A stretch of DNA of 64,000 nt, taken from the NCBI GenBank assembly GCA_001828855.1, contig MHZT01000051.1:1-64000 (forward strand), read 5' to 3'. Under the pieces are notes generated by a model. The model saw nothing but the letters and a program-made list of their open reading frames with translations. It had not been told where the DNA came from and ran no database searches. Position numbers and translations under genes: made by a program. This document shows, piece after piece, positions 1 through 64,000 of the stretch (positions are counted from its first letter, which is position 1; each line of letters opens with the position of its first letter). The stretch is from Rhodobacterales bacterium RIFCSPHIGHO2_02_FULL_62_130 (GTDB taxonomy: Bacteria; Pseudomonadota; Alphaproteobacteria; Rhodobacterales; Rhodobacteraceae).

Positions 1-39
1 CGCAACAAGCGCGCACAGAAGAAACGGAACAAGACGCAT
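1..39 (-). CDS. 5' end of an exported protein (partial, runs off left edge)
   Basis: Reading leftwards from an ATG at 39, the 13 visible codons give MRLVPFLLCALVA. This is a positive residue followed by a hydrophobic stretch, as at the start of a signal peptide. A GAGGG ribosome-binding site lies about 8 bases upstream of the ATG (around 47-51). The frame is open to the window edge. Nothing can be said about the mature protein. The gene is divergent from the DMFase-like gene at 309. The call rests only on the start, the RBS and the hydrophobic N terminus. Confidence 0.5.
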   Translation of the reverse strand, partial: MRLVPFLLCALVA

Positions 40-308
40 CAATCGGCCCTCAATTCAATCGCAGGTTGGTCATAGGATATTCGCCTTTTGGCGGAAAGCC
101 TTTAGGCCAAGTTGTCCACAGGCATTTTCATGGCTGGAGATTGCAGGACACTGGTGATGTGGCGGATCGGCGGCGGACCGCCGAAATCCGGCTGCATCCG
201 ATAAGGGACAAGTCAGTGCAGCCAAGGTCGCAGATGGGCTAGATTGACGGCGGGCAAGGGACAAGACTGTGTCCGATGCCGTTTCAAGGCGGTTTCAGGG
301 GAAAACGA
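40..308. other. divergent intergenic region, no gene recognised
   Basis: This 270-base gap separates the leftward partial gene from the rightward gene at 309 and should contain promoters for both. I see a small GC-rich inverted repeat (GGCGG/CCGCC, near 165-185) and a single one-mismatch DnaA-box-like nonamer at 112-120, but no convincing promoter pair and no credible ORF. Confidence 0.4.
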
Positions 309-1895
309 ATGGCTTTGCAGGATTTCTTCGTCGCCGGACCCTATGATGACGGTGACCCCGTCACCGGACATTACTACGAGACGGCAAGCCCCGACCCTGA
401 TCGCGCGCAGGTCTGGGGCTATACCGGTGCGCTGTCCTATGCGCCGGGTGATAGTCTGACTTTGCATGCCATGGCATCGGCAGAGAAGGCACAACTTCGG
501 ATTGTGCGGGATGGCCTTGTGCCGGAAACCGTGCTGGTCACCGAGATCAAGACGGCGTTCGCGCCGACGCCTGCGGCTTGTTCGGTGCAGGGATGCGACT
601 GGCCCGAATGTTTCCGCCTGATATTGCCCGATTGGAAAAGCGGGGTCTATATCGTCACGCTGACCATCGACGGGCATCAATCGGAACATATGTTCATATT
701 GCGCGCGGGGGCAGCGAAGCCGCGCGCTAAGGTGCTGATGCTTTTGGCCACAGGGACGTGGTGCGCTTATAATGACTGGGGCGGATCGAACCATTATCAA
801 GGGATTACCGGCGCATCGGGTGGCGATTTCGCCCCGCATGTCAGCCTGCTGCGGCCTTGGGCCAAGGGCTTTGTGCGCTGGCCGGATGATGCGCCGCGTA
901 TCCCCTATGCCTCGCCCTTGCTGAGTAAACCGCGCTATCCGCATATGGACTATGCCCGCGCCAAGGGGATTTCCAAGAAATACGCCTCGTCCGGTTGGGC
1001 GGCGTTCGAGCGGCCTTTTGCGTTGTGGTGCGAAGGGCAGGGGATCGATCTGGACTATACCACCCAGCACGATCTGCACCGCGACCCGTGCGCGCTGGAT
1101 GGCTATGACCGTGTGCTGATCGTGGGCCATGACGAATACTGGACTTGGGAAATGCGCGACCACCTTGAGGCTTGGGTGGACAAGGGCGGCAGGCTGGCGC
1201 GGTTTGCGGGGAATTTCTTCTGGCAAACGCGGCTGTCAGATGACCTTCTGACCCAGACCTGTTTCAAGACCACGGCGGAAACCGCAGACCCGATGGCAGG
1301 CAGCAACCGTCTGACCAGCTATTGGGATCATCCGGCTGTGGGTCGTCCTGCTGTGGCGACGCTGGGGCTGACCGGTTCGGCGGGGGTTTATGCGGGGTGG
1401 AGCCGCTGTGCCGCGCATGGGTCAGGCGGTTTTGCGATCTATCGCCCCGATCACTGGTCAATGCGCGAGTCGGGGCTTGGTTATGGCGATGTGCTGGGGG
1501 CGGCAGCGAAGATTTTCGGCTATGAGGTGGATGGAATCGACTACACCATGACCCACGGGTTGCCCTTTGCCGCTGAAGGGACGGGGTTGCAGGGCGATCT
1601 GACCATCGTTGGCCTGTCGCCCGCCACGACCCTTTCCCATTCCACCGGCCCGCAGGATCGGGACCGTTTTATCGGGGCCGAGGATGCCGAAGACCTTGCG
1701 CTGCGGCTTTACGGCGGCGTCACGCCCGAGGCGGTGGGCCGCGCCAGCCGTGGCAATGGCTGTATGGCCGAGTATCGGCGCGGCGCGGGGGCGGTGTTCA
1801 ACGCGGGCAGTTGCGAATGGGTCGCAGGGTTGATCACGCGCGATGCAACGGTCGAGCGGGTGACCCGCACGATTCTGACGGGGGACTGGCAGTAG
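309..1895 (+). CDS. N,N-dimethylformamidase large-subunit-like protein
   Basis: The 528-residue product resembles the large (beta) subunit family of N,N-dimethylformamidase (DMFA2-type): an N-terminal beta-sandwich region (about residues 1-140) followed by a glutamine-amidotransferase-like C-terminal region. The family hallmark GHDEYW is at residues 273-278, followed by a K-G-G-R-L-x-x-F-x-G-N-F-F segment. In characterised DMFase a mononuclear iron is held by two Tyr and one Glu; the Tyr/Glu-rich motif here is compatible with that, but the ligands were not aligned. The start is set at the second ATG because an AGGGGAA ribosome-binding site precedes it by about six bases; an upstream in-frame ATG at 276 lacks one. 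No small (alpha) subunit gene is adjacent, so the substrate is probably not DMF itself. Function is inferred at family level only. Confidence 0.7.
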   Translation: MALQDFFVAGPYDDGDPVTGHYYETASPDPDRAQVWGYTGALSYAPGDSLTLHAMASAEKAQLRIVRDGLVPETVLVTEIKTAFAPTPAACSVQGCDWPECFRLILPDWKSGVYIVTLTIDGHQSEHMFILRAGAAKPRAKVLMLLATGTWCAYNDWGGSNHYQGITGASGGDFAPHVSLLRPWAKGFVRWPDDAPRIPYASPLLSKPRYPHMDYARAKGISKKYASSGWAAFERPFALWCEGQGIDLDYTTQHDLHRDPCALDGYDRVLIVGHDEYWTWEMRDHLEAWVDKGGRLARFAGNFFWQTRLSDDLLTQTCFKTTAETADPMAGSNRLTSYWDHPAVGRPAVATLGLTGSAGVYAGWSRCAAHGSGGFAIYRPDHWSMRESGLGYGDVLGAAAKIFGYEVDGIDYTMTHGLPFAAEGTGLQGDLTIVGLSPATTLSHSTGPQDRDRFIGAEDAEDLALRLYGGVTPEAVGRASRGNGCMAEYRRGAGAVFNAGSCEWVAGLITRDATVERVTRTILTGDWQ

Positions 1896-1902
1896 CGTCG
1901 TG

Positions 1903-1931
1903 CCAAAAATTTTTCGGACGAAAAATTTTGG
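1903..1931. terminator. bidirectional terminator hairpin
   Basis: The segment CCAAAAATTTTTCG, a two-base loop and CGAAAAATTTTGG form a nearly perfect stem with a one-base bulge. It lies between two convergent genes (stops at 1895 and 1941). Its A/T-rich flanks let it act on either strand. Confidence 0.7.
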
Positions 1932-1940
1932 TCTGCGGCA

Positions 1941-2957
1941 TCAGGCGAAACGGCCAAGAACGGCTTTCAGGTTTTCGCCCAGTTCGGGGCAAAGATAGCC
2001 GCCCTCCTGTATGATCACGGTGGGCAGGCCCATGTCGGCAACAGCCTGCCCGATGCGGGCGAAGCCTGCTGTGGTGACGCCAAGTCCGGCAAAGGGATCG
2101 CCTTCATAGGCGTCAAGTCCAAGCGCCAGCACAAGGCTGTCGGCCCCCCATGCGGTGATGGCGTCCATCGCTGTGGCAAGGGCGGCCATGAAGCCGTCAT
2201 CACCGGTGCCGCGTGGCAGCGGCAGGTTCAGGTTCGCGCCAAGCCCGTCGCCTGTGCCGACCTCATCGGCATAGCCCCAGAAGAACGGGTAGAACCGTTC
2301 GGGATCGGCGTGGATCGAAACCGTCAGCACATCGCCCCGATCATAGAACATGCCTTGGGTGCCGTTGCCGTGGTGCAGATCGACATCCAGAATGGCCACG
2401 CGGCGCCCCGCGTCGGTCAGCCGTTGCGCGGCAATGCCGGAGTTGTTCAGATAGCAGAACCCGCCCGCAAGTTCGGCAAAGGCGTGATGCCCCGGTGGGC
2501 GGCACAACCCGTAGACAGCGCGCTGCCCTGCCAGCACCAGATCGGCGGCGTGGATCGCGGTTTGCGCGCTGGCATAGGCCGCGCCCCATGTCTGCGCCGA
2601 GATCGGGCAAGAGGTGTCGGTCATATGAAAGCCCGCCTGACCCACGGCGGATTTCGGGTAGCCGTCGGTCCGATTGGCGGGATGGATGTTCGGGATCACC
2701 TCGGTCGAGGCGCCCTCGATACGGCTCCACCGCGCGTAGATGCCTTGCAGGAAGGTCAGATAGCGTTGCGGATGCACGGCACGGATCGGGTCGATGCCTG
2801 CGTCGGGGGCCTGCACGATGGGGCAGCCCAAGGCCCGCACGGCGGCCAGCAGGGCATCAACGCGGGCGGGCTTTTCGGGGCAGGGGAATTGCGCGCCCGA
2901 GGACAGGAAAAACTGCGGATCATGGGCGCGCTGGGCGTCGTCAAACACTGTGATCAT
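1941..2957 (-). CDS. HDAC-family deacetylase / acetylpolyamine amidohydrolase
   Basis: The 338-residue protein is a zinc-dependent arginase-deacetylase fold enzyme. The charge-relay His pair is in RPPGHH (H157, H158). The metal ligands are D193 and H195 in DVDLHHGNG and D282 in GLDAYEGDP. A candidate transition-state Tyr is Y321 in QEGGY. This order and length match bacterial acetylpolyamine amidohydrolases and class II HDAC-like proteins, which remove acetyl groups from acetylated polyamines or small amides. It overlaps the stop of the upstream acetyltransferase-like gene by ATGA (2954-2957), so it is the last gene of a three-gene leftward operon. The natural substrate is not evident; the co-transcribed GNAT and BKACE genes suggest an acylated amine or amino acid. 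Confidence 0.87.
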   Translation of the reverse strand: MITVFDDAQRAHDPQFFLSSGAQFPCPEKPARVDALLAAVRALGCPIVQAPDAGIDPIRAVHPQRYLTFLQGIYARWSRIEGASTEVIPNIHPANRTDGYPKSAVGQAGFHMTDTSCPISAQTWGAAYASAQTAIHAADLVLAGQRAVYGLCRPPGHHAFAELAGGFCYLNNSGIAAQRLTDAGRRVAILDVDLHHGNGTQGMFYDRGDVLTVSIHADPERFYPFFWGYADEVGTGDGLGANLNLPLPRGTGDDGFMAALATAMDAITAWGADSLVLALGLDAYEGDPFAGLGVTTAGFARIGQAVADMGLPTVIIQEGGYLCPELGENLKAVLGRFA

Positions 2958-3430
2958 GCGTCTTGCAGGGCGGTCAGCCCGTCTCCTTCCAGAATAAGCA
3001 GGTCGTAATCGCCGCGCCCCGTGAAACCCAGTTTGGCGTAAAAGGCTTGGGCGACATCATTGCTGCGGTCCACCATCAGGGTCAGAAAGGCCGCGTCCCA
3101 GTCCTGTGCATCCTGCAGCACCTGCGCCAGAAGTTTGCGCCCCAGACCCAGCCCGCGCGCGTCGGGGCGGACGTAGATGTCTTGCAGCAGCACGCCGGGC
3201 CGACCGCGCAGGGTGGAAAAATCGGGGTAATACAGCGCAAACCCAAGTGCTGCGCCGTCACGTTCGGCAAGGATTGTGCGGAACAGCGCCTTGGGGCCGA
3301 AACCGTAGGTTTCAAGCGCCTGAACCCCGCGTTCAAGGATTTCGCCGTGGTGATGGACGTGTTCTTCCAGCAGGGTTTGCAGGGTGCGGGCATCGGCAAG
3401 CGTCGCGCGGCGCAGGGTCGGGGTTTTCAA
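2954..3430 (-). CDS. GNAT family N-acetyltransferase
   Basis: The 158-residue protein has the single GNAT domain. A conserved VLLQDIYVRPDARG strand leads into the acetyl-CoA pyrophosphate loop RGLGLGRKLL (about residues 93-101), and a C-terminal AFYAKLGF motif follows. It resembles the diamine/amino-acid side of the GNAT family (spermidine/spermine acetyltransferase-like), though this is a weak impression. It overlaps the genes on both sides by four bases (ATGA at 2954-2957 and 3427-3430), showing translational coupling with the deacetylase downstream and the BKACE gene upstream. A likely role is acetylation of a small amine or amino acid. Confidence 0.82.
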   Translation of the reverse strand: MKTPTLRRATLADARTLQTLLEEHVHHHGEILERGVQALETYGFGPKALFRTILAERDGAALGFALYYPDFSTLRGRPGVLLQDIYVRPDARGLGLGRKLLAQVLQDAQDWDAAFLTLMVDRSNDVAQAFYAKLGFTGRGDYDLLILEGDGLTALQDA

Positions 3431-4353
3431 AATGTCACCTTGTCCGCGCCTTTCAGGCCAAGGATTGCGCGGGCCTCGGCGGGGGTGGCGACGGATCGTC
3501 CCAAGCCTTCGACGATGCCGCGTATCTGCTGGACTTGCTGGGCGTTGCTGGTCGCCAGCACGCCTTTGGAGGCGTAAAGATTATCCTCAAGCCCCACGCG
3601 GACATGCCCGCCCATCGCGGCGGCCATTGTGGCCATCGGGATCTGCATCCGCCCCGCCGCCAGCACCGAAAACTGATAGCTGTCGCCGAACATCCGGTCG
3701 GCGGTGCGTTTCAGCAGGGTCAGCGTGTCGGGCTCCGCCGCCATGCCGCCCAAGACGCCGAACACGAACTGGATGAACAGCGGCCCTTTGACCGCGCCGC
3801 GATCCACGAAATGCTTCAGCATGGTCAGGTGGCTGATGTCATAACATTCGAATTCAAACCGCGCGCCGCGCTGGTCGCCCATTTCGTGCAGGACATGGGC
3901 AATGTCGCGGGGGGTGTTCTTGAACACCAGATCGTCCGAGTTTTCGAGGAAGGGCTTTTCCCACGCATGCTTCCAGTCGGAAATCCGCGCGGCCATCGGA
4001 TAAAGCGCGAAGTTCATCGATCCCATGTTCAGGCTGCACATTTCGGGTGCCATTGCCTTGGGGGCGGCAAGGCGTTGCTCCAGCGTCATGATCGCCGATC
4101 CGCCGGTGGTCATGTTGATGATGCCATCACATCCCGCCTTGATCGCGGGCAGGAACCCCGCCCAATGCGCCGGATCAGAGGACGGGTGGCCGGTTTCGGG
4201 ATGGCGCGCGTGCAGGTGCAGGATTGCGGCCCCCGCCTCTGCCGCCCCGATCGCGCTGGCGGTGATCTGCGCGGCGGTGACAGGCAGGTAGGGCGACATG
4301 CTGGGGGTGTGGATCGACCCCGTGATCGCGCAGGAAATGATGATTTTCGACAT
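3427..4353 (-). CDS. BKACE family beta-keto acid cleavage enzyme (DUF849)
   Basis: The 308-residue TIM-barrel protein belongs to the family of 3-keto-5-aminohexanoate cleavage enzyme (Kce). These zinc enzymes condense a beta-keto acid with acetyl-CoA and split it to acetoacetate and a CoA ester. Visible signatures are SCAITGSIHTPSMSPYLP at the N terminus, the metal motif LHLHAR (H46, H48) and VRVGLEDN with E256. The start is placed at the internal ATG at 4353 because GGGGGGAG lies just upstream; the longer reading frame adds 21 residues without a ribosome-binding site. It is the first gene of the operon with the acetyltransferase and the HDAC-like amidohydrolase. BKACE members act on many substrates (lysine-fermentation, carnitine and betaine-type intermediates), so the exact substrate is open. 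Confidence 0.87.
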   Translation of the reverse strand: MSKIIISCAITGSIHTPSMSPYLPVTAAQITASAIGAAEAGAAILHLHARHPETGHPSSDPAHWAGFLPAIKAGCDGIINMTTGGSAIMTLEQRLAAPKAMAPEMCSLNMGSMNFALYPMAARISDWKHAWEKPFLENSDDLVFKNTPRDIAHVLHEMGDQRGARFEFECYDISHLTMLKHFVDRGAVKGPLFIQFVFGVLGGMAAEPDTLTLLKRTADRMFGDSYQFSVLAAGRMQIPMATMAAAMGGHVRVGLEDNLYASKGVLATSNAQQVQQIRGIVEGLGRSVATPAEARAILGLKGADKVTF

Positions 4354-4549
4354 TGGCTCCCCCCGTTCCGGTGGAGATTGGCACGGCACCGCGCGGGCCG
4401 CCAGAGGCTGACGCATAACGCGCTGGTGTTTCGCGGGGGATCGTCTTTTCGGGTTTTGTCCGACGGCCTGAAGGTTGGCCCAAGGGGCAGTTGCGGCTCT
4501 GGCGCACGACTTGGGCTGTCGCTAGGCTGTGGGGCAAAGGAGATTGCCG

Positions 4550-5473
4550 ATGTTCTTGACCCAGACCGCCGATTGGACTGCCTGCGGGGCCGAGTTGACC
4601 GAAACCCTGCTGGCCCGTTTTGGCAAGTGGGGTTTGGCAGAGCAAGGCTTGGGGCTGGTGCTGGTCAGTTCGGGACCACGGGGGGCCGAGGGCTTTGCCT
4701 ATCGTGGCGATTGGCGCTGCTATCCCTGTTCCTTGGTGAAAAGCTTTCATCTGGTGCATGCGATGGCGGCGCTGGAAGAGGGCCGTGTCGCCGCCCATGC
4801 CGAGTTGGACCGTGCCATGCGGGATATGATCCGCTGGTCCTCGAATACGGCGACGAATTATGTAATCGATCTGATCACTGGCACCACGGGAGATACGCTG
4901 CTGGAGGGGGCCGAGTATCTGGACTGGGTGTCCAAGCGCGAAAGGCTGAACCGCTGGTTCTGGGCATTGGGCTGGCCGGAGTGGCAGGGCTGCAATATCA
5001 CGCAAAAGCTGATGGATGACACTCGCTATGGCCGCGAGTCGCAATATGCGGGGGCTGCGCGCGAAAACCTGAACGCGCTAACCCCTCTGGCTGCAGCCCG
5101 GTTGATGTGGGAACTGTTCGAGGGCGCGTTGCCGATGTCGCTGCCCGCGCGGGGGCGGGCGCAGGCGATCCTGCACCGCAGCGTCGAAGACCCCGATGCC
5201 GCTCTGCCGAATTATCAGCTTTCCGAGTATCTGGGCGCGGGGTTGCCGCGAGGCGTCGAGATCTGGTCGAAGGCGGGGCATAATCTGTGGACGGGCGACC
5301 CCAAGGCAAGCTGGTTCAAACATGACATGATCCGCGTGACGGCGGCGGGGCGCAGACCCCTGATTGCGGTGGTGATGACGCAGGGGCAGGGACTGGCCGA
5401 AACCCATCCGCAGGCCTTTGCGGGGATGGGGCAACTGATCTGGGAGATGACCGAGGGTGTGACGCGGATCTGA
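4550..5473 (+). CDS. serine hydrolase, class A beta-lactamase-like
   Basis: The 307-residue protein shows the three active-site elements of penicillin-recognising serine hydrolases in variant form: S61-L-V-K64 (SxxK), S97-S-N99 (SxN) and a K-A-G triad in WSKAGHN near residue 242 (KTG-like). There is no convincing signal peptide, so a cytoplasmic location is possible, which would be unusual for a true beta-lactamase. The ATG at 4550 is chosen because AAAGGAGA sits about eight bases upstream; a GTG at 4529 would add seven residues. It stands alone between the divergent BKACE operon and a convergent dipeptidase. The family includes esterases and amidases as well as lactamases, so no antibiotic role is claimed. 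Confidence 0.65.
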   Translation: MFLTQTADWTACGAELTETLLARFGKWGLAEQGLGLVLVSSGPRGAEGFAYRGDWRCYPCSLVKSFHLVHAMAALEEGRVAAHAELDRAMRDMIRWSSNTATNYVIDLITGTTGDTLLEGAEYLDWVSKRERLNRWFWALGWPEWQGCNITQKLMDDTRYGRESQYAGAARENLNALTPLAAARLMWELFEGALPMSLPARGRAQAILHRSVEDPDAALPNYQLSEYLGAGLPRGVEIWSKAGHNLWTGDPKASWFKHDMIRVTAAGRRPLIAVVMTQGQGLAETHPQAFAGMGQLIWEMTEGVTRI

Positions 5474-5590
5474 CTGTTCCGGCGGTGGCGGCGGCAAGGG
5501 GGGCCAGCCCCCCTTGAGGATTTGCAGGCAAATCCTTACCCCCCGGGATATTTATGCAAAGAGGATGGGGCCGGAGGTCTTTTTGCGGGG
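5474..5590. terminator. convergent intergenic region with stacked hairpins
   Basis: Between convergent genes lie GGGGG/CCCCC (around 5500-5513), then GGATTTGC and GCAAATCC arms forming a near-perfect palindrome (around 5518-5535), and then a repeat-family copy at 5541-5567. Together these probably end transcription from both sides. Confidence 0.5.
5541..5567 (+). repeat. intergenic repeat, form A2 (GATATTT...AGAGGATG)
   Basis: This copy reads CCCCGGGATATTTATGCAAA followed by GAGGATG. It shares the GGGATATTT and AAGAGGATG blocks with copies at 45526-45558 and 54807-54838. It sits in the non-coding gap between two convergent genes. Confidence 0.6.
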
Positions 5591-6637
5591 CTAGCCGATG
5601 CTGCGGGCCAGCAAATCCAGCCAGTTATCCCAGCAGATGCGGCGGATCAGGGCATCGCCATAGCCTGCCTGCTGCATCGCGCCGGTCAGTTTGGGCAGAC
5701 CGGCGGCATCTTGCAGGAAGGCGGGCATCATCGCGCCGTCGAAATCCGACCCCAGCGCCACGCTGCCTTCGCCAAGGCGCGAGAGAAGGTGGTCAAGATG
5801 GCGCAGCATGTCTTCGGCGGTGGTGGCGGGGTTCTTGAGACCGTCAAGCCGCAGGAACTGGCAACCGAAGTTCAGGCCGACCAAGCCGCCGCTTTCGGCG
5901 ATGGCGTCAAGCTGGCGGTCGGTCAGGTTGCGGGTCGAGGCGGTGATGGCATGGGCGCCGGAATGGGTGGCGACCAAGGGTTTTTGCGACAGGCGGGCAA
6001 CATCCCAGAAACCGGCCTCGTTCAGGTGGCTCAGGTCGATCAGAATGCCAAGCCGATCGCAGGTCTGCACCAGATCAATGCCGGCGGGCGTCAGGCCCGG
6101 CCCTGTATCGGGGCTGGCGGGGAAGTTGAATGGCACACCATGTCCGAAGATGTTCGGGCGGCTCCAGACCGGACCAAGCGAGCGCAGGCCCGCGGCGTGG
6201 TAGACGTAAAGCTCGTCAAGGCTGGCGCCGATGCCCTCGCAGCCTTCGATATGCAGGATCGCGGCGATGGCCCCTGCGGCGCGGGCGGCGGTGATCTCGG
6301 CCACCGAGCGGCAGAGGCGGATCGCATCGGGGCGCGCGCGGGTCAGGCGCAAGAGGACCGCGATCTGTTCGGCGGTGTCGCGGTGGGCGCGGGCGGTGTC
6401 AACGGGGCCAAAGACGCGATGCACCGCCATCGGATCGGGGGAGGTGCCGGGATCGCCCGGCACCCATACGGCGAAAAACCCGCCCGCAAACCCGCCTGCG
6501 CGACATTTCGCCAGATCAAGATCGCCATCGCGTCCGGTGAAAAAGCTGCTTTTTTCGGCGTCATTCGGGCGGGTTTCTTCTTTCCAGAGACAGGAAAGCA
6601 GGTCGTTATGGCCGTCGAAGATTGAAAAGTCTGACAT
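5591..6637 (-). CDS. membrane dipeptidase family protein (peptidase M19), paralogue 1
   Basis: The 348-residue protein is a renal-dipeptidase-type binuclear zinc hydrolase. Metal-site motifs are FDGHND near the N terminus, the bridging Glu in LHIEGCEG, LIDLSHLNE and VATHSGAH; SDFDGA lies near the C terminus. The family hydrolyses dipeptides, including D-containing ones. The ATG at 6637 begins the conserved N terminus (MSDFSIFDGHND); a longer frame to 6703 adds non-conserved residues. There is no signal peptide, so it is probably cytoplasmic, splitting dipeptides after uptake. It is divergent from the peptide ABC operon starting at 6792 and closely similar to the dipeptidase at 12061, for example in the shared GLRSLGPVWSRP and IFGHGVPF blocks. 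Confidence 0.9.
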   Translation of the reverse strand: MSDFSIFDGHNDLLSCLWKEETRPNDAEKSSFFTGRDGDLDLAKCRAGGFAGGFFAVWVPGDPGTSPDPMAVHRVFGPVDTARAHRDTAEQIAVLLRLTRARPDAIRLCRSVAEITAARAAGAIAAILHIEGCEGIGASLDELYVYHAAGLRSLGPVWSRPNIFGHGVPFNFPASPDTGPGLTPAGIDLVQTCDRLGILIDLSHLNEAGFWDVARLSQKPLVATHSGAHAITASTRNLTDRQLDAIAESGGLVGLNFGCQFLRLDGLKNPATTAEDMLRHLDHLLSRLGEGSVALGSDFDGAMMPAFLQDAAGLPKLTGAMQQAGYGDALIRRICWDNWLDLLARSIG

Positions 6638-6791
6638 TTTGCCCGTTCCGCCGTCATTGTGCCGATTTTGCCCCAACCTGACGCTGCAAGCGGCTGTTGA
6701 CAAGCCGGATCAGAAGTTGCCCAATCGGTCAAGGATCGGGCAAACAGACTCGCGTCCTGCTGTCATAACAAATAAAAACAGGGAGTTATCC
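6638..6791. promoter_or_regulatory. divergent promoter region, dipeptidase / peptide transporter
   Basis: The 154-base gap between the divergent dipeptidase and the substrate-binding protein gene must hold promoters for both. A perfect TTGACA hexamer is at 6697-6702, but I cannot see a good -10 partner at the usual spacing. An AT-rich run (ATAACAAATAAAAACA, around 6766-6781) precedes the GGGAG ribosome-binding site. Confidence 0.35.
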
Positions 6792-8390
6792 ATGAAGATT
6801 GACCCGTCGCTGCGTCGGATCGGTGCGGTTGCCATTGCGGCACTGATGCTTGGCACCGCCCCTGCCGCACTTTTCGCGGCCACCCCCGATGATACGCTGG
6901 TGATCGCTGCCGCCATTGATGACATCGTGTCTTTGGACCCGCATGAGGCCTATGAATTCTCGGGTCTCGATTATGTGAACAACACCTATGACGGTCTGGT
7001 CGAGATCAACCCGACCACGCTTGAACTGGAGCCGGGTCTGGCCGAAAGCTGGTCGGTGGCCGAGGACGGGCTGACCTATACCTTCAAGATGAAGGCGGGG
7101 CTTACTTTCTCGTCGGGCAATCCGGTACGGGCCGAGGATGCGGCCTATTCGCTGCAACGTGCGGTCAAGATCAACAAGACACCCGCGTTCATTCTGAACC
7201 AGTTCGGCTGGACCGCCGAAAATGTGGACAGCATGATCACCGCCGATGGCGATACGCTGACCATCAAGGTCGACAAGCCCTATGCGCCGACTTTCCTGTA
7301 CAACTGCCTGACGGCGGGTGTCGCCTCGATCGTCGATGCGGAAGTGGTCAAGGCCAATGACGTTGCGGGCGATATGGGGAACGAGTGGCTGAAGACCAAC
7401 TCGGCCGGAACCGGTGCCTATGTGCTGAAATCCTTCAAGCCCAATGAAGGCATGATCCTTGAGGCCCGTCCGGGCTATTGGCGCGGCGATGCCAAGCTGG
7501 CGAAGATTTTCGTCCAGCACATCCCCGAAGCCGCGACCGAACGGTTGCAGCTTGAAAAGGGGGATGTCGATGTGGCGCGGGCGCTGACACCGGTGGATGT
7601 TGAAGGTCTGTCGGGCAATGCCGAAGTGGTGATCCAGCAGGACGTGGGCGGTCAGGTCTATTACCTGTCGTTCAACCAGAAGAACGAGCAATACAAGAAC
7701 CCCAAGTTCCTTGAGGCGATGCGCTGGGCTGTTGACTATCAGGGCATGGCAGACACCATCATGAAGGGCGCGGTTGTGCCGCATCAGTCCTTCCTGCCCC
7801 AAGGCTATCTGGGCGCGTTGGACGATCTGCCCTACAGCCTTGATATTGAAAAGGCCAAGGCGCTGGTGGCGGAATCGGGCGTTGCCAATCCTGTGGTCAA
7901 GCTGATGGTCCGCAACGCGGCGGACCGGATGGATGTGGCGCAATCGGTGCAGAACACCTTCGGTCAGGCCGGTATCACGGTCGAGCTGGATGTGGGCGAA
8001 GGGGCCGACCAGTTGAAGGCCTATCGCGCGCGCCTGCATGATGCCACGCTGCAGACATGGGGGCCGGATTATCCCGATCCGAATACCAACTCGTCCACTT
8101 TCGCCGAAAACCCCGGCAACTCGGACGAGGCGGCGAACACCGGCTATCTGGCATGGCGCAACGCCTATGAGCCGGGCGAGATGGACGGGATGAGCAAGGC
8201 CGCCGTGCTGGAACAAGATCCGGCCAAGCGGGTCGAGATGTATGCGACGTTGCAGATGAAGCACCGCGAAACCTCGCCCTTCATCGTGATGTTCCAGCAG
8301 GCCCGCCAGACCGGCGTGCGTGCCAACGTCAAGGGTCTGTATACCGGTGGCGCCGTGGATGCGGTGGCCTACTGGCTGGTCACGAAGTAA
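6792..8390 (+). CDS. peptide ABC transporter substrate-binding protein
   Basis: The 532-residue protein has a signal peptide (about residues 1-31, ending AALFA/A) and the SBP family 5 fold of DppA/OppA proteins. It shows the family signature around YDGLVEINPTTLELEPGLAESW, the RAEDAAYSLQR segment and the C-terminal WGPDYPDPN block. It acts in the periplasm, delivering peptides to the permeases encoded immediately downstream. The start ATG is preceded by GGGAG; the open frame extends far upstream but that stretch is antisense to the dipeptidase. A strong hairpin follows the stop, as is common after the binding-protein gene in ABC operons. Two flanking dipeptidases argue for di- or short peptides as ligand. 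Confidence 0.92.
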   Translation: MKIDPSLRRIGAVAIAALMLGTAPAALFAATPDDTLVIAAAIDDIVSLDPHEAYEFSGLDYVNNTYDGLVEINPTTLELEPGLAESWSVAEDGLTYTFKMKAGLTFSSGNPVRAEDAAYSLQRAVKINKTPAFILNQFGWTAENVDSMITADGDTLTIKVDKPYAPTFLYNCLTAGVASIVDAEVVKANDVAGDMGNEWLKTNSAGTGAYVLKSFKPNEGMILEARPGYWRGDAKLAKIFVQHIPEAATERLQLEKGDVDVARALTPVDVEGLSGNAEVVIQQDVGGQVYYLSFNQKNEQYKNPKFLEAMRWAVDYQGMADTIMKGAVVPHQSFLPQGYLGALDDLPYSLDIEKAKALVAESGVANPVVKLMVRNAADRMDVAQSVQNTFGQAGITVELDVGEGADQLKAYRARLHDATLQTWGPDYPDPNTNSSTFAENPGNSDEAANTGYLAWRNAYEPGEMDGMSKAAVLEQDPAKRVEMYATLQMKHRETSPFIVMFQQARQTGVRANVKGLYTGGAVDAVAYWLVTK

Positions 8391-8397
8391 GGCAAAA

Positions 8398-8424
8398 GGC
8401 GCGCCCCTTTATTTGGGGCGCGCC
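8398..8424 (+). terminator. intercistronic stem-loop after the binding-protein gene
   Basis: GGCGCGCCCC, a 7-base T-rich loop and GGGGCGCGCC form a perfect 10-bp stem between the binding-protein stop (8390) and the permease start (8433). With only ATTTCT following, it is more likely a partial terminator or mRNA-stability element that lowers expression of the membrane genes relative to the binding protein. Confidence 0.65.
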
Positions 8425-8432
8425 ATTTCTCC

Positions 8433-9497
8433 ATGACAGACATCGCCCCGCCCGCGCCGCCGTCACGGCTGTTATCGCTGTTGCGCCAGATCGGCACGAC
8501 CGTTTTCACGCTTTTGGTGACATTCATCGGCCTTTTGGCTGTGACCTTTGTGATCAGCCGCGTGGTGCCGATCGATCCGATCATGTCGATCCTTGGCGAG
8601 CGCGCCACCAATGCCCAGATCGAGGAAACCCGCGAAAAGCTGGGTCTGAACGAGCCGTTGTGGGTGCAGTTCGGCATTTATGTCGGCAACACCTTGCAGG
8701 GCGATCTTGGCACTTCGATCCGCACCCGCGAGCCTGTGCTGGACGAGGTTGCAACACGCTTTCCCGCCACTCTGGAACTGGCGACGCTGGCCACCTTGCT
8801 GGGGGTGCTGGTGGGCGTTCCGGCGGGGGTGATTGCTGCCACGAAACCGGGCAGCTTCTTTGACCAGTTCGTGCGGCTGGTGGCCTTGATGGGCTATTCG
8901 ATGCCGATCTTCTGGCTGGGTCTGATGGGGCTTTTGCTGTTTTACGGCCATCTGGGCTGGGTTGGCGGGCCGGGTCGGCTGGATGCATCCTATCAGATGA
9001 TGATGGAATTCGAGCTGACGCAATACACCGGCATGATCATGGTCGATACCGCGCTGAACGGGCGCTGGGACATGTTCGCCAATGCGTTTTCCCACATCAT
9101 TCTGCCTGCAAGCCTGCTGGCCTATATCTCGATGGCCTATATCAGCCGGATGACCCGCAGTTTTATGATGAATGAATTGGGTCAGGAATATATCACGACC
9201 GCGCGCGTCAAGGGGATGCCCGAACGCCGGGTGATCTGGGTGCATGCGCTGAAAAACGTGATGGTGCCGCTGATCACGGTGATCGCGCTGTCCTACGCCT
9301 ATCTGCTGGAAGGGGCGGTGCTGACCGAAACGATTTTCGCATGGCCGGGTTTGGGCAGCTATATCACCGATGCGTTGCTGGTGGCCGATATGCCTGCGGT
9401 GCTGGGCGGCACAGTTGTGGTGGGTCTGGCCTATATCGGGCTGAACATGCTGTCGGACCTATTGTATAAGCTGGTCGATCCGAGGGCGCGGGTATGA
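8433..9497 (+). CDS. peptide ABC transporter permease (DppB/OppB type)
   Basis: The 354-residue inner-membrane protein has about six transmembrane helices. It has the OppB/DppB N-terminal region (VTFVISRVVPIDPIMSILGE) and the EAA coupling loop (around residues 247-270, ITTARVKGMPERRVIWVHAL), which contacts the ATPases. The start follows the stem-loop closely. The last four bases (ATGA, 9494-9497) overlap the next permease, coupling the two subunits that form the heterodimeric channel. Confidence 0.93.
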   Translation: MTDIAPPAPPSRLLSLLRQIGTTVFTLLVTFIGLLAVTFVISRVVPIDPIMSILGERATNAQIEETREKLGLNEPLWVQFGIYVGNTLQGDLGTSIRTREPVLDEVATRFPATLELATLATLLGVLVGVPAGVIAATKPGSFFDQFVRLVALMGYSMPIFWLGLMGLLLFYGHLGWVGGPGRLDASYQMMMEFELTQYTGMIMVDTALNGRWDMFANAFSHIILPASLLAYISMAYISRMTRSFMMNELGQEYITTARVKGMPERRVIWVHALKNVMVPLITVIALSYAYLLEGAVLTETIFAWPGLGSYITDALLVADMPAVLGGTVVVGLAYIGLNMLSDLLYKLVDPRARV

Positions 9498-10399
9498 GCG
9501 CGCTAATCCTCTGGCTGCGCGACCCGAATCCGCAATCGCGCGGGCAGGCCCGTCTGGGGCAAGCCTATCTGAATTGGCTGCGGCTGCGGCGGAACCCTTT
9601 GGCGGTGATCGGGCTGGCGATTGCTGTGGCGCTGGTTTTCATCGCCATCTTTGCGCCGCTGCTGGCCCCGCATGATCCGATCACGCAAGAGCTTTCGCGC
9701 CGCCTGCTGCCGCCCGGAACGCCGGGGAATATCCTTGGCACCGATGATTTCGGCCGCGATATCCTGTCGCGGATTTTGTATGGCAGCCGCATCACGCTGT
9801 ATATCGTGCTGCTGGTGATCCTGACCGCGCCTGTTGTGGGCCTGCTGATCGGCACGGTTGCGGGCTATTTCGGCGGCTGGACCGATACGATCCTGATGCG
9901 GATCACCGATATCTTCCTTGCCTTCCCCAAGCTGATCCTTGCGCTTGCGCTGGTCGCCGTTCTGGGGCCGGGGATGGAGAACGCCGTTCTGGCCATCGCG
10001 CTGACCTCATGGCCGCCCTATGCCCGCGTCGCACGGGCCGAGACGCTGACGGTTCGGAACGCCGACTATATCGCCGCCGTCAAACTGCAAGGTGCAGGCG
10101 CCGTGCGGGTGATCTGGGGCCATGTCATGCCGATGTGCCTGCCTTCGGTGATCATCCGCGTCACGCTGGATATGGCGGGCGTGATCCTGATTGCCGCCGG
10201 TCTGGGCTTTCTTGGCCTTGGCGTGCAGCCGCCCTTGCCGGAATGGGGTCTGATGATCTCGGCCGGGCGGAAATTCCTGTTTGAACAGTGGTGGGTTGCC
10301 ACCATGCCGGGCCTTGCGATCTTTATCGTCTCTTTGGGGTTCAACCTCTTGGGCGACGGGTTACGTGATGTCCTCGATCCGAAAAGCGCCAGCAAATGA
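9494..10399 (+). CDS. peptide ABC transporter permease (DppC/OppC type)
   Basis: The 301-residue inner-membrane protein has the OppC/DppC N-terminal extension (LRRNPLAVIGLAIAVALVF), the HDPITQ segment, the LGTDDFGRDILSR motif typical of this subfamily and an EAA loop in the YIAAVKLQGAGAVRVIWGH block. It pairs with the upstream permease and overlaps both neighbours by four bases (9494-9497 and 10396-10399). Confidence 0.93.
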   Translation: MSALILWLRDPNPQSRGQARLGQAYLNWLRLRRNPLAVIGLAIAVALVFIAIFAPLLAPHDPITQELSRRLLPPGTPGNILGTDDFGRDILSRILYGSRITLYIVLLVILTAPVVGLLIGTVAGYFGGWTDTILMRITDIFLAFPKLILALALVAVLGPGMENAVLAIALTSWPPYARVARAETLTVRNADYIAAVKLQGAGAVRVIWGHVMPMCLPSVIIRVTLDMAGVILIAAGLGFLGLGVQPPLPEWGLMISAGRKFLFEQWWVATMPGLAIFIVSLGFNLLGDGLRDVLDPKSASK

Positions 10400-11226
10400 G
10401 CCAGCTTTCCGTCAAGAACCTGCGTGTGACTTTCGATACCGAGGCCGGTCGGGTCGAAGCCGTGCGCGGTGTCTCCTTTGATCTGGGCCGCGAACGGCTT
10501 GGCATCGTGGGCGAATCCGGTTCCGGCAAGACCATGACTGGCCGCGCCGTGCTGCGCCTGATCCGCCCGCCGGGCAAGATCGAGGCGGATCAGATGATGT
10601 TTGATGGTGTCGATCTGATGAAAGCCTCGGAACGCGAGATGCGCGCCCTGCGCGGCCCGCGGATTGCGATGGTGATGCAAGACCCGAAATACTCGCTGAA
10701 CCCCGTGATGAAGGTGGGCAGCCAGTTGATGGAGGGGCTGCGCCAGCGCGACCGCGTGTCAAAGGCCGAGGCCCATGCAGCGGCCATCGCGGCGCTGACG
10801 GCGGTGCAGATCCGCGACCCCGAACGGGTGATGGAGGCCTATCCGCACGAACTTTCCGGCGGTATGGGCCAGCGCGTGATGATCGCGATGATGCTGATCC
10901 CCAACCCCGATCTGCTGATCGCGGACGAACCCACAAGCGCCTTGGATGTGACCGTGCAGGCCGAGGTTTTGTCGATTTTGGATAATCTGGTGAAAACGCG
11001 CGGCATGGGCCTGATCTTCATCAGCCACGATCTGCGGCTGGTGGCGCGGTTCTGTGATCGGGTGCTGGTGATGTATAAGGGCAAGGTGGTGGAAGAACTG
11101 GCGGCCCGCGATCTGATGCAGGCTAAACACCCCTATACCCAAGGTCTGCTGAACTGCCTGCCGCGTATCGGCGGCGACCGTGGGCCATTGCCCAGCCTTG
11201 ACCGTGATGCAGCGTGGGCGGTGTAA
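10396..11226 (+). CDS. peptide ABC transporter ATP-binding protein (DppD/OppD type)
   Basis: The 276-residue ATPase has Walker A GESGSGKT (about residues 37-44), a Q-loop in MVMQDPKYSLNP, the signature LSGGMGQR, Walker B LLIADEPTSALD and the switch His in FISHDL. It ends with the HPYTQGLLNCLPR oligopeptide-transporter C-terminal motif, but the tail is short compared with the usual roughly 320 residues. It overlaps the upstream permease by ATGA and is followed after one base by the second ATPase gene. Confidence 0.93.
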   Translation: MSQLSVKNLRVTFDTEAGRVEAVRGVSFDLGRERLGIVGESGSGKTMTGRAVLRLIRPPGKIEADQMMFDGVDLMKASEREMRALRGPRIAMVMQDPKYSLNPVMKVGSQLMEGLRQRDRVSKAEAHAAAIAALTAVQIRDPERVMEAYPHELSGGMGQRVMIAMMLIPNPDLLIADEPTSALDVTVQAEVLSILDNLVKTRGMGLIFISHDLRLVARFCDRVLVMYKGKVVEELAARDLMQAKHPYTQGLLNCLPRIGGDRGPLPSLDRDAAWAV

Positions 11227-11227
11227 C

Positions 11228-11983
11228 ATGCTGATCGAGATCGAAAACCTTTCCGTCACCTTTCACGCTCAGGGCCGCGTTGTGCGCGCGGTGCAGGATG
11301 TGTCACTGTCGGTCAACGCCCGTGAATCCTTCGGCCTTGTGGGCGAATCCGGCTCTGGCAAATCCACCATCCTGCGCGCGATCTGCGGGCTTGCGCCGAT
11401 CAGTGGCGGCAGTATCCGCATCAATGGCAAACCCATCGCCACACCACGCGGAAAGGCATTCTCGCGTCAGGTGCAGATGGTGTTCCAAGACCCCTATGCC
11501 AGCCTGCACCCCCGCCACACCATCGATCGCACCCTGTCGGAACCGCTTGCCATCCACGGCCTGCCCGGTACGGATCAGCGGATTTCGCAGGCGCTGACGG
11601 ATGTGGGCCTGCCCACCGCCTTCCGCTTTCGCTATCCGCACCAGCTTTCGGGCGGGCAGCGTCAGCGTGTGGCCATCGCCCGCGCGCTGATGCTGGAGCC
11701 GGAAATCCTGCTGCTGGACGAACCGACTTCTGCCCTTGATGCCTCGGTTCAGGCCGAAACCCTGAATCTGCTGTCGCGCCTGCGCGCCGAGCGGGGGTTG
11801 ACCTTCCTGATGGTCAGCCATGATCTGGCGGTGATCGACCATATGTGCGACCGCGTGCTGGTCATGCAGCATGGCCGCGCGGTGGAAGAACTGACCCGCG
11901 AGGCGCTGGCCTCCGCCCAGATGAAAACCGACTACGCCCGCGCCCTGTTCGCCGCCTCGGCTGATCGCATGCTACAGGGCTGA
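11228..11983 (+). CDS. peptide ABC transporter ATP-binding protein (DppF/OppF type)
   Basis: The 251-residue ATPase has Walker A GESGSGKS, Q-loop MVFQDPYASLHPRHT (the Asp-Pro-Tyr-Ala-Ser-Leu-His-Pro pattern typical of DppF/OppF), signature LSGGQRQR, Walker B ILLLDEPTSALD and MVSHDLAVIDHM. It lacks most of the usual C-terminal oligopeptide domain. The ATG lies one base after the upstream stop; longer frames begin inside the preceding gene and are not used. With the upstream ATPase it completes the transporter. Confidence 0.92.
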   Translation: MLIEIENLSVTFHAQGRVVRAVQDVSLSVNARESFGLVGESGSGKSTILRAICGLAPISGGSIRINGKPIATPRGKAFSRQVQMVFQDPYASLHPRHTIDRTLSEPLAIHGLPGTDQRISQALTDVGLPTAFRFRYPHQLSGGQRQRVAIARALMLEPEILLLDEPTSALDASVQAETLNLLSRLRAERGLTFLMVSHDLAVIDHMCDRVLVMQHGRAVEELTREALASAQMKTDYARALFAASADRMLQG

Positions 11984-11986
11984 CGG

Positions 11987-12016
11987 TTTCATCTTGGCCC
12001 AAATACTCCGGGGTCC
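11987..12016 (-). repeat. intergenic repeat, form A1 (partial copy)
   Basis: On the minus strand this reads ...CCGGAGTATTTGGGCCAAGATGAAA, the 3' part of the form A1 repeat. It lies in the 77-base gap between the last ABC gene and the second dipeptidase, and is followed by a GGGGC/GCCCC hairpin (around 12016-12030) that could act as a terminator. Confidence 0.55.
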
Positions 12017-12060
12017 GGGGCAGCGCCCCGGCTCTATCCGCAAAAAACCGAAGGTCTGAC

Positions 12061-13119
12061 ATGTTTCCAGTTTTCGACGGCCACAACGATATCCTGCTGC
12101 GCCTGCAAACCCACCCTGAAAACCGCCAGGCGATCTGGGTCACAGGAGAGGGGCAAGGCCACCTTGATCTGCCACGCATGAAAAAGGGCGGCTTCGTGGG
12201 CGGATTTTTCGCCATCTATATCCCCTCGCCGGTGGCGCATGACGCGCCCGACTATATGGAGGCGATGGAGAATCCGCCTTTTGCGCTGCCGTTGGCCAGC
12301 CTGATCGACGCCCCCACCGCCCTGCCCACCGCCTTTTCGATGGCAGCACATCTGCTATGGATGGAGCGGGTCTCAAACGGCGGCTTCAAGGTCTGCCGCA
12401 CACTGGCTGAGATCAAGGCTTGTCTGGCAAGCGGCGTGATCGCGGGCATCATGCATATGGAGGGGGCCGAGGCGATTGATGAAGGTCTCGACAACCTTTA
12501 CGCCTTTCACGCCATGGGGTTGCGGTCTTTGGGTCCGGTCTGGTCGCGGCCCACGATCTTTGGCCATGGCGTTCCCTTTGCTTTCCCGTCCGGTCCCGAT
12601 ACCGGTGACGGGTTGACGGATGCGGGCAAGCGGTTGGTGCGTGCCTGCAATGATTTGGGGATCATGCTCGACCTGTCGCATATCAACGAAAAGGGCTTTG
12701 ACGACATCGCGCGCCTGTCCGATGCGCCGCTTGTGGCCACCCATTCCAACGCCCATGCCGTTACGCCGAGCAGTCGCAACCTGACCGACCGCCAGCTTGC
12801 CGTGATCCGCGACAGCAAGGGCATGGTGGGGCTGAACTATGCCACCTCGTTCCTGCGCCGCGACGGGCGGCAATCGGCGGATATGGGGTGGGAGGATGTG
12901 CTGGCCCACCTTGACCACCTTTTGCATCATCTGGGCGAGGATCATGTGGGGCTGGGGTCCGATTTCGATGGCGCAACCCTGCCGCAGGGCATTGGCGATG
13001 TGACCGGCCTGCCCGCGCTGCAACAGGCGATGCTGGATCACGGCTATGGCGCGGATCTGGTCCGCAAGATCAGCTGCGACAACTGGCTGGCGCTGCTGGA
13101 TCGGACGTGGACGGCGTAA
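12061..13119 (+). CDS. membrane dipeptidase family protein (peptidase M19), paralogue 2
   Basis: The 352-residue zinc dipeptidase-family protein carries the same landmarks as the gene at 5591: FDGHND at residues 5-10, MHMEGAEA with the bridging Glu, LDLSHINE, VATHSNAHAV and GSDFDGATLP. No signal peptide is visible, so it is probably cytosolic and acts on imported dipeptides. It follows the peptide transporter in the same direction after 77 bases that contain a repeat element, so it may be co-transcribed or have its own promoter. Two diverged dipeptidases around one transporter suggest either different dipeptide ranges or an old duplication. Confidence 0.9.
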   Translation: MFPVFDGHNDILLRLQTHPENRQAIWVTGEGQGHLDLPRMKKGGFVGGFFAIYIPSPVAHDAPDYMEAMENPPFALPLASLIDAPTALPTAFSMAAHLLWMERVSNGGFKVCRTLAEIKACLASGVIAGIMHMEGAEAIDEGLDNLYAFHAMGLRSLGPVWSRPTIFGHGVPFAFPSGPDTGDGLTDAGKRLVRACNDLGIMLDLSHINEKGFDDIARLSDAPLVATHSNAHAVTPSSRNLTDRQLAVIRDSKGMVGLNYATSFLRRDGRQSADMGWEDVLAHLDHLLHHLGEDHVGLGSDFDGATLPQGIGDVTGLPALQQAMLDHGYGADLVRKISCDNWLALLDRTWTA

Positions 13120-13203
13120 ATCCGCCAAGCCGATTGTACTTGCCCTCACGCGTCCTGTAATCAGGCGGGTAAAACCCCCAAGGGCGCAAACAGGGATTCC
13201 GCG

Positions 13204-15159
13204 TTGCAGTATCGTTCCGAGATTGATGGCCTGCGTACCGTGGCCATCCTGCCCGTTATGCTGTTCCACGCGGGCTTTGGGCTGTTTCAGGGCGGCTATG
13301 TCGGGGTGGATGTGTTCTTTGTGATCAGCGGCTTTCTGATCACCCAGACCATCGCCGAAGAGATGGAGCGCGGGCGTTTCACCCTGACCAGCTTTTACGA
13401 GCGCCGCGCCCGCCGTATCCTGCCCGCGCTGTTTGTGATGCTGGCGGTGTCGGCTCCCTTGGCTTACCTTCTGTCCAACCCGTTGGAGTTTCGGGATTAC
13501 AGCGCCAGCCTTTTGGGCGTGATCACCTTTTCTATCAACGTCTTGGCGGCGATCTATATCAATTATTTCGGCCCTTCCGCCGATTATACGCCGCTGCTGC
13601 ATATCTGGAGCCTTGCAGTTGAGGAACAGTTCTACCTGTTTTTCCCGCTGATCCTGATGGCGTTCCATCGTATCAGCCGACGGCGGCTGTCGGTGTTGCT
13701 GGTGGTGGTGGGGCTTGCCAGCCTTGGCTTTGCCGAATGGCAGGCCATGCAGGCCACCGAGGGCCTGTTCTATTGGTCTTCGGCCCGCGCATGGGAATTG
13801 TTGATCGGTGCCTTGGCGGCGTTGAATCCCATACGGCGTCTGGCGCCTGTGGTCGAAAATGGCTTCAGTGCTTTGGGCCTTGGCCTGATCGCCTTTGCTG
13901 TTTTGCGTTTTGACGAGACAACACCGCTGCCGGGTCTGTGGTCTTTGCTGCCGACGCTGGGGGCGGTTCTGGTGATCTGCTTTGCCCATTCCGGCACGTT
14001 GGCGCATCGGCTTTTATCGGCCAAAGTGGCGGTTTTTATCGGTCTGATTAGCTATAGCGCCTATCTGTGGCACCAGCCGGTTCTGGTCTTTGCACGGCTG
14101 GGTTTTGGCCCGCTGACCACGCCCTTGGCTGCGGCTGCGCTTGTGGTGTCGCTGCTGCTGGCTTGGCTCAGTTGGCGTTATGTCGAAGCGCCGTTCCGCC
14201 AGCGTGGCCCGCAGGCCCGGATCAGCCGCGCCCGTCTTGCCGCGATCTTTGCGCCGGCAACGGTCCTTGCGTTTGCCATCGGCGCGCTGGGTTTTGTCAC
14301 TGACGGCTTTTATGATTATTACACCAAGAACAGGCTTTCCAAGGCCGAATTGGCGGTCTTTCGTCTGGTCACCGATGATATCGACTATGATCCCGACGCC
14401 ACCATGGTGGACAACGGCGATTGCCGGTTCTGGCAGAGCGAATTTACCCCAGCCTTCCAAGCGCGCTTTGCCGATTGTGCGGTGAAATACGGGCCGGGCG
14501 TGCTGCTGATCGGGGATAGCCATGCGATGAACCTGCACAACATCCTTGCCAAATCGGGGGTGTTTCCCTTTGTGGCAAGCGTGGCGTGGCATGGTTGCCG
14601 CCCTGTTCAGGGCAAAGAGGCGTGCCAGTATGAGGAGGCCCGCGCCTTTGTGGACGCGCAGGCGAAGGATATCGCCGCCCTGCTGTTTCATCAGTCGGGG
14701 TCTTATCTGATCGAGGACAAAGCCGGGCGTGTGGACAGCAACGACAGCTTTGCCGACCATGCGCGCAACAGGCTGCGGCAAGAGGATGTGGATGGTGTGC
14801 TGCGCTATCTTGCCGGGCTTGCGGGGCAGGTCAAGACCATATGGATCGGCCCCTATGTCGAAGCGCGGGTCAGCCTGAAATATCTGGGCGGTCTGACGCC
14901 GCAATTTCGTCTGAACCCCAATGCTATCCCGCTGTTTGACGGTCTTGATGCCGGTCTGTCCCGCATGACCGCAGAGCAAGCGCCGCAGGTGGGCTATGTC
15001 TCGTTGGTGCAAGCATTTGCGATAGAACCGGATTTCTTGCGGGTTGGAGAGTGTGTTACCTATCGTGATGCCGACCATTTCACCCGCTGCGGCGAGGATA
15101 TTCTGGCGCAACGGCTGGCCTCCGACCGCGCGGTTTGGCAAAAGATGGTTGCACCCTGA
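13204..15159 (+). CDS. OafA/YrhL-type acyltransferase with C-terminal SGNH domain
   Basis: The 651-residue inner-membrane protein has an acyltransferase-3 domain (about residues 1-360, roughly ten helices) beginning YRSEIDGLR, with the conserved MLFHAG His (H22) and the DVFFVISGFLI and RRARRILPAL motifs. A periplasmic SGNH/GDSL-like domain follows, with GDSHAMN (S439) and a C-terminal DADH pair. Proteins of this architecture O-acetylate cell-surface glycans such as LPS O-antigen or peptidoglycan. The start is TTG at 13204: the conserved YRSEIDGLR would be lost with the next ATG, and an AGGGA precedes the TTG. It is monocistronic, between a dipeptidase and an SDR. Confidence 0.87.
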   Translation: MQYRSEIDGLRTVAILPVMLFHAGFGLFQGGYVGVDVFFVISGFLITQTIAEEMERGRFTLTSFYERRARRILPALFVMLAVSAPLAYLLSNPLEFRDYSASLLGVITFSINVLAAIYINYFGPSADYTPLLHIWSLAVEEQFYLFFPLILMAFHRISRRRLSVLLVVVGLASLGFAEWQAMQATEGLFYWSSARAWELLIGALAALNPIRRLAPVVENGFSALGLGLIAFAVLRFDETTPLPGLWSLLPTLGAVLVICFAHSGTLAHRLLSAKVAVFIGLISYSAYLWHQPVLVFARLGFGPLTTPLAAAALVVSLLLAWLSWRYVEAPFRQRGPQARISRARLAAIFAPATVLAFAIGALGFVTDGFYDYYTKNRLSKAELAVFRLVTDDIDYDPDATMVDNGDCRFWQSEFTPAFQARFADCAVKYGPGVLLIGDSHAMNLHNILAKSGVFPFVASVAWHGCRPVQGKEACQYEEARAFVDAQAKDIAALLFHQSGSYLIEDKAGRVDSNDSFADHARNRLRQEDVDGVLRYLAGLAGQVKTIWIGPYVEARVSLKYLGGLTPQFRLNPNAIPLFDGLDAGLSRMTAEQAPQVGYVSLVQAFAIEPDFLRVGECVTYRDADHFTRCGEDILAQRLASDRAVWQKMVAP

Positions 15160-15251
15160 CCTGTATCTGCATGCGGTCTTGATCCCCTCTTGCATGGCTG
15201 CGGCTTCGGCTCCACATTGCCCCGCCCGTTGGCACCTATGAAGGAGTTGCG

Positions 15252-16016
15252 ATGCCCCCCTTGGCCCTTGTTACTGCTGGTCCTTCGGCCATTGGCCACA
15301 CGCTTGTCACCGCCTTGGCGGGGGCGGGTTATGACATCGGCTTTACCCATCTTGGTGCCACCGAGGCGGCGCGCCGACTGGTGGAGGCGGTGGGCGGGCT
15401 TGGCCGCCGCGCAAAGGCGTGGGAAAGCGATGCCAGCGACGCGGCGCAGGTTGCGGCCTTTCATGCCGAGGCCGCAGATTGGGCGGGGACTGCGCCTTCG
15501 GCGATGGTCAATAACGCGGGGATTCAGACGTGGTCCTCGTTGCTGGATCTGTCGGTTGACCGCTGGGATGCGGTGATGGCCACCAATCTGCGCGGCACCT
15601 TTTTGAACACCCAGGCCGCGGCCCGCGCCATGATCGCGGCAGGGCAGGGCGGGTCGATCATCACGCTGGGATCTGGGTGCAACAAGCTCGCCTTCCCGAA
15701 ACTGGTGGATTACACGGCGTCAAAAGGCGGGATCGAGCAATTCACCAAGGTTGCGGCTGTTGAACTCGGCCCCCATGCCATCCGCGTCAACTGCATCGCG
15801 CCGGGGGCGATTGCCACCGAACGCACGGCTGCCGAAGCGGGGGATTACAGCGCCACATGGGCGCGCGTGACGCCGTTGCGCCGGGTGGGAACCCCGCAAG
15901 ATCTTGCTGGCCCGCTGCTGTTTCTGATCTCGGATGCCGCCGCTTTTGTGACGGGGCAAACGCTTTGGGTGGATGGCGGGGTGTTCAGTCAGGCGAATTG
16001 GCCTTACGAGACCTGA
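15252..16016 (+). CDS. SDR family oxidoreductase
   Basis: The 254-residue classical short-chain dehydrogenase has the NNAG motif (residues 88-91), a catalytic Ser in ITLGSG, Y-x-x-x-K in YTASKGG, and IRVNCIAPGAIATE with the terminal FVTGQTLWVDGG. The cofactor loop reads VTAGPSAIG rather than the usual TGxxxGIG, so the first glycine is replaced. GAAGGAG lies upstream of the ATG. NAD(P)H-dependent oxidation or reduction of a small carbonyl is expected; the substrate is unknown and the neighbours give no help. Confidence 0.85.
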   Translation: MPPLALVTAGPSAIGHTLVTALAGAGYDIGFTHLGATEAARRLVEAVGGLGRRAKAWESDASDAAQVAAFHAEAADWAGTAPSAMVNNAGIQTWSSLLDLSVDRWDAVMATNLRGTFLNTQAAARAMIAAGQGGSIITLGSGCNKLAFPKLVDYTASKGGIEQFTKVAAVELGPHAIRVNCIAPGAIATERTAAEAGDYSATWARVTPLRRVGTPQDLAGPLLFLISDAAAFVTGQTLWVDGGVFSQANWPYET

Positions 16017-16042
16017 GCCGTTGCGCGCGCGGATATGCGGGT

Positions 16043-16073
16043 GCCTCCGGCGGGAGTATTTGGGCCAAGATGA
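16043..16073 (+). repeat. intergenic repeat, form A1 (CTCCGGCGGGAGTATTTG)
   Basis: A full copy reads GCCTCCGGCGGGAGTATTTG followed by GGCCAAGATGA. It lies 26 bases after the SDR stop. Matching copies are at 35074-35106 (opposite strand), 53153-53179 and 53200-53232. Confidence 0.7.
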
Positions 16074-16120
16074 TGCCGGAAGTGCGATCGGGCTTGCCGC
16101 TGTTCGGGAGTGACCTAGAT

Positions 16121-16852
16121 ATGCATCATATGAAAGATGCCGTTCCTCCCGTCGTGATCCTGGCCCATGGCCAGCCCTCGGACCCTGCCCGTGCGGCGGC
16201 AGAGTTGGCAGGTTTCGCCGCGCAGGTGGCCGAACATCTGCCAGACCGGCGGGTGCTGGCGGCGACGCTGGCCCAAGCCGGGGCGCTGGCCGAGGCTGCT
16301 GCGGTGGCGGGAGCAGGGGGCGAGGTCTTTCCCCTGTTTATGGCAGGCGGCTGGTTCACACGTATCCACATTCCCAAGCGTCTGGCCGATGCTGGTGCCG
16401 TGGGCTGGCGGGTGCTGGAGCCTTTCGGCTGCGATCCCGCTCTGCACGACCTTGCCGCTACCATTGTGGCCGAGGCGCTGCCCAGCCCAAGCGCACAGGT
16501 CTTGGTGGCCGCACATGGGTCGTCGAAAAGCCCCGCACCCGCAAATATCGCGCATCATGTCGCCAAAGTGATCCGCGCCAAAACGGCCCTGTCGCGGGTC
16601 GAGGCCGCCTTCATCGAACAAGCCCCTACCCTTGCTTCGGTGCAGGGCTATGACGTCGAGTCACTCTGCCTGCCCTTCTTCGCTGCTGCCGGTGGCCATG
16701 TGAATGACGATATTCCGGCAGCACTGGCCCAAGCCGGCTTTCGCGGCAAGATCCTGCCGCCTCTGGGTCTTGACCGGCGCGCGCCCGAACTTGTCGCAGC
16801 GGCAATCCGCCGTGGCCAGCCGATCTGCGCGACCGGCTGCCGCCACGGCTGA
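16121..16852 (+). CDS. CbiX/sirohydrochlorin chelatase-like protein
   Basis: The 243-residue protein looks like a CbiX-family (chelatase class II) protein. It has an N-terminal ILAHGQPSDP segment and an internal VLVAAHGSSKSPAPA segment, each with the His expected to bind metal, and a C-terminal PFFAAAGGHVNDDIP motif. Chelatases of this family insert Co or Fe into sirohydrochlorin for cobalamin or siroheme, but many homologues lie outside those pathways and no tetrapyrrole gene is adjacent here. The ATG at 16121 follows GGGAG; a second ATG nine bases on is an alternative. The long upstream frame extension overlaps the SDR gene and is discarded. Confidence 0.75.
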   Translation: MHHMKDAVPPVVILAHGQPSDPARAAAELAGFAAQVAEHLPDRRVLAATLAQAGALAEAAAVAGAGGEVFPLFMAGGWFTRIHIPKRLADAGAVGWRVLEPFGCDPALHDLAATIVAEALPSPSAQVLVAAHGSSKSPAPANIAHHVAKVIRAKTALSRVEAAFIEQAPTLASVQGYDVESLCLPFFAAAGGHVNDDIPAALAQAGFRGKILPPLGLDRRAPELVAAAIRRGQPICATGCRHG

Positions 16853-16862
16853 CAGGCTCCAA

Positions 16863-16896
16863 TTTCATCTGTTCCTAAATATCCCCGCCGGAGGCA
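16863..16896 (-). repeat. intergenic repeat, diverged form A copy
   Basis: On the minus strand the segment reads TGCCTCCGGCGGGGATATTT then AGGAACAGATGAAA. It combines the A1 head and tail with the A2 GGGGATATTT middle. It lies downstream of the CbiX-like gene, beside a family C palindrome at 16954-16979. Confidence 0.6.
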
Positions 16897-16953
16897 TTCT
16901 CCCGCGGGTCAAAACCGAGCACGTCAATTCAGGTGCAGGCCCGAAGGCCAAGG

Positions 16954-16979
16954 GTAGGGTGCGTGATCCTCACGCACCC
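16954..16979. repeat. intergenic palindromic repeat, family C (GTAGGGTGCGTGA..TCACGCACC)
   Basis: GTAGGGTGCGTGA and TCACGCACCC arms form a hairpin with a short centre. It lies between convergent stops at 16852 and 16990, so it could act as a terminator stem. The same unit occurs twice, inverted, at 53116-53142 and 53255-53278. Confidence 0.65.
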
Positions 16980-16989
16980 ATGCAACAGA

Positions 16990-18384
16990 TCAGACCGTAT
17001 GCAGATACAGGTCGAAATCCACTTCTGAAACCGTCCGCATCACCCGCGCATATTCTGCCGCCTTGATCGCGGTGAAGGTGCGGTGCATGTCCTCACCCAA
17101 AGCGGCCTTCAGGAAATCGGATGCCTTCGCCGCTTCGATGGCCGAGCGCCAATCCACCGGAATTGGCGGGGCGTCGGCGCCCTCGGCATAGCCATTACCG
17201 GTGGTCTCGGGGCCGGGGTCAAGCCGCAAGGCCATGCCGTGGCGGATACCCGCCAGCACCGTCGCGGCCACCAGATAGGGGTTGGCATCGACGCCCGCAG
17301 GGCGATGCTCGATCCGCCGCGCGCGGATATCGCCCGCCGGAATCCGCAGCGCGACCGAGCGGTTGTTCACCCCCCAGGTCGGGCTGACCGGTGCGTAGGA
17401 GTTCGACGCAAACCGCCGCCACGAATTCGCGTGCGGCGCGAACACCAGCATCGATTCGCCCATCGTGGCGCGCAGACCGCCCAGCGCGTGCAGGATGGTG
17501 TCGGTATATTGGCCCTCGACGGCCTCGATGAAGATGTTCTTGCCCGCATCGTCCAGCATGGACACATGGAAATGCATGCCCGATCCGGCGTAATCCTCGT
17601 TCGGTTTGGCCATGAAACAGGCGGTCACGCCGTGCTGGCGGGCGTGATAGCGCACCATCCGCTTCAGCCGCAGCAGATCATCCGCCGCCTGCATCACGTC
17701 TTCGCGGTAATGCAGCGTCAGTTCATACTGGCCCGGTGCAAATTCGGAAATCAGCGTTTCCGCCTTGATCCCCGCCAGCGCCGCATCGGCATAGACATCG
17801 TTGAACAGCGGCAACATGCCGTGCAACTGGTCCACCGAATAGACATCGGTTTTCGAGTTACGCCGCCCGTCCAGCACATCGCGGGCCGGAACCATCTTGC
17901 CATCTGCCCCGCGCTCGTTTTGCAGCAGGAAGAATTCCAGCTCGAACGCGCCTGCGGGGTGCAGCCCTTCGGCAGCCAAGGCATCGACCTGCCGTTGCAG
18001 CGCATGGCGCGGGTCCGACGTCATCGGCGCGCCGTCAAGGTCATAGACGCTCATCAGCACTTCGCCGCGCGCAGGTTTGGTGGCGTGGATTGCGCGCAGC
18101 GTGCCGGGGATCGGCCAGGCGCGGCGGTCGCCATCGCCCTGATCCCAGATCAGGCCGGTTTCATGCACATCCTCGCCGCAGATATCCAGACCAAGGATCG
18201 AGATCGGCAGATGCCGCCCGCTTTTGAACATGCCCAGCAATTCATGCCGCCGGATGATCTTGCCGCGTCCGATGCCATTGGCATCATGCAGCACGATGTC
18301 AAAGGCTTCGATCTCGGGATGGGCGGCAAGGAAGGCTTCGGCTTCGGCTACGGTTGAGCCGGAGGGGCTGGTGGTGTCGGTCAT
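16990..18384 (-). CDS. glutamine synthetase family protein, PuuA-like gamma-glutamylamine ligase
   Basis: The 464-residue protein has the GS beta-grasp and catalytic domains. Landmarks are FDIVLHDANGIGRGK near the N terminus, the metal-binding ELEFFL, ISEFAPGQYELTL, the ATP-site GSGMHFHVSM (His-x-His) and RIEHRPAGVDANPYL. The length and the GIGRGK region fit gamma-glutamylpolyamine synthetases (PuuA) and other GS-like ligases that attach glutamate to amines, rather than GlnA. The ATG at 18384 lies one base after the aminotransferase stop at 18386; an upstream frame to 18399 overlaps that gene. It is the last gene of the TetR-led operon, so it probably acts on an amine produced by, or feeding, the arginine transamination route. 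Confidence 0.85.
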   Translation of the reverse strand: MTDTTSPSGSTVAEAEAFLAAHPEIEAFDIVLHDANGIGRGKIIRRHELLGMFKSGRHLPISILGLDICGEDVHETGLIWDQGDGDRRAWPIPGTLRAIHATKPARGEVLMSVYDLDGAPMTSDPRHALQRQVDALAAEGLHPAGAFELEFFLLQNERGADGKMVPARDVLDGRRNSKTDVYSVDQLHGMLPLFNDVYADAALAGIKAETLISEFAPGQYELTLHYREDVMQAADDLLRLKRMVRYHARQHGVTACFMAKPNEDYAGSGMHFHVSMLDDAGKNIFIEAVEGQYTDTILHALGGLRATMGESMLVFAPHANSWRRFASNSYAPVSPTWGVNNRSVALRIPAGDIRARRIEHRPAGVDANPYLVAATVLAGIRHGMALRLDPGPETTGNGYAEGADAPPIPVDWRSAIEAAKASDFLKAALGEDMHRTFTAIKAAEYARVMRTVSEVDFDLYLHTV

Positions 18385-18385
18385 G

Positions 18386-19759
18386 TCAATCTCGGGCAAA
18401 AAGTTCGGTCAGGATTTCATCGAAGGCGGCGATCAGGCGATCCACCTGCCGTTTCTTTGTGGCGGGGCTGATCAGCATCATGTTGTGGAAGGGCGCAATC
18501 AGGCAGCCACGGTTCAGCAGCGCCACATGCAGCGCGGATTCCACCGTCGGTTGATGGGCGGCGGCGGCCTCGGTGCCGTTCTTCAGCGGGCCGTGGGCGC
18601 AGATGAATTCCACCCGCGCGCCCACCCGCACCACATGCCAAGGGGCGTGGTGCGCATCGATTGCGCGGGAAAGCCCGTGCGACAGGCGTTCGGCCAGACG
18701 CTCCATATGGGCGTAATTCTTGGCGGTCATCACATGGTCAAGCGTGGCGCGCAGGCAGGCGAATTGCATCGGGTTGGCCGATAGCGTGGTGCCCATGCCG
18801 GAATGGCCCGAGGCGCGGGCGGCATTGGCCACAGCATAGCGCGCGGCCGTGTCGGGCGTCAGGCCCCAAACGGCGGTGGGCATCCCGCCCGCCACACATT
18901 TGCCCGCCACAAAGATATCGGGCGACAGCGAATGAACGCCGGTATAGCCGCCCAAGCCGCTGGAAATCGTGTGGGTTTCGTCGATGATCAACAACGCGCC
19001 GTAGCGACGCGACAGGGTGCGAAGCCCGTCGTGAAAGCCCGCATCGGGCAGCACCATGCAGGAATTGGTCATCACCGGTTCGGTCAGGATCGCGGCTACG
19101 TCGCCCTTGGCCAAAGCCGCCTCTACCCCCGCCAAGTCGTTGAATTCGCACGCCACAGCGCCCAGCGTCAGGTCGGCAACCTGACCCAGCAGCCCTGCGC
19201 GGTTCTGCGTGACGCCGCCCGAAAGTTCCACCATCACATCGTCAACCGTGCCGTGATAGCAGCCGTTGAACACCAGAATCTTGGGCCGCCCCGTGATCGC
19301 GCGGGCCACGCGGATGGCAAAGCGGTTGGCATCGGTGGCGGTGGTGGCGATCTGCCAGCGGAAATCGCCAAAGCGTTCCGTCAGCAGCGCGCCCACGGCC
19401 AGCGTGTCTTCCGAGGGCAGCATATAGGTCAGCCCCCGCGTCGCCTGATGGCGGATGGCCTTTGCCACCGGCGCGGGCGAGTGGCCGAACATGCTGCCGG
19501 TATCGCCCAGACAGAAATCGTCGATCTCGTAGCCGTCCACATCGGTGATCCGCGCGCCCTTGGCCTTGGAGATCAGCGGCAGATGCGGCATCGGCCAGTC
19601 TTTCATCCAATGCAGCGGCACGCCGTCAAGGAAAGCGCCTGCGCCTTGGTCCAGCGCGGCCTTGGCCTTGGGACGGCCAGCCGAAAACCGCTTGGCCTCG
19701 CGCGCACGCAGTTTTTCCAGCCGTTCGGGACGGATACCGGCGATCAGATCATCAGACAT
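18386..19759 (-). CDS. class III aminotransferase (glutamate-1-semialdehyde aminomutase-like)
   Basis: The 457-residue PLP enzyme is of fold type I. The cofactor Lys is K287 in FVAGKCVAGG, and the pyridine-binding Asp is D260 in LLIIDETHT. An unusual conserved block, FCLGDTGSMFGHSPAPV, is at residues 82-98, and FNGCYHGTVDDV at 164-175. It resembles uncharacterised 'aspartate aminotransferase family' proteins near glutamate-1-semialdehyde aminomutases. It acts on an omega-amino or beta-amino substrate that cannot be named from sequence. It sits 60 bases downstream of the ThDP decarboxylase gene and one base from the GS-like ligase, so these probably form one transcript. Confidence 0.83.
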   Translation of the reverse strand: MSDDLIAGIRPERLEKLRAREAKRFSAGRPKAKAALDQGAGAFLDGVPLHWMKDWPMPHLPLISKAKGARITDVDGYEIDDFCLGDTGSMFGHSPAPVAKAIRHQATRGLTYMLPSEDTLAVGALLTERFGDFRWQIATTATDANRFAIRVARAITGRPKILVFNGCYHGTVDDVMVELSGGVTQNRAGLLGQVADLTLGAVACEFNDLAGVEAALAKGDVAAILTEPVMTNSCMVLPDAGFHDGLRTLSRRYGALLIIDETHTISSGLGGYTGVHSLSPDIFVAGKCVAGGMPTAVWGLTPDTAARYAVANAARASGHSGMGTTLSANPMQFACLRATLDHVMTAKNYAHMERLAERLSHGLSRAIDAHHAPWHVVRVGARVEFICAHGPLKNGTEAAAAHQPTVESALHVALLNRGCLIAPFHNMMLISPATKKRQVDRLIAAFDEILTELFARD

Positions 19760-19819
19760 TTTGGCCCCCTGAAAAGGATGGCCCCCTTATGCCGCATAAT
19801 TTGATCAAAAGAAAGGGCG

Positions 19820-21397
19820 TTAGCGCGGCACCCGCACCTCGATCATCCGCGGGCCATCGCAGGGCTGTGACAGCGCCCAATGCAGCGCCTCGGGGTCCAT
19901 CGGAACCGAAGCGAAGGGCAGATCGCAGGCGGCGGCGAAGGGTTCCATATTCAGGGGCGAGGGCGAGCAGCCGATCACCTCGGTATTGGCGCCGCGCATG
20001 GCGTCGGCGATTTCATTGTAGGCGGCGTTGTTCCAGACAAGGAAGGTGATGGGCAGGGCTTCATCCACGGCGGTGCGAAGTTCACCGGGGCTGAATTGCA
20101 GCCCACCGTCACCGATCAGGCAGACCACTTTTTCGCCCTTCGCGGCCAGCGCCGCGCCAACAGCGGCACCCGGTCCGAACCCCAAAGCGCCAAAGCCGGT
20201 GGCGGCGTTGAAAAAACCCCCTGCGCGGTCGTGGTCATAATACAGGTTGGCGGCATAGATCGGCTGGGTGCTGTCACCCACGATCAGCGCGTGGGGCATT
20301 GCGGCGCGGATGGTTTCCACCATGTCCAGACGCGGCGGCATCAGCGCATCCAAGCCCCCCAATTCGGCGCGGGCGGCAATGCGGGCGGCTTCGGCGCGCT
20401 GGGGACCAGTGCCAATCCGGGGTGTCAAATGTGGCAAAATCGCGGCGATGGCGGCGCCTGCGTCGGCATGAAGGGTCAGGGCAGCGGGATGGCGGGCCAG
20501 TTGATCAGCGCAGATGTCGATGCGGATCATTCCCGATATATCGGGAAAACTCCCGCGCATATTCATGTCGTAATCGGTCTGGCCAAGCTCGGTCCCGATG
20601 GCAAGCACTTGATCCGCATCGGCGATCAGAGCGCGGGTGGCCTCAAGGCTGGGCGAGGCAGGCACGCAGAGCGGATGGCCATGCAGCATCCCGCGCGCGT
20701 TCGTTGTCTGCACGACGGGGGCATCCAACGTCTCGGCCAAGGCGCGCAAGGGCGCATCAAGGCCACGCGCGCCACCTCCGGCAAGGATCACCACGCGGGC
20801 GGCGGCGTTCAGTTTCGCGGCGGCGCTTGCGACCTTTTCTGCCAAGGGCGCAAGCGGGGTCGGCTGCGGTTTCGGCGCGGGCAGCGCGGCGCAGGGCAGC
20901 GGCATCACATCGGTCGGCACCTCGATATGCACGGGGCCGGGGCGGCCTGTGGCCATGGTGGCGAAGGCCCAGTCCAGCACCTCGGCCACCTCTGACGCCT
21001 CGGTGATCTGACGGGTGGGGCAAAGCGGGCGCACCATCGCGGCCTGATCGGGCAATTCATGCAGCATCCCAAGGCCAAGGCCCAGCGACGCACGACGGTT
21101 CACGCCGGAAATCACCAGCACCGGCACGGAATCGGCGCGGGATTGGCCCATCGCCGTCAGCGCGTTCAGCAGGCCCGGCCCTGTGATGACGAATGCCACC
21201 CCCGGCTTGCCCGAAACCCGCGCATAGCCATCGGCCATAAAGGCGCAGCCCTGTTCGTGGCGGGCGGTAACATGGCGCAGGGGGCTGCCGGACAGCCCTC
21301 GATAAAGTTCTACCGTATGCACGCCGGGGATGCCGAACACCACTTCGACCCCACGGGCGGCAAGACCCTGAACCAGACGTTCGCCTACGGTTTTCAT
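19820..21397 (-). CDS. ThDP-dependent decarboxylase, AruI-like (5-guanidino-2-oxopentanoate decarboxylase)
   Basis: The 525-residue protein has the three-domain acetolactate-synthase/decarboxylase layout. The catalytic Glu is E48 in RHEQGCAFMADGYAR, GPGLLNA follows, and the ThDP diphosphate/Mg motif starts GDGGLQFSPGELRTAV and ends with NN. It lacks the tail features of true acetolactate synthase, and in context it matches 2-ketoarginine decarboxylase (AruI), which converts 5-guanidino-2-oxopentanoate to 4-guanidinobutanal. The start ATG overlaps the upstream aminotransferase stop (21394-21397), the same coupling expected for aruH-aruI. Assignment of the substrate is inferred from this pairing. 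Confidence 0.78.
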   Translation of the reverse strand: MKTVGERLVQGLAARGVEVVFGIPGVHTVELYRGLSGSPLRHVTARHEQGCAFMADGYARVSGKPGVAFVITGPGLLNALTAMGQSRADSVPVLVISGVNRRASLGLGLGMLHELPDQAAMVRPLCPTRQITEASEVAEVLDWAFATMATGRPGPVHIEVPTDVMPLPCAALPAPKPQPTPLAPLAEKVASAAAKLNAAARVVILAGGGARGLDAPLRALAETLDAPVVQTTNARGMLHGHPLCVPASPSLEATRALIADADQVLAIGTELGQTDYDMNMRGSFPDISGMIRIDICADQLARHPAALTLHADAGAAIAAILPHLTPRIGTGPQRAEAARIAARAELGGLDALMPPRLDMVETIRAAMPHALIVGDSTQPIYAANLYYDHDRAGGFFNAATGFGALGFGPGAAVGAALAAKGEKVVCLIGDGGLQFSPGELRTAVDEALPITFLVWNNAAYNEIADAMRGANTEVIGCSPSPLNMEPFAAACDLPFASVPMDPEALHWALSQPCDGPRMIEVRVPR

Positions 21398-22581
21398 GCG
21401 GCTTTCTCCAGTTGACGGGCGGCAAGGCGGGCGATGCGGGTGCAGGCCTCGTCGATCAACTCATCCTTTTGGGTCAGGCTGACGCGCAGCCATCCGGCCA
21501 GCGAGGTGCCAAAGCTTTCCCCCGGCATCACGGCAAGACGTTCTTCGGCCAGCAGGCGGCGGGCGAAATCATTGCCCGACAAACCCGTGGCGCGGATATC
21601 GACCACGGCGAACATGCCCGCTTCGGGTTGATGCACACGCAGTCCGTTCACCCCATTCAACCGCGCATGGATCAAGGCCGCGCGGCGGGCAAAGCGGCTG
21701 GCCATGCCTGCGGCAACCGGCGAGGGCTGCGACACCGCAAGCGCAGTCATATCCGCGATGAAGGGCTGGTTGCCGAACAGCATGGTTTCCGCCACCGGCA
21801 GGAGGCGGGCGGAAAACGCCGGTGATCCCACGCACCAGCCCGACCGGAATCCGGGGGCGGCGTGGGATTTCGAGATCGAGGCGGTGACAACCGTACGCTC
21901 GGCCAGATCGGGGTTGTCGAAAGGGGAGGCAAAGCGGGTGCCGTCGAACACCAGTTCTTCATAAACCTCGTCGCTGACGATCCAAAGATCATGCTGGATC
22001 GCCAAAGCCCCCAGTGCCGCGATGTCTTCGGCGCGCAGCACTGCCCCTGTGGGATTGTGGGGCGAGTTCAGGAACAAAACGCGGGTGCGGGGTGTGATCC
22101 GCGCGGCCACATCGGCGGCCTGCATGCGAAAGCCGTGTTCGGGGCGCAGCGGCACGGGAACCACGGTGGCCCCTGTGGAGGACACAATGCCTTCGTAGGT
22201 GGCATACATCGGATCGCCGACAAGCACCTCATCCCCAGTCGAGGCAAGCGCCATCATCACGGCATAAAGCGCGGTCTGCGTTCCGGGCAGGGCGATGATC
22301 TGATCCGTGCCGATGGTGCGGCCCGTGCGGGTGCTATAGCGGGCGGCCAGCGCGTTCAGCAGATCGGTTTCGCCGCGCCCGTTGCAATAGCCCAGACGGC
22401 CCGCGTCAATCGCGGCCTTGGCAGCGGCGGTCAGGGCCGCAGGGGTTGGCACGTCAGGCTCGCCAATGGTGAGTTGGATCAGGTCTTCGCCCGCTGCAAG
22501 CATCTGCTTGGCCAGAACGTGAATCTCCCATTTGGCCCCGCCCAGATCGGCAAGGCGGTCGGTGATGGGGGCAAATCTCAT
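21394..22581 (-). CDS. class I/II aminotransferase, AruH-like (arginine:pyruvate transaminase)
   Basis: The 395-residue PLP enzyme has N176 in SPHNPTG, D204 and Y207 in SDEVYEELVF, and the Schiff-base Lys K238 in SISKSHAAPGFRSGW. This is the fold-I aspartate/aromatic group to which arginine:pyruvate transaminase AruH belongs. Being translationally coupled to an AruI-like decarboxylase (ATGA overlap) supports transamination of L-arginine to 2-ketoarginine. It also overlaps the TetR stop upstream (22578-22581), so regulator, transaminase and decarboxylase are translated from one message. An aromatic or aspartate aminotransferase remains possible. Confidence 0.8.
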   Translation of the reverse strand: MRFAPITDRLADLGGAKWEIHVLAKQMLAAGEDLIQLTIGEPDVPTPAALTAAAKAAIDAGRLGYCNGRGETDLLNALAARYSTRTGRTIGTDQIIALPGTQTALYAVMMALASTGDEVLVGDPMYATYEGIVSSTGATVVPVPLRPEHGFRMQAADVAARITPRTRVLFLNSPHNPTGAVLRAEDIAALGALAIQHDLWIVSDEVYEELVFDGTRFASPFDNPDLAERTVVTASISKSHAAPGFRSGWCVGSPAFSARLLPVAETMLFGNQPFIADMTALAVSQPSPVAAGMASRFARRAALIHARLNGVNGLRVHQPEAGMFAVVDIRATGLSGNDFARRLLAEERLAVMPGESFGTSLAGWLRVSLTQKDELIDEACTRIARLAARQLEKAA

Positions 22582-23228
22582 GTCTGGTCTCCTGAGGGTG
22601 TCGGCGGGGTGTCGGTAAGGGTCATGCCAAGGATGGCCGCCACGGCACTGATCCCGATGCGTTCCAATTCGCCGGGGGCAAAGCCTTCGGGCAGGGCCGA
22701 GCCTTCAAGCCACAGCCCGTCGATCACGGCGTTGCAGGCAATCGCATCGGCGCGCAGGCGGGCATCATCGGCTTTGCGGGGCAGGGCTGCGATCAGCGAT
22801 TGCAGCATGTCGCGGTAGGCCAGATAGCTTTGCTTGTGGATGGCGCGCATGGCGTCATCGCTGCGGACGGCGTGAATGAAACCGGCCCAGACGCCCAGTC
22901 GCAGCGGATCGACCACGGGTGGCCGGAGCGAGGCCGTCACAAAGGCCACAAGCCGCGCGCCGGGGTCTTCTGGCGTATCTTGCAGCGCCTCGGCATTGTC
23001 GCCCGTCATGCGGTCCATCAGACGCAGATAGGCGGCGCGGGTCAGATCGTCCTTGGTCGCGAAATAATGCCGGATAAGCCCCGGTGTTACCCCCGCGCGA
23101 TCCGCAATCGCACGCACCGTCGCGGCCTGCGGGCCGCCTTCCGCCACCAGATCAAGCGCCGCCGAGATCATCGCATCGCGCCGCGTCTCTTCGCTTTCGC
23201 GTTTATAGGGGCGGCGGTCGGCAGTCAT
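22578..23228 (-). CDS. TetR family regulator (BetI-like)
   Basis: The 216-residue regulator has an N-terminal TetR DNA-binding domain (TRRDAMISAALDLVAEGG then VRAIADRAGVTPGLIRHYF, residues about 15-56) and a BetI/YcdC-type C-terminal ligand domain with WAGFIHAVRSD. It heads the operon with the AruH/AruI-like genes and overlaps the transaminase by four bases, so it most likely represses its own operon until an arginine- or amine-derived ligand binds. A candidate operator lies at 23244-23259. Confidence 0.87.
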   Translation of the reverse strand: MTADRRPYKRESEETRRDAMISAALDLVAEGGPQAATVRAIADRAGVTPGLIRHYFATKDDLTRAAYLRLMDRMTGDNAEALQDTPEDPGARLVAFVTASLRPPVVDPLRLGVWAGFIHAVRSDDAMRAIHKQSYLAYRDMLQSLIAALPRKADDARLRADAIACNAVIDGLWLEGSALPEGFAPGELERIGISAVAAILGMTLTDTPPTPSGDQT

Positions 23229-23243
23229 GCTGGAGTGGCCCTG

Positions 23244-23259
23244 TTATACGTTTGGATAA
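23244..23259. promoter_or_regulatory. candidate operator/-10 of the TetR-led operon
   Basis: TTATAC-GTTT-GGATAA is an inverted repeat with one mismatch in six, centred about 23 bases upstream of the TetR start codon. On the minus strand TATAAC, within the repeat, could serve as the -10 box, so a bound repressor would block transcription. Confidence 0.35.
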
Positions 23260-23373
23260 TTGAGATGAGGCTATGCAAAAGCGGCGCAGGCCGCAAGCCA
23301 TTCTCTGCAAATGCCATATTATTGCGCGAATTCGATCCGGCTGTCCCGCAAAAATGGCGGTAAACTGCCCCGA

Positions 23374-24264
23374 TCAGACCTTGGTCCGAGTGTGATAGAC
23401 ATCCTTGTGAACGATCACATCTGCCTGCGGATAGGCCTTCAGAATGGCGCGTCGCAGGCCGGCACCGATGTCATGCGCCTCACGCAGGGTCTGGGCGCCA
23501 TCCAACTCGATATGGATATTCACAAAAACCCTGCTGCCAGCGGTGCGGGTCTTGAGATCGTGAAAGCCGTAGACTCCCGGCCAGTCATGGGCGATGGCAC
23601 CGATGCCTGCGATGATCTGCGGATCGGCGCGGCGGTCCATCAGGGCATCAAAGGCGTCTTTCCCGATGCGGATCGCGCCAAGTGCCAGCATCCCCGCTGC
23701 CCCCAGTGCCACGATGGAATCGATCGACACCAAGCCGAATCGCGACGAGGCCCAGAGCGAGGCGATCGCGCCGATATTGGGCAGAAGGTCGCCCAGATAG
23801 TGCAGCCGGTCTGCGGCCACAACTTTGCTGCCGGTGCGCCGCGCAACGCGGCTTTGCCACAGCACCAAGGCCAGGGTCAGCCCGACCGAAACTGCCATCA
23901 CCGCCATGCCAGTATCTTCTTGGGCCAGCGTTCCCGAATGTGGCTGATAAAGCCGCGCAATGGCGGCCCAAGTGATCACGCCCGCCGAAATCAGGATGAA
24001 CAGCGCCTGTCCCAGCGCGGCCAGATCCTCGGCCGAGGTGTGGCCAAAGGCGTGGTCTTCATCTGCGGGTTTGGCGGCGTAGATCAGCGCGGCCATCGCC
24101 CCCAGCGACACCATCAGATCCATTGCGCTATCGGCCAGCGAGGCCGCCACTGACAATGCGCCGGTTGCCCCGAGCGCCCATAGCTTCAGCCCGACCAGAA
24201 GCCCGGCTACCAGCACCGAAGCCAGCCCTGCAGACAGGTTAAGACGGGTGGTGTCCTGGGTCAC
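23374..24264 (-). CDS. cation diffusion facilitator, FieF-like
   Basis: The 296-residue protein has about six membrane helices and a cytoplasmic C-terminal domain. The transport-site residues match FieF/YiiP: D45 and D49 (DxxxD in SLADSAMD) and H155 and D159 (HxxxD in RLHYLGD). The C-terminal domain has the VYGFHDLKTRTAG and VNIHIELD strands. It should export Fe(II)/Zn(II) or a similar divalent cation against protons. It lies 85 bases downstream of an SH3-domain protein gene in the same direction. No metal-responsive regulator or obvious operator is seen nearby. Confidence 0.9.
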   Translation of the reverse strand: MTQDTTRLNLSAGLASVLVAGLLVGLKLWALGATGALSVAASLADSAMDLMVSLGAMAALIYAAKPADEDHAFGHTSAEDLAALGQALFILISAGVITWAAIARLYQPHSGTLAQEDTGMAVMAVSVGLTLALVLWQSRVARRTGSKVVAADRLHYLGDLLPNIGAIASLWASSRFGLVSIDSIVALGAAGMLALGAIRIGKDAFDALMDRRADPQIIAGIGAIAHDWPGVYGFHDLKTRTAGSRVFVNIHIELDGAQTLREAHDIGAGLRRAILKAYPQADVIVHKDVYHTRTKV

Positions 24265-24349
24265 GGGCGCGCTCCGGCAGCGGAATCAGATGCCTGTGCT
24301 ATCAGCGCGGCCAGACAGCGGGCAAGGGGCGTATTTGCGCCATGGGCGG

Positions 24350-24940
24350 CTATTCGATGACTTCGCCCGCATCGACGCCCCAAAGCGCGGTTTTCTGCGC
24401 CCAGCCCTTTTCGCCCTGTATGTTCACACGGCACCAGTCGGAATTACATTCTATCAAGCGCCCGATCACGCCCATTTCGGTCTGAAAGGCCACGGGCGAG
24501 GCCAGATCGGCGCGGTCGTGAAATTCTGCCATGTCTTGCGTGACCAGAACCGTTCTGACGCCGGACAACAACGCATAATGCACCCAGCCGCCCATGCCCT
24601 CGGCATCCTCGACCCGACGCCAGTGTTCATGCTCGGCAGTCACCCGCAGCGGCATTCCGGCGGTGGTGAACACCCAGTCGATTCGATGCGTCAACCCCGG
24701 CCCGCGCCGCGCATTGCCCTCGCCACCCTTCAAGGAGACATAGCGCGGGATCGGCATATTCGTGACCGAGCCTTTCGTGGGGTCGCGGGGTTTGACCTTG
24801 ACCCCGCTGTCCAACACCGGATCTTGCTGTTCCAGACCGATTTCGGCCTCTTCCTGTGCGCCCAAGGGCTGCGGGGAAAGGCCTGTCAGCATGAACACTG
24901 CAAGGCCGAGCGCCAGTGCCAGAAATCTTTCCCGCATCAT
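24350..24940 (-). CDS. exported SH3-domain protein
   Basis: The 196-residue protein has a signal peptide (about residues 1-28, MMRERFLALALGLAVFMLTG.. ending GAQ) and two bacterial SH3-like segments: RYVSLKGGEGNARRGPGLTH (about 67-86), and a second half with GVIGRLIECNSDWCRVNIQ and GWAQKTALWGV. Proteins of this Rhodobacteraceae-type family are periplasmic and may bind peptidoglycan, but no enzymatic domain is present. Two adjacent ATG codons can start it. It is divergent from the D-2-hydroxyacid dehydrogenase gene at 25082. Confidence 0.8.
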   Translation of the reverse strand: MMRERFLALALGLAVFMLTGLSPQPLGAQEEAEIGLEQQDPVLDSGVKVKPRDPTKGSVTNMPIPRYVSLKGGEGNARRGPGLTHRIDWVFTTAGMPLRVTAEHEHWRRVEDAEGMGGWVHYALLSGVRTVLVTQDMAEFHDRADLASPVAFQTEMGVIGRLIECNSDWCRVNIQGEKGWAQKTALWGVDAGEVIE

Positions 24941-25081
24941 TTCCGCCTTTGCCTCTGACTGGGCCAGCAGCGACAGAAAGCCGCCAGAATTGCTTAACCC
25001 GTTACGGGGGCTTGTGCCTTGCCCCGCTTGCCGTCACTTTGCCATTCAAACCGGTGATTTGGAAGTGCAGGGAGGCCAACC

Positions 25082-26068
25082 ATGCCCGCAGGTCGTTTGA
25101 ATGTGATCGTAACACGACGCTTGCCCGAGCCGGTCGAGACGCGAATGAAAGAGTTGTTCGATGTCGAGCTGCGCGACCCCGACACAAGGATGAGTCGGGA
25201 AGAACTGGCCGAGGCGATGCGGCGCTGCGATGTGCTGGTGCCGACGATCACCGACCAGATCGATGCGGCGCTGATCGCGCAGGCGGGGGACCGGCTGAAA
25301 CTGATCGCCAGCTTTGGCGCAGGCGTGGATCATATCGACGTGGCCACCGCACGGCAGCGCGGGATACTGGTGTCCAACACCCCCGGCGTGGTGACGGAAG
25401 ACACCGCCGACATGACACTTGCCCTTATTCTTGCGGTCACGCGGCGCATCCCCGAAGGTCTGGCGGTGATGCAGGCGGGCGCATGGCAGGGCTGGTCGCC
25501 CACCGCCTTTCTGGGCGGACGACTGGGCGGGCGGCGGTTGGGCATCCTTGGCATGGGGCGGATCGGTCAGGCGGTGGCGCGGCGCGCGCGGGCCTTTGGC
25601 CTGCAAGTGCATTACCACAACCGCAAACGCCTGCGCCCCGAGGTCGAGGCCGATCTTGAGGCGACCTATTGGGAAAGCCTTGACCAGATGGTCAGCCGGA
25701 TGGATATCATCTCGATCAACTGCCCGCATACGCCCTCGACCTTCCATCTGATGAACGCGCGGCGGCTGAAACTGCTGAAACCCACGGCGGTGATCGTGAA
25801 CACCTCACGCGGGGAGGTGATCGACGAAAACGCCCTGACACGCGGCTTGCGGGCGGGCGAAATCGCAGGCGCAGGTCTGGATGTCTACGAACACGGGGTC
25901 GAGGTGAACCCCCGCCTGCGTGAATTGCCCAATGTCGTGCTGCTGCCCCATATGGGATCGGCTACGCTGGAAGGCAGGATCGAGCAGGGCGAAAAGGTGA
26001 TCATCAACATCAAGACCTTCGCCGACGGCCATCGCCCGCCGGATCAGGTGGTGCCGGGGATGCTGTAA
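25082..26068 (+). CDS. D-2-hydroxyacid dehydrogenase (glyoxylate/hydroxypyruvate reductase type)
   Basis: The 328-residue NAD(P)H enzyme has a split substrate-binding domain and a Rossmann domain with GILGMGRIGQAVA. Catalytic residues are the Arg in VNTSRGEVID, the Glu in DVYEHGVEVNP and the His in LLPHMGSAT. N-terminal motifs (FGAGVDHIDV, SNTPGVVTEDTADM) match D-glycerate/glyoxylate reductases. It probably interconverts glyoxylate/glycolate or hydroxypyruvate/D-glycerate. GGGAGG lies upstream of the ATG. It is monocistronic between an SH3 protein and a TerC protein. Confidence 0.9.
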   Translation: MPAGRLNVIVTRRLPEPVETRMKELFDVELRDPDTRMSREELAEAMRRCDVLVPTITDQIDAALIAQAGDRLKLIASFGAGVDHIDVATARQRGILVSNTPGVVTEDTADMTLALILAVTRRIPEGLAVMQAGAWQGWSPTAFLGGRLGGRRLGILGMGRIGQAVARRARAFGLQVHYHNRKRLRPEVEADLEATYWESLDQMVSRMDIISINCPHTPSTFHLMNARRLKLLKPTAVIVNTSRGEVIDENALTRGLRAGEIAGAGLDVYEHGVEVNPRLRELPNVVLLPHMGSATLEGRIEQGEKVIINIKTFADGHRPPDQVVPGML

Positions 26069-26179
26069 GGGGCAATCTGGCGGTCCAGATGGTTTCAGGC
26101 GATTTTCCGGGGGCATGTGGTTGATCCACGGCCTTCCAGACATTACTTAAGCCAAAATCACTAAAAATCTGGGACAGAC

Positions 26180-26842
26180 ATGGAAATTTTTACCACCGCC
26201 GGACTATACGCGCTGCTACAGGTCATCATGATTGACCTTGTTCTGGCGGGGGACAACGCCATCGTGATCGGCCTTGCGGCCGCAGGTCTGCCCAAAGAAC
26301 AGCGGACAAAGGCAATTCTTGTCGGCATCATTGCCGCAACCGTGATGCGTATTTTCTTCGCGCTGATCACGACGCAGCTTCTGGCCATCGTGGGTTTGCT
26401 TCTGGCCGGTGGCGTGCTGCTGCTCTGGGTCTGCTGGAAGATGTGGCGCGAACTGCGGATGAGCAATGCCGATGACCATAACGTCGATGAGGTTCTGGCA
26501 AACGCCGATCTGAACGCAGACGGCACCATCGCGGGTGGCGTGCCGAATAAGACCTTCAAGCAGGCCGCTTGGCAGATCGTGATCGCCGACGTGTCGATGT
26601 CTTTGGACAACGTGCTGGCCGTGGCCGGTGCCGCGCGCGAGCATCCGACGGTTCTGGTGATCGGTCTGGTGCTGTCGATTGCGCTGATGGGCCTTGCCGC
26701 GACCTTCATCGCGCGTCTGCTGCACAAGCACCGCTGGATTGCCTATGTCGGCCTTGCGATCATCCTTTACGTCGCGGTTGACATGATCTGGCGCGGCTGG
26801 ACCGAAGTGCAGCCGATTGTGATGTCGGCGCTGGCGACCTGA
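26180..26842 (+). CDS. TerC family membrane protein (YjbE-like)
   Basis: The 220-residue protein has about six to seven helices and the duplicated acidic motif of the TerC family: DLVLAGDNAIVIGLA near residue 19 and DVSMSLDNVLAVAG near residue 137. These motifs are linked to Mn(II)/metal export and to metalation of secreted enzymes. The central loop (residues about 92-118) is Asp/Asn-rich (NADDHNVDE, NADLNADGT) and looks like a possible metal-binding linker. No yybP-ykoY riboswitch is recognised in the 111-base leader. Confidence 0.87.
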   Translation: MEIFTTAGLYALLQVIMIDLVLAGDNAIVIGLAAAGLPKEQRTKAILVGIIAATVMRIFFALITTQLLAIVGLLLAGGVLLLWVCWKMWRELRMSNADDHNVDEVLANADLNADGTIAGGVPNKTFKQAAWQIVIADVSMSLDNVLAVAGAAREHPTVLVIGLVLSIALMGLAATFIARLLHKHRWIAYVGLAIILYVAVDMIWRGWTEVQPIVMSALAT

Positions 26843-26851
26843 ACCCTTTGC

Positions 26852-26873
26852 GCCAGCCCCTGACCGGGCTGGC
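26852..26873. terminator. hairpin downstream of terC
   Basis: GCCAGCCC, a 6-base loop and GGGCTGGC form a perfect 8-bp stem ten bases after the terC stop. It lacks a T tract. Confidence 0.5.
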
Positions 26874-26899
26874 CGCACATATGGAATAGGCCAGGCTTT

Positions 26900-26925
26900 G
26901 GGTGTGATCCGTCAGGGTCACACCC
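26900..26925. terminator. convergent terminator
   Basis: GGGTGTGA, a 10-base loop and TCACACCC form a stem followed by TTTGTGTTT. It lies between convergent genes ending at 26842 and 26934, so it can end the terC transcript. Confidence 0.65.
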
Positions 26926-26933
26926 TTTGTGTT

Positions 26934-27713
26934 TCAAGGGCGGCGCAGAAGGGCGGCTTTGCGGGCCTTGACCTCGGCATCCGGCAAGGTGCTGCGGTTC
27001 AGGGCAAGCAGTTCTGCCGATAGATCGGCGCTGCGGCCTGCGTTCCTGACGCCTATATCGCGGATGCTGGCGCGCAAGCCGGCGGGCAGGTACAGCAGGC
27101 GGAGGACGGCCTCGGCAGGTCCGGCGGGTTCGGCCTGTATCTCCTCCAGTGCCACCGACGTTAGCGTGGCACGGGGCAGGGCGGTGGTCAGATTGGCGAT
27201 CAGAGCCGGAAAATCGGCGGCCTTGGCACAGGTGCTGCGGAAACTGTCTAAATCCTCGGTCACTCGATAGCCCGCCAGATTGTGCCGCCATGCCGAGTAA
27301 AGCCAGCTTTCGGCATCGCGGGTGGTGTAAAGGAAGTGCTGTTCGGCCTTGGCCCCGAACACCGCTTTGACGCAGGCAGACATTGCTTGGGCCAAGGGCA
27401 GGGCCGCGCTGTAATCGTTGATGCCTTTCTTGCCGGGGGTGCGGCCCGACAGCCCTTCGCAAGACAGGATCAGGGTCTGGTGGCCCTCGGTGGCCAGCCT
27501 TTCGCACAGCGCCACAAAGGCCGCATTAAACCCCGCCAGATCGAAGGGATCGCCCCCCACGGCAAAGCGGGTGGCGCGTTTCAGGACATCCGCCATCTCG
27601 TCATGCAGGACAAGGCGGGCATGGGGCAGAAGGGCCGCGCGGTGGCGGGCAAGGATTGCTTGCAGGCTGGAGGTGCCGGTCTTGTGGAACCCCGCATGCA
27701 GGATAATCCGCAT
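26934..27713 (-). CDS. sulfotransferase-like protein of unknown function
   Basis: The 259-residue protein starts with a beta strand and a P-loop-like GFHKTGTSSLQ (residues 8-18), which matches the 5'-phosphosulfate-binding loop of PAPS-dependent sulfotransferases. The 3' site may be the YTTRDAESWLYSAW segment (Arg then Ser, residues about 129-142). No other domain is recognisable. The gene starts three bases after the stop of the DadA-like oxidase gene, so it is probably co-transcribed. No transporter or glycan gene is adjacent, so the acceptor is unknown and the assignment rests on the loop motif. Confidence 0.6.
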   Translation of the reverse strand: MRIILHAGFHKTGTSSLQAILARHRAALLPHARLVLHDEMADVLKRATRFAVGGDPFDLAGFNAAFVALCERLATEGHQTLILSCEGLSGRTPGKKGINDYSAALPLAQAMSACVKAVFGAKAEQHFLYTTRDAESWLYSAWRHNLAGYRVTEDLDSFRSTCAKAADFPALIANLTTALPRATLTSVALEEIQAEPAGPAEAVLRLLYLPAGLRASIRDIGVRNAGRSADLSAELLALNRSTLPDAEVKARKAALLRRP

Positions 27714-27716
27714 CGG

Positions 27717-28958
27717 CTAGAACCGTGTCGGAAGGTAGGGTGTCAGATCCAGTTCTGGCGCGCGCCCTGCCACCAGCGCCGCGACCAGCCGCGCTGTGAT
27801 CGGGGCCAGCGTCAGGCCGATATGGCCGTGGCCATAGGCGTGGATCACCTCGAGGCCTGCGCGCGACGCACCGATGACGGGCAGAGAATCCGGCATTGAC
27901 GGACGGAAGCCCATCCATGTGCGGTCAGGCTCTCCAAGATCAGGGAAGATCGCCCGTGCGCCTTCAACCAGTTTGGCGATGCGGTGGGGCGAGGGCGGCA
28001 GGGCCAGCCCGCCCAACTCCACCGTGCCAGCGACCCGCAAACGCCCCTGCATCGGACACAGGTAGAAGCCGCGCGTGGTGGGGCAGGTCGGTCGGGTCAG
28101 GCGCGGTTTGGCCATATCCCATTCGACGTGATAGCCGCGCTCGGTGTCCAGTGGCACGCGGTCGCCCGCGCTGCGGGCCAGTGTGCGGCTATGCGCCCCC
28201 GCCGCGATGATGACAGTGCGCGCATGCAGCCGCATCCCCGGCCCTTCGACGATGGTGCCGTCGAACTGGCGGGTGATTGTCTCGGCGCGGGCTTGGATGA
28301 AACCAGCGTGCTGGAACACATGCTCGGCCAGATAGGCCACCATATGGCCCGGATCGGAGAGGAACACGGCCTTGGGGAAATAGGCCGCTCCGCCCTCGAC
28401 CGCAGGCAGGTTCGGCTCCATCTGCGCCAAGGTGTCGGGGTCTATCAACTCAACCGTGATGCCTTGGGTGCGGCGGAAGGCCATGTCGGCCTCGGCGGCG
28501 CGGTAGGCAGCGGCGGTTTCGTAAAGGTACAGGCAGCCCCGCCGCTGCATCAGATCGGTCGCGCCGATCCTTTCGGCCAAACCCTCCCACGACGGGCAGG
28601 CATCGGCAACAAGCGCTGCAATCGCCGCCGCATTGCGACGGGTGGCTGCAGGCAGCGACTGGCGGGCAAAGCGCATCAGCCACGGCGCAAGGCTGGGCAG
28701 CGCCTCGCGCCGGATCGCAAGCGGGGAATTCTTGTCGAACAGCAAGGACGGCAGGTTTTTCAACACATCGGGCGAGCCGACCGGCATCACCGCATAATCT
28801 GCGATGGTGCCGGCATTGCCATAGCTGGCCCCCATACCGGGGGTGTCGGGATCAACCAGCACCACATCGCGGCCTTCAGCGATCAGCGCCTCGGCTATGG
28901 CAAGCCCTACGACCCCCGCCCCCAGAATGGCGATATCGGTGGTCATGTGCTGCATCAT
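27717..28958 (-). CDS. DadA-like FAD-dependent amino acid dehydrogenase/oxidase
   Basis: The 413-residue flavoprotein has an N-terminal FAD motif IAILGAGVVGLAIAEALIAEG, a DAO-family core and a C-terminal WMGFRPSMPDSLPVIG segment typical of D-amino-acid dehydrogenase (DadA), ending in YGHGHIGLTLAP. Such enzymes oxidise D-amino acids or N-substituted glycines, passing electrons to the respiratory chain or oxygen. Clustered ATGs at 28958, 28955 and 28946 are possible starts, none with a strong ribosome-binding site. It lies downstream of the alcohol dehydrogenase gene beyond a terminator-like hairpin. It may oxidise the amino acid released by the proposed gamma-glutamyl pathway. Confidence 0.83.
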   Translation of the reverse strand: MMQHMTTDIAILGAGVVGLAIAEALIAEGRDVVLVDPDTPGMGASYGNAGTIADYAVMPVGSPDVLKNLPSLLFDKNSPLAIRREALPSLAPWLMRFARQSLPAATRRNAAAIAALVADACPSWEGLAERIGATDLMQRRGCLYLYETAAAYRAAEADMAFRRTQGITVELIDPDTLAQMEPNLPAVEGGAAYFPKAVFLSDPGHMVAYLAEHVFQHAGFIQARAETITRQFDGTIVEGPGMRLHARTVIIAAGAHSRTLARSAGDRVPLDTERGYHVEWDMAKPRLTRPTCPTTRGFYLCPMQGRLRVAGTVELGGLALPPSPHRIAKLVEGARAIFPDLGEPDRTWMGFRPSMPDSLPVIGASRAGLEVIHAYGHGHIGLTLAPITARLVAALVAGRAPELDLTPYLPTRF

Positions 28959-28995
28959 AGGTAAGGTCCGTCGGTCTTTGGCGTGCTGGGCAAGA

Positions 28996-29042
28996 CTGAC
29001 AGCCCTTCGCGGCGGGGGCAAGCCGCTGCAAAGGGCTGTCAG
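28996..29042 (-). terminator. hairpin after the alcohol dehydrogenase gene
   Basis: CTGACAGCCCTT and AAGGGCTGTCAG form a perfect 12-bp stem around a GC-rich loop, starting nine bases after the Fe-ADH stop. There is no T tract, so it may reduce read-through into the oxidase gene rather than end the transcript. Confidence 0.6.
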
Positions 29043-29051
29043 CGAAACGGG

Positions 29052-30212
29052 TTACATACAGGCGCCAAACAGGGCGCGGGTGTTTTCCGATGTCATGACA
29101 ACGGGGTTGCCGCCGCAGGACGGGTCTTCCAGCGCCATGTCGGTCAGCATGTCCAGATCTTCGGGTTTCACGCCGAGGGCGGTCAGGTTGGCGGGAATGT
29201 TCAACTCGGCCCGCAGCGCCATGATCGCGGCGCGGAAGCCATCAAACCCGCCCGCAATGCCCAGATAGGCGGCGGCTTTCTCGATCCGGTCCTCGATTGC
29301 GGCGCGGTTCATGTCCAGCACCATCGGCATCACAACGGCATTGGTGGTGCCGTGGTGGGTGCCGTAAACCGCGCCAATCGGGTGCGAGAGCGAGTGGATC
29401 GCCCCCAGACCCTTCTGGAAGGCCACGGCCCCCATCGCCGCCGCCGACATCATGTGTGCGCGGGCGTCCAGATCGTTGGGGTTGGCGTAGACCTTCGGCA
29501 GGTTTTCAAACACCAGCCGCATGCCCTCAAGGGCGATGCCTTGGCTCATCGGGTGGTAGAACGGGCTGGAGTAAGCCTCAAGGCAATGGGCCAGCGCATC
29601 CATGCCTGTGCCTGCGGTGATGAAGCGCGGCATCCCCACCGTCAGCGCGGGGTCGCAGATCGTGACCACGGGCAGCAGTTTCGGATGGAAGATGATCTTT
29701 TTCTTATGCGTGACCGAATTGGTCAGAACGCCTGCGCGGCCCACTTCGGACCCCGTGCCTGCGGTCGTCGGCACAGCGATGATCGGCGCGATTTTCGACG
29801 CATCGGCGCGGGTATACCAGTCGTCCACGTCCTCAAGGTCCCAGACCGAAAGATCGGCGCGCTGATGCGCCATCAGGGCGATCATCTTGCCCAGATCAAG
29901 CGCCGAACCGCCGCCAAAGCAGATCACGCCGTCATGGCCACCGGCCAGATAGGCGGCGATGCCGTCGGCCATGTTGGTTTCATTCGGGTTCGGATCAACT
30001 TCCGAGAATACAGCGGTGCCAAGGCCCGCGGCCTTCAGGACCGCCACCGCCTCGGCGGTGATCGGAAGTGATGCCAGCGCCTTGTCGGTCACGAACAGCG
30101 GCTTTTTCACGCCTGCGCCCGCGCAATGCTCGGCCAGTTCGGCAATCCGGCCCACGCCGAATTTGATTGCGGTCGGGTAGGACCAGTTCCGGTTGGGAAC
30201 GTTATGGGTCAT
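29052..30212 (-). CDS. iron-containing alcohol dehydrogenase
   Basis: The 386-residue group III (iron-type) alcohol dehydrogenase has the NAD motif FGGGSALDLGK and PTTAGTGSE. Metal ligands are expected at Asp in CDPALT, His in MDALAHCLEAY, and His in HSLSHPIGA and GTHHG. It reversibly oxidises a primary alcohol to an aldehyde. The ATG at 30212 follows AAGGTGA and overlaps the aldehyde dehydrogenase stop by ATGA (30209-30212), so alcohol and aldehyde oxidation are coupled. With the GS-like ligase upstream, the substrate could be a gamma-glutamylated amino alcohol; this is inferred. Confidence 0.9.
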   Translation of the reverse strand: MTHNVPNRNWSYPTAIKFGVGRIAELAEHCAGAGVKKPLFVTDKALASLPITAEAVAVLKAAGLGTAVFSEVDPNPNETNMADGIAAYLAGGHDGVICFGGGSALDLGKMIALMAHQRADLSVWDLEDVDDWYTRADASKIAPIIAVPTTAGTGSEVGRAGVLTNSVTHKKKIIFHPKLLPVVTICDPALTVGMPRFITAGTGMDALAHCLEAYSSPFYHPMSQGIALEGMRLVFENLPKVYANPNDLDARAHMMSAAAMGAVAFQKGLGAIHSLSHPIGAVYGTHHGTTNAVVMPMVLDMNRAAIEDRIEKAAAYLGIAGGFDGFRAAIMALRAELNIPANLTALGVKPEDLDMLTDMALEDPSCGGNPVVMTSENTRALFGACM

Positions 30213-31594
30213 TTCGTCACCTTCTTCAGATGGTAGGATTTCGGACGGGTCACCGAATGGAACCCAAGATAAGACAGGCTGTTGCCGCGGCCGGTATCCT
30301 TGCAGCCGGTCCAGCACAGGGCCGGATCAAGGTAATCGGCGCGGTTCATAAAGATGGTGCCGGTTTCGATCTGCGCGCCGATTTCGGCAGCGACATCAGG
30401 GCTTTGCGTCCAGATTGAGGCGGTCAGACCGTAAGGCGAGTCGTTCATCAGCGCAATCGCTTCGGCATCATCCTTGACCTTCATGATGCCGACCACGGGG
30501 CCGAAGGACTCCTCCATCATCACCCGCATCGAGTGGTTCACATCGACAAGAATCTGCGGGGCAAGATAGGCGCCGCCATCATCGGCAGGGAACAGCGCGG
30601 GATCGATCAGGGGTTTGGCGCCTGCGGCAATCGCCTCGGCAATCTGCGAGCGGACCACGGCAGCAAAGCGTTTGTTCGCCATCGGCCCAAGGGTCGATGC
30701 CGCGTCAAACGGATTGCCCAGCGTCAGGCCCTTGACCCAAGCCACGGCCTTTTCCACGAAGGCGTCATAGAGGGATTCATGCACATAAATCCGCTCGATC
30801 CCGCAGCAGCACTGGCCCGCGTTATACATCGCACCATCCATCAGCGTATCGACCGCCGCGTCCAGATCGGCATCGGCGCGGACATAGCCGGGGTCCTTGC
30901 CGCCCAGTTCCAGCCCAAGGCCGGTGAAAGTGCCTGCGGCGGCCTTCTCCATCGCCACACCGCCCGCGACCGAGCCGGTGAAGTTCACGAAATTGAACGC
31001 CCGCGCGCCGATCAGGTGTTCGGTGGTGGCATGATCCAGCACGACGTTCTGGAACACATCCTCGGGGATGCCCGCAGCGTGGAAGGCCTCGGCCAGACGC
31101 TCGCCCACCAGCAGGGTTTGGCTGGCGTGTTTCAGGATCACGGTGTTGCCCGCGATCAGGGCAGGGGCCAGCGTGTTGATCGTGGTCAGGTAGGGGTAAT
31201 TCCACGGGGCGACGATGAATACCACGCCCACGGCCTCACGCGCCAGATAGCGGCGGAATTTCTCGGAATCTTCAATGACATGCGGGGCGAGAGTGGCTTC
31301 GGCGATCTCGGACATGTAGTTGGTGCGGTCATTCACGCCGCCAAACTCGCCGCCGAAACGGGTGGGGCGGCCCATCTGCCATGCCAGTTCGTCCACCAGC
31401 ACGTCTTTCTTCTCGATCAGCTTGGCGACACCGGCTTTGACCAGCGCGATCCGCTCGGCCAAGGGGCGCGCGGCCCAAGCCTTTTGCGCGGCCTTTGCGC
31501 GTGCGGCGGCGGCGATGGCGGCCTCGCGCGAGAGGGGCATCCGCTCGGCATAGACCGAACCGTCCACCGGAGAAATCAGTTGTATGGCTTTCAT
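30209..31594 (-). CDS. aldehyde dehydrogenase family protein
   Basis: The 461-residue NAD(P)-dependent enzyme has the WNYP motif (APWNYPYLT), NFTGSVAGG, the general-base Glu in LGLELGGKDPGYV, a catalytic Cys in NAGQCCCGIERIYVH (three consecutive Cys) and the ESFGPVVGI motif. It oxidises an aldehyde to the acid. Its stop overlaps the Fe-ADH start by four bases. The leader holds an inverted pair of family B repeats (31605-31661). The order GS-like ligase, ALDH, ADH resembles gamma-glutamyl amine/amino-alcohol pathways. Confidence 0.92.
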   Translation of the reverse strand: MKAIQLISPVDGSVYAERMPLSREAAIAAAARAKAAQKAWAARPLAERIALVKAGVAKLIEKKDVLVDELAWQMGRPTRFGGEFGGVNDRTNYMSEIAEATLAPHVIEDSEKFRRYLAREAVGVVFIVAPWNYPYLTTINTLAPALIAGNTVILKHASQTLLVGERLAEAFHAAGIPEDVFQNVVLDHATTEHLIGARAFNFVNFTGSVAGGVAMEKAAAGTFTGLGLELGGKDPGYVRADADLDAAVDTLMDGAMYNAGQCCCGIERIYVHESLYDAFVEKAVAWVKGLTLGNPFDAASTLGPMANKRFAAVVRSQIAEAIAAGAKPLIDPALFPADDGGAYLAPQILVDVNHSMRVMMEESFGPVVGIMKVKDDAEAIALMNDSPYGLTASIWTQSPDVAAEIGAQIETGTIFMNRADYLDPALCWTGCKDTGRGNSLSYLGFHSVTRPKSYHLKKVTK

Positions 31595-31604
31595 AACTTA
31601 CCTC

Positions 31605-31661
31605 GTAGGTCGGGGTTCACCCCGACGATCTGTCGCCATGTCGGGGTGAACCCCGACCTAC
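31605..31661. repeat. family B repeats in perfect inverted orientation
   Basis: Two 22-base units (31605-31626 and 31640-31661) are exact reverse complements separated by 13 bases. Each contains the self-complementary core GTCGGGGTTCACCCCGAC. The pair lies eleven bases upstream of the aldehyde dehydrogenase start, inside its leader, and could form a long cruciform or RNA hairpin. Confidence 0.8.
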
Positions 31662-31716
31662 AATTTTCAGCCATCGCATCGGGCTGACCGGCGCGGTGGC
31701 GTCGTTGTCTCGTTTT

Positions 31717-31734
31717 GTCGGGGTTCACCCCGAC
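31717..31734. repeat. family B repeat, core only
   Basis: An isolated GTCGGGGTTCACCCCGAC core lies 15 bases downstream of the GS-family gene stop at 31750. As a 7-8 bp stem it may also act as a terminator for that gene. Confidence 0.7.
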
Positions 31735-31749
31735 ATGATCCGCCAAACC

Positions 31750-33129
31750 TTACGCGCGTTCCAACAAACGCTGCACTTCGAAATCGGTCACAACGCGGTC
31801 AGTTTCCGAAATCTCCCACTGGGCGGCGTGGTGGTAGTGGTCGATCACATCATCGCCAAAGGCCGCGCGCAGCATGGCTGAACCGGTCAGCAGGCTGGCC
31901 GCCTCGCGCAGGTTATGCGGGATTTCGCGGATACCGGCGGTGTTATACATGTCGCCCGACATTTCCGGTTCAAGCTCCATCTTGCCCTCGATCCCCGCAA
32001 GCCCTGCGGCCAGCAGCGCGGCACAGGCAAGATAGGGGTTCACATCGCTGCCCGGAATGCGACATTCCACCCGCACCGCCTTGGAATGCACGCCACAAAC
32101 GCGGAAACCTGCAGTGCGGTTGTCGGCACTCCATACTGCCTTGGTGGGGGCGAACATGCCGACGGTGAACCGCTTGTAGCTGTTCACGTAAGGCGCCAGA
32201 AACGCGGTGATCTCGCCCGCATGGGACAGTTGCCCCGCCATATAGTGCTTCATCAGCGCCGACATGCCGTGCTTGTCGTCATGATCGGCAAAAGCCGCCT
32301 TGCCGTCCTTGGTCCACAGGCTTTGGTGGATATGGCTGGAAGACCCCGCCTTGCGGTGGTCATACTTGGCCATGAAGGTCACCGACTTGCCCTTGGTCCA
32401 AGCGATTTCCTTGACGCTGTTCTTGACGATCACATGGTTGTCGGCCGTATCCAGCGCGTCGGAGTAGCGGTAGTTGATCTCTTCCTGCCCCGCGTCCGCT
32501 TCTCCCTTCGAGTTTTCGACCGGAATACCCGCATCGTAAAGCCCGTTGCGGATGGCGCGCATCACGTCTTCTTCCTTGGTCGTCTGGAAGATGTGGTAAT
32601 CCTCGTTATAGGATGACACCGGTTTCAGATCGCGCAGGCCGCCGTCGCGCAGGTTTTCGTAAGAATTTTCAAACAGGTAGAACTCCAGCTCCGTCGCCAT
32701 CATCGGCTCGAAGCCCAAGGCGCGGGCGCGGGCGACCTGTTTCTTCAGGATCGCGCGGGGGCTGTGCGGAACCTCATGGCCGTGGTGGTCCAGCGTGTCA
32801 CCCAGCACCAGCGCGGTGCCCGGCAGCCACGGGATGCGGCGCAGGGTGGACAGATCGGGTTTCAGCACATAGTCGCCATAGCCGGTCTGCCAGCTGCTGG
32901 ATTTATAGCCCTGAACCGTGTTCATTTCCATATCGACGGTCAGCAGATAGTTGCAGCAATGGGTTTCTTCATACCCGCCATTCACGAAGAAGGCGGCGTG
33001 AAAGCGTTTGCCCATCAGGCGGCCTTGCATGTCGATCCCGCAGACAAGAACGGTATCAATCTCGCCAGCGGCGACGGCGGCTTTCAGGTTTTCTAATGTC
33101 AGATTGCCGGGCATATTAGGGTTCTCCAC
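31750..33129 (-). CDS. glutamine synthetase family ligase (gamma-glutamyl-amine synthesis type)
   Basis: The 459-residue GS-fold protein has GIDMQGRLMGKR near the N terminus, metal-binding ATELEFYLFE, GEADAGQEEINYR, the ATP-site GSSSHIHQSLW (His-x-His), TVGMFAPTKAVWSADNRTAGFR and RVECRIPGSDVNPYL. It lacks the length and adenylylation loop of GlnA, and its neighbours are catabolic (aldehyde and alcohol dehydrogenases, amidohydrolase, RpiR regulator). It therefore probably ligates glutamate to an amine or amino alcohol. Alternative start ATGs are at 33129 and 33114. It is distinct from the second GS-like ligase at 16990. Confidence 0.85.
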   Translation of the reverse strand: MENPNMPGNLTLENLKAAVAAGEIDTVLVCGIDMQGRLMGKRFHAAFFVNGGYEETHCCNYLLTVDMEMNTVQGYKSSSWQTGYGDYVLKPDLSTLRRIPWLPGTALVLGDTLDHHGHEVPHSPRAILKKQVARARALGFEPMMATELEFYLFENSYENLRDGGLRDLKPVSSYNEDYHIFQTTKEEDVMRAIRNGLYDAGIPVENSKGEADAGQEEINYRYSDALDTADNHVIVKNSVKEIAWTKGKSVTFMAKYDHRKAGSSSHIHQSLWTKDGKAAFADHDDKHGMSALMKHYMAGQLSHAGEITAFLAPYVNSYKRFTVGMFAPTKAVWSADNRTAGFRVCGVHSKAVRVECRIPGSDVNPYLACAALLAAGLAGIEGKMELEPEMSGDMYNTAGIREIPHNLREAASLLTGSAMLRAAFGDDVIDHYHHAAQWEISETDRVVTDFEVQRLLERA

Positions 33130-33229
33130 TGTTGGTTGCCCCGATATTTTGCGGGGTCTTTATCAGGTCTAGGCGGCGCGAACGGTCAAAGACGCGGTGC
33201 GCCGGATCAAATCTTGTGCAGCGGCGGTT

Positions 33230-34015
33230 TTATCCGGCCTTCGCCTGCTTCTGGATTTCGACCAGCCCCATATTGAGAACCGGAGCCAGTGCCTCGGCCA
33301 TCGCCTCTTCGGCTTCGGGCGAGCCGATCAGATCGTTGCGGATTTCCAGCATGGCGTTGGGCAGGCCATAGGGCGTGGCCAGAACGCGCAGGCTGTGGGT
33401 GACATCATCGGCTGCCGAATAGGGGGCGTTCAGTTCCACGCGCAGGTTGGTTGTGGCTTGGGCGGCGGCAAGGATCGCCTTGGCATAGGACGGGTCGGCA
33501 TCATGGATCACACCGAATTCGACGCTGCGGCTTTGGCCGAAATAGACGGGTGTAAAGGAATGGATGGTGACGATCACAGGCCGTTGCCCGCGCGCGATGC
33601 GTTCCACAATCAGCCCATGCGCCGCGTTATGGAAGGGCAGATAGACGCTTTGCGTGCGTGCCAGACGTTCCTCGGCGGAAATAGCGGCATTGCCCGGAAT
33701 GTCATGCACTTCGGACCTTGAGGGCATCGCCCCCGCCATGTCAGGCGCGCGGTTGCAATCGTAGACCAGACGGCTGACCGGCGCATGGATCAGCACCGCA
33801 TCCAGTCGCCGCGCCAACCCCCGCGCCAACCCCAAAGCGCCCGGATCCCACGCGATATGGGCGCGGCGTTGATCCGGCGAAAGGCCCAGATCGCCCCAGC
33901 GCGGCGGGATCAGATTGGACGCATGTTCGCAGACCAGAACGATCCGGCCCGAGGCATCGGCATTCTCGATCACGGGCGGATACAGGTCCGCTGGTTGTTT
34001 GACACTTGCTCGCAT
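33230..34015 (-). CDS. N-formylglutamate amidohydrolase family protein
   Basis: The 261-residue protein belongs to the FGase (HutG-type) family: VLVCEHASNLIPP near residue 26 with an expected metal site, IAWDPGA, DCNRAPD, VTIHSFTPVYFG and LNAPYSAADD. Known members cleave N-formyl-L-glutamate in histidine degradation, but no hut genes are here. Sitting first in a cluster with a GS-family ligase and two dehydrogenases, it may instead hydrolyse a gamma-glutamyl or N-acyl-glutamate-like amide, releasing glutamate. It is divergent from the RpiR regulator gene with a candidate operator between them. Confidence 0.85.
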   Translation of the reverse strand: MRASVKQPADLYPPVIENADASGRIVLVCEHASNLIPPRWGDLGLSPDQRRAHIAWDPGALGLARGLARRLDAVLIHAPVSRLVYDCNRAPDMAGAMPSRSEVHDIPGNAAISAEERLARTQSVYLPFHNAAHGLIVERIARGQRPVIVTIHSFTPVYFGQSRSVEFGVIHDADPSYAKAILAAAQATTNLRVELNAPYSAADDVTHSLRVLATPYGLPNAMLEIRNDLIGSPEAEEAMAEALAPVLNMGLVEIQKQAKAG

Positions 34016-34070
34016 GGCAGCGAGTCATCTCCCTTTTTCTTTTCAGGCTGTCGCGTTGCTTCGATCCTGT

Positions 34071-34085
34071 CAAGAATGTTTCTTG
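34071..34085. promoter_or_regulatory. candidate operator of the RpiR regulator
   Basis: CAAGAA-TGT-TTCTTG is a perfect inverted repeat in the 146-base region between the divergent amidohydrolase gene (start 34015) and the RpiR gene (start 34162). The position suits control of both directions. Binding is inferred only. Confidence 0.45.
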
Positions 34086-34161
34086 GGGCGCGGCTCTGTT
34101 ACGATGTTTTCCAAATGGGAATTCTGCATTAGGCTTCGGCGTGCAGAAGGCGGGGGATGGC

Positions 34162-35031
34162 ATGGCCGAGACGATGACAATGGACGATCAGTTGCGCGCG
34201 GCACTGTCCGATCTGACGCGGGCCGAACGGCAGTTGGCCACGCATATCCTGTCGCATTACCCGGTGGCGGCTTTGGGGTCGATCACGCAACTGGCCAAGG
34301 CCGCGCTGGTGTCAACTCCGACCGTGGTGCGGTTGGCGCAAAAGCTGGGTTACAAGGGCTATCCCGATTTCCAGAACTCGCTGCGGGCCGAGGTGGAAAC
34401 GATGCTGATCTCGCCCTTGGCCAAGCATGACCGCTGGGCGGGGGGGGTGCCGGATACGCATATCCTGAACCGCTTTGCCGATGCGGTGGTGTCGAACCTG
34501 CAAGCCACCTTGGGCCAGATCGACCATGCCGAATTTGATGCCGCCGCAGCGCTGCTGGCCGATCCGGCGCGCAGGGTCTTTGCGATGGGCGGGCGGATCA
34601 CCCATGCGATGGCCGACTATTTCACCTCGCTGATGAAGGTGGTCCGGCCCGAGGTGACCCTGCTCTCGGACAGTTCATCCACATGGCCGCCGACCTTGCT
34701 GGATATGTCGCAGGGCGATGTGCTGCTGGTCTTCGACATCCGCCGCTATGAAAACGCCGTGCTACAGGTGGCGGAAATGGCCAAGGAACAGGGGGCCGAG
34801 ATCATCCTGATCACCGACCGCTGGGTCTCGCCCGCCGCCGCCCACGCCCGCCATACCCTCTGCTGCCATATCGAGGCGCCATCGGCTTGGGATAGCAACG
34901 TGTCCTTGATGGTTCTGGTGGAAACCCTGTTGGCCGCCGTGCAGGGTCTGACATGGGAAGTCACCGAAAGCCGGATGAAGCGGATGGAGGATCTTTACGC
35001 CCGCACCCGCTTTTTCCGCCGCTACCGCTAG
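34162..35031 (+). CDS. MurR/RpiR family transcriptional regulator
   Basis: The 289-residue protein has an N-terminal RpiR helix-turn-helix (ALGSITQLAKAALVSTPTVV then RLAQKLGYKGYPDF, about residues 34-70) and a C-terminal SIS domain (RVFAMGGRITHAMADYFTSL, about 137-156, and ALLVFDIRRYE-like segment). SIS domains usually bind a phosphosugar or related anion. The ATG at 34162 follows GGGGGA; the longer frame to 34006 crosses the divergent promoter. It most likely controls the leftward catabolic cluster starting at 34015. Confidence 0.88.
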   Translation: MAETMTMDDQLRAALSDLTRAERQLATHILSHYPVAALGSITQLAKAALVSTPTVVRLAQKLGYKGYPDFQNSLRAEVETMLISPLAKHDRWAGGVPDTHILNRFADAVVSNLQATLGQIDHAEFDAAAALLADPARRVFAMGGRITHAMADYFTSLMKVVRPEVTLLSDSSSTWPPTLLDMSQGDVLLVFDIRRYENAVLQVAEMAKEQGAEIILITDRWVSPAAAHARHTLCCHIEAPSAWDSNVSLMVLVETLLAAVQGLTWEVTESRMKRMEDLYARTRFFRRYR

Positions 35032-35073
35032 ACCAACCATTGCCCCACGACAAAAAAGGCAAAGCCCCGCAGG

Positions 35074-35106
35074 TTTCATCTTGGCTCAAATACTCCCGCC
35101 GGAGGC
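35074..35106 (-). repeat. intergenic repeat, form A1
   Basis: On the minus strand it reads GCCTCCGGCGGGAGTATTTG then AGCCAAGATGAAA, differing from the copy at 16043 by one base over the shared length. It lies about 40 bases past the RpiR stop. Confidence 0.7.
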
Positions 35107-35185
35107 TTCCACAGAAGCCCCGCGCACAAGGCCAGATAGTTATGGCCGCCATGACCAAGGCCAGCCCCCCTCTCGCGCCAGCCTC

Positions 35186-35207
35186 GTAGGTCGGGGTTCA
35201 CCCCGAC
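35186..35207. repeat. family B repeat unit
   Basis: This is a full unit with the GTAG head and the GTCGGGGTTCACCCCGAC-type core, identical to 31605-31626. It lies 16 bases beyond the stop of the leftward EamA gene and could serve as its terminator stem. Confidence 0.75.
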
Positions 35208-35223
35208 TCTGCCACAGCCCCCG

Positions 35224-36111
35224 TCAGGCCAGCACAGGGGCTGCCGTCGCCCGCTCGCGCGCGCCGATCAGCGCGTTCAGCACCACGGCCACCAACAGCA
35301 CAGCACCGCCGACAAAGGTCGCGGCAGTCGCCGTTTCGCCCAGAAAGAGCCAGACCCAGATCGGGGCCAGCAGCACCTCGACCAGTGACAAAAGCGTGGC
35401 TTGCGCGGCAGGGATCACACGGCTGCCGATGGTATAAAGCACCATGCCGCCCGCCAAAGTGACCGCCCCCATGCCCGCCGAAATGGCGATTTCAAGGGCA
35501 GGAATGGCAAGGCTCTGGCCTTGGGAACCCACCACCAGCGCGCCTGCGACCATCGAGAACAGCCCGCCCAGCACCACGGCGGGCAGCATATTGGCCAGCT
35601 TGCCCCAGCGCAGGGTGATCGTGAACGTGGCAAACCCAAGCGCCGACAGCAGCGCCGCGACATTGCCAGCAACCGCACCGCCCGCCACGCCTTCGCGTAC
35701 CATCATCAGCACGCCCACCACGGCCAGCGCAATTGCGCCCCATGTCGCGCGGCTGACGTGTTCGCGCAGGATCAACCAACCCAGCAGCGCCGCAAAGAAG
35801 GGCGAGGCCGAAAACAACAGCACCGCATTGGCGACGGTGGTAGCCTGAAACGCAAAGATCGCACCGGAAAACGCCGCGACCAGACCCATGCCGCCGATCA
35901 TGCCCGCCACGCCGACCGCGCGAAATTCAGGCCAGATCCGCCCGCCCGATTGAACACCAATCCACACCAGCAACACCGGCACCATCCCGACCGAGCGCCA
36001 GAACAGGATCTCCCAACTGCCGGCCTCGTGGATATTGCGGATGATCAGCCCTTGCACCGACCAGACCGCCCCGGCCAGCAACACCAAACCCGCACCCGTC
36101 GCGTAACGCAT
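35224..36111 (-). CDS. EamA/DMT family transporter
   Basis: The 295-residue inner-membrane protein has about ten helices in two EamA repeats (residues about 5-135 and 145-280). The segments WSVQGLIIR.., NAVLLFSASPFFAALLGWL and SLVEVLLAPIWVWLFLGE are typical of DMT permeases that move amino acids or other small metabolites outward. The substrate is unknown. The AGGGG ribosome-binding site lies in the 3' arm of a GCCCCTG/CAGGGGC hairpin (36117-36149). Confidence 0.87.
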   Translation of the reverse strand: MRYATGAGLVLLAGAVWSVQGLIIRNIHEAGSWEILFWRSVGMVPVLLVWIGVQSGGRIWPEFRAVGVAGMIGGMGLVAAFSGAIFAFQATTVANAVLLFSASPFFAALLGWLILREHVSRATWGAIALAVVGVLMMVREGVAGGAVAGNVAALLSALGFATFTITLRWGKLANMLPAVVLGGLFSMVAGALVVGSQGQSLAIPALEIAISAGMGAVTLAGGMVLYTIGSRVIPAAQATLLSLVEVLLAPIWVWLFLGETATAATFVGGAVLLVAVVLNALIGARERATAAPVLA

Positions 36112-36116
36112 GTTCT

Positions 36117-36149
36117 GCCCCTGTTTTTTGCCAGTTTTCCGGCAGGGGC
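36117..36149 (-). promoter_or_regulatory. hairpin covering the EamA ribosome-binding site
   Basis: On the minus strand GCCCCTG, a 19-base loop and CAGGGGC lie five bases before the EamA start codon. The AGGGG ribosome-binding site is within the 3' arm, so the stem could limit translation. Confidence 0.35.
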
Positions 36150-36201
36150 GTGGCGCGTCTGTTCCAATCCCGACTGTTCAAGGCGAGAATTGGCTGGCCG
36201 G

Positions 36202-37134
36202 TCAGTATCCGCGCGTGCGATCCACCAGATTAAGGAAGGGCAGTCCGGCTTCACCGCGCCGGATATTCTCGGCCAGCACCTTTGCGGCCCCGCTGGAGCG
36301 GGTGTCGGCGGCGATATGCGGCGTTACGGTCACGCGCGGGTGGGTCCAGTAGGGATGGTCTTGCGGCAGGGGTTCGACGCGGAACACATCCAGCGTGGCA
36401 TGGCCGATATGACCCGCATCCAGCGCCGCCAGCAGCGCCGCGTCATCAATCAGCGCGCCGCGACCGGGGTTCAGGATCGTGGCCCCTGCGCGCATCCAGG
36501 ACAGGCAGCGGGCATCCAGCAGGTTTTCCGTCTCGGGCGTCTTGGGCAGCAGCGTGACCACGATATCAGCCCCCGACAGTGCGGCCTGCAAGCCGTCTTC
36601 GCCGTGCAGGCAGGGCAGGCCGAGGCCGGTCTTTTCGGTCCGGCTCCACCCCGTCACCGGAAAATTGAGCGCCATAAGCGCGCGCGCGCAGGCCAGACCC
36701 AGCGCGCCCATGCCCAGCATCGCCACCGGCCTTTCGCGCGCCAAGGGCGGGCAGGCGGGGTTCCAGACGCGGTTCGGATTGACGATATGGCGATCCATGC
36801 CAAGGTGATGGCGCAGGCTGTGGCCCACCACCCATTCCACCATGCCCTCGGTCAGTCCGGTATCGACCATGCGGCACAGGGGTTGCGTCAGGGTTGGATT
36901 GCCTACGATCCGCTCCACCCCCGCCCAAAGGTTCAGAACGGCCTTGGTGCGGGTGAAGGGGGTGAAATCCTGCAACGGCGATGAGGGCGCGTAGATGATA
37001 TAATCCACCGCTGCCGGGTCAGCCGCCTCGGTCACCAGCCGCGCGGTGATTCCGGCGGCAGACAAGGCGGCGGGCAAAACATCGCGGTATTCATCCCAGA
37101 CATTCGGGGCAGAAAAGTAGATGGTGACGGTCAT
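36202..37134 (-). CDS. glyoxylate/hydroxypyruvate reductase A-like (D-2-hydroxyacid dehydrogenase)
   Basis: The 310-residue protein resembles GhrA: short N-terminal substrate domain with LNLWAGVERIVGNPTL, VEWVVGHSLRHH, Rossmann loop AMLGMGALGLACARAL, and catalytic Arg in NPGRGALIDD, Glu in FRVEPLP and His in VTVTPHIAADT. It reduces glyoxylate or hydroxypyruvate with NADPH. The ATG at 37134 follows AGGGAG; the longer frame to 37374 runs into the DUF1345 gene. It is upstream of the EamA gene in the same direction, 90 bases apart. Confidence 0.87.
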   Translation of the reverse strand: MTVTIYFSAPNVWDEYRDVLPAALSAAGITARLVTEAADPAAVDYIIYAPSSPLQDFTPFTRTKAVLNLWAGVERIVGNPTLTQPLCRMVDTGLTEGMVEWVVGHSLRHHLGMDRHIVNPNRVWNPACPPLARERPVAMLGMGALGLACARALMALNFPVTGWSRTEKTGLGLPCLHGEDGLQAALSGADIVVTLLPKTPETENLLDARCLSWMRAGATILNPGRGALIDDAALLAALDAGHIGHATLDVFRVEPLPQDHPYWTHPRVTVTPHIAADTRSSGAAKVLAENIRRGEAGLPFLNLVDRTRGY

Positions 37135-37199
37135 GGCGCGGACTCCCTGCATCGGCCAAGGTGTAAGGGCAGCTATGGGCGCTGTCCACAAGGCTGGGC

Positions 37200-37826
37200 T
37201 TAAAGTGCCGCCGTCACCGCCGCATTCACCGCCAGCGCCAGAATGACGGTGTTGTAAAAGAACGATGCCACCGAATGTGCCAGCACCATCCGCCGCATCG
37301 GCGTCGCGGTGGTGACCACATCCGACACCTGCGCCGTCATCCCCACCACAAAGGACATATACAGGAAATCCCAAGCGGAAGGTGTCTCGGTTTCCGGAAA
37401 GGCCAGCCCGCCTGCGGATTGGCCTGCCTCGGGGCGGTAGAAAAGATGGGCGTAGTGAAAAGCCAGCAGCGTATGCACCATCGCCCAGCCCAGCGGCACC
37501 GAGCCAAGCGCGGCCCAGCGCGCCAAGGCCGCCGCGTCGTCGGTGCCGTTCAGCGCCATCGCAATGGCCCCAAGGCTGACCGCCACTGACCCCGCCGCCA
37601 AGGTCAGGATCAGGGCAATACCTTCGTCGGTCTGCTCGGCGTGGCGGCGCAGGTCATCCGGGGTCACGGTCTGGGCAAAGCGCAGCATCAGCGCAAGATA
37701 GATCAGAAAGAAAGCATTGGCCCCGATCAGGGCGCGAAACTCGATCGGCAGGGGCAAGGCAAGGCCCGCGGCCCCCACAGCGGACCCCAAAGAAAATGCC
37801 AGCAAAAAGCGCTTGTGCCTGCCCAT
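37200..37826 (-). CDS. DUF1345 membrane protein
   Basis: The 208-residue protein has about five helices and the DUF1345 features TVTPDDLRRHAEQTDEG and WDFLYMSFVVGMTAQVSDV. Its function is unknown. The ATG at 37826 lies two bases after the mrdB stop, so it is the last gene of the rod-shape operon. A role in envelope growth is only suggested by position. A longer frame to 38210 overlaps mrdB and is rejected. Confidence 0.8.
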   Translation of the reverse strand: MGRHKRFLLAFSLGSAVGAAGLALPLPIEFRALIGANAFFLIYLALMLRFAQTVTPDDLRRHAEQTDEGIALILTLAAGSVAVSLGAIAMALNGTDDAAALARWAALGSVPLGWAMVHTLLAFHYAHLFYRPEAGQSAGGLAFPETETPSAWDFLYMSFVVGMTAQVSDVVTTATPMRRMVLAHSVASFFYNTVILALAVNAAVTAAL

Positions 37827-37828
37827 CG

Positions 37829-38968
37829 CTAGCGTGGCCTGTGGACGATGGCGCTTTGCACCAGACCAAAGGCCAGCAAGATCACCAGCGTCGCCGAACC
37901 ACCATAGGACAGCAGCGGCAGCGGCACCCCCACCACGGGGGCCATGCCCATCACCATCGACAGGTTCACCGCCAGATACAGGAAGAAGTTCACCGCCACC
38001 CCGATGATCAGCAACTGGCTGAAGCGGTCCTTGTTCTGGATCGCCGCCACGATGCAGAACACCAGCACCAGCGTATACAGCGCCAGAAGCGAGATCGCGC
38101 CGATAAAGCCGAACTCTTCGCCCAATGTGGTGAAGATAAAGTCGGTGTGCTTTTCGGGTAGAAAATTCAACCGGCTTTGGGTGCCTTGCATAAAGCCCTT
38201 GCCCGCCCAACCACCGGACCCCAGCGCGATCTTGGCCTGAATGATGTTATAGCCCGCGCCCAACGGATCGGCGCTAGGGTCCAGAAAGGTATGGATGCGC
38301 TTGTATTGGTAATCATGCAGCAATTGCCAAGGGGTGCCTTCGGACAGCATCACGGCAGCCACCGTGCCCCCCACGCCAGCCCCCACCACCACGAAATACC
38401 ACAGCGACACACCCGCCGCGAACATCACGCCCGCGCCACCCACCACCAGCATCACCGATGTGCCAAGGTTCGGCTGCATCAGCACCAGAACAGTCGGCGC
38501 TATAATCAGCAGCACCGGGATCAGCACCCAGAGCGGGCGCGACACTTTCTTATCGTCCAGCCAGTCGTAATAGGTGGCCAGCATCATCACCAGCGTGACC
38601 TTCATCAACTCGGACGGTTGCAGGCGCATAAAGCCGATGTCGATCCAGCGCTGCGCGCCCATGCCCACCACGCCGAAAAACTCGACGATCAGCAGCAGGA
38701 TCATGCCCACCGCATAGGCCATGCCCGACATATTGCGCCAGAACCAGATCGGCACGAAGGCGACAAAGAACATAAGCGCCATGCCAAGGCCGAACCGCTG
38801 CATCTGCGGCTTGGCCCAGGTGCCGATCTCGCCGCCCGCGATGGAATACAGCATCAGCCAGCCGATGGCAGCAACGGCGGTGATCACAAGGATCAGCGCC
38901 CAGTTCAGGTAGAACACCTTGCCAAAGCCGGTCGGGGTGGTTTTCAGGCGATATTCTAGAAAGCTCAT
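37829..38968 (-). CDS. mrdB: peptidoglycan glycosyltransferase RodA
   Basis: The 379-residue SEDS-family protein has about ten helices and conserved loops (RWIDIGFMRLQPSELMK; QPNLGTSVMLVVGGAG; GSGGWAGKGFMQGTQSRLNF and KHTDFIFTTLGEEFGF). It polymerises lipid II into glycan strands of the elongating wall with PBP2. It overlaps mrdA by ATGA (38965-38968), consistent with stoichiometric production of the RodA-PBP2 pair. Confidence 0.95.
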   Translation of the reverse strand: MSFLEYRLKTTPTGFGKVFYLNWALILVITAVAAIGWLMLYSIAGGEIGTWAKPQMQRFGLGMALMFFVAFVPIWFWRNMSGMAYAVGMILLLIVEFFGVVGMGAQRWIDIGFMRLQPSELMKVTLVMMLATYYDWLDDKKVSRPLWVLIPVLLIIAPTVLVLMQPNLGTSVMLVVGGAGVMFAAGVSLWYFVVVGAGVGGTVAAVMLSEGTPWQLLHDYQYKRIHTFLDPSADPLGAGYNIIQAKIALGSGGWAGKGFMQGTQSRLNFLPEKHTDFIFTTLGEEFGFIGAISLLALYTLVLVFCIVAAIQNKDRFSQLLIIGVAVNFFLYLAVNLSMVMGMAPVVGVPLPLLSYGGSATLVILLAFGLVQSAIVHRPR

Positions 38969-40908
38969 GCTTTGGAACTTTCCGGATTGGTGCCATCGGG
39001 CAGGCGCAGTTTCAGGCTTTTCAGCATTGTCTCGATCCGGCCGCGCTGATCGGCGGGATAGGCGGTCAGCGCGGGGATGCCATCCGACAGCGCGCGCAGA
39101 ATAGCATCACGGCCAATGGGGGCGGCAACAGTCGATCCGCCGCCGCCATGTTCCACCACCACCGCCACCGCGTAGCGCGGCGCATCGGCGGGAGCAAAGC
39201 CGACAAACAGCGCATGGTCCCGCTGTTTCCACGGCAGGTTGTCGTTGGACACCACACCGCTGTCGCGTTCCGCAGTCGAGATATTGCGGACCTGCGCCGT
39301 GCCGGTCTTGCCTGCCATCAGCATCGCCTCATCCGCGATGCGGGCGGAACGGGCGGTGCCTTGTGCGCCGTTCATCACGTCGAACATGCCGCCCTGCACC
39401 GCGCGCAGCAGCGACGCATCCAGACCAAGGCTTTCGGGTTCCGGCACGGGAACCTCTTTGCCATCGACCGACCGCACCAGACGCGGCTTGACCATCTTGC
39501 CCGTTGCCACCCGCGCCGCCATCACCGCCAGTTGCAGCGGCGAGGCCAGCACATAGCCCTGCCCGATCGAGGCGTTGATGGTATCGCCAATCCGCCATTC
39601 GGCCTTGTGGCGTTCCAGCTTCCACGCCTTGTCGGGCATATTGCCTTCGGTGATTGCCGACATCGGCAGTTCATGCCGCACGCCAAGGCCCAGCTTGCGG
39701 CCCATCTCGGCGATCTTGTCGATGCCCACCTTCTGCGCGATGTCATAATAGAACACGTCGCAGCTTTCGGCCAAAGACCGCGCCAGCCCCACCGTGCCAT
39801 GCCCGCCTTTTTTCCAGCAGTGGAACTTGCGGCTGCCGGATTCCAGATAGCCGGGGCAGCGCACCTTGGTATCCAGATCAATCACCCCCGCCTCAAGCGC
39901 GGCCAGCGCCGTCACCATCTTGAAGGTCGATCCGGGCGGATAGGCGCCTTGCACGGTCTTGTTGGCCAGCGGGCGGTGGTCATGTTCGGTCAGCAGTGAA
40001 TAGTCGGCCTGACTGATCCCGCGCACGAACAGGTTCGGGTTGAATGAGGGCGAGGACACAATCGCAATCAGATCGCCGTTGGTGACATCCATCACCACGC
40101 AGGCCGCGCTTTCGTCACCCAGCCGCGCCTGCACAAAGTTCTGCACATCGGCGTTGATGGTCAGACGGATATCGGCACCGGGGATGCCGTCCACACGGTC
40201 CAGCTCGCGCATGACGCGGCCCACGGCGTTGACTTCGATCCGCTTGGTGCCGGCATGGCCGCGCAGATTATCCTCCAGCCATTTCTCGGCCCCGATCTTG
40301 CCGATCTGGAACCGTGGTATCCGCAGCAGCGGATCGGGATTTTCCAGCCCCTCAAGGTCTTTCTCGCTGACCGGCCCGACATAGCCCACGATATGCGCGA
40401 AGTCCTCGGCGCGCGGATAGCTGCGGCTCAGGCCCACTTCGGGGGTGACGCCGGGCAGAGCAGGGCCATTCACCGCGATCTTGGAAAAATCGTCCCAGTT
40501 CAACCGGTCGGCCACCGTGACCGGCACGAAGGGGCTGTTGCGTTCGACGTCTTTCAGCGTCTCGGCCATATCCTCGGCGGTGATCGGGATGATGTGGCTT
40601 AGGCGGTTCAGCACGGCTTCGACATCGCCCGCATCCTCCCGCGTGATGACGACGCGGTAGTTCTGTTCGTTGCCCGCGATCAGCTTGCCGTTGCGGTCCT
40701 GTATCAGACCGCGCGCGGGCGGGATCAGGCGGATGTTGATGCGGTTCTCTTCGGCCAGAAGCTTGAATTCATCGGCCTGTTCAATCCCCAGATAGCGCAT
40801 CCGGCCACCCAGCGCCGCCACCATGGCCGCCATGCAGCCGCCCATGAACAGCGCGCGGCGCGTCACGGATTTGGCGGTGGCTTCGGTATCGCGGGGCGTG
40901 CGTCTCAC
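38965..40908 (-). CDS. mrdA: penicillin-binding protein 2
   Basis: The 647-residue class B PBP has one N-terminal transmembrane helix, a pedestal/dimerisation region and a transpeptidase domain. Active-site motifs are S327-T-F-K330 (PPGSTFKMV), S382-C-D384 (SxD in place of SxN) and K534-T-G536 (AGKTGTAQV). It cross-links peptidoglycan in the elongasome. The start is a GTG at 40908 overlapping the mreD stop, with GGGAGG six bases upstream; the frame is open further but that part is the mreD gene. Confidence 0.93.
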   Translation of the reverse strand: MRRTPRDTEATAKSVTRRALFMGGCMAAMVAALGGRMRYLGIEQADEFKLLAEENRINIRLIPPARGLIQDRNGKLIAGNEQNYRVVITREDAGDVEAVLNRLSHIIPITAEDMAETLKDVERNSPFVPVTVADRLNWDDFSKIAVNGPALPGVTPEVGLSRSYPRAEDFAHIVGYVGPVSEKDLEGLENPDPLLRIPRFQIGKIGAEKWLEDNLRGHAGTKRIEVNAVGRVMRELDRVDGIPGADIRLTINADVQNFVQARLGDESAACVVMDVTNGDLIAIVSSPSFNPNLFVRGISQADYSLLTEHDHRPLANKTVQGAYPPGSTFKMVTALAALEAGVIDLDTKVRCPGYLESGSRKFHCWKKGGHGTVGLARSLAESCDVFYYDIAQKVGIDKIAEMGRKLGLGVRHELPMSAITEGNMPDKAWKLERHKAEWRIGDTINASIGQGYVLASPLQLAVMAARVATGKMVKPRLVRSVDGKEVPVPEPESLGLDASLLRAVQGGMFDVMNGAQGTARSARIADEAMLMAGKTGTAQVRNISTAERDSGVVSNDNLPWKQRDHALFVGFAPADAPRYAVAVVVEHGGGGSTVAAPIGRDAILRALSDGIPALTAYPADQRGRIETMLKSLKLRLPDGTNPESSKA

Positions 40909-41444
40909 ATCCGCCTCCCATAGGCATCCACTTCGCCCATCGCGGGCTTGTGCAGATCCAGCACATAGCGCGACAGGCCGACAACGACAGGATAGCAGAC
41001 AATCGACCAGATCACCTGCACCATCGCAAAACCGAACCCCGATTGCGGCAAAAGCACCATCGCAAAGACCAGCCGGTAGGCCACCAGCATCCCCAGCATC
41101 ATCCCTGCCACCAGCAACCATTCCACGCCAAAGTTCAATTCTCGGGTCAGGGCGACGCGGGCGCGGACGAATTCAGATGCGATAATGACAAGGGCCGCCC
41201 AAAGCCCCGGCGGACGCATCAGGATCAGATCCTCTAGCAGCACCACCGCGCCGATCAGCACCGCAGGCAGATAATCGGGTCGCCGCATCGTCCATGCAAA
41301 GATCAGGCACAGCAGAATATCCGGCCCCGGCAGATCGCCCGCCATCGACCCCAGCGGCAACAGCCGCAGGAACAACAGCGCCAGTGCGATGGCCACAAAC
41401 AGCGCGCGGTGCAGCCAGACCGATCTGGTGGCCCCGTCAACCAT
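40905..41444 (-). CDS. mreD: rod-shape-determining protein MreD
   Basis: The 179-residue inner-membrane protein has about five to six helices, typical length for alphaproteobacterial MreD. Its motifs (GDLPGPDILLCLIFAWTMRRPDYLPAVLIG) match the family. It partners MreC in the elongasome. It overlaps mreC by eight bases upstream and mrdA by four bases downstream. Confidence 0.88.
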   Translation of the reverse strand: MVDGATRSVWLHRALFVAIALALLFLRLLPLGSMAGDLPGPDILLCLIFAWTMRRPDYLPAVLIGAVVLLEDLILMRPPGLWAALVIIASEFVRARVALTRELNFGVEWLLVAGMMLGMLVAYRLVFAMVLLPQSGFGFAMVQVIWSIVCYPVVVGLSRYVLDLHKPAMGEVDAYGRRM

Positions 41445-42369
41445 CGCTGCCCGTTTCTGCCTGCTGATCGGCAGGCGGGCGCTGCGGCCCTTGCACCGGA
41501 ACCTGCACGGGCGGCGGTGCGATCAGCGCCCCTGCATCGGTGATCGGCGGCAGATCATGGCTCCTCAGCACGCGCAGGAATTCAAGCCGTTGATAATCAG
41601 CCGACAGCGCGACGCGCAGGCGGTTGTCATTGCCCATCACCACCTGACCCACCAGCAACCCCGCCGGAAACACCCCGCCATCGCCCGAGCTTATCACGCG
41701 GTCACCGGGGCGGACCTCATCACTGTCCTCAAGGAAATCCAGCGGTGGCAGGGACGAATTATCCCCCGACAGAATCGCCTTTTGTCCCGAAGGCTGCACC
41801 AGAACCGGCACGCGGCTGTTGCTGTCGGTCAGCAGGATCACGCGGGAGGTCTGCGCCCCCACGCCGGAAATCCGGCCCACAAGGCCGATCCCGTCCATCG
41901 TGGCCCAACCGTCGCGGATACCATCGCGGGAACCAACGTTCAGAAGCACCGACTGGCGGAAGGGGCTGCCGCTATCGGCCAGCACCACGCCCGTCACATG
42001 GGTCAGGCGCGGATCAAGCCGGACATGGTTTAGGTCCAGCAGGCGGGCGTTCTTCTGTTCAAGCTGAAGGGCCGCCTCTTTCCACGCCTTCATCTGGCGC
42101 AATTCCTCACGCAATTGCTGGTTCTGCTCCAGCAGGCGGGAATAGGACTGAAAGTTGCCCACCACATCGGTGGTCCATGTGATCGGGGCCATCGCCCATT
42201 CAAAGGACGGCACAAAGCGGTCTATCAGCGCGGCACGAAAGCGTTCGACCCGTGGGCTGTCGATGCGCCACAAAAAGAACAGTCCCAGCAGGACAAGCAC
42301 CAACAGACCCACCAGAACCCTGCGAAGGGGGCGGGAAAAGTCTTCTGGATCGGTGCGGTATTTTGCCAT
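41437..42369 (-). CDS. mreC: rod-shape-determining protein MreC
   Basis: The 310-residue protein has a short cytoplasmic N terminus, one transmembrane helix (about residues 17-34), a periplasmic coiled coil (SYSRLLEQNQQLREELRQMK, about 76-95) and the MreC beta domain with VVLADSGSPFRQSVLLNVGSRDGI. It ends with a proline-rich tail (PPPVQVPVQGPQRPP) absent from many homologues. It is 53 bases downstream of mreB. Confidence 0.92.
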   Translation of the reverse strand: MAKYRTDPEDFSRPLRRVLVGLLVLVLLGLFFLWRIDSPRVERFRAALIDRFVPSFEWAMAPITWTTDVVGNFQSYSRLLEQNQQLREELRQMKAWKEAALQLEQKNARLLDLNHVRLDPRLTHVTGVVLADSGSPFRQSVLLNVGSRDGIRDGWATMDGIGLVGRISGVGAQTSRVILLTDSNSRVPVLVQPSGQKAILSGDNSSLPPLDFLEDSDEVRPGDRVISSGDGGVFPAGLLVGQVVMGNDNRLRVALSADYQRLEFLRVLRSHDLPPITDAGALIAPPPVQVPVQGPQRPPADQQAETGSDG

Positions 42370-42422
42370 GGTGGACCGTCTTCAATGCAGGGGCCAGATG
42401 GCCCCCGCCGCAACCGATAAGA

Positions 42423-43528
<1,106 letters not shown>

Positions 43529-43642
43529 CATATACGGGGCGCAAGGCCCGAACGAAAGGGCTTTGGCCTGCGGCGGCGTCATTCCGCCCGACCCGCACCG
43601 ACTTGTGATAAGTCAACAATCAGGGGGCGGAACGGGTAGGAT

Positions 43643-45220
43643 TTACGAAACGTCCTTGTAATTTACCGACTTCACATCGCTGTCAGGGGCCGATTTGGTG
43701 CGCCGCACGATCAGCTTGTTCAACGCGTTCACATAGGCTTTGACCGATGCAACCACCGTATCGGTATCCGCCGACTGCCCCGTGGCGATGCGGCCATCTT
43801 CCGACAGGCGCACCGAAACCGTGGCTTGGGCGTCGGTGCCTTCGGTCACGGCATTGACCTGATAGACCTCCAGCTCCGCCTTGTGGTCAAACAGCATGTC
43901 CACCGCATTGAAGGCGGCATCCACGGGGCCGTCGCCGGTCGCGTCGGTGGATTTCTCCACCCCGTCGATCACCAGTGTCAGTTCCGCCTCGCGCGGGCCT
44001 TCGGTGCCGCAGACCACGCGCAGGCGTTTGACCTGAATGTGGTTGTGTTCCTCCATCGTGGCCTCATCCGCGACCAAGGCCACCAGATCCTCGTCGTAGA
44101 CCTCTTTCTTGCTGTCGGCCAAAGCCTTGAAGCGCACGAACACGTCGTTCAGCTGGTTATCGGCCAGCTCATACCCCAGCTCTTTCAACTTGGACCGCAG
44201 CGCGGCGCGGCCCGAGTGTTTGCCCATCGCGATGTTCTTGGCGTTCAGGCCGATATCGGCCGGGCGCATGATCTCAAATGTCTCGACGTTCTTCAGCACG
44301 CCATCCTGATGGATGCCGGATTCGTGCAGGAAAGCGTTCTTGCCGACGATGGCCTTGTTGAACTGCACCGCAAAGCCGGAAACGGAGGCGACACGGCGCG
44401 ACAGGTTCATGATCTTGGTGGTGTCGATCTGGGTGCGGTAGGGCATGATGTCGTTGCGGACCTTCATGGCCATGACGACCTCTTCCAGCGCAGTGTTGCC
44501 CGCACGCTCGCCCAGCCCGTTGATGGTACATTCGATCTGGCGTGCGCCTGCATCCACTGCGGCCAAGGCGTTGGCGGTGGCCATGCCCAGATCGTTATGG
44601 CAATGCGTGGCGAAGATCACCTTGTCGGCTCCCGGCACGCGGTTCAGCAGCATGGCGATCAGATCGGCGGATTCGCGCGGGGCGGTGTAGCCCACGGTAT
44701 CGGGAATGTTGATCGTGGTGGCACCGGCCTTGATGGCGATTTCGACGGTGCGGCACAGGTAATCATGTTCGGTGCGGGTCGCGTCCATCGCGGACCACTG
44801 CACGTTGTCACACAGGTTGCGCGCATGGGTCACGGTGTCGTGGATGCGCTGGGCCATCTCGTCCATGGTCAGGTTCGGAATGGCGCGGTGCAGCGGCGAG
44901 GTGCCGATGAAGGTGTGGATGCGCGGAGAGGGGGCGTATTTCACCGCCTCCCAGCAGCGATCAATGTCTTTGTAATTGGCGCGGGCCAGACCGCAGATCG
45001 TCGAGTTTTTCGAGCGTTTGGCAATCTCGGCCACGGCGGCGAAATCGCCCTCGGACGCAATCGGGAAACCGGCCTCGATCACATCGACGCCCATTTCGTC
45101 CAAGAGGCCCGCGATCTCCAGCTTTTCGTCATGGGTCATGGTGGCGCCGGGAGATTGCTCCCCGTCGCGCAGGGTGGTGTCAAAAATGATGACGCGCGGT
45201 TGCGTGGATTTGTCGGTCAT
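43643..45220 (-). CDS. leuA: 2-isopropylmalate synthase
   Basis: The 525-residue protein has an N-terminal HMGL-like TIM barrel starting with IFDTTLRDGEQSPGATM, THCHNDLGMATANAL with the metal His pair, and the LeuA allosteric C-terminal domain (about residues 385-510) that binds leucine. It condenses acetyl-CoA with 2-oxoisovalerate in leucine synthesis. AAGGAAG precedes the ATG. A Leu-rich leader peptide is encoded 75 bases upstream, indicating leucine-responsive control. A strong terminator follows at 43482-43528. Confidence 0.96.
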   Translation of the reverse strand: MTDKSTQPRVIIFDTTLRDGEQSPGATMTHDEKLEIAGLLDEMGVDVIEAGFPIASEGDFAAVAEIAKRSKNSTICGLARANYKDIDRCWEAVKYAPSPRIHTFIGTSPLHRAIPNLTMDEMAQRIHDTVTHARNLCDNVQWSAMDATRTEHDYLCRTVEIAIKAGATTINIPDTVGYTAPRESADLIAMLLNRVPGADKVIFATHCHNDLGMATANALAAVDAGARQIECTINGLGERAGNTALEEVVMAMKVRNDIMPYRTQIDTTKIMNLSRRVASVSGFAVQFNKAIVGKNAFLHESGIHQDGVLKNVETFEIMRPADIGLNAKNIAMGKHSGRAALRSKLKELGYELADNQLNDVFVRFKALADSKKEVYDEDLVALVADEATMEEHNHIQVKRLRVVCGTEGPREAELTLVIDGVEKSTDATGDGPVDAAFNAVDMLFDHKAELEVYQVNAVTEGTDAQATVSVRLSEDGRIATGQSADTDTVVASVKAYVNALNKLIVRRTKSAPDSDVKSVNYKDVS

Positions 45221-45295
45221 GTCGTGCTTCCTTGGTGTTTTGCTTCTTGTCTTCGGGCGCTGTCCACTTCCGAGCGGTCGCGCCCAATGGCACGC

Positions 45296-45382
45296 TCAGA
45301 AGCGGGTAAGAAGAAGCAGCCCACGGGGAGCCAGCGCGCAAAGCGCGATCTTGGCGAGGTTGATGTGCGGTTCCCGTGTCAT
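45296..45382 (-). CDS. leuA leader peptide (28 residues, Leu-rich)
   Basis: An ATG at 45382 opens a 28-codon frame ending with TGA at 45296-45298, 75 bases before leuA. Its end reads GLLLLTRF, with four consecutive Leu codons (CTG CTT CTT CTT); three other Leu codons precede. It lies in the leuA leader and has no other homology. The Leu run GCTTCTT could pair with AAGAAGC at 45242-45248 near the leuA ribosome-binding site. This is the classical arrangement for leucine-dependent attenuation or translational control. It is too short to be listed among larger ORFs. Confidence 0.7.
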   Translation of the reverse strand: MTREPHINLAKIALCALAPRGLLLLTRF

Positions 45383-45607
45383 GAGGTCGGACTATACGGG
45401 GGAATTTCGTGAAGGGAAGGGGGGAGCGGTGAAAAAGTGGGGCGGGCTTGGCCCCCATCGAGGGGGCCGCACCCGCCGCTGTCGCGGTCTGGTTCTGCGG
45501 CGGCGGGTTGCGGGGGCGGCGGGGGGCCTCCGGCGGGGATATTTTTACGAAGAGGATGGGCGGAACTTGGTTTCGGGTTAACTCGGGTAGGAAGTTGGAG
45601 GGGTGTG
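45383..45607. other. divergent leuA / SDR intergenic region
   Basis: It contains the leuA promoter region (a TATAGT hexamer lies 8 bases before the leader ATG on the minus strand; no clear -35), a GC-rich stretch, and an A2 repeat at 45526-45558 ahead of the SDR gene. No additional ORF is supported. Confidence 0.4.
45526..45558 (+). repeat. intergenic repeat, form A2
   Basis: The copy has head CCTCCGGCGGGGATATTTTT followed by ACGAAGAGGATG. It lies 50 bases upstream of the SDR start and is followed by GCGGAAC. It matches 54807-54838 over the last 23 bases. Confidence 0.7.
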
Positions 45608-46267
45608 ATGCGGTCTTTGGTGATTGGGGCTACGGGCGGGATCGGGGCGGCTTTGGTGGCGCGGTTGGCGCTGCGCGGGGATGTGGTGGGTCTGTCGCGG
45701 TCGGGGGACGGTTTGGACGTGACCGACGAGGCCTCGGTTGCCCGCGTGCTGGGCGGTCTTTCGGGGGAGTTTGACCGGATTTTCGTCACCACCGGCGCGC
45801 TTGAGATTGACGGGGCGCGGCCTGAAAAGACCCTGCGCGCCTTGGAGCCTGCGGCGATGCTGGCGCAGTTTGCGCTGAATGCGATGGGGCCTGCTTTGGT
45901 GGTCAAGCATGCGGTGCGGCTGATGCCGAAGGGGCGCGAGGCCAAGCTGGCGGTGCTGTCGGCGCGGGTGGGGTCGATCGGTGATAATGGTTTGGGCGGG
46001 TGGTATTCGTATCGGGCCGCGAAGGCGGCGTTGAACCAGTTGGTCCACACAGCGGCCATCGAGGTGGCGCGGAGCCATCCTTTGGCGGTTCTGGCCTGTC
46101 TGCATCCCGGCACGGTCGCGTCGGGCTTTGCGCCGGCCTATGTCGGCAATCATCCGACCGTGACGCCGGACGTGGCGGCAGGGCATTTGTTGGCGGTGCT
46201 GGAGGGGCTGACCTCCGCCCAGACCGGCGGGTTCTATGATTGGGCGGGCAAGCCGGTGCCTTGGTAG
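45608..46267 (+). CDS. SDR family NAD(P)-dependent oxidoreductase (short)
   Basis: The 219-residue protein has the cofactor motif VIGATGGIGAALV at residues 5-17, a catalytic Ser in VLSARVGSIGD, Y-x-x-x-K in YSYRAAKAALN and a final PGTVASGFAP segment. It is short and resembles YdfG/CsgA-like SDRs of unknown substrate. GGAGGGG precedes the ATG at 45608. It converges with the MORN gene, stops four bases apart. Confidence 0.83.
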   Translation: MRSLVIGATGGIGAALVARLALRGDVVGLSRSGDGLDVTDEASVARVLGGLSGEFDRIFVTTGALEIDGARPEKTLRALEPAAMLAQFALNAMGPALVVKHAVRLMPKGREAKLAVLSARVGSIGDNGLGGWYSYRAAKAALNQLVHTAAIEVARSHPLAVLACLHPGTVASGFAPAYVGNHPTVTPDVAAGHLLAVLEGLTSAQTGGFYDWAGKPVPW

Positions 46268-46271
46268 CGGA

Positions 46272-47720
46272 TCAGTTTCCGGTGTCAGCTGCCGGTGCGG
46301 CCTCGGGCGCGGGGGTGGCAGGTGCCGTGAGGATGCCTTTCAGCCAGATGCCTGCCGCCTCTTTGCCGTTGGAATAGCGCAGCACGCCTTGGCCTTCGCG
46401 CTTGCCCGCCACGAAGGCGCCCTCGTAGACATCGCCCCCGGGGTAGGTTGCGATGCCGATGCCTTCGATCTGCCCCGCCTTCCAGTCGCCCGCGTATTTG
46501 AAGCCATCCGGCTGCACCAGATCGCCTTTGCCATCCCGCACTCCGGCCACATAAGCCCCCGTGTAGGTGGTGCCATCCGCCCAAGACGCCACGGCCTGTC
46601 CCTGCCGCACGCCCGCCTTCCACCCCCCGTCATAGCGGAAACCGTCGGCATAGGTCATTGCCCCCTTGCCTTCGGGCTTGCCATCCAGCAGGGCGCCTTC
46701 ATAGCTGTTGCCATTGGCATAGGTGGCGGTTCCGCTGCCTGTCATCGCCCCCGCTTTCCAGCCGCCTTCATAGGACGAGCCGTCGGGATAGGTGATCTTG
46801 CCTTGCCCCTCCGGCAGATCGGCCGTGAAGCCGCCCTCATAGACCGAGCCATCGGCATAGATCAGCTTGCCTGTGCCTTCCATCCGGCCACCGGCCCAGT
46901 CGCCGGTATAGGTGGTGCCATCCTTGGCGGTGAAACTGCCCTTGCCCTGCCGCTTGTCGGCCTGAAAGCCGCCCGTGTAGACATCGCCATTGGCAAAGGT
47001 GACGCGACCTTCGCCCTGACGAAGGCCTTCGGCAAATGCACCTTCATAAACATCGCCATTGGGCTGAGTCAGCTTGCCGGTGCCATTGATCTGGCCTTTG
47101 GCCCAATCGCCGACATAGGTCAGCCCATCGGGCATGGTCAGCGTGCCTTTGCCTGCGCGCTGGCCTGCGACAAAGCCGCCGTCATAGACCGCGCCATCGG
47201 CATAGGTGATCTTGCCCGCGCCCTCTTTCAGCCCGTTCACCCAAGCCCCTTCATAGCGGTAGCCGGTGCTGTCGGTGATAACGCCCTGCCCGTGATGGTT
47301 GCCGTTCAGGAAAGCGCCTGTGTAAACCGTGCCATTGGCATAGGTGGCAGTGCCGCTGCCGGTCATCTGGCCATCGGTCCAGTCGCCGTCATAGCTGCCG
47401 CCATCGGCGAAGGTGATCTTGCCACGCCCTTCAGGTTTGCCCTTTACGAACTGGCCTTCATAGATCGAGCCATTCGGATAGCGCGCCGTGCCGGTGCCTC
47501 GGATTTCACCGGCAACCCAGTCGCCGCTGTAGGAATAGCCGTTGGGCAGGGTGTAGGTGCCGGTGCCGTCCTGTTTGCCGTCAACGAAGGTGCCTTCATA
47601 GACCGATCCGTCGTCATACTGCTTGGAGATCACCTCGCCCGACGCCTGTGCGTAAACCGCCCCCGCCGACAGCATCAGCACCAAAGCCCCGACCCGGACC
47701 ATCCCGACTTGAACCATCAT
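46272..47720 (-). CDS. exported 18-repeat MORN protein
   Basis: The 482-residue protein has a signal peptide (residues 1-25, ending YAQA) and then 18 consecutive 23-residue MORN repeats (Y-x-G-x-(F/W)-x-x-G-x-x-x-G-x-G-x-x-x-Y-x-x-G pattern, about residues 41-454). A Pro/Ala tail (about 465-482) follows. MORN repeats form an extended beta-hairpin array that binds lipids or proteins. Here no enzyme domain is attached, so a periplasmic scaffold or membrane-binding role is plausible but unproven. Repeats 10 and 12 deviate slightly (ADK, ADL in place of the central Gly). Confidence 0.9.
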   Translation of the reverse strand: MMVQVGMVRVGALVLMLSAGAVYAQASGEVISKQYDDGSVYEGTFVDGKQDGTGTYTLPNGYSYSGDWVAGEIRGTGTARYPNGSIYEGQFVKGKPEGRGKITFADGGSYDGDWTDGQMTGSGTATYANGTVYTGAFLNGNHHGQGVITDSTGYRYEGAWVNGLKEGAGKITYADGAVYDGGFVAGQRAGKGTLTMPDGLTYVGDWAKGQINGTGKLTQPNGDVYEGAFAEGLRQGEGRVTFANGDVYTGGFQADKRQGKGSFTAKDGTTYTGDWAGGRMEGTGKLIYADGSVYEGGFTADLPEGQGKITYPDGSSYEGGWKAGAMTGSGTATYANGNSYEGALLDGKPEGKGAMTYADGFRYDGGWKAGVRQGQAVASWADGTTYTGAYVAGVRDGKGDLVQPDGFKYAGDWKAGQIEGIGIATYPGGDVYEGAFVAGKREGQGVLRYSNGKEAAGIWLKGILTAPATPAPEAAPAADTGN

Positions 47721-47861
47721 CCGTCACCCACCTGTTCTGTCCGCACCCTAGCCGTTGCCGCCCCAGCCTGACAAGCCGCAGGTGGGACGATCGCGGCGTG
47801 ACAGGCTTTCCCTTGCGCGCGAACCTGCTAGAACCGGAAAAAGACCAAAGTGGAGCCGGAA

Positions 47862-49520
47862 ATGCCCGAAACCTTTCGCCTGACACTGGCACAGCTGAAC
47901 CCGACGGTGGGGGCGATTGCGGCCAATGTGGCGCAGGCCTTGGACGCATGGCGGCAGGGGCGCGATGCGGGCGCGCAGATGGTCGCGCTGACCGAGATGT
48001 TCGTGACCGGCTATCAGACGCAGGATCTGGTGATGAAGCCCGCCTTTGCCCGTGCAGCAATGGCGGCGGTGGATGCGCTGGCGGCGCAGATCACGGATGG
48101 TCCGGCGCTGGGCATTGGCGCGCCCTGCCTGAAGGATGGCTTGCTGTATAACGCCTATTACATCCTGCAAGACGGGCGGATTGCGGCGACCATCCTGAAA
48201 CATGAACTGCCCAACTCGGATGTGTTCGACGAAAAGCGGGTTTTCGCCTCGGCCCCGCCGCAGGGGCCTTACCGGATTGGCCCTTTGCGGATCGGCAGCC
48301 CGATCTGTGAAGATGCCTGGCATTCCGAGGTTTGCGAGACTTTGGCCGAAACCGGCGCGCAGATTCTGCTGGTGCCGAACGGATCGCCGCATCATCGCGG
48401 CAAGCCTTCGGTGCGGACCAATCTGATGGTGGCGCGGGTGGTGGAAACGGGGCTGCCGCTGGTTTACCTGAACATGGTCGGCGGGCAGGATGATCAGGTG
48501 TTTGACGGGGCCTCCTTTGTGCTGAACCCCGGTGGCGAGTTGGCCGCCCAACTGCCGCAGTTTGAAACCTGCATCACCCATGTCGATTTCGAGGAAACCG
48601 AAGACGGCTGGCGCGCGCTGCCCGCGATGAAGGCGCTGCTGCCATCGGCGCTTGAGGCGGATTATCACGCGATGGTGCTGTCCTTGCGGGATTATCTGGC
48701 AAAGACCGGCTTCAGGAAGGTGCTGCTGGGCCTGTCGGGCGGCGTGGATTCCGCGATTGTGGCCGCGATTGCCGCCGATGCCATCGGGCCGGACAATGTG
48801 CGCTGCGTGATGCTGCCCTCGCGCTATACCTCGGCCCATTCGCTGGAGGATGCGTCGCAAGTGGCGCATGCGCTGGGCTGCCGGTTGGATACGGTGCCGA
48901 TCACCGGCCCGCAGGACGCGGTGGGCGAGGCTTTGGCGCCCTTGTTCGCAGGCACCGAGGCCGGGTTGACCGAGGAAAACATCCAAAGCCGGTTGCGCGG
49001 GCTGCTGCTGATGGCGCTGTCGAACAAGTTTGGCGAGATGCTGCTGACCACCGGCAATAAATCCGAGGTGGCGGTGGGCTATTGCACCATCTACGGCGAT
49101 ATGAACGGCGGCTATAACCCGCTGAAAGATCTGTATAAAACCCGTGTTTTTGAAACCTGCCGCTGGCGCAATGCCAATCACCGGCCTTGGATGCTGGCCC
49201 CTGCGGGAACGGTCATTCCGCCGCGCGTGATCGACAAGCCGCCAAGTGCGGAACTGCGCCCCGACCAGAAGGACGAAGACAGCCTGCCGCCCTATCCGGT
49301 GCTGGATGCCATCCTTGAAGGTCTGGTGGACAACGACCTGTCGGTCGCCGATCTGGTGGCCAAGGGCTTTGACCGCGCGACGGTAAAGAAGGTTGAACAC
49401 CTGATTTACATCAGCGAGTACAAGCGCTTCCAAGCCGCCCCCGGCACGCGGCTGACGCGGCGGGCGTTCTGGGCCGACCGGCGCTATCCGGTGGCGAACC
49501 GCTGGCGGGATGACGCCTGA
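47862..49520 (+). CDS. nadE: glutamine-dependent NAD+ synthetase
   Basis: The 552-residue protein has an N-terminal nitrilase-type glutaminase domain (catalytic E45, K113, C149) and a C-terminal synthetase domain with the ATP pyrophosphatase motif SGGVDS (292-297) and NKFGEMLLTTGNKSE. It makes NAD+ from deamido-NAD+ with ammonia from glutamine. The ATG at 47862 follows GGAG; a GTG twelve bases upstream is possible. It is followed two bases later by ynfA. Confidence 0.94.
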   Translation: MPETFRLTLAQLNPTVGAIAANVAQALDAWRQGRDAGAQMVALTEMFVTGYQTQDLVMKPAFARAAMAAVDALAAQITDGPALGIGAPCLKDGLLYNAYYILQDGRIAATILKHELPNSDVFDEKRVFASAPPQGPYRIGPLRIGSPICEDAWHSEVCETLAETGAQILLVPNGSPHHRGKPSVRTNLMVARVVETGLPLVYLNMVGGQDDQVFDGASFVLNPGGELAAQLPQFETCITHVDFEETEDGWRALPAMKALLPSALEADYHAMVLSLRDYLAKTGFRKVLLGLSGGVDSAIVAAIAADAIGPDNVRCVMLPSRYTSAHSLEDASQVAHALGCRLDTVPITGPQDAVGEALAPLFAGTEAGLTEENIQSRLRGLLLMALSNKFGEMLLTTGNKSEVAVGYCTIYGDMNGGYNPLKDLYKTRVFETCRWRNANHRPWMLAPAGTVIPPRVIDKPPSAELRPDQKDEDSLPPYPVLDAILEGLVDNDLSVADLVAKGFDRATVKKVEHLIYISEYKRFQAAPGTRLTRRAFWADRRYPVANRWRDDA

Positions 49521-49522
49521 GC

Positions 49523-49834
49523 ATGCCGGTCTATGCCCTAGCCGCCGCCCTGGAAATCGCCGGATGCTTTGCGGTGTGGAGTTGGTGGCGAGGCGCAAGC
49601 GCGCTTTGGCTGATCCCCGCAGCGCTCGCCTTGACCGGGTTTGCTTGGGCCTTGGCGCTGACACCGCCAACCCATGCGGGGCGCAGTTTTGCGGCCTATG
49701 GCGGGGTATACATCGCCACCAGTCTGGTCTGGATGTGGGTGGTTGAAGGGGCGCGGCCCGACTGGGCCGACCTTTTGGGCGCAGGTTTGGCCTTGGCGGG
49801 TGCCGCCGTCATCCTGTGGATGCCGCGCGGCTGA
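49523..49834 (+). CDS. YnfA family (UPF0060) small membrane protein
   Basis: The 103-residue protein has four helices and the YnfA motifs LEIAGCFAVWSWWR, RSFAAYGGVYI and WMWVVEGARPDWADLLGAGLALAGAAVI. YnfA relatives are SMR-like membrane proteins sometimes linked to cation or drug efflux, but here that is only family-level. It starts two bases after nadE, so it is probably co-transcribed. Confidence 0.9.
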   Translation: MPVYALAAALEIAGCFAVWSWWRGASALWLIPAALALTGFAWALALTPPTHAGRSFAAYGGVYIATSLVWMWVVEGARPDWADLLGAGLALAGAAVILWMPRG

Positions 49835-49844
49835 ACCCCTGCGG

Positions 49845-50801
49845 CTAGACTTCGGTCACCACACATTCGGGCAGCAAGCGCATCACGTCTTCCACCCGAC
49901 ACAGTTGCGTCGCATCCGTCATCACCGCAGCCGAGGCCGCCGCCGCCCCAAGCGCCAGCGCATGCGCCGAATCCTGCCCCCGCGCCAGCGCCAGCACGAA
50001 CCCTGCGACAAAGCTGTCACCCGCGCCGACCTTGCTTTTGACCTTAACTTTCGCGGCCTTCGCGAAGATGCGGCTATAGGCGTCCACCATCACCGACCCG
50101 TCCGCCCCCCGTGCGATGATCACCCGCTGCGCCACGCCGCGCTGCACCAGTTCGGCGGCAAAATCGGCGCTGTCCTTGCGGTCGGGCAGGGCGCGTCCGG
50201 CCATTTCCTCGGCCTCTTCCCCGTCCATCCGCAGCACGAACAGGTTCGGGATCGGATGGCTGACCGCCTCGTGCAGCGCCGCGCCAGAGGTGTCCAGCAC
50301 CACATTCAGCCCCGGCATCGACCGCGCCAGGCGGGCCGGAAAATCCACCGGCACCCCCGGCGGCTGACTGCCCGAGATCACCCCGATGGCCCCCGCCCGT
50401 GCCGAGGCCCGCAGCAGCATGAAGACGCGATCCTGATCGGCATCGCTCCAGACCGGACCGGGCAGCATAAAGCGGTATTGCTGGCCGGTGTCCTGAGCCG
50501 TCACCGTCAGGCTTTGCCGCGTTTCACCCGGCGCGGTCAGCGCCAGAAACGGCACACCTTCGGCGCGGATCAGACCGGCAAGCCTGTCGCCCGTCAACCC
50601 GCCCAAAGCCACCAGCGCAAGGCTTTCGCCACCCAAACCGGCAATCGCGCGGCTGACGTTCAGCCCGCCGCCGCCCGGGTCCAGAAGCGGCTCGGTGCAG
50701 CGCAGCTTCTGGTCCGGCACCAGTTTCGGCACCAGCGTTGACATATCCAGCGCCGGATTGAGGGTCAGTGTCAGGATAGGGGTCTGGGTGTCTTTATTCA
50801 T
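49845..50801 (-). CDS. PfkB-family hexose kinase (1-phosphofructokinase type)
   Basis: The 318-residue sugar kinase has the PfkB signatures GGGGLNVSRAIAGLGG and the C-terminal AKVKVKSKVGAGDSFVAGFV with the catalytic GAGDS. It resembles 1-phosphofructokinase/6-phosphofructokinase II. The start is placed at the ATG at 50801; an upstream TTG at 50810 is possible. It overlaps the stop of the upstream gene by eight bases. No PTS or other sugar genes are adjacent, so its substrate is uncertain. Confidence 0.85.
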   Translation of the reverse strand: MNKDTQTPILTLTLNPALDMSTLVPKLVPDQKLRCTEPLLDPGGGGLNVSRAIAGLGGESLALVALGGLTGDRLAGLIRAEGVPFLALTAPGETRQSLTVTAQDTGQQYRFMLPGPVWSDADQDRVFMLLRASARAGAIGVISGSQPPGVPVDFPARLARSMPGLNVVLDTSGAALHEAVSHPIPNLFVLRMDGEEAEEMAGRALPDRKDSADFAAELVQRGVAQRVIIARGADGSVMVDAYSRIFAKAAKVKVKSKVGAGDSFVAGFVLALARGQDSAHALALGAAAASAAVMTDATQLCRVEDVMRLLPECVVTEV

Positions 50802-51489
50802 TAGACTCAATAGTCGTATTGATTTCTGACGTGCTGCCAGTCGTCGTCATTTCAGTGTTAATAGTTGTATTGATAACTTTTGGCGGTTCGTAGGTGCCTT
50901 CGATAATCTCGATGGCGGTTTCAAACGTGCCGGTCTTGGCCGAATATTTGTCCTTCAGCGTGGTTTGCAGCACGTAGCGCCCCGGCGCGATGCCCGTCAG
51001 GGTATAGGTGATATTGGCCTGAAACTCGCGGTTCTGGTTGCGCGAGTTCAATTCCACCTGAGTCAGATCCGGAATTTCGCCCAAGATCTCGCCAGTCTCG
51101 GATACGACCTTCAGATCGACGCCAAAGCCCATCGCATACAGTCCTTCGGCGGGAGTGCCATAGCCGTAGCCGGTGGGTTCGGCGTAGATCAGAATAGGCT
51201 CGCCTGCCTTGAACGTGTTGGTGGGGCGGGGGTTGTAAACGCCGACACCTGCGGCGGCCTCGGTCACCAGCACCGCCTGCCGGATGCCAAGGGCGGGGCT
51301 TGCCTCCCAGACTTGGGCGTAAACTTCGGCGATGGCTGCGGCGGCACCTGCGGAATCTCCGGCATCAAGCAGGGCTTCGACCTCGGCGGCTTTGTCGGCA
51401 ATCGGTCCGGCAAACATGGCTGCAGGCAGGCCAGCGCCAAGAAAGGCCGACAGAACTGCGGCTTTGAGAACGGGAAGGGCGGATGCCAT
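50794..51489 (-). CDS. exported hypothetical protein with Thr/Asn-rich tail
   Basis: The 231-residue protein has a signal peptide (about residues 1-27, ending AMFA) and an alanine-rich helical segment. A beta-rich region follows (KAGEPILIYAEPTGYGYG, VDLKVVSETGEILGEIPDL, GRYVLQTTLKDKYSAKTGTFETAIEI). The C terminus is low-complexity, rich in Thr/Asn (INTTINTE, EINTTIESNE), and its coding DNA is visibly more AT-rich than the rest. No family is recognised. AGGAG precedes the ATG. Its stop overlaps the PfkB gene start. Confidence 0.7.
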   Translation of the reverse strand: MASALPVLKAAVLSAFLGAGLPAAMFAGPIADKAAEVEALLDAGDSAGAAAAIAEVYAQVWEASPALGIRQAVLVTEAAAGVGVYNPRPTNTFKAGEPILIYAEPTGYGYGTPAEGLYAMGFGVDLKVVSETGEILGEIPDLTQVELNSRNQNREFQANITYTLTGIAPGRYVLQTTLKDKYSAKTGTFETAIEIIEGTYEPPKVINTTINTEMTTTGSTSEINTTIESNE

Positions 51490-51625
51490 CGGATGCTCCT
51501 GAAGATGCGGAATGGGCGGGACTTGGACCGGATGCCCTATGATAGGACCATCTGCAAGCCCGCGCCAAGCCGGAACATCGCAAAGGGGGCGAACAGCGCC
51601 GCCCCCCACCGTGGCCAAGGCAAGA

Positions 51626-52561
51626 TCAGCCGTTCAAGAGCATCTGATAGCTGGCAGGCACATAACGGAAACCGTCGTCGCGGGTCTCGACATAGCCGAG
51701 TGCGGGAAACGGCATGTGATAGCCGATAAAGGGCATGCGGTCCGCCGCCAGCATCCCCAACAGCTTGCGCCGTGTTGCGGCGGCGGCGGCCTTGTCGGCG
51801 TCAAAGCGCACCTCCCAATCGGGGTATGCCAGCGACCAGACATAATGGTTGGCGGTATCTGCCAGAAGCGCCACCTGCGCCCCGCCGCTTTCGATCATAT
51901 AGGCCATGTGGCCGGGGCTGTGGCCAAAGGCGGCCATGGCGGTGATGCCGGAGACTACTGCGCCGCCATCCTCGACAAAGCTGATCTTGTCATTGAAGGG
52001 ACGGACGTTCTTGTCAAAACCCTCGTTGGCGGCACCGGCCCAATGGTTATGCTCGGCTGCGCCGGCGATATAGCGGGCATTGGCAAAGGTGGGGGCCTCG
52101 CCTGTCATCATGCCGCCGATATGGTCGCCGTGCATATGGGTCAGCACCACCACGTCGATCTGGTCGGGTGTGATGCCAGCGGCGGCAAGGGCTGCGGTGA
52201 TGCCGTCGCCCGCAAGGCCGGTGTCGAACAGCACCAACTCGGTACCGGTGTTCACCAGTGTCGGCGTGAAGAAATTCTGCGACTTGTCGGCGGGAATAAA
52301 CGCGGCCGCCGAGGCTGCGGCGAAATCCTCGGCGCTGGCGTTCAGGCCAAAGGTTTCCTGCGGCTTGTCCGAGGTGCGGGTGCCTGCCAGCAGGGTTGTC
52401 ACCTCGAAGGCACCAAGCTTGAAGCGGTTGAAGGCGGGGCTGGCGGCGCCTTGCAGCGGCGCTGCGGCTTGGGCGCGCGAAGCGATCAGGGCGGGGGCGG
52501 CAAAGGGCAAGGCGGCGGCAGCGAACATCGCAGAGCGACGCGAAAGGGTCGGGGCTGTCAT
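51626..52561 (-). CDS. exported MBL-fold metallo-hydrolase (Tat signal)
   Basis: The 311-residue protein has an S-R-R motif at residues 7-9 followed by a hydrophobic stretch, i.e. a Tat signal. The MBL core has H142-x-H144-x-D146-H147 (THMHGDHIGG), GHSPGHMAY and LLADTANH. It is a zinc hydrolase of the AHL-lactonase/quorum-quenching-like group, but the substrate is unknown. The ATG at 52561 follows GAGG; longer starts are less likely. It is divergent from nothing and lies downstream of a small zincin gene. Confidence 0.85.
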   Translation of the reverse strand: MTAPTLSRRSAMFAAAALPFAAPALIASRAQAAAPLQGAASPAFNRFKLGAFEVTTLLAGTRTSDKPQETFGLNASAEDFAAASAAAFIPADKSQNFFTPTLVNTGTELVLFDTGLAGDGITAALAAAGITPDQIDVVVLTHMHGDHIGGMMTGEAPTFANARYIAGAAEHNHWAGAANEGFDKNVRPFNDKISFVEDGGAVVSGITAMAAFGHSPGHMAYMIESGGAQVALLADTANHYVWSLAYPDWEVRFDADKAAAAATRRKLLGMLAADRMPFIGYHMPFPALGYVETRDDGFRYVPASYQMLLNG

Positions 52562-52653
52562 CGGAAACCTCATTTGGCTGGGGAATACGCAAAACAAACT
52601 AGGGGGGGGCTGTAACAGCGCCAGTCACGTTTTGGTTATCCGCGCAGTGCTGC

Positions 52654-53064
52654 CTATTCCCACCACGGATCGATGCTGGCGATGTCATCATCAGACCAGC
52701 CGAAATGATGCGCCAATTCGTGAATGGTGACATGCGTGACCAACTCGCCAAGCGAGACATTCCCCCGATCGACCCATTCTTCAAGGATCGGGCGGCGGAA
52801 CAGCCAGATCACATCGGGCTGCAAGGGCTGGTCGGAAACGGATTTCTCGGTGAGCGGAATACCCTCGTAAAGGCCGGTGAGTTCGAACGGGTCTTCGATG
52901 CCCATCACCGTCAGCATGTCATCCGAGGCAAAATCCGCGATCCGCAGCGCGATATGGGTAGCCGCAGCGCGGAAGGGTTCGGGCAGGGTGGCGATGGTGT
53001 CGCGGGCCAACTGCTCGATCAGCAGGGTGTCGGGGGCGATCATGTCGGGGCTGGCTTGGGTCAT
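52654..53064 (-). CDS. minimal zincin metallopeptidase family protein
   Basis: The 136-residue protein has the zinc motif H115-E-L-A-H119 (in HELAHHFGWSDDDI) near its C terminus, as in the short zincin-like family (PF06262). The start at 53064 is chosen so that the protein begins MTQASPDM; a shorter ATG at 53043 is possible. Function is unknown. It is divergent from gltX across a 357-base region that holds a composite repeat. Confidence 0.8.
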   Translation of the reverse strand: MTQASPDMIAPDTLLIEQLARDTIATLPEPFRAAATHIALRIADFASDDMLTVMGIEDPFELTGLYEGIPLTEKSVSDQPLQPDVIWLFRRPILEEWVDRGNVSLGELVTHVTIHELAHHFGWSDDDIASIDPWWE

Positions 53065-53115
53065 GAAGGCAGGGTAGCGCGTGGGGTGGCAGCGCGATAG
53101 GCCCGATGCGCGCAA

Positions 53116-53278
53116 GGTGCGTGAAATCACGCACCCTACCCTTGGCATTCACCTTGGTGAAAATACTCCCGCCGGAGGCTCCCGGCATCGGCGGCTGGTG
53201 CCTCCGGCGGGAGTATTTCCGCCAAGATGAAACACGAAGCCTGCCTTGCGGAGGGTAGGGTGCGTGATTTCACGCACC
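53116..53278. repeat. composite nested inverted repeat (families C and A1)
   Basis: The outer arms are exact inverted copies of the 24-base family C unit (53116-53139 and 53255-53278, core GTAGGGTGCGTGA). The inner arms are form A1 copies (53153-53179 and 53200-53226) with one mismatch in 27. Single arms and whole form large hairpins. It lies between the divergent zincin gene and gltX. Confidence 0.8.
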
Positions 53279-53421
53279 TTCAATGGGTCTGCCCCTATCG
53301 CAAGCGGTCAAAGGCAGCGACGCGGCCTGCGGATTTGAGCAACCTTTGACGAGTTTGCCCGCCCAACTGGACAATTTGGCCTGCCTGTGACAGGGAAGGG
53401 CGGTTGCAGGAGAGCCAGTCC

Positions 53422-54753
53422 ATGACCGTCAAAACCGTTACCCGCTTTGCCCCGTCGCCCACCGGATATATCCATGTGGGCAACCTTCGCACCGCGCTGA
53501 TGAACTATCTGATCACCCGCAAGGCCGGTGGGACGTTTATCCTGCGGCTGGATGACACGGATCAAGAGCGCAGCAAGCAGGAATACATCGACGGTCTGAT
53601 CGCCGATCTGGCATGGCTGGGCCTGAAATACGACCGCATCGAACAGCAATCCAAGCGCATGGCCCGCTATGCCGAAGCTGCCGAGCAGTTGAAGGCTGCG
53701 GGGCGGTTCTACGAGTGTTTCGAGACGCCGGTGGAACTGGATCTGAAGCGCAAGAAACTGCTGAACATGGGCCGCCCACCGGTCTATGACCGCGCATCGC
53801 TGTCGTTGACCGAGGACCAGAAGGCCGCCTACCGCGCCGAGGGGCGGCAGGGTTATTGGCGCTTTCGCCTCGATCAGGAGCGCATCGAGTGGAAGGACGG
53901 CATCATCGGCGATATCTCGATCGATGCGGCGTCTGTGTCGGACCCTGTGTTGATCAAGGCTGACGGGCAGGTGCTGTATACCTTTGCCTCGTCGGTCGAT
54001 GACGTGGATATGGGTGTCACGCATATCGTGCGCGGGGCCGACCATGTGACCAACACCGCGACGCAGATCCAGATCATGAAAGCGCTGGGCGGCACCCCGC
54101 CGCAATTCGCGCACCACTCGCTGTTGACCGGTCCGGGGGGCGAGGAACTGTCCAAGCGTCTTGGCACCCTGAGCCTGCGCGACCTGCGTGCGCGCGGGGT
54201 AGAGCCGATGGCGCTGCTGTCGCTGATGGCGCGGTTGGGGTCGTCGAAGCCGGTGGAACTGGTCCATTCGCTGGACGAACTGATCGCGGGCTTTGATGTC
54301 GGTAGCTTTGGTGCCGCCCCGACCAAGTTCGACGCCGAAGACCTGTTCCCGCTGACCCGTGCGCATGTGCAGTCTCTGCCGCTGTCGGCGGTGGCGGACA
54401 AGATCGCGGCGCTGGGCGTGCCGGATGATCTGGCCGAGGCGTTCTGGGCCGTGGCCAAGGGCAACATCACCGTGCTGGCCGATCTTGAAGGTTGGTGGAC
54501 CCTGTTCCGCGACGGCGCAACGCCGCTGGTCGATGACGAGGACCGCGACTTTGTTGCGCAGGCCTTTGCGATGCTGCCCGCGCAGCCCTGGACAACCGCC
54601 ACTTGGGGCGAGTGGACGGCTGCGGTGAAAGAGGCGACGGGGCGCAAGGGCAAGACCCTGTTCCGCCCCTTGCGTCGTGCGCTGACCGGCTTAGATGCCG
54701 GGCCGGAGATGGCGGATGTGATGCCGCTGTTGCGGGGTGTGCCGAAGCTTTGA
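53422..54753 (+). CDS. gltX: glutamyl-tRNA synthetase
   Basis: The 443-residue class I aaRS has the HIGH-type motif as HVGN (residues 18-21, PSPTGYIHVGN) and the KMSKS motif as LSKR (243-246). It charges tRNA-Glu with glutamate. AGGAG precedes the ATG. Other alphaproteobacteria carry two glutamyl-tRNA synthetases, so this could be one of two. The Cys/His pattern of a zinc pearl is not obvious. Confidence 0.9.
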   Translation: MTVKTVTRFAPSPTGYIHVGNLRTALMNYLITRKAGGTFILRLDDTDQERSKQEYIDGLIADLAWLGLKYDRIEQQSKRMARYAEAAEQLKAAGRFYECFETPVELDLKRKKLLNMGRPPVYDRASLSLTEDQKAAYRAEGRQGYWRFRLDQERIEWKDGIIGDISIDAASVSDPVLIKADGQVLYTFASSVDDVDMGVTHIVRGADHVTNTATQIQIMKALGGTPPQFAHHSLLTGPGGEELSKRLGTLSLRDLRARGVEPMALLSLMARLGSSKPVELVHSLDELIAGFDVGSFGAAPTKFDAEDLFPLTRAHVQSLPLSAVADKIAALGVPDDLAEAFWAVAKGNITVLADLEGWWTLFRDGATPLVDDEDRDFVAQAFAMLPAQPWTTATWGEWTAAVKEATGRKGKTLFRPLRRALTGLDAGPEMADVMPLLRGVPKL

Positions 54754-54863
54754 TCTGCGGGAAGACGGGGGCTTCACGCCCCCGCGCCTGATTGTTCCAA
54801 TCAGGCTTCCCCCGTGGGATATTTTTACGAAGAGGATGACCGGAACTTTCCGGTTTTTGTGAC
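54754..54863 (+). terminator. gltX downstream hairpins
   Basis: Two stems follow gltX: GGGGGC/GCCCCC (54767-54783) and GCCTGATT/AATCAGGC (54786-54806). They lie just before the A2 repeat and could end the gltX message. Confidence 0.55.
54807..54838 (+). repeat. intergenic repeat, form A2
   Basis: It has head CCCCCGTGGGATATTTTTACG and tail AAGAGGATG, ending 25 bases upstream of the MATE start. It matches 45526-45558 over GGATATTTTTACGAAGAGGA plus TG. Confidence 0.7.
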
Positions 54864-56207
54864 ATGGCAGCACCGGCGGGTCGGCAGGCGAAATTTGTCG
54901 AGGGGAACCTTTTCCGGCATATTGCGGTGATGTCTTTGACATCCTCGGTTGGGTTGATGGCGATTTTCGCGGTCGATCTGATCAACATGATCTTCATTTC
55001 CATGCTGGAGCAGGCCGAGATTACGGCAGCGGTGGGCTATGCCGGGGCCATCCTGTTTTTTACCACATCTTTCGGCATCGGGTTGTCGATTGCGGTCTCG
55101 GCGCTGGTGGCGCGGGCGGTGGGGCAGCGCGATCTGGTCATGGCGCGCGAGAAGGCGACCAACGGGCTGATTTTGGGCATCGGGTTCGGCGTGGTGTTTT
55201 CGGCAGTGGTCTGGCTGTTTCTGCCGCAGATTGTCAGCCTGCTGGGGGCAACGGGGCAAACCCATGATCTGACAGTGCATTTCCTGCGGATCGTGATCCC
55301 GTCGCAGCCGTTCCTGATGGTGGGCATGATCGGCGGCGCGATTTTGCGGAGCCACGGCGATGCCAAGCGCGCGATGGCGGCCACCATCTGGGGGGCGCTG
55401 GCCAATGCGGTGCTGGACCCTGTGCTGATCTTCGGACTCGATCTGGATCTGACAGGGGCGGCGATTGCTTCGGTGGTGTCGCGGGTGGTGATTGCGGGTG
55501 TGGCGCTGTTGCCGATCCTGAAGCATTATGGCGGGTTTGACCGGCCGACGTTGGCGGGGTTGCGGTCCGATCTGGCAGGAGTTTTCGCCATTGCGGGGCC
55601 TGCGATCCTGACACAGGTGGCGACGCCGCTGGGGCAGGCGTTCGTGACGCGGATGGTGTCGGGCTATGGCGAGGCGGCGGTGGCGGGCATGGCGATTGCG
55701 GGGCGGCTGACGCCGGTGGCGTTGGGCGTGATCTTTGCGCTGTCGGGGGCGGTGGGGCCGATCATCGGGCAGAACTATGGGGCGGGGCGGATGGATCGGG
55801 TGCGGCGGACCTTTATCGACGCGCTGCTGTTCACGGCGATTGTGATCGTGGCGGTGACGGTTGTGCTGTTCGTGCTGCGCGCGCCGATTGCCGATCTGTT
55901 CCATGCCGAAGGGCTGACCCGCGATCTGGTCTATCTGTTCTGCGGGCCGATCTGTTTGCTGTTTTTCTTCAACGGCGCGATTTTTGTGGCCAATGCGCTG
56001 TGCAACAATCTTGGCAAGCCGCTGCAGTCGACCCTGATCAACTGGGGGCGGCACACTATCGGCACCGTGCCTTTCGCGTGGTGGCTGGGGGGCTATTGGG
56101 GCGCGCAGGGGGTGTTGATCGGGCAGGCGGTGGGCGGTGTGATCTTTGGTGCGCTGGGCGTATGGCTGGCGCTGCGCCTGATCGATGCCACCCCCGCGCG
56201 GGCGTAG
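54864..56207 (+). CDS. MATE family efflux transporter
   Basis: The 447-residue protein has about twelve helices and the duplicated MATE layout. The first half carries GNLFRHIAVMSLTSSVGLMAIF and SIAVSALVARAVGQRD; the second carries FAIAGPAILTQVATPLGQAF, SGAVGPIIGQNYGAGRMDRVRR and GKPLQSTLINWGRHTIGTVP. It exports cationic or other small molecules in exchange for Na+ or H+. The substrate is not evident. It precedes the glycine riboswitch. Confidence 0.9.
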   Translation: MAAPAGRQAKFVEGNLFRHIAVMSLTSSVGLMAIFAVDLINMIFISMLEQAEITAAVGYAGAILFFTTSFGIGLSIAVSALVARAVGQRDLVMAREKATNGLILGIGFGVVFSAVVWLFLPQIVSLLGATGQTHDLTVHFLRIVIPSQPFLMVGMIGGAILRSHGDAKRAMAATIWGALANAVLDPVLIFGLDLDLTGAAIASVVSRVVIAGVALLPILKHYGGFDRPTLAGLRSDLAGVFAIAGPAILTQVATPLGQAFVTRMVSGYGEAAVAGMAIAGRLTPVALGVIFALSGAVGPIIGQNYGAGRMDRVRRTFIDALLFTAIVIVAVTVVLFVLRAPIADLFHAEGLTRDLVYLFCGPICLLFFFNGAIFVANALCNNLGKPLQSTLINWGRHTIGTVPFAWWLGGYWGAQGVLIGQAVGGVIFGALGVWLALRLIDATPARA

Positions 56208-56283
56208 TTCTGGCATACCGTCGTATTCCATGCCGTTCTTTTTGCTTGCCAGCCACGCCATCGTCGGGCTAGCTAGGCGCGTC

Positions 56284-56440
56284 AGGATCGGGAGAATCCA
56301 GTTGGAAACTTCTGGTGCCGAAGGAGCAACCGCCCCGGTAAACTCTCAGGCGCAAAGGACCGTTCTGGCACACAGACTCTGGAGAGAGGCGCGGATGCGC
56401 CCGCCGAAGGGATAACGATCTCAGGCGCAAGGGACAGAGG
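56284..56440 (+). ncRNA. tandem glycine riboswitch
   Basis: Two aptamers are visible. The first (about 56284-56372) has GGGAGA, GTGCCGAAGGAGCAAC and AAACTCTCAGGCGCAAAGGAC. The second (about 56377-56440) has CTCTGGAGAGA, CGCCGAAGGGATAAC and TCTCAGGCGCAAGGGACAGAG. These match the gcvT-class tandem glycine riboswitch, which turns on glycine cleavage genes when glycine is present. It sits 75 bases before gcvT. Confidence 0.93.
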
Positions 56441-56515
56441 GGGCATCGTGGGACAGGGATTGGTCTGTCTGGACGGTGCCGGTTTGATTTTCCGGCAGGG
56501 ATTGGGAGAGCGGCT

Positions 56516-57640
56516 TTGGCCGATGATCTGCTGCGATTGGGTCTGCATGACCTGCACGTAAGCCTTGGCGGAAAGATGGTGCCTTTCGCGGGCTATGAGA
56601 TGCCGGTGCAATATGCCACCGGCGTGATGAAGGAACACCTGCATACCCGCGCCGCTGCGGGGCTGTTCGATGTCAGCCATATGGGACAGGTGATCCTGCG
56701 TCCCAAGGTCAGCTATCAGGAAACCGCGCTGGCCTTTGAAAGCCTGATGCCGGTGGATGTGCTGGGCGTGGCGCAGGGGCGGCAGCGCTATGGTATTTTT
56801 ACCAATGAAACCGGCGGGATACTGGACGATCTGATGTTCGCCAATCGCGGCGATCATATCTTCGTCGTGGTTAATGCCGCCTGCAAGGGGGCCGACATTG
56901 CCCATATGACGGCGCATCTGTCGGGCGTTTGCGATGTGGTTCCGGTGACGGATCGCGGGTTGCTGGCGCTGCAAGGCCCGCAGGCCGAGGCGGCGCTGGC
57001 GCGTCTGGTGCCGCAGGTGGCGGCGATGCGGTTCATGGATGTGGCGATCCTGCCTTGGGGCGGGGTCGATCTGTGGATCTCGCGCTCGGGCTATACCGGC
57101 GAGGACGGGTTTGAAATCTCGGTGCCGGACGCGCAGGCGGGGGCTTTGGCCCGTGCGCTGCTGGATCAGCCCGAGGTGTTGCCCATCGGCCTTGGCGCGC
57201 GGGACAGCCTGCGGCTGGAGGCGGGGCTTTGCCTTTACGGCCATGACATCGACACAACCACCTCTCCGGTCGAGGCAGGGCTGGTCTGGGCGATCCAGAA
57301 GGCCCGAAAATCGGGCGGCGCACGGGTGGGCGGCTTTCCGGGCGCGGCGCGGATACTGGACGAGTTGGCCAGTGGCCCGCAGCGTATCCGCGTGGGCCTG
57401 CGCCCAGAAGGCCGCGCGCCGATGCGCGAAGGCACGCAGGTCTTTGCGCTTGACGGAACCCCCGTGGGCGAGGTGACATCGGGTGGCTTTGGCCCCTCGG
57501 TCGAGGCCCCTGTCGCCATGGGCTATGTCGCTGCAAACTATGCTGAAATCGGCACGAAACTGGAAGGCGAGGTGCGCGGCAAGCGGCTTGCGCTGACGGT
57601 TTCCGCCATGCCTTTCCACCCCACAACCTACAAACGCTGA
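56516..57640 (+). CDS. gcvT: glycine cleavage system aminomethyltransferase (T protein)
   Basis: The 374-residue protein has the T-protein features: LHDLHVSLGGKMVPFAGYEMPVQY, DVSHMGQV and RSGYTGEDGFEISVP. It transfers the methylene group from lipoyl-GcvH to tetrahydrofolate, releasing ammonia. The start is a TTG at 56516, preceded by GGGAG; the next in-frame ATG (residue 21) would remove conserved residues. It is the first gene of gcvTHP under the glycine riboswitch. Confidence 0.94.
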   Translation: MADDLLRLGLHDLHVSLGGKMVPFAGYEMPVQYATGVMKEHLHTRAAAGLFDVSHMGQVILRPKVSYQETALAFESLMPVDVLGVAQGRQRYGIFTNETGGILDDLMFANRGDHIFVVVNAACKGADIAHMTAHLSGVCDVVPVTDRGLLALQGPQAEAALARLVPQVAAMRFMDVAILPWGGVDLWISRSGYTGEDGFEISVPDAQAGALARALLDQPEVLPIGLGARDSLRLEAGLCLYGHDIDTTTSPVEAGLVWAIQKARKSGGARVGGFPGAARILDELASGPQRIRVGLRPEGRAPMREGTQVFALDGTPVGEVTSGGFGPSVEAPVAMGYVAANYAEIGTKLEGEVRGKRLALTVSAMPFHPTTYKR

Positions 57641-57649
57641 GGACTGACC

Positions 57650-58009
57650 ATGAAATACACCAAGGATCACGAATGGCTGCGCGTCGAGGGCGATGTGGTC
57701 GTCGTCGGCATCACCGAACATGCGGCAACGGCGTTGGGCGATGTGGTTTTCGTCGAACTGCCCGAGGTTGAAACCGTGATCGCCGAGGGCGACGAGGTTG
57801 TGGTGATCGAAAGCGTCAAGGCGGCCTCGGATATTCTGGCCCCCGTGGATGGCGAGATTGTCGCGGTGAACGGCAAGCTGGTCGATAACCCCGGTCTTGT
57901 GAACGAAGACCCGCTTGGCTCGGCATGGTTCTTCAAGGTCAAGGTCGATGATCTGTCGGTTCTCGACGAGTTCATGGACGAGGACGAATACAACGATCTG
58001 ATCGGCTGA
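57650..58009 (+). CDS. gcvH: glycine cleavage system H protein
   Basis: The 119-residue lipoyl carrier has DVVFVELPEVE and the lipoylation site K57 in VVIESVKAASD. It shuttles the aminomethyl group between P, T and L proteins. It begins nine bases after gcvT. Confidence 0.96.
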   Translation: MKYTKDHEWLRVEGDVVVVGITEHAATALGDVVFVELPEVETVIAEGDEVVVIESVKAASDILAPVDGEIVAVNGKLVDNPGLVNEDPLGSAWFFKVKVDDLSVLDEFMDEDEYNDLIG

Positions 58010-58105
58010 TGTTGCGCCGGACCCCCGGCGGGTTCGGGCAGGTCTTTGACGAATTATCTGACCCCCGCTGATGGGGATTGGATTTTGCATCCTGAGGGTA
58101 AGGCT

Positions 58106-60943
58106 ATGACGTTCACTCCTGTCGACTACAACCCCTATGATTTTGCCAACCGCCGCCATATCGGGCCATCTCCTGCCGAGATGGCCGAGATGTTGAAGGC
58201 CGTGGGTCTGTCCAGTCTGGACGAGTTGATCGACCAGACCGTTCCCGCCATGATCCGGCAGAAAACGCCCTTGGGCTGGGCGCCCTTGTCGGAGCATGAC
58301 CTGTTGGCGCGGATGCGGCAGGTGGGCGCGCGCAACAAGGTGATGGTCAGCCTGATCGGGCAAGGCTATTACGGCACGGTGACACCTCCGGCTATCCAGC
58401 GGAATATATTGGAGAATCCGGCGTGGTATACCGCCTACACCCCCTATCAGCCCGAAATCGCCCAAGGCCGGCTTGAGGCGCTGTTGAACTATCAGACCAT
58501 GGTGGCCGATCTGACCGGCCTGCCGGTTGCCAACGCCAGCCTGCTGGACGAGGCCACGGCGGCGGCCGAGGCGATGACGATGGCCGAGCGGAGCGCGAAG
58601 TCCAAGGCCAAGGCGTTCTTTGTCGATGAGAATTGCCACCCGCAGACCATCGACGTGATCCGCACCCGCGCGCATCCCTTGGGGATCGAGGTGATCGTCG
58701 CCGCGCCCGAAGCCCTTGATCCGGCTGCGGTTTTCGGCGCGATCTTTCAGTATCCCGGCACCTTTGGCCATGTGCGCGACTTCACCGACCAGATTGCGGC
58801 GCTGCATGGTGCAAAGGCGATTGCGATTGTGGCGACGGACTTGCTGGCGCTGACCATGCTGAAGGAACCGGGCGCGATGGGGGCCGATATTGCCATCGGG
58901 TCCAGCCAGCGGTTCGGCGTGCCGATGGGCTATGGCGGCCCGCATGCGGCGTTCTTTTCGTGCAAGGATGATTTGAAACGGTCGATGCCGGGGCGGATTG
59001 TGGGGGTGTCGATTGATGCGCGCGGCAATCAGGCATATCGGCTTTCGCTGCAAACCCGCGAGCAGCATATCCGCCGCGAGAAGGCTACCTCGAACGTCTG
59101 CACGGCGCAGGCTTTGCTGGCGGTCATGGCCAGTTTTTATGCGGTTTTTCATGGGCCTAAAGGCCTGCGCGCCATTGCCGAGCGTGTGCATTTCATGGCC
59201 AACCGCCTTGCCCGCGCTTTGAAGGCGGCGGGGGCGAATGTGCAGCCTGAGGCGTTTTTCGATACGATCACGGTCGAGGTCGGCGTAGGCCAGACGGGGA
59301 TTCTGGCGGCGGCACGGCAGGAAGGGCTGAATTTTCGCAAGATCGGGACGGATCGGGTCGGGATTTCGCTGGACGAGACCACCGACGAAAAGGTGCTGGT
59401 CCGCGTGCTGCGCGCCTTTGGCATCGACGGGGTGCCGCCGCATCGCGCGGCGCTGAGTTTCCCCGAAACCCTGCTGCGGCAAAGCGATTTCCTGACCCAT
59501 CCGGTGTTCCACATGAACCGCGCGGAATCGGAAATGATGCGCTATATGCGGCGTTTGTCGGACCGCGATCTGGCGCTGGATCGCGCGATGATCCCGCTGG
59601 GGTCTTGCACGATGAAGCTGAACGCGGCGGCTGAAATGATGCCGATCACATGGCCCGAGTTCGGCTCGCTGCATCCGTTTATTCCGGCAGATCAGGCGCT
59701 TGGCTACCGCGAGGCGATCGAGGATCTGTCGGCGAAACTGTGCGAGGTGACGGGCTATGATGCGTTTTCCATGCAGCCCAATTCGGGCGCACAAGGAGAA
59801 TACGCGGGACTTCTTACCATTGCTGCCTACCACCGTGCGCGGGGGCAGGGGCATCGCAAAATCTGCCTGATCCCCGTGTCGGCGCATGGCACCAATCCGG
59901 CATCTGCGCAGATGGCGGGGATGGAGGTGGTGGTGGTCAAGGCCGCGCCGAATGGGGACGTGGATATTGAGGATTTTCGTGCCAAAGCGCAGGCGGCTGG
60001 CGAAAATCTGGCGGCCTGCATGGTCACCTACCCTTCTACCCATGGTGTGTTTGAGGAAACCATCCGCGACATCTGCCAGATCACCCATGAATTTGGCGGG
60101 CAGGTCTATCTGGACGGGGCCAATATGAACGCGCTGGTGGGGTTGGTGAAACCGGGGGAAATCGGGTCGGACGTCAGCCACTTGAACCTGCACAAGACCT
60201 TTGCGATTCCGCATGGCGGCGGCGGGCCGGGGATGGGACCGATTGGGGTGAAATCGCATCTTGCACCCTATCTGCCGGGCCATTCCGTCACCGGCGGGGA
60301 AGTGGGCGCGGTCAGTGCGGCACCCTATGGCAGCGCCTCTATCCTGCTGATTTCATGGGCATACTGCCTGATGATGGGTGGTGATGGCCTGACGCAGGCG
60401 ACCCGCGTGGCGATCCTGAATGCCAACTACATCGCGGCGCGGCTGGCGGGGTCTTATCCGATCCTGTTCATGGGCAACAAAGGCCGTGTGGCGCATGAAT
60501 GCATTCTGGACACCCGCCCCTTTGCCGAAGCAGGCGTGACGGTGGACGATATCGCCAAGCGTTTGATCGACAACGGTTTTCACGCGCCCACGATGTCTTG
60601 GCCGGTGGCAGGGACGTTGATGGTGGAGCCGACAGAGTCGGAGACCAAGGCGGAAATCGACCGTTTTATCACTGCGCTTCTGGCAATTCGTGCCGAGATC
60701 AAAGCGGTTGAAAACGGCGAAATATCCAGCGAAGACAGTCCCTTGCGCCATGCGCCGCATACGGTCGAAGACCTTGTGGCGGACTGGACGCGCAAATACC
60801 CGCGCGAGCAGGGCTGTTTCCCGCCGGGGGCGTTCCGGGTCGATAAATACTGGCCGCCGATTGGCCGCGTGGACAACGTCTATGGCGACCGCAACCTGAT
60901 CTGCATCTGCCCGCCGCTGGAAAGCTATATGGCGGCGGAATAG
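58106..60943 (+). CDS. gcvP: glycine dehydrogenase (P protein)
   Basis: The 945-residue protein is the fused P protein with both halves in one chain. The PLP Lys is K697 in [18 protein letters not shown]. The N-terminal half carries [18 protein letters not shown] and the [16 protein letters not shown] segment. It decarboxylates glycine with transfer to lipoyl-GcvH. The ATG at 58106 follows GAGGG; an upstream TTG at 58046 would add twenty non-conserved residues. Confidence 0.95.
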
Positions 60944-61010
60944 CTGTCGCTTTTCCGTGGTCTGGCCGTGGTGCATCCGTGGTCGCGGGCGCACCCACGT
61001 TGACAAGATC

Positions 61011-61037
61011 GGGGGCAGGCCGTTACGGCTTGCCCCC
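61011..61037 (+). promoter_or_regulatory. hairpin touching the azlC start
   Basis: GGGGGCAGGCC-GTTAC-GGCTTGCCCCC forms an 11-bp stem with one G-T pair, directly followed by the azlC ATG at 61038. No ribosome-binding site is visible before it. It may act as a terminator for gcvP or control azlC translation. Confidence 0.45.
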
Positions 61038-61754
61038 ATGTCTTTGCATGTCCCGAAATCCAGCTTTGCCACTGGCCTTGTCACGGCCCTGCCGATTGCC
61101 ATGGGATATTTTCCCATCGCGTTTTCCTTCGGCGTTGCCGCCACCCGCGCCGGTCTGACCGAGGTTGAGGCGGTGGGCCTGTCGCTGATTATCTACGCCG
61201 GGGCGGCGCAGTTTCTGGCCTTGGCGCTGATTACCAGTGGCGCGCCGGTTCTGGTGGCGGCTTTCACTCTGGTCGCGATGAATATCCGGCATGTGCTGTA
61301 TGGCCCTGCGCTGATGAAGCGGGTGGGGGCAGGGGCGCGGCGGCGCTATGCTTGGGCTTGGGCCTTCGGGCTGACGGACGAGGTGTTTGGCGCGGCCCTT
61401 GGGGCGCTGGCCCGGGGGAAGGTGGCGTTTTCCGAGCCGTTCATGTTTGGCCTCGGCCTTGGGGCCTATGCGGCTTGGGTCAGTGGCACGGCGCTGGGGG
61501 CCTTTGCGGGCGGGGCTGCGCTTGAGGGCTGGCCGGTGGTCGATGCGGCGCTGGGGTTCATGTTGCCCGCGCTGTTTCTGGCGCTGCTGCTGTCGATCCT
61601 GTCGCGCGCGCAACTGCCTGCGATTGCGGTGGCGGTGCTGGCGACGGTGGGCGTGACGCTGCTGTGGTCCGGCACGGCGGGGATATTGGCGGGGATGGTT
61701 GCGGGGGCTGTGGCGGGCGTTCTGCGGTTTGGGGGCAAGCGCGATGCGGGCTGA
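61038..61754 (+). CDS. AzlC family branched-chain amino acid exporter subunit
   Basis: The 238-residue membrane protein has AzlC features: GLVTALPIAMGYFPIAFSFG near the N terminus, IYAGAAQFLAL and MNIRHVLYGPAL. With AzlD it exports branched-chain amino acids. The start ATG directly follows a strong hairpin, and no Shine-Dalgarno is visible; a longer frame from 60957 exists. Confidence 0.88.
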   Translation: MSLHVPKSSFATGLVTALPIAMGYFPIAFSFGVAATRAGLTEVEAVGLSLIIYAGAAQFLALALITSGAPVLVAAFTLVAMNIRHVLYGPALMKRVGAGARRRYAWAWAFGLTDEVFGAALGALARGKVAFSEPFMFGLGLGAYAAWVSGTALGAFAGGAALEGWPVVDAALGFMLPALFLALLLSILSRAQLPAIAVAVLATVGVTLLWSGTAGILAGMVAGAVAGVLRFGGKRDAG

Positions 61755-62064
61755 ACTGCTGACCTTGGCGTTGATCTTGGGGGCGTTCACCTGGGCGTTC
61801 CGGTTCTTTCCGACGCGGGCCGATCTGTCGGCGATGAAGCCGGACGGTATGCTGTCGCGGTTTCTGGCGGCCACAGGTCCGGCAGCGATTGCGACGCTGT
61901 TTGTGGCTTCGGTTTTGCCGATGGTTCAGGGGGCGGTGTCGCTGCCGATGGGGGTTGGCACCGTGGCGGTGATTGCGGTCTATGCGGTCAGCCGGTCGGT
62001 GGTGGGGGCCACTTTGGCGGGTTCGGCGGGTTATGGCGCGGCCTTTGCGATGATCGGGGCCTGA
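61744..62064 (+). CDS. AzlD family branched-chain amino acid exporter subunit
   Basis: The 106-residue protein has four helices and the AzlD pattern (TWAFRFFPTRAD, LSRFLAATGPAAIATLFVASVLP). It overlaps the azlC stop by eleven bases, so the two subunits are translationally coupled. Confidence 0.87.
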   Translation: MRAELLTLALILGAFTWAFRFFPTRADLSAMKPDGMLSRFLAATGPAAIATLFVASVLPMVQGAVSLPMGVGTVAVIAVYAVSRSVVGATLAGSAGYGAAFAMIGA

Positions 62065-62118
62065 TTGCCCTTGCCCTGCTGCCCCGATGGGGGGAGATTG
62101 GCGCAACAGGAGGCCTCA

Positions 62119-62436
62119 ATGCTTGAAATCACCCCCGCCAAAGTTGTCCAGATCATCTTTCAGGCCCGCGAAGGCCGGGTGGCCGAGGCCGAGTTGCATG
62201 CCTTTATTGCCGGTCTGAATGACGACGAAAAGGCGCATCTGACGGCGGTGGCCTGGGTCGGGCGCGGTGCGTTCGAGGCCGAGGAATTTGCTGAAGCCGT
62301 CGCCACCGCGATTGCCGAGGCCAGCACGCCCACCGAAGACTACCTGATGGGCATGCCGCATCTGGCCGAAAACCTTGAAGCTGGGCTTGAGGCTTTGGGG
62401 ATTGATGTGACCGGCGAGGAAGAAGATCTGCTGTAG
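62119..62436 (+). CDS. DUF3775 domain protein
   Basis: The 105-residue acidic protein resembles DUF3775 (small Rhodobacteraceae-type protein). It has KVVQIIFQAREGRVAEAEL and LNDDEKAHLTAVAWVGRGAF. It starts at the ATG after AGGAGG at 62108-62113. Function is unknown. Confidence 0.78.
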   Translation: MLEITPAKVVQIIFQAREGRVAEAELHAFIAGLNDDEKAHLTAVAWVGRGAFEAEEFAEAVATAIAEASTPTEDYLMGMPHLAENLEAGLEALGIDVTGEEEDLL

Positions 62437-62493
62437 GCTTGTGCTTGCGCGGGGCGGCCACCATATATGCGTTAAATCGAATATGAGGTTGTC

Positions 62494-62931
62494 ATGAGCG
62501 ATGCTGTGAAACTGTGTTGCGCCACTTGCGGGCAGATGAACCGTGTGCCGGTCGCCAAGTTGGGCGCGGGGCCGAAATGCGGCTCTTGTGGCGAGGCTTT
62601 GGCGGATGGCCGTGTGATCGAGTTCGACGCGGGCGCGCATGACAAGGCCACGCGGGGCGACGAGCTGCCGCTTCTGGTGGATTACTGGGCGCCGTGGTGT
62701 GGGCCGTGCCGGGCGATGGCACCGGAATTTGTCAAGGCGGCCAAGGCGTTGACGGGTCATGCGCGGCTGGCCAAGCTGAACACGCAAGACAATCCCAAGA
62801 TTGCCGAGCGGGCGCGTATCCAAGGGATTCCGGCGCTTATCCTGTATCGCAAAGGGCGTGAGGTGGCGCGGCTGGCGGGGGCGCGGCCTGCCTCGGATAT
62901 CGTGGCCTTTGTGCAGCAGCATCTGGGCTGA
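62494..62931 (+). CDS. trxC: thioredoxin 2 with N-terminal zinc ribbon
   Basis: The 145-residue protein has a CxxC...CxxC zinc ribbon (C9/C12 and C29/C32) and a thioredoxin domain with the active site WAPWCGPC (C69, C72). This is thioredoxin TrxC, which reduces disulfides during oxidative stress. The zinc ribbon distinguishes it from TrxA. Confidence 0.92.
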   Translation: MSDAVKLCCATCGQMNRVPVAKLGAGPKCGSCGEALADGRVIEFDAGAHDKATRGDELPLLVDYWAPWCGPCRAMAPEFVKAAKALTGHARLAKLNTQDNPKIAERARIQGIPALILYRKGREVARLAGARPASDIVAFVQQHLG

Positions 62932-63021
62932 CCGCGCATTGCTGCACAGTGGATGTGCAAAAACCGGCTAGGGTGTGCGGCCCATCCCGTGTAGGGTCGC
63001 GGCAAGTGCCGGAGCTTTTTG

Positions 63022-64000
63022 ATGACCTTTTTGCGTTTGCCCCAGTTCGGACCACCCCTTTCCGAGATGTCTTTGGCGCGGCAGTTTGCCTTGGCTGGCG
63101 GGGTGGTAATGCTGGTCTCGGCGCTTGCGGTGGGCGGCTTGGTGCAGGGGCGCATCAAGGAGGTGGTGGTGCGGAACACCGCCAATGCCACCGCGCTTTA
63201 TATGGAAAGCTTCATTGCACCGCTGACGCAGGGCTTGGCGGATGAGGACCGGCTTTCGGAATGGGCGCGGGGCGAGATCGGGCGCTTGCTTGCCGATACG
63301 GCTTTGGGCAGTCGGGTGGTGTCGTTCAAGATCTGGCGCAAGGGCGGGCTGCTGGTGGATGCCTCGAACACCGCATTGGTGGGGCAAACCTTTGATGTGA
63401 CGGAAAACCTGAAGCTGGCCTGGAAGGGCGAGGTGCGTGCCGATTTCGACGATACCGGCGACCAAGAGGATGTGGCCGAACACGCGCTGGGCCTGCCCTT
63501 GTTGGAGATTTACAGCCCGATCCGCGAGGTTGGATCGGGCCGCGTGATCGCCGTGGCCGAGTTCTATGAGGTGGCCACGCAGTTGAAGGCCGATCTGATT
63601 TGGGCGCGGCTGATAGCCTGGGCGGCGGTGGCGGGGGTGATGGCGCTGATCGGGGCCAGCCTGTTTGCGGTGGTGCTGCGCGGCAGCCGCACGATTGACC
63701 GGCAGTTGCTGGCGCTGCGCGATATGTCGGCGGGCAATCTGGCGCTGCGCTTGCGGGTGCAGGGGGCGGCGGCGCGGTTCTCGGCGATGAACGATCAGGC
63801 GTTGCGGCGGATCGGGGCCGATCTGCATGACGGGCCGGCGCAGTTGATGGGCTTTGCGGCGCTGCGGCTGGATGCGCTGCGGGGCAAGATGGCTGATCCG
63901 GCCGCACGGGCAGAGTTGGAAACGGTCGAGCGCGCGGTAAAGGATTCGATTGTCGAAATCCGCAACATCTCGCGCGGGTTGTCCTTGCCCGATATCGAGA
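63022..64000 (+). CDS. sensor histidine kinase (NarL/LuxR-partner type), partial
   Basis: The first 326 codons are visible; the gene is cut by the right edge. It has two transmembrane helices (about residues 27-45 and 200-220) flanking a periplasmic sensor region, a HAMP-like segment (LLALRDMSAGNLALRLRV) and a HisKA_3 dimerisation domain with the phospho-accepting His H269 (IGADLHDGPAQLMG). The catalytic domain lies beyond the window. HisKA_3 kinases usually pair with a LuxR-type response regulator, expected downstream. GGAG precedes the ATG at 63022. Confidence 0.85.
   Translation, partial: MTFLRLPQFGPPLSEMSLARQFALAGGVVMLVSALAVGGLVQGRIKEVVVRNTANATALYMESFIAPLTQGLADEDRLSEWARGEIGRLLADTALGSRVVSFKIWRKGGLLVDASNTALVGQTFDVTENLKLAWKGEVRADFDDTGDQEDVAEHALGLPLLEIYSPIREVGSGRVIAVAEFYEVATQLKADLIWARLIAWAAVAGVMALIGASLFAVVLRGSRTIDRQLLALRDMSAGNLALRLRVQGAAARFSAMNDQALRRIGADLHDGPAQLMGFAALRLDALRGKMADPAARAELETVERAVKDSIVEIRNISRGLSLPDIE

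Follow-up and report, generated by a model that had tools for sequence, protein, structure and literature searches.

Which compound is processed by the products of a six-gene cluster in Rhodobacterales bacterium RIFCSPHIGHO2_02_FULL_62_130, and what sets this cluster apart from related ones? Within the window, the 64,000-nucleotide stretch analysed here, five co-directional genes (27717-34015) encode an N-formylglutamate amidohydrolase (FGase)-family hydrolase, a glutamine synthetase (GS)-like ligase, an aldehyde dehydrogenase (ALDH), an iron-containing alcohol dehydrogenase (ADH) and a DadA-like flavoenzyme of the DAO family, with a divergent gene for an RpiR-family regulator alongside. All six are intact open frames, and each family assignment was confirmed by a Pfam profile. 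The FGase and ligase genes are separated by 115 bp and those for the ligase and ALDH by 155 bp, the ALDH and ADH genes overlap by 4 bp, and 93-96 bp lie between the ADH and DAO genes; no minus-strand terminator-like site was found inside the set in a pattern scan of positions 26800-35300. Judging from the sequence, we consider it very probable that the cluster is an operon for the catabolism of ethanolamine, a component of membrane lipids, by gamma-glutamylation, in a form from which the TRAP transporter genes are gone, to which a flavoenzyme has been added and which is under RpiR control.

In the proposed pathway, the ligase would join glutamate to ethanolamine with the use of ATP, yielding gamma-glutamylethanolamide, which the ADH and then the ALDH would oxidize to gamma-glutamylglycine; the FGase-family amidohydrolase would split the latter into glycine and glutamate, with recycling of glutamate. 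Finally, the ThiO/DadA-like flavoenzyme, added in this lineage, would probably convert glycine into glyoxylate and ammonia. The gamma-glutamylation route for ethanolamine has been published for Chromohalobacter salexigens, Streptomyces coelicolor and Phaeobacter sp. MED193 (PMC6529630, PMC9397018, PMC10132767), with ligase activity reported for S. coelicolor (PMC6529630), and induction and binding of ethanolamine by EtoX for Phaeobacter (PMC10132767). The window contains PF00120, PF00465, PF00171 and PF05013, the exact four-Pfam set given in Table 2 of PMC9397018, as well as the divergent RpiR gene next to the FGase gene, a feature of proteobacterial copies. In Phaeobacter sp. MED193, whose published gene list matches, the route includes an FGase-family gamma-glutamylglycine amidohydrolase (GGAH) and an RpiR gene, and the operon (MED193_10021-10056) consists of genes for RpiR, GGAH, EtoVWX, ETAGA, GAADDH and GETADH (PMC10132767). 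The RpiR, FGase-family, GS-family ligase, ALDH and ADH genes of the window follow the same listed order, whereas the EtoVWX TRAP genes have no counterpart there and a DAO-family gene is added. The systems of C. salexigens and S. coelicolor (SCO1611, SCO1612, SCO1613 or GlnA4, and SCO1615) share with the window the four enzyme families, the proposed steps and the products glycine and glutamate; however, the S. coelicolor regulator is EpuRI (SCO1614), and the accessible text of the two reports mentions no added flavoenzyme (PMC6529630, PMC9397018). The Puu putrescine pathway of Escherichia coli follows a similar logic of gamma-glutamyl ligase, aldehyde dehydrogenase and hydrolase, but employs the PuuB oxidase instead of an alcohol dehydrogenase, and its hydrolase, PuuD, is not listed as an FGase. 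Because the ethanolamine operon fits gene for gene, isopropylamine or alaninol was set aside as the first choice, and the Ipu system, to which the preliminary description had likened the cluster, does not appear to be the closest analogue. The outline of that description, namely, a ligase, an alcohol dehydrogenase, an aldehyde dehydrogenase and an FGase-family hydrolase, stands, with ethanolamine as the likely substrate, although the core of the pathway is already in print. What distinguishes the present operon is the absence of the TRAP genes and the addition of a DadA/glycine oxidase-like gene, which places a published pathway, described in a marine Roseobacter, in modified form in many freshwater-type Rhodobacteraceae.

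The ligase (31750-33114, minus strand; Gln-synt_C, PF00120, 1.2e-104), for which we propose the role of gamma-glutamylethanolamide synthetase, has 5dm3 as its closest solved structure (8.9e-189); its score against the PuuA model is 199 of 650 bits. Every metal and glutamate residue that was checked is conserved, as in an ordinary ammonia-dependent glutamine synthetase, but the protein reaches 254 bits on the GlnA model, below the curated cut-off of 429, carries Phe in place of the flap Glu327 and Asp in place of Tyr179, and is accompanied by a full GlnA elsewhere in the genome (contig C47; 644.9 bits against the same cut-off). On these grounds, the glutamine synthetase reading was rejected as extremely improbable, and the ligase stays apart from the housekeeping enzyme, in agreement with the preliminary description. 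The FGase-family amidohydrolase (33230-34015, minus strand; PF05013, 2.4e-39) matches none of the NCBIfam models; its best solved relative is 2odf (Atu2144; 2.4e-72), with which the predicted structure (pLDDT 89.3) aligns at a TM score of 0.90 and 49% identity. Family membership and the structural model point to a candidate gamma-glutamylglycine hydrolase. Such a role for an FGase-family protein, at first thought to be new, had already been proposed for SCO1615 of S. coelicolor (PMC6529630), assigned in C. salexigens (PMC9397018, Table 2) and, as gamma-glutamylglycine amidohydrolase, assigned to MED193_10026 of Phaeobacter (PMC10132767); in the accessible parts of these papers, the assignment is based on prediction combined with proteomics. 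The exact phrase N-formylglutamate amidohydrolase in combination with ethanolamine gave no literature match, the idea being in print in other words. The two oxidative steps are ascribed to the ADH (29052-30212, minus strand; PF00465, 2e-44), a putative gamma-glutamylethanolamide dehydrogenase, and the ALDH (30209-31594, minus strand; Aldedh, PF00171, 1.3e-115), a putative gamma-glutamylacetaldehydeamide dehydrogenase.

To what extent the genes belong together can be judged from loci built around the FGase homologues most similar to that of the window; the best 80 of 279 were used, and almost all of them come from Rhodobacteraceae. Among these best 80, the ligase gene lies downstream of the FGase gene on the same strand in 75 loci, and none was seen within the 159-3260 bp covered downstream in the other five; a divergent, adjacent RpiR gene is found in 78 (one locus is without it and one is cut), an ALDH gene in 72 and an ADH gene in 70. 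Of 37 genomes of the same family, 20 encode a close FGase, defined by E 1e-59 or better, and all of these also have the ligase gene, at E below 1e-170, no more than 5 kb away on that contig; among the 17 others, 7 have the ligase (Fisher p 5.6e-5, kinship not corrected; both thresholds were set by us). These observations support a single conserved operon, with clustering beyond chance. The five clustered genes and divergent RpiR gene of the preliminary description are thereby borne out by open frames, Pfam profiles and synteny across relatives. Three congeners keep the ligase, ALDH and ADH genes with no FGase gene alongside, and one genome (G037) has the RpiR, FGase and TRAP genes with no ligase gene nearby. 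Gene-for-gene synteny with the window extends to plasmid 1 of Paracoccus denitrificans PD1222 and to pAA03 of Aminobacter aminovorans, except that neither has a DAO gene after the ADH gene. The P. denitrificans copy, 55-80% identical to the window at the protein level, contains the TRAP genes that the window lacks, whereas pAA03, like the window, has none between the FGase and ligase genes. The window ADH is 80% identical to the P. denitrificans and 66% to the Aminobacter protein; the corresponding values for the ALDH are 71% and 69%.

How would ethanolamine enter the cell? In the window, the 115 bp between the FGase and ligase genes hold no gene and, hence, no EtoX-type binding protein is encoded in the operon; the genome contains neither an EtoX relative nor a match to TIGR00908 at E 1e-60 or better. 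A TRAP transporter occupies this position in 30 of the 75 scored loci (e.g. L066, in which the binding protein matches 4uab at 4e-177), and both TRAP genes and their remnants are missing from the operon in 44 (all from the best 80 of 279), because of which we treat the EtoX-type TRAP as characteristic of one operon form rather than of the pathway. The place of the TRAP genes is taken in L096 by an APC permease gene, whose product is closest to the ethanolamine permease model, below the cut-off (347 of 381.75 bits). Among loci with at least 2600 bp of sequence upstream of the RpiR gene, 24 of 33 without TRAP genes and 10 of 26 with them have an EamA gene (35224-36111 in the window) close to the operon; this contrast is confounded by kinship, and the gene was not adopted as a replacement importer. 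The lack of the TRAP genes that link sister loci to ethanolamine, together with the DAO-family gene added in this clade, would also fit the same chemistry acting on another amino alcohol (such as alaninol or 3-aminopropanol), in which case the amino acid formed would be the substrate of the DadA-like enzyme. However, the ligase, ALDH and ADH of the window are 81-97% identical to those of many TRAP-bearing loci (90% for the L106 ligase), and loci with and without TRAP are intermixed in the tree, where TRAP denotes a DctP match anywhere in the covered DNA and DAO 'absent' includes cut loci. The high identity and the mixed tree argue for an unchanged substrate; another amino alcohol appears improbable, and ethanolamine is the likely substrate in this strain.

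The last gene of the set (27717-28955, minus strand; PF01266, 2.9e-61), with a start at 28955-28958 more likely than the TTG at 29021, encodes a DadA/ThiO-like flavoenzyme, a proposed glycine oxidase or dehydrogenase. It falls below every curated NCBIfam cut-off, including those of PRK00711, the E. coli-type DadA model (169 of 383 bits; 25% identity to E. coli DadA), and ThiO, the glycine oxidase model (120 of 250.8 bits). Its best fold match is glycine oxidase 4ysh (1.1e-29), a fold common to many amine oxidases, and the aligned GFRP segment contains an Arg that may be the substrate-side Arg of the GO/DAO family. The DAO gene directly follows the ADH gene in 58 of 63 scorable loci among the best 80 of 279 (absence was scored with at least 900 bp covered; seven loci were cut there). 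Could it instead be an adjacent gene with a separate function, for example, in D-amino acid catabolism? It is absent from the remaining five loci (L093, L096, L099, L108 and L109), from six Roseobacter-type loci (L133-L138) and from the vicinity of the P. denitrificans operon, and in L066 a 71% identical copy is located on the opposite side of the RpiR gene. Against this stand its co-directional position in the 58 loci, where 7-341 bp separate it from the preceding ADH gene, and the unrelated flavin enzyme adjoining the Aminobacter pAA03 core, with a ThiO-like subunit (129 bits; cut-off 250.8). A separate role is thus possible but somewhat doubtful, and the flavoenzyme probably oxidizes glycine to glyoxylate; the preliminary suggestion that it acts on the product amino acid gains some support from these data while keeping the status of a proposal.

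Alternatively, glycine could go to glycine cleavage, given that gcvP is present in the window (58154-60910). A GhrA-like gene (36202-37152), found in 24 of 33 TRAP-less and 11 of 26 TRAP-bearing loci under the same upstream coverage, was not adopted as the step after glyoxylate, synteny being the only link. The beta-hydroxyaspartate cycle was rejected for this genome, which lacks a BhcC match at E 1e-60 or better, such a match being present in 6 of 14 congeners, and whose best BhcA relative stands at 53%; no glyoxylate carboligase exceeds the cut-off, the highest score being 353.6 of 711.2 bits. The pAA03 core is flanked by bhcRABCD on the post-ADH side and by the three-part flavin enzyme on the other. 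As a tentative scenario, freshwater Rhodobacteraceae might carry ethanolamine to glyoxylate with a single operon and a new glycine oxidase/dehydrogenase subfamily, with the TRAP-less core of pAA03 set beside the beta-hydroxyaspartate cycle, and TRAP lost repeatedly, entry being by an unrecognized carrier or diffusion. If so, glycine and glyoxylate would condense in that cycle in Aminobacter. No title joining glycine oxidase or the cycle to a gamma-glutamyl ethanolamine cluster was among the matches listed, which covered few subscription papers. The operon draws attention to ethanolamine import in TRAP-less species and to the exit of glycine as glyoxylate.

The RpiR-family regulator (approximately 34162-35031, plus strand; HTH_6, 4.8e-17; SIS, 1.7e-18) may govern the operon from a pair of similar boxes that cover the promoter region (34112-34096 and 34084-34067, within 34067-34112, minus strand), which we propose as its operator. 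The second box overlaps a TTGACA hexamer; since the scan of 26800-35300 detected no sigma-70-like promoter at its thresholds, the promoter call is drawn solely from the conservation of this hexamer. The promoter-operator-like sequence upstream of the FGase gene yields 64 matches in 64 of the best 80 of 279 loci and none elsewhere within them; because these loci also served to derive the pattern, its informative aspects are the lack of matches elsewhere and the zero control. Two one-mismatch sites were found in G000, one just upstream of a response regulator-like gene and the other inside an ATP-binding protein-like gene (both by eye), and neither was adopted as a lead to a hidden transporter. 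The specific upstream sequence can serve as a recognition mark for this operon form, and its exact pattern occurs at a single site genome-wide, 34067-34082.

The cluster lies where the preliminary description had placed it: five minus-strand genes encode an N-formylglutamate amidohydrolase (FGase)-family protein (33230-34015, PF05013), a GS-family ligase (31750-33114, PF00120), an aldehyde dehydrogenase (ALDH; 30209-31594, PF00171), an Fe-alcohol dehydrogenase (ADH; 29052-30212, PF00465) and a DAO-family, DadA/ThiO-like flavoenzyme (27717-28955), with a divergent RpiR-type regulator gene on the plus strand (about 34162-35031). The ALDH and ADH genes overlap by 4 bp, the remaining intergenic gaps in the five-gene set span 93-155 bp, and a pattern scan revealed no terminator-like site on the minus strand anywhere in it. 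Table 2 of PMC9397018 assigns the combination of PF00120, PF00465, PF00171 and PF05013 to the gamma-glutamylation route of ethanolamine in C. salexigens and S. coelicolor. The operon of Phaeobacter sp. MED193 is given as RpiR, GGAH (the FGase-family hydrolase), EtoV, EtoW, EtoX, ETAGA, GAADDH and GETADH (PMC10132767, Table 2). According to the same paper, five of the operon proteins increase in phosphorylethanolamine-grown cells, EtoX binds ethanolamine with a Kd of about 7.9 uM, and earlier work in C. salexigens and A. tumefaciens had shown that these genes serve as an ethanolamine pathway (PMC10132767). The window has the MED193 gene list without the three transporter genes; therefore, the initially proposed chemistry, in which a gamma-glutamylated amino alcohol is catabolized, is right in outline, and the cluster is very probably an ethanolamine operon of the gamma-glutamylation type. 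However, the pathway core is already published, including the hydrolase role of the FGase family, which had been thought new but is in print as a predicted function. The features that mark the window's cluster as a variant are the added flavoenzyme, the missing TRAP transporter (EtoVWX) genes and the upstream boxes.

The set is conserved as a unit. In the best 80 of 279 loci around the nearest FGase relatives, of which the named ones with the most similar FGase are labelled Pseudorhodobacter, Cypionkella and further Rhodobacteraceae, the divergent RpiR gene adjoins FGase in 78 loci, the ligase lies downstream on the same strand in 75, ALDH and ADH are present in 72 and 70, respectively, and the DAO gene follows ADH by 7-341 bp in 58. 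No ligase was found within the 159-3260 bp of downstream sequence covered in the other five loci; the DAO gene was not found after ADH in five loci with at least 900 bp of sequence there, and seven more were scored as cut. Across 37 same-family genomes, the ligase (E < 1e-170) is present in 27 and a close FGase (E 1e-59 or better) in 20, and in each of these 20 the two lie no more than 5 kb apart on one contig (Fisher p 5.6e-5, not corrected for kinship; thresholds of our own choice). Plasmid-borne copies exist, and a distant blastn search with the region gave 182 matching records, in none of which more than 80% of it is covered at a single place. The genome measures 4.97 Mb, and the window is on its contig C51. 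Three of the same-family genomes (G008, G010 and G011; loci L123, L124 and L125) retain the ligase, ALDH and ADH genes and have neither RpiR nor FGase next to them, and in L124 and L125 genes of other kinds precede the ligase; a distant FGase relative (E 1e-20 or better) is encoded elsewhere in G010 and G011, with none at this threshold elsewhere in G008.

The predicted FGase structure (mean pLDDT 89.3) best matches 2odf (Atu2144; TM 0.90, 49% identity), followed by 2q7s, titled N-formylglutamate amidohydrolase (15% identity). The best solved relatives of the ligase are 5dm3 (8.9e-189) and 11zs (1.6e-173), the next chain following only at 2.3e-56; 5dm3, like 4uab, is presumably a C. salexigens protein. 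In an alignment with E. coli GlnA as the reference, the checked metal and glutamate residues are conserved in the window ligase, and the flap Glu327 is replaced by Phe and Tyr179 by Asp in this protein, the six sister ligases aligned and 5dm3, with residue roles as we assume them for GlnA. A separate full GlnA is encoded on contig C47 of the same genome (644.9 bits, cut-off 429). In one locus (L052), the ligase is only 68% identical to that of the window and the ALDH and ADH are 87-88% identical, so that this ligase may have been exchanged.

Two related boxes (34112-34096 and 34084-34067), of which the second overlies a TTGACA hexamer, are situated upstream of FGase, and we take them as a putative RpiR operator. 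The pattern GAAANATTSTWRACAG, with up to one mismatch, has 64 matches in the 1.13 Mb of the 80 loci, one apiece in 64 loci and all within 250 bp upstream of FGase, and is not found in the other 16; the reversed control has no match, and the upstream box is present in 71 of the 80 loci when up to three mismatches are allowed. The window's genome contains a single exact site, that upstream of FGase, and two more with one mismatch. Among the Roseobacter-type loci L133-L138, only L135 and L138 have the pattern at up to two mismatches.

A TRAP system with its binding protein lies between FGase and the ligase in 30 of the 75 ligase-bearing loci (from the best 80 of 279), one has a large TRAP permease gene without the binding protein, and 44 have neither. 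The binding protein of one locus (L066) matches 4uab at 4e-177. The EtoX-type binding protein was not detected at E 1e-60 or better in the window's genome or in 13 of 14 congeners; in the remaining congener, an EtoX-like TRAP set lies away from the operon's contig (L139, G014:C7) and lacks any match to the operator pattern even when two mismatches are allowed. TRAP presence changes 10 times across a tree of concatenated ALDH and ADH proteins (79 rows), and well-supported branches force nine of these changes. In L096 (4776-6278), TRAP's place between the divergent RpiR/FGase pair and the ligase is taken by an APC-type permease, for which the nearest model is the ethanolamine permease TIGR00908 (347 bits, below the 381.75 cut-off); this model has no match at E 1e-60 or better in the window's genome. 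L052 (8796-10647) has TRAP small and large permease genes before the ligase, without a binding-protein gene.

The flavoenzyme falls below all curated cut-offs and shares 25% identity with E. coli DadA. Its predicted structure (pLDDT 87.2) best matches glycine oxidase 4ysh (1.1e-29), a fold common to many amine oxidases, and the chances that it is a glycine oxidase appear about even. With glycine as the pathway product, the simplest reading is that it is oxidized to glyoxylate. Aminobacter aminovorans pAA03 (NZ_CP015008.1) offers a parallel: its TRAP-less core likewise adjoins a flavin enzyme, one of whose three parts is a ThiO-like subunit (129 bits against a cut-off of 250.8); on its other side, that ethanolamine core is flanked by bhcRABCD of the beta-hydroxyaspartate cycle. 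Against the glyoxylate reading, the window's genome contains neither BhcC at E 1e-60 or better nor a glyoxylate carboligase over the cut-off, whereas gcvP, for the glycine cleavage P protein (1401 bits), lies at 58154-60910, about 23 kb from the operon. Furthermore, the flavoenzyme gene was not found in five of the 63 scorable loci or in the six Roseobacter-type loci L133-L138, and, unlike in the window, none adjoins the P. denitrificans operon.

Three bp past the flavoenzyme gene, a weak sulfotransferase-like frame (26934-27713; Sulfotransfer_4, 20.8 bits, cut-off 22.8) has no tblastn match listed at 1e-10 within the 110 loci scanned. At 16990-23228, another GS-family gene (464 aa) is followed by genes for a class III aminotransferase and a TPP-dependent enzyme and then by aminotransferase-like and TetR-like genes, both judged by eye. 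Elsewhere in the genome (L149, G000:C13, about 220.6-225.6 kb), a second set of RpiR, isochorismatase-family, GS-family, FGase-family and class III aminotransferase genes adjoins a branched-chain-type ABC transporter gene and is possibly another gamma-glutamyl amine route.
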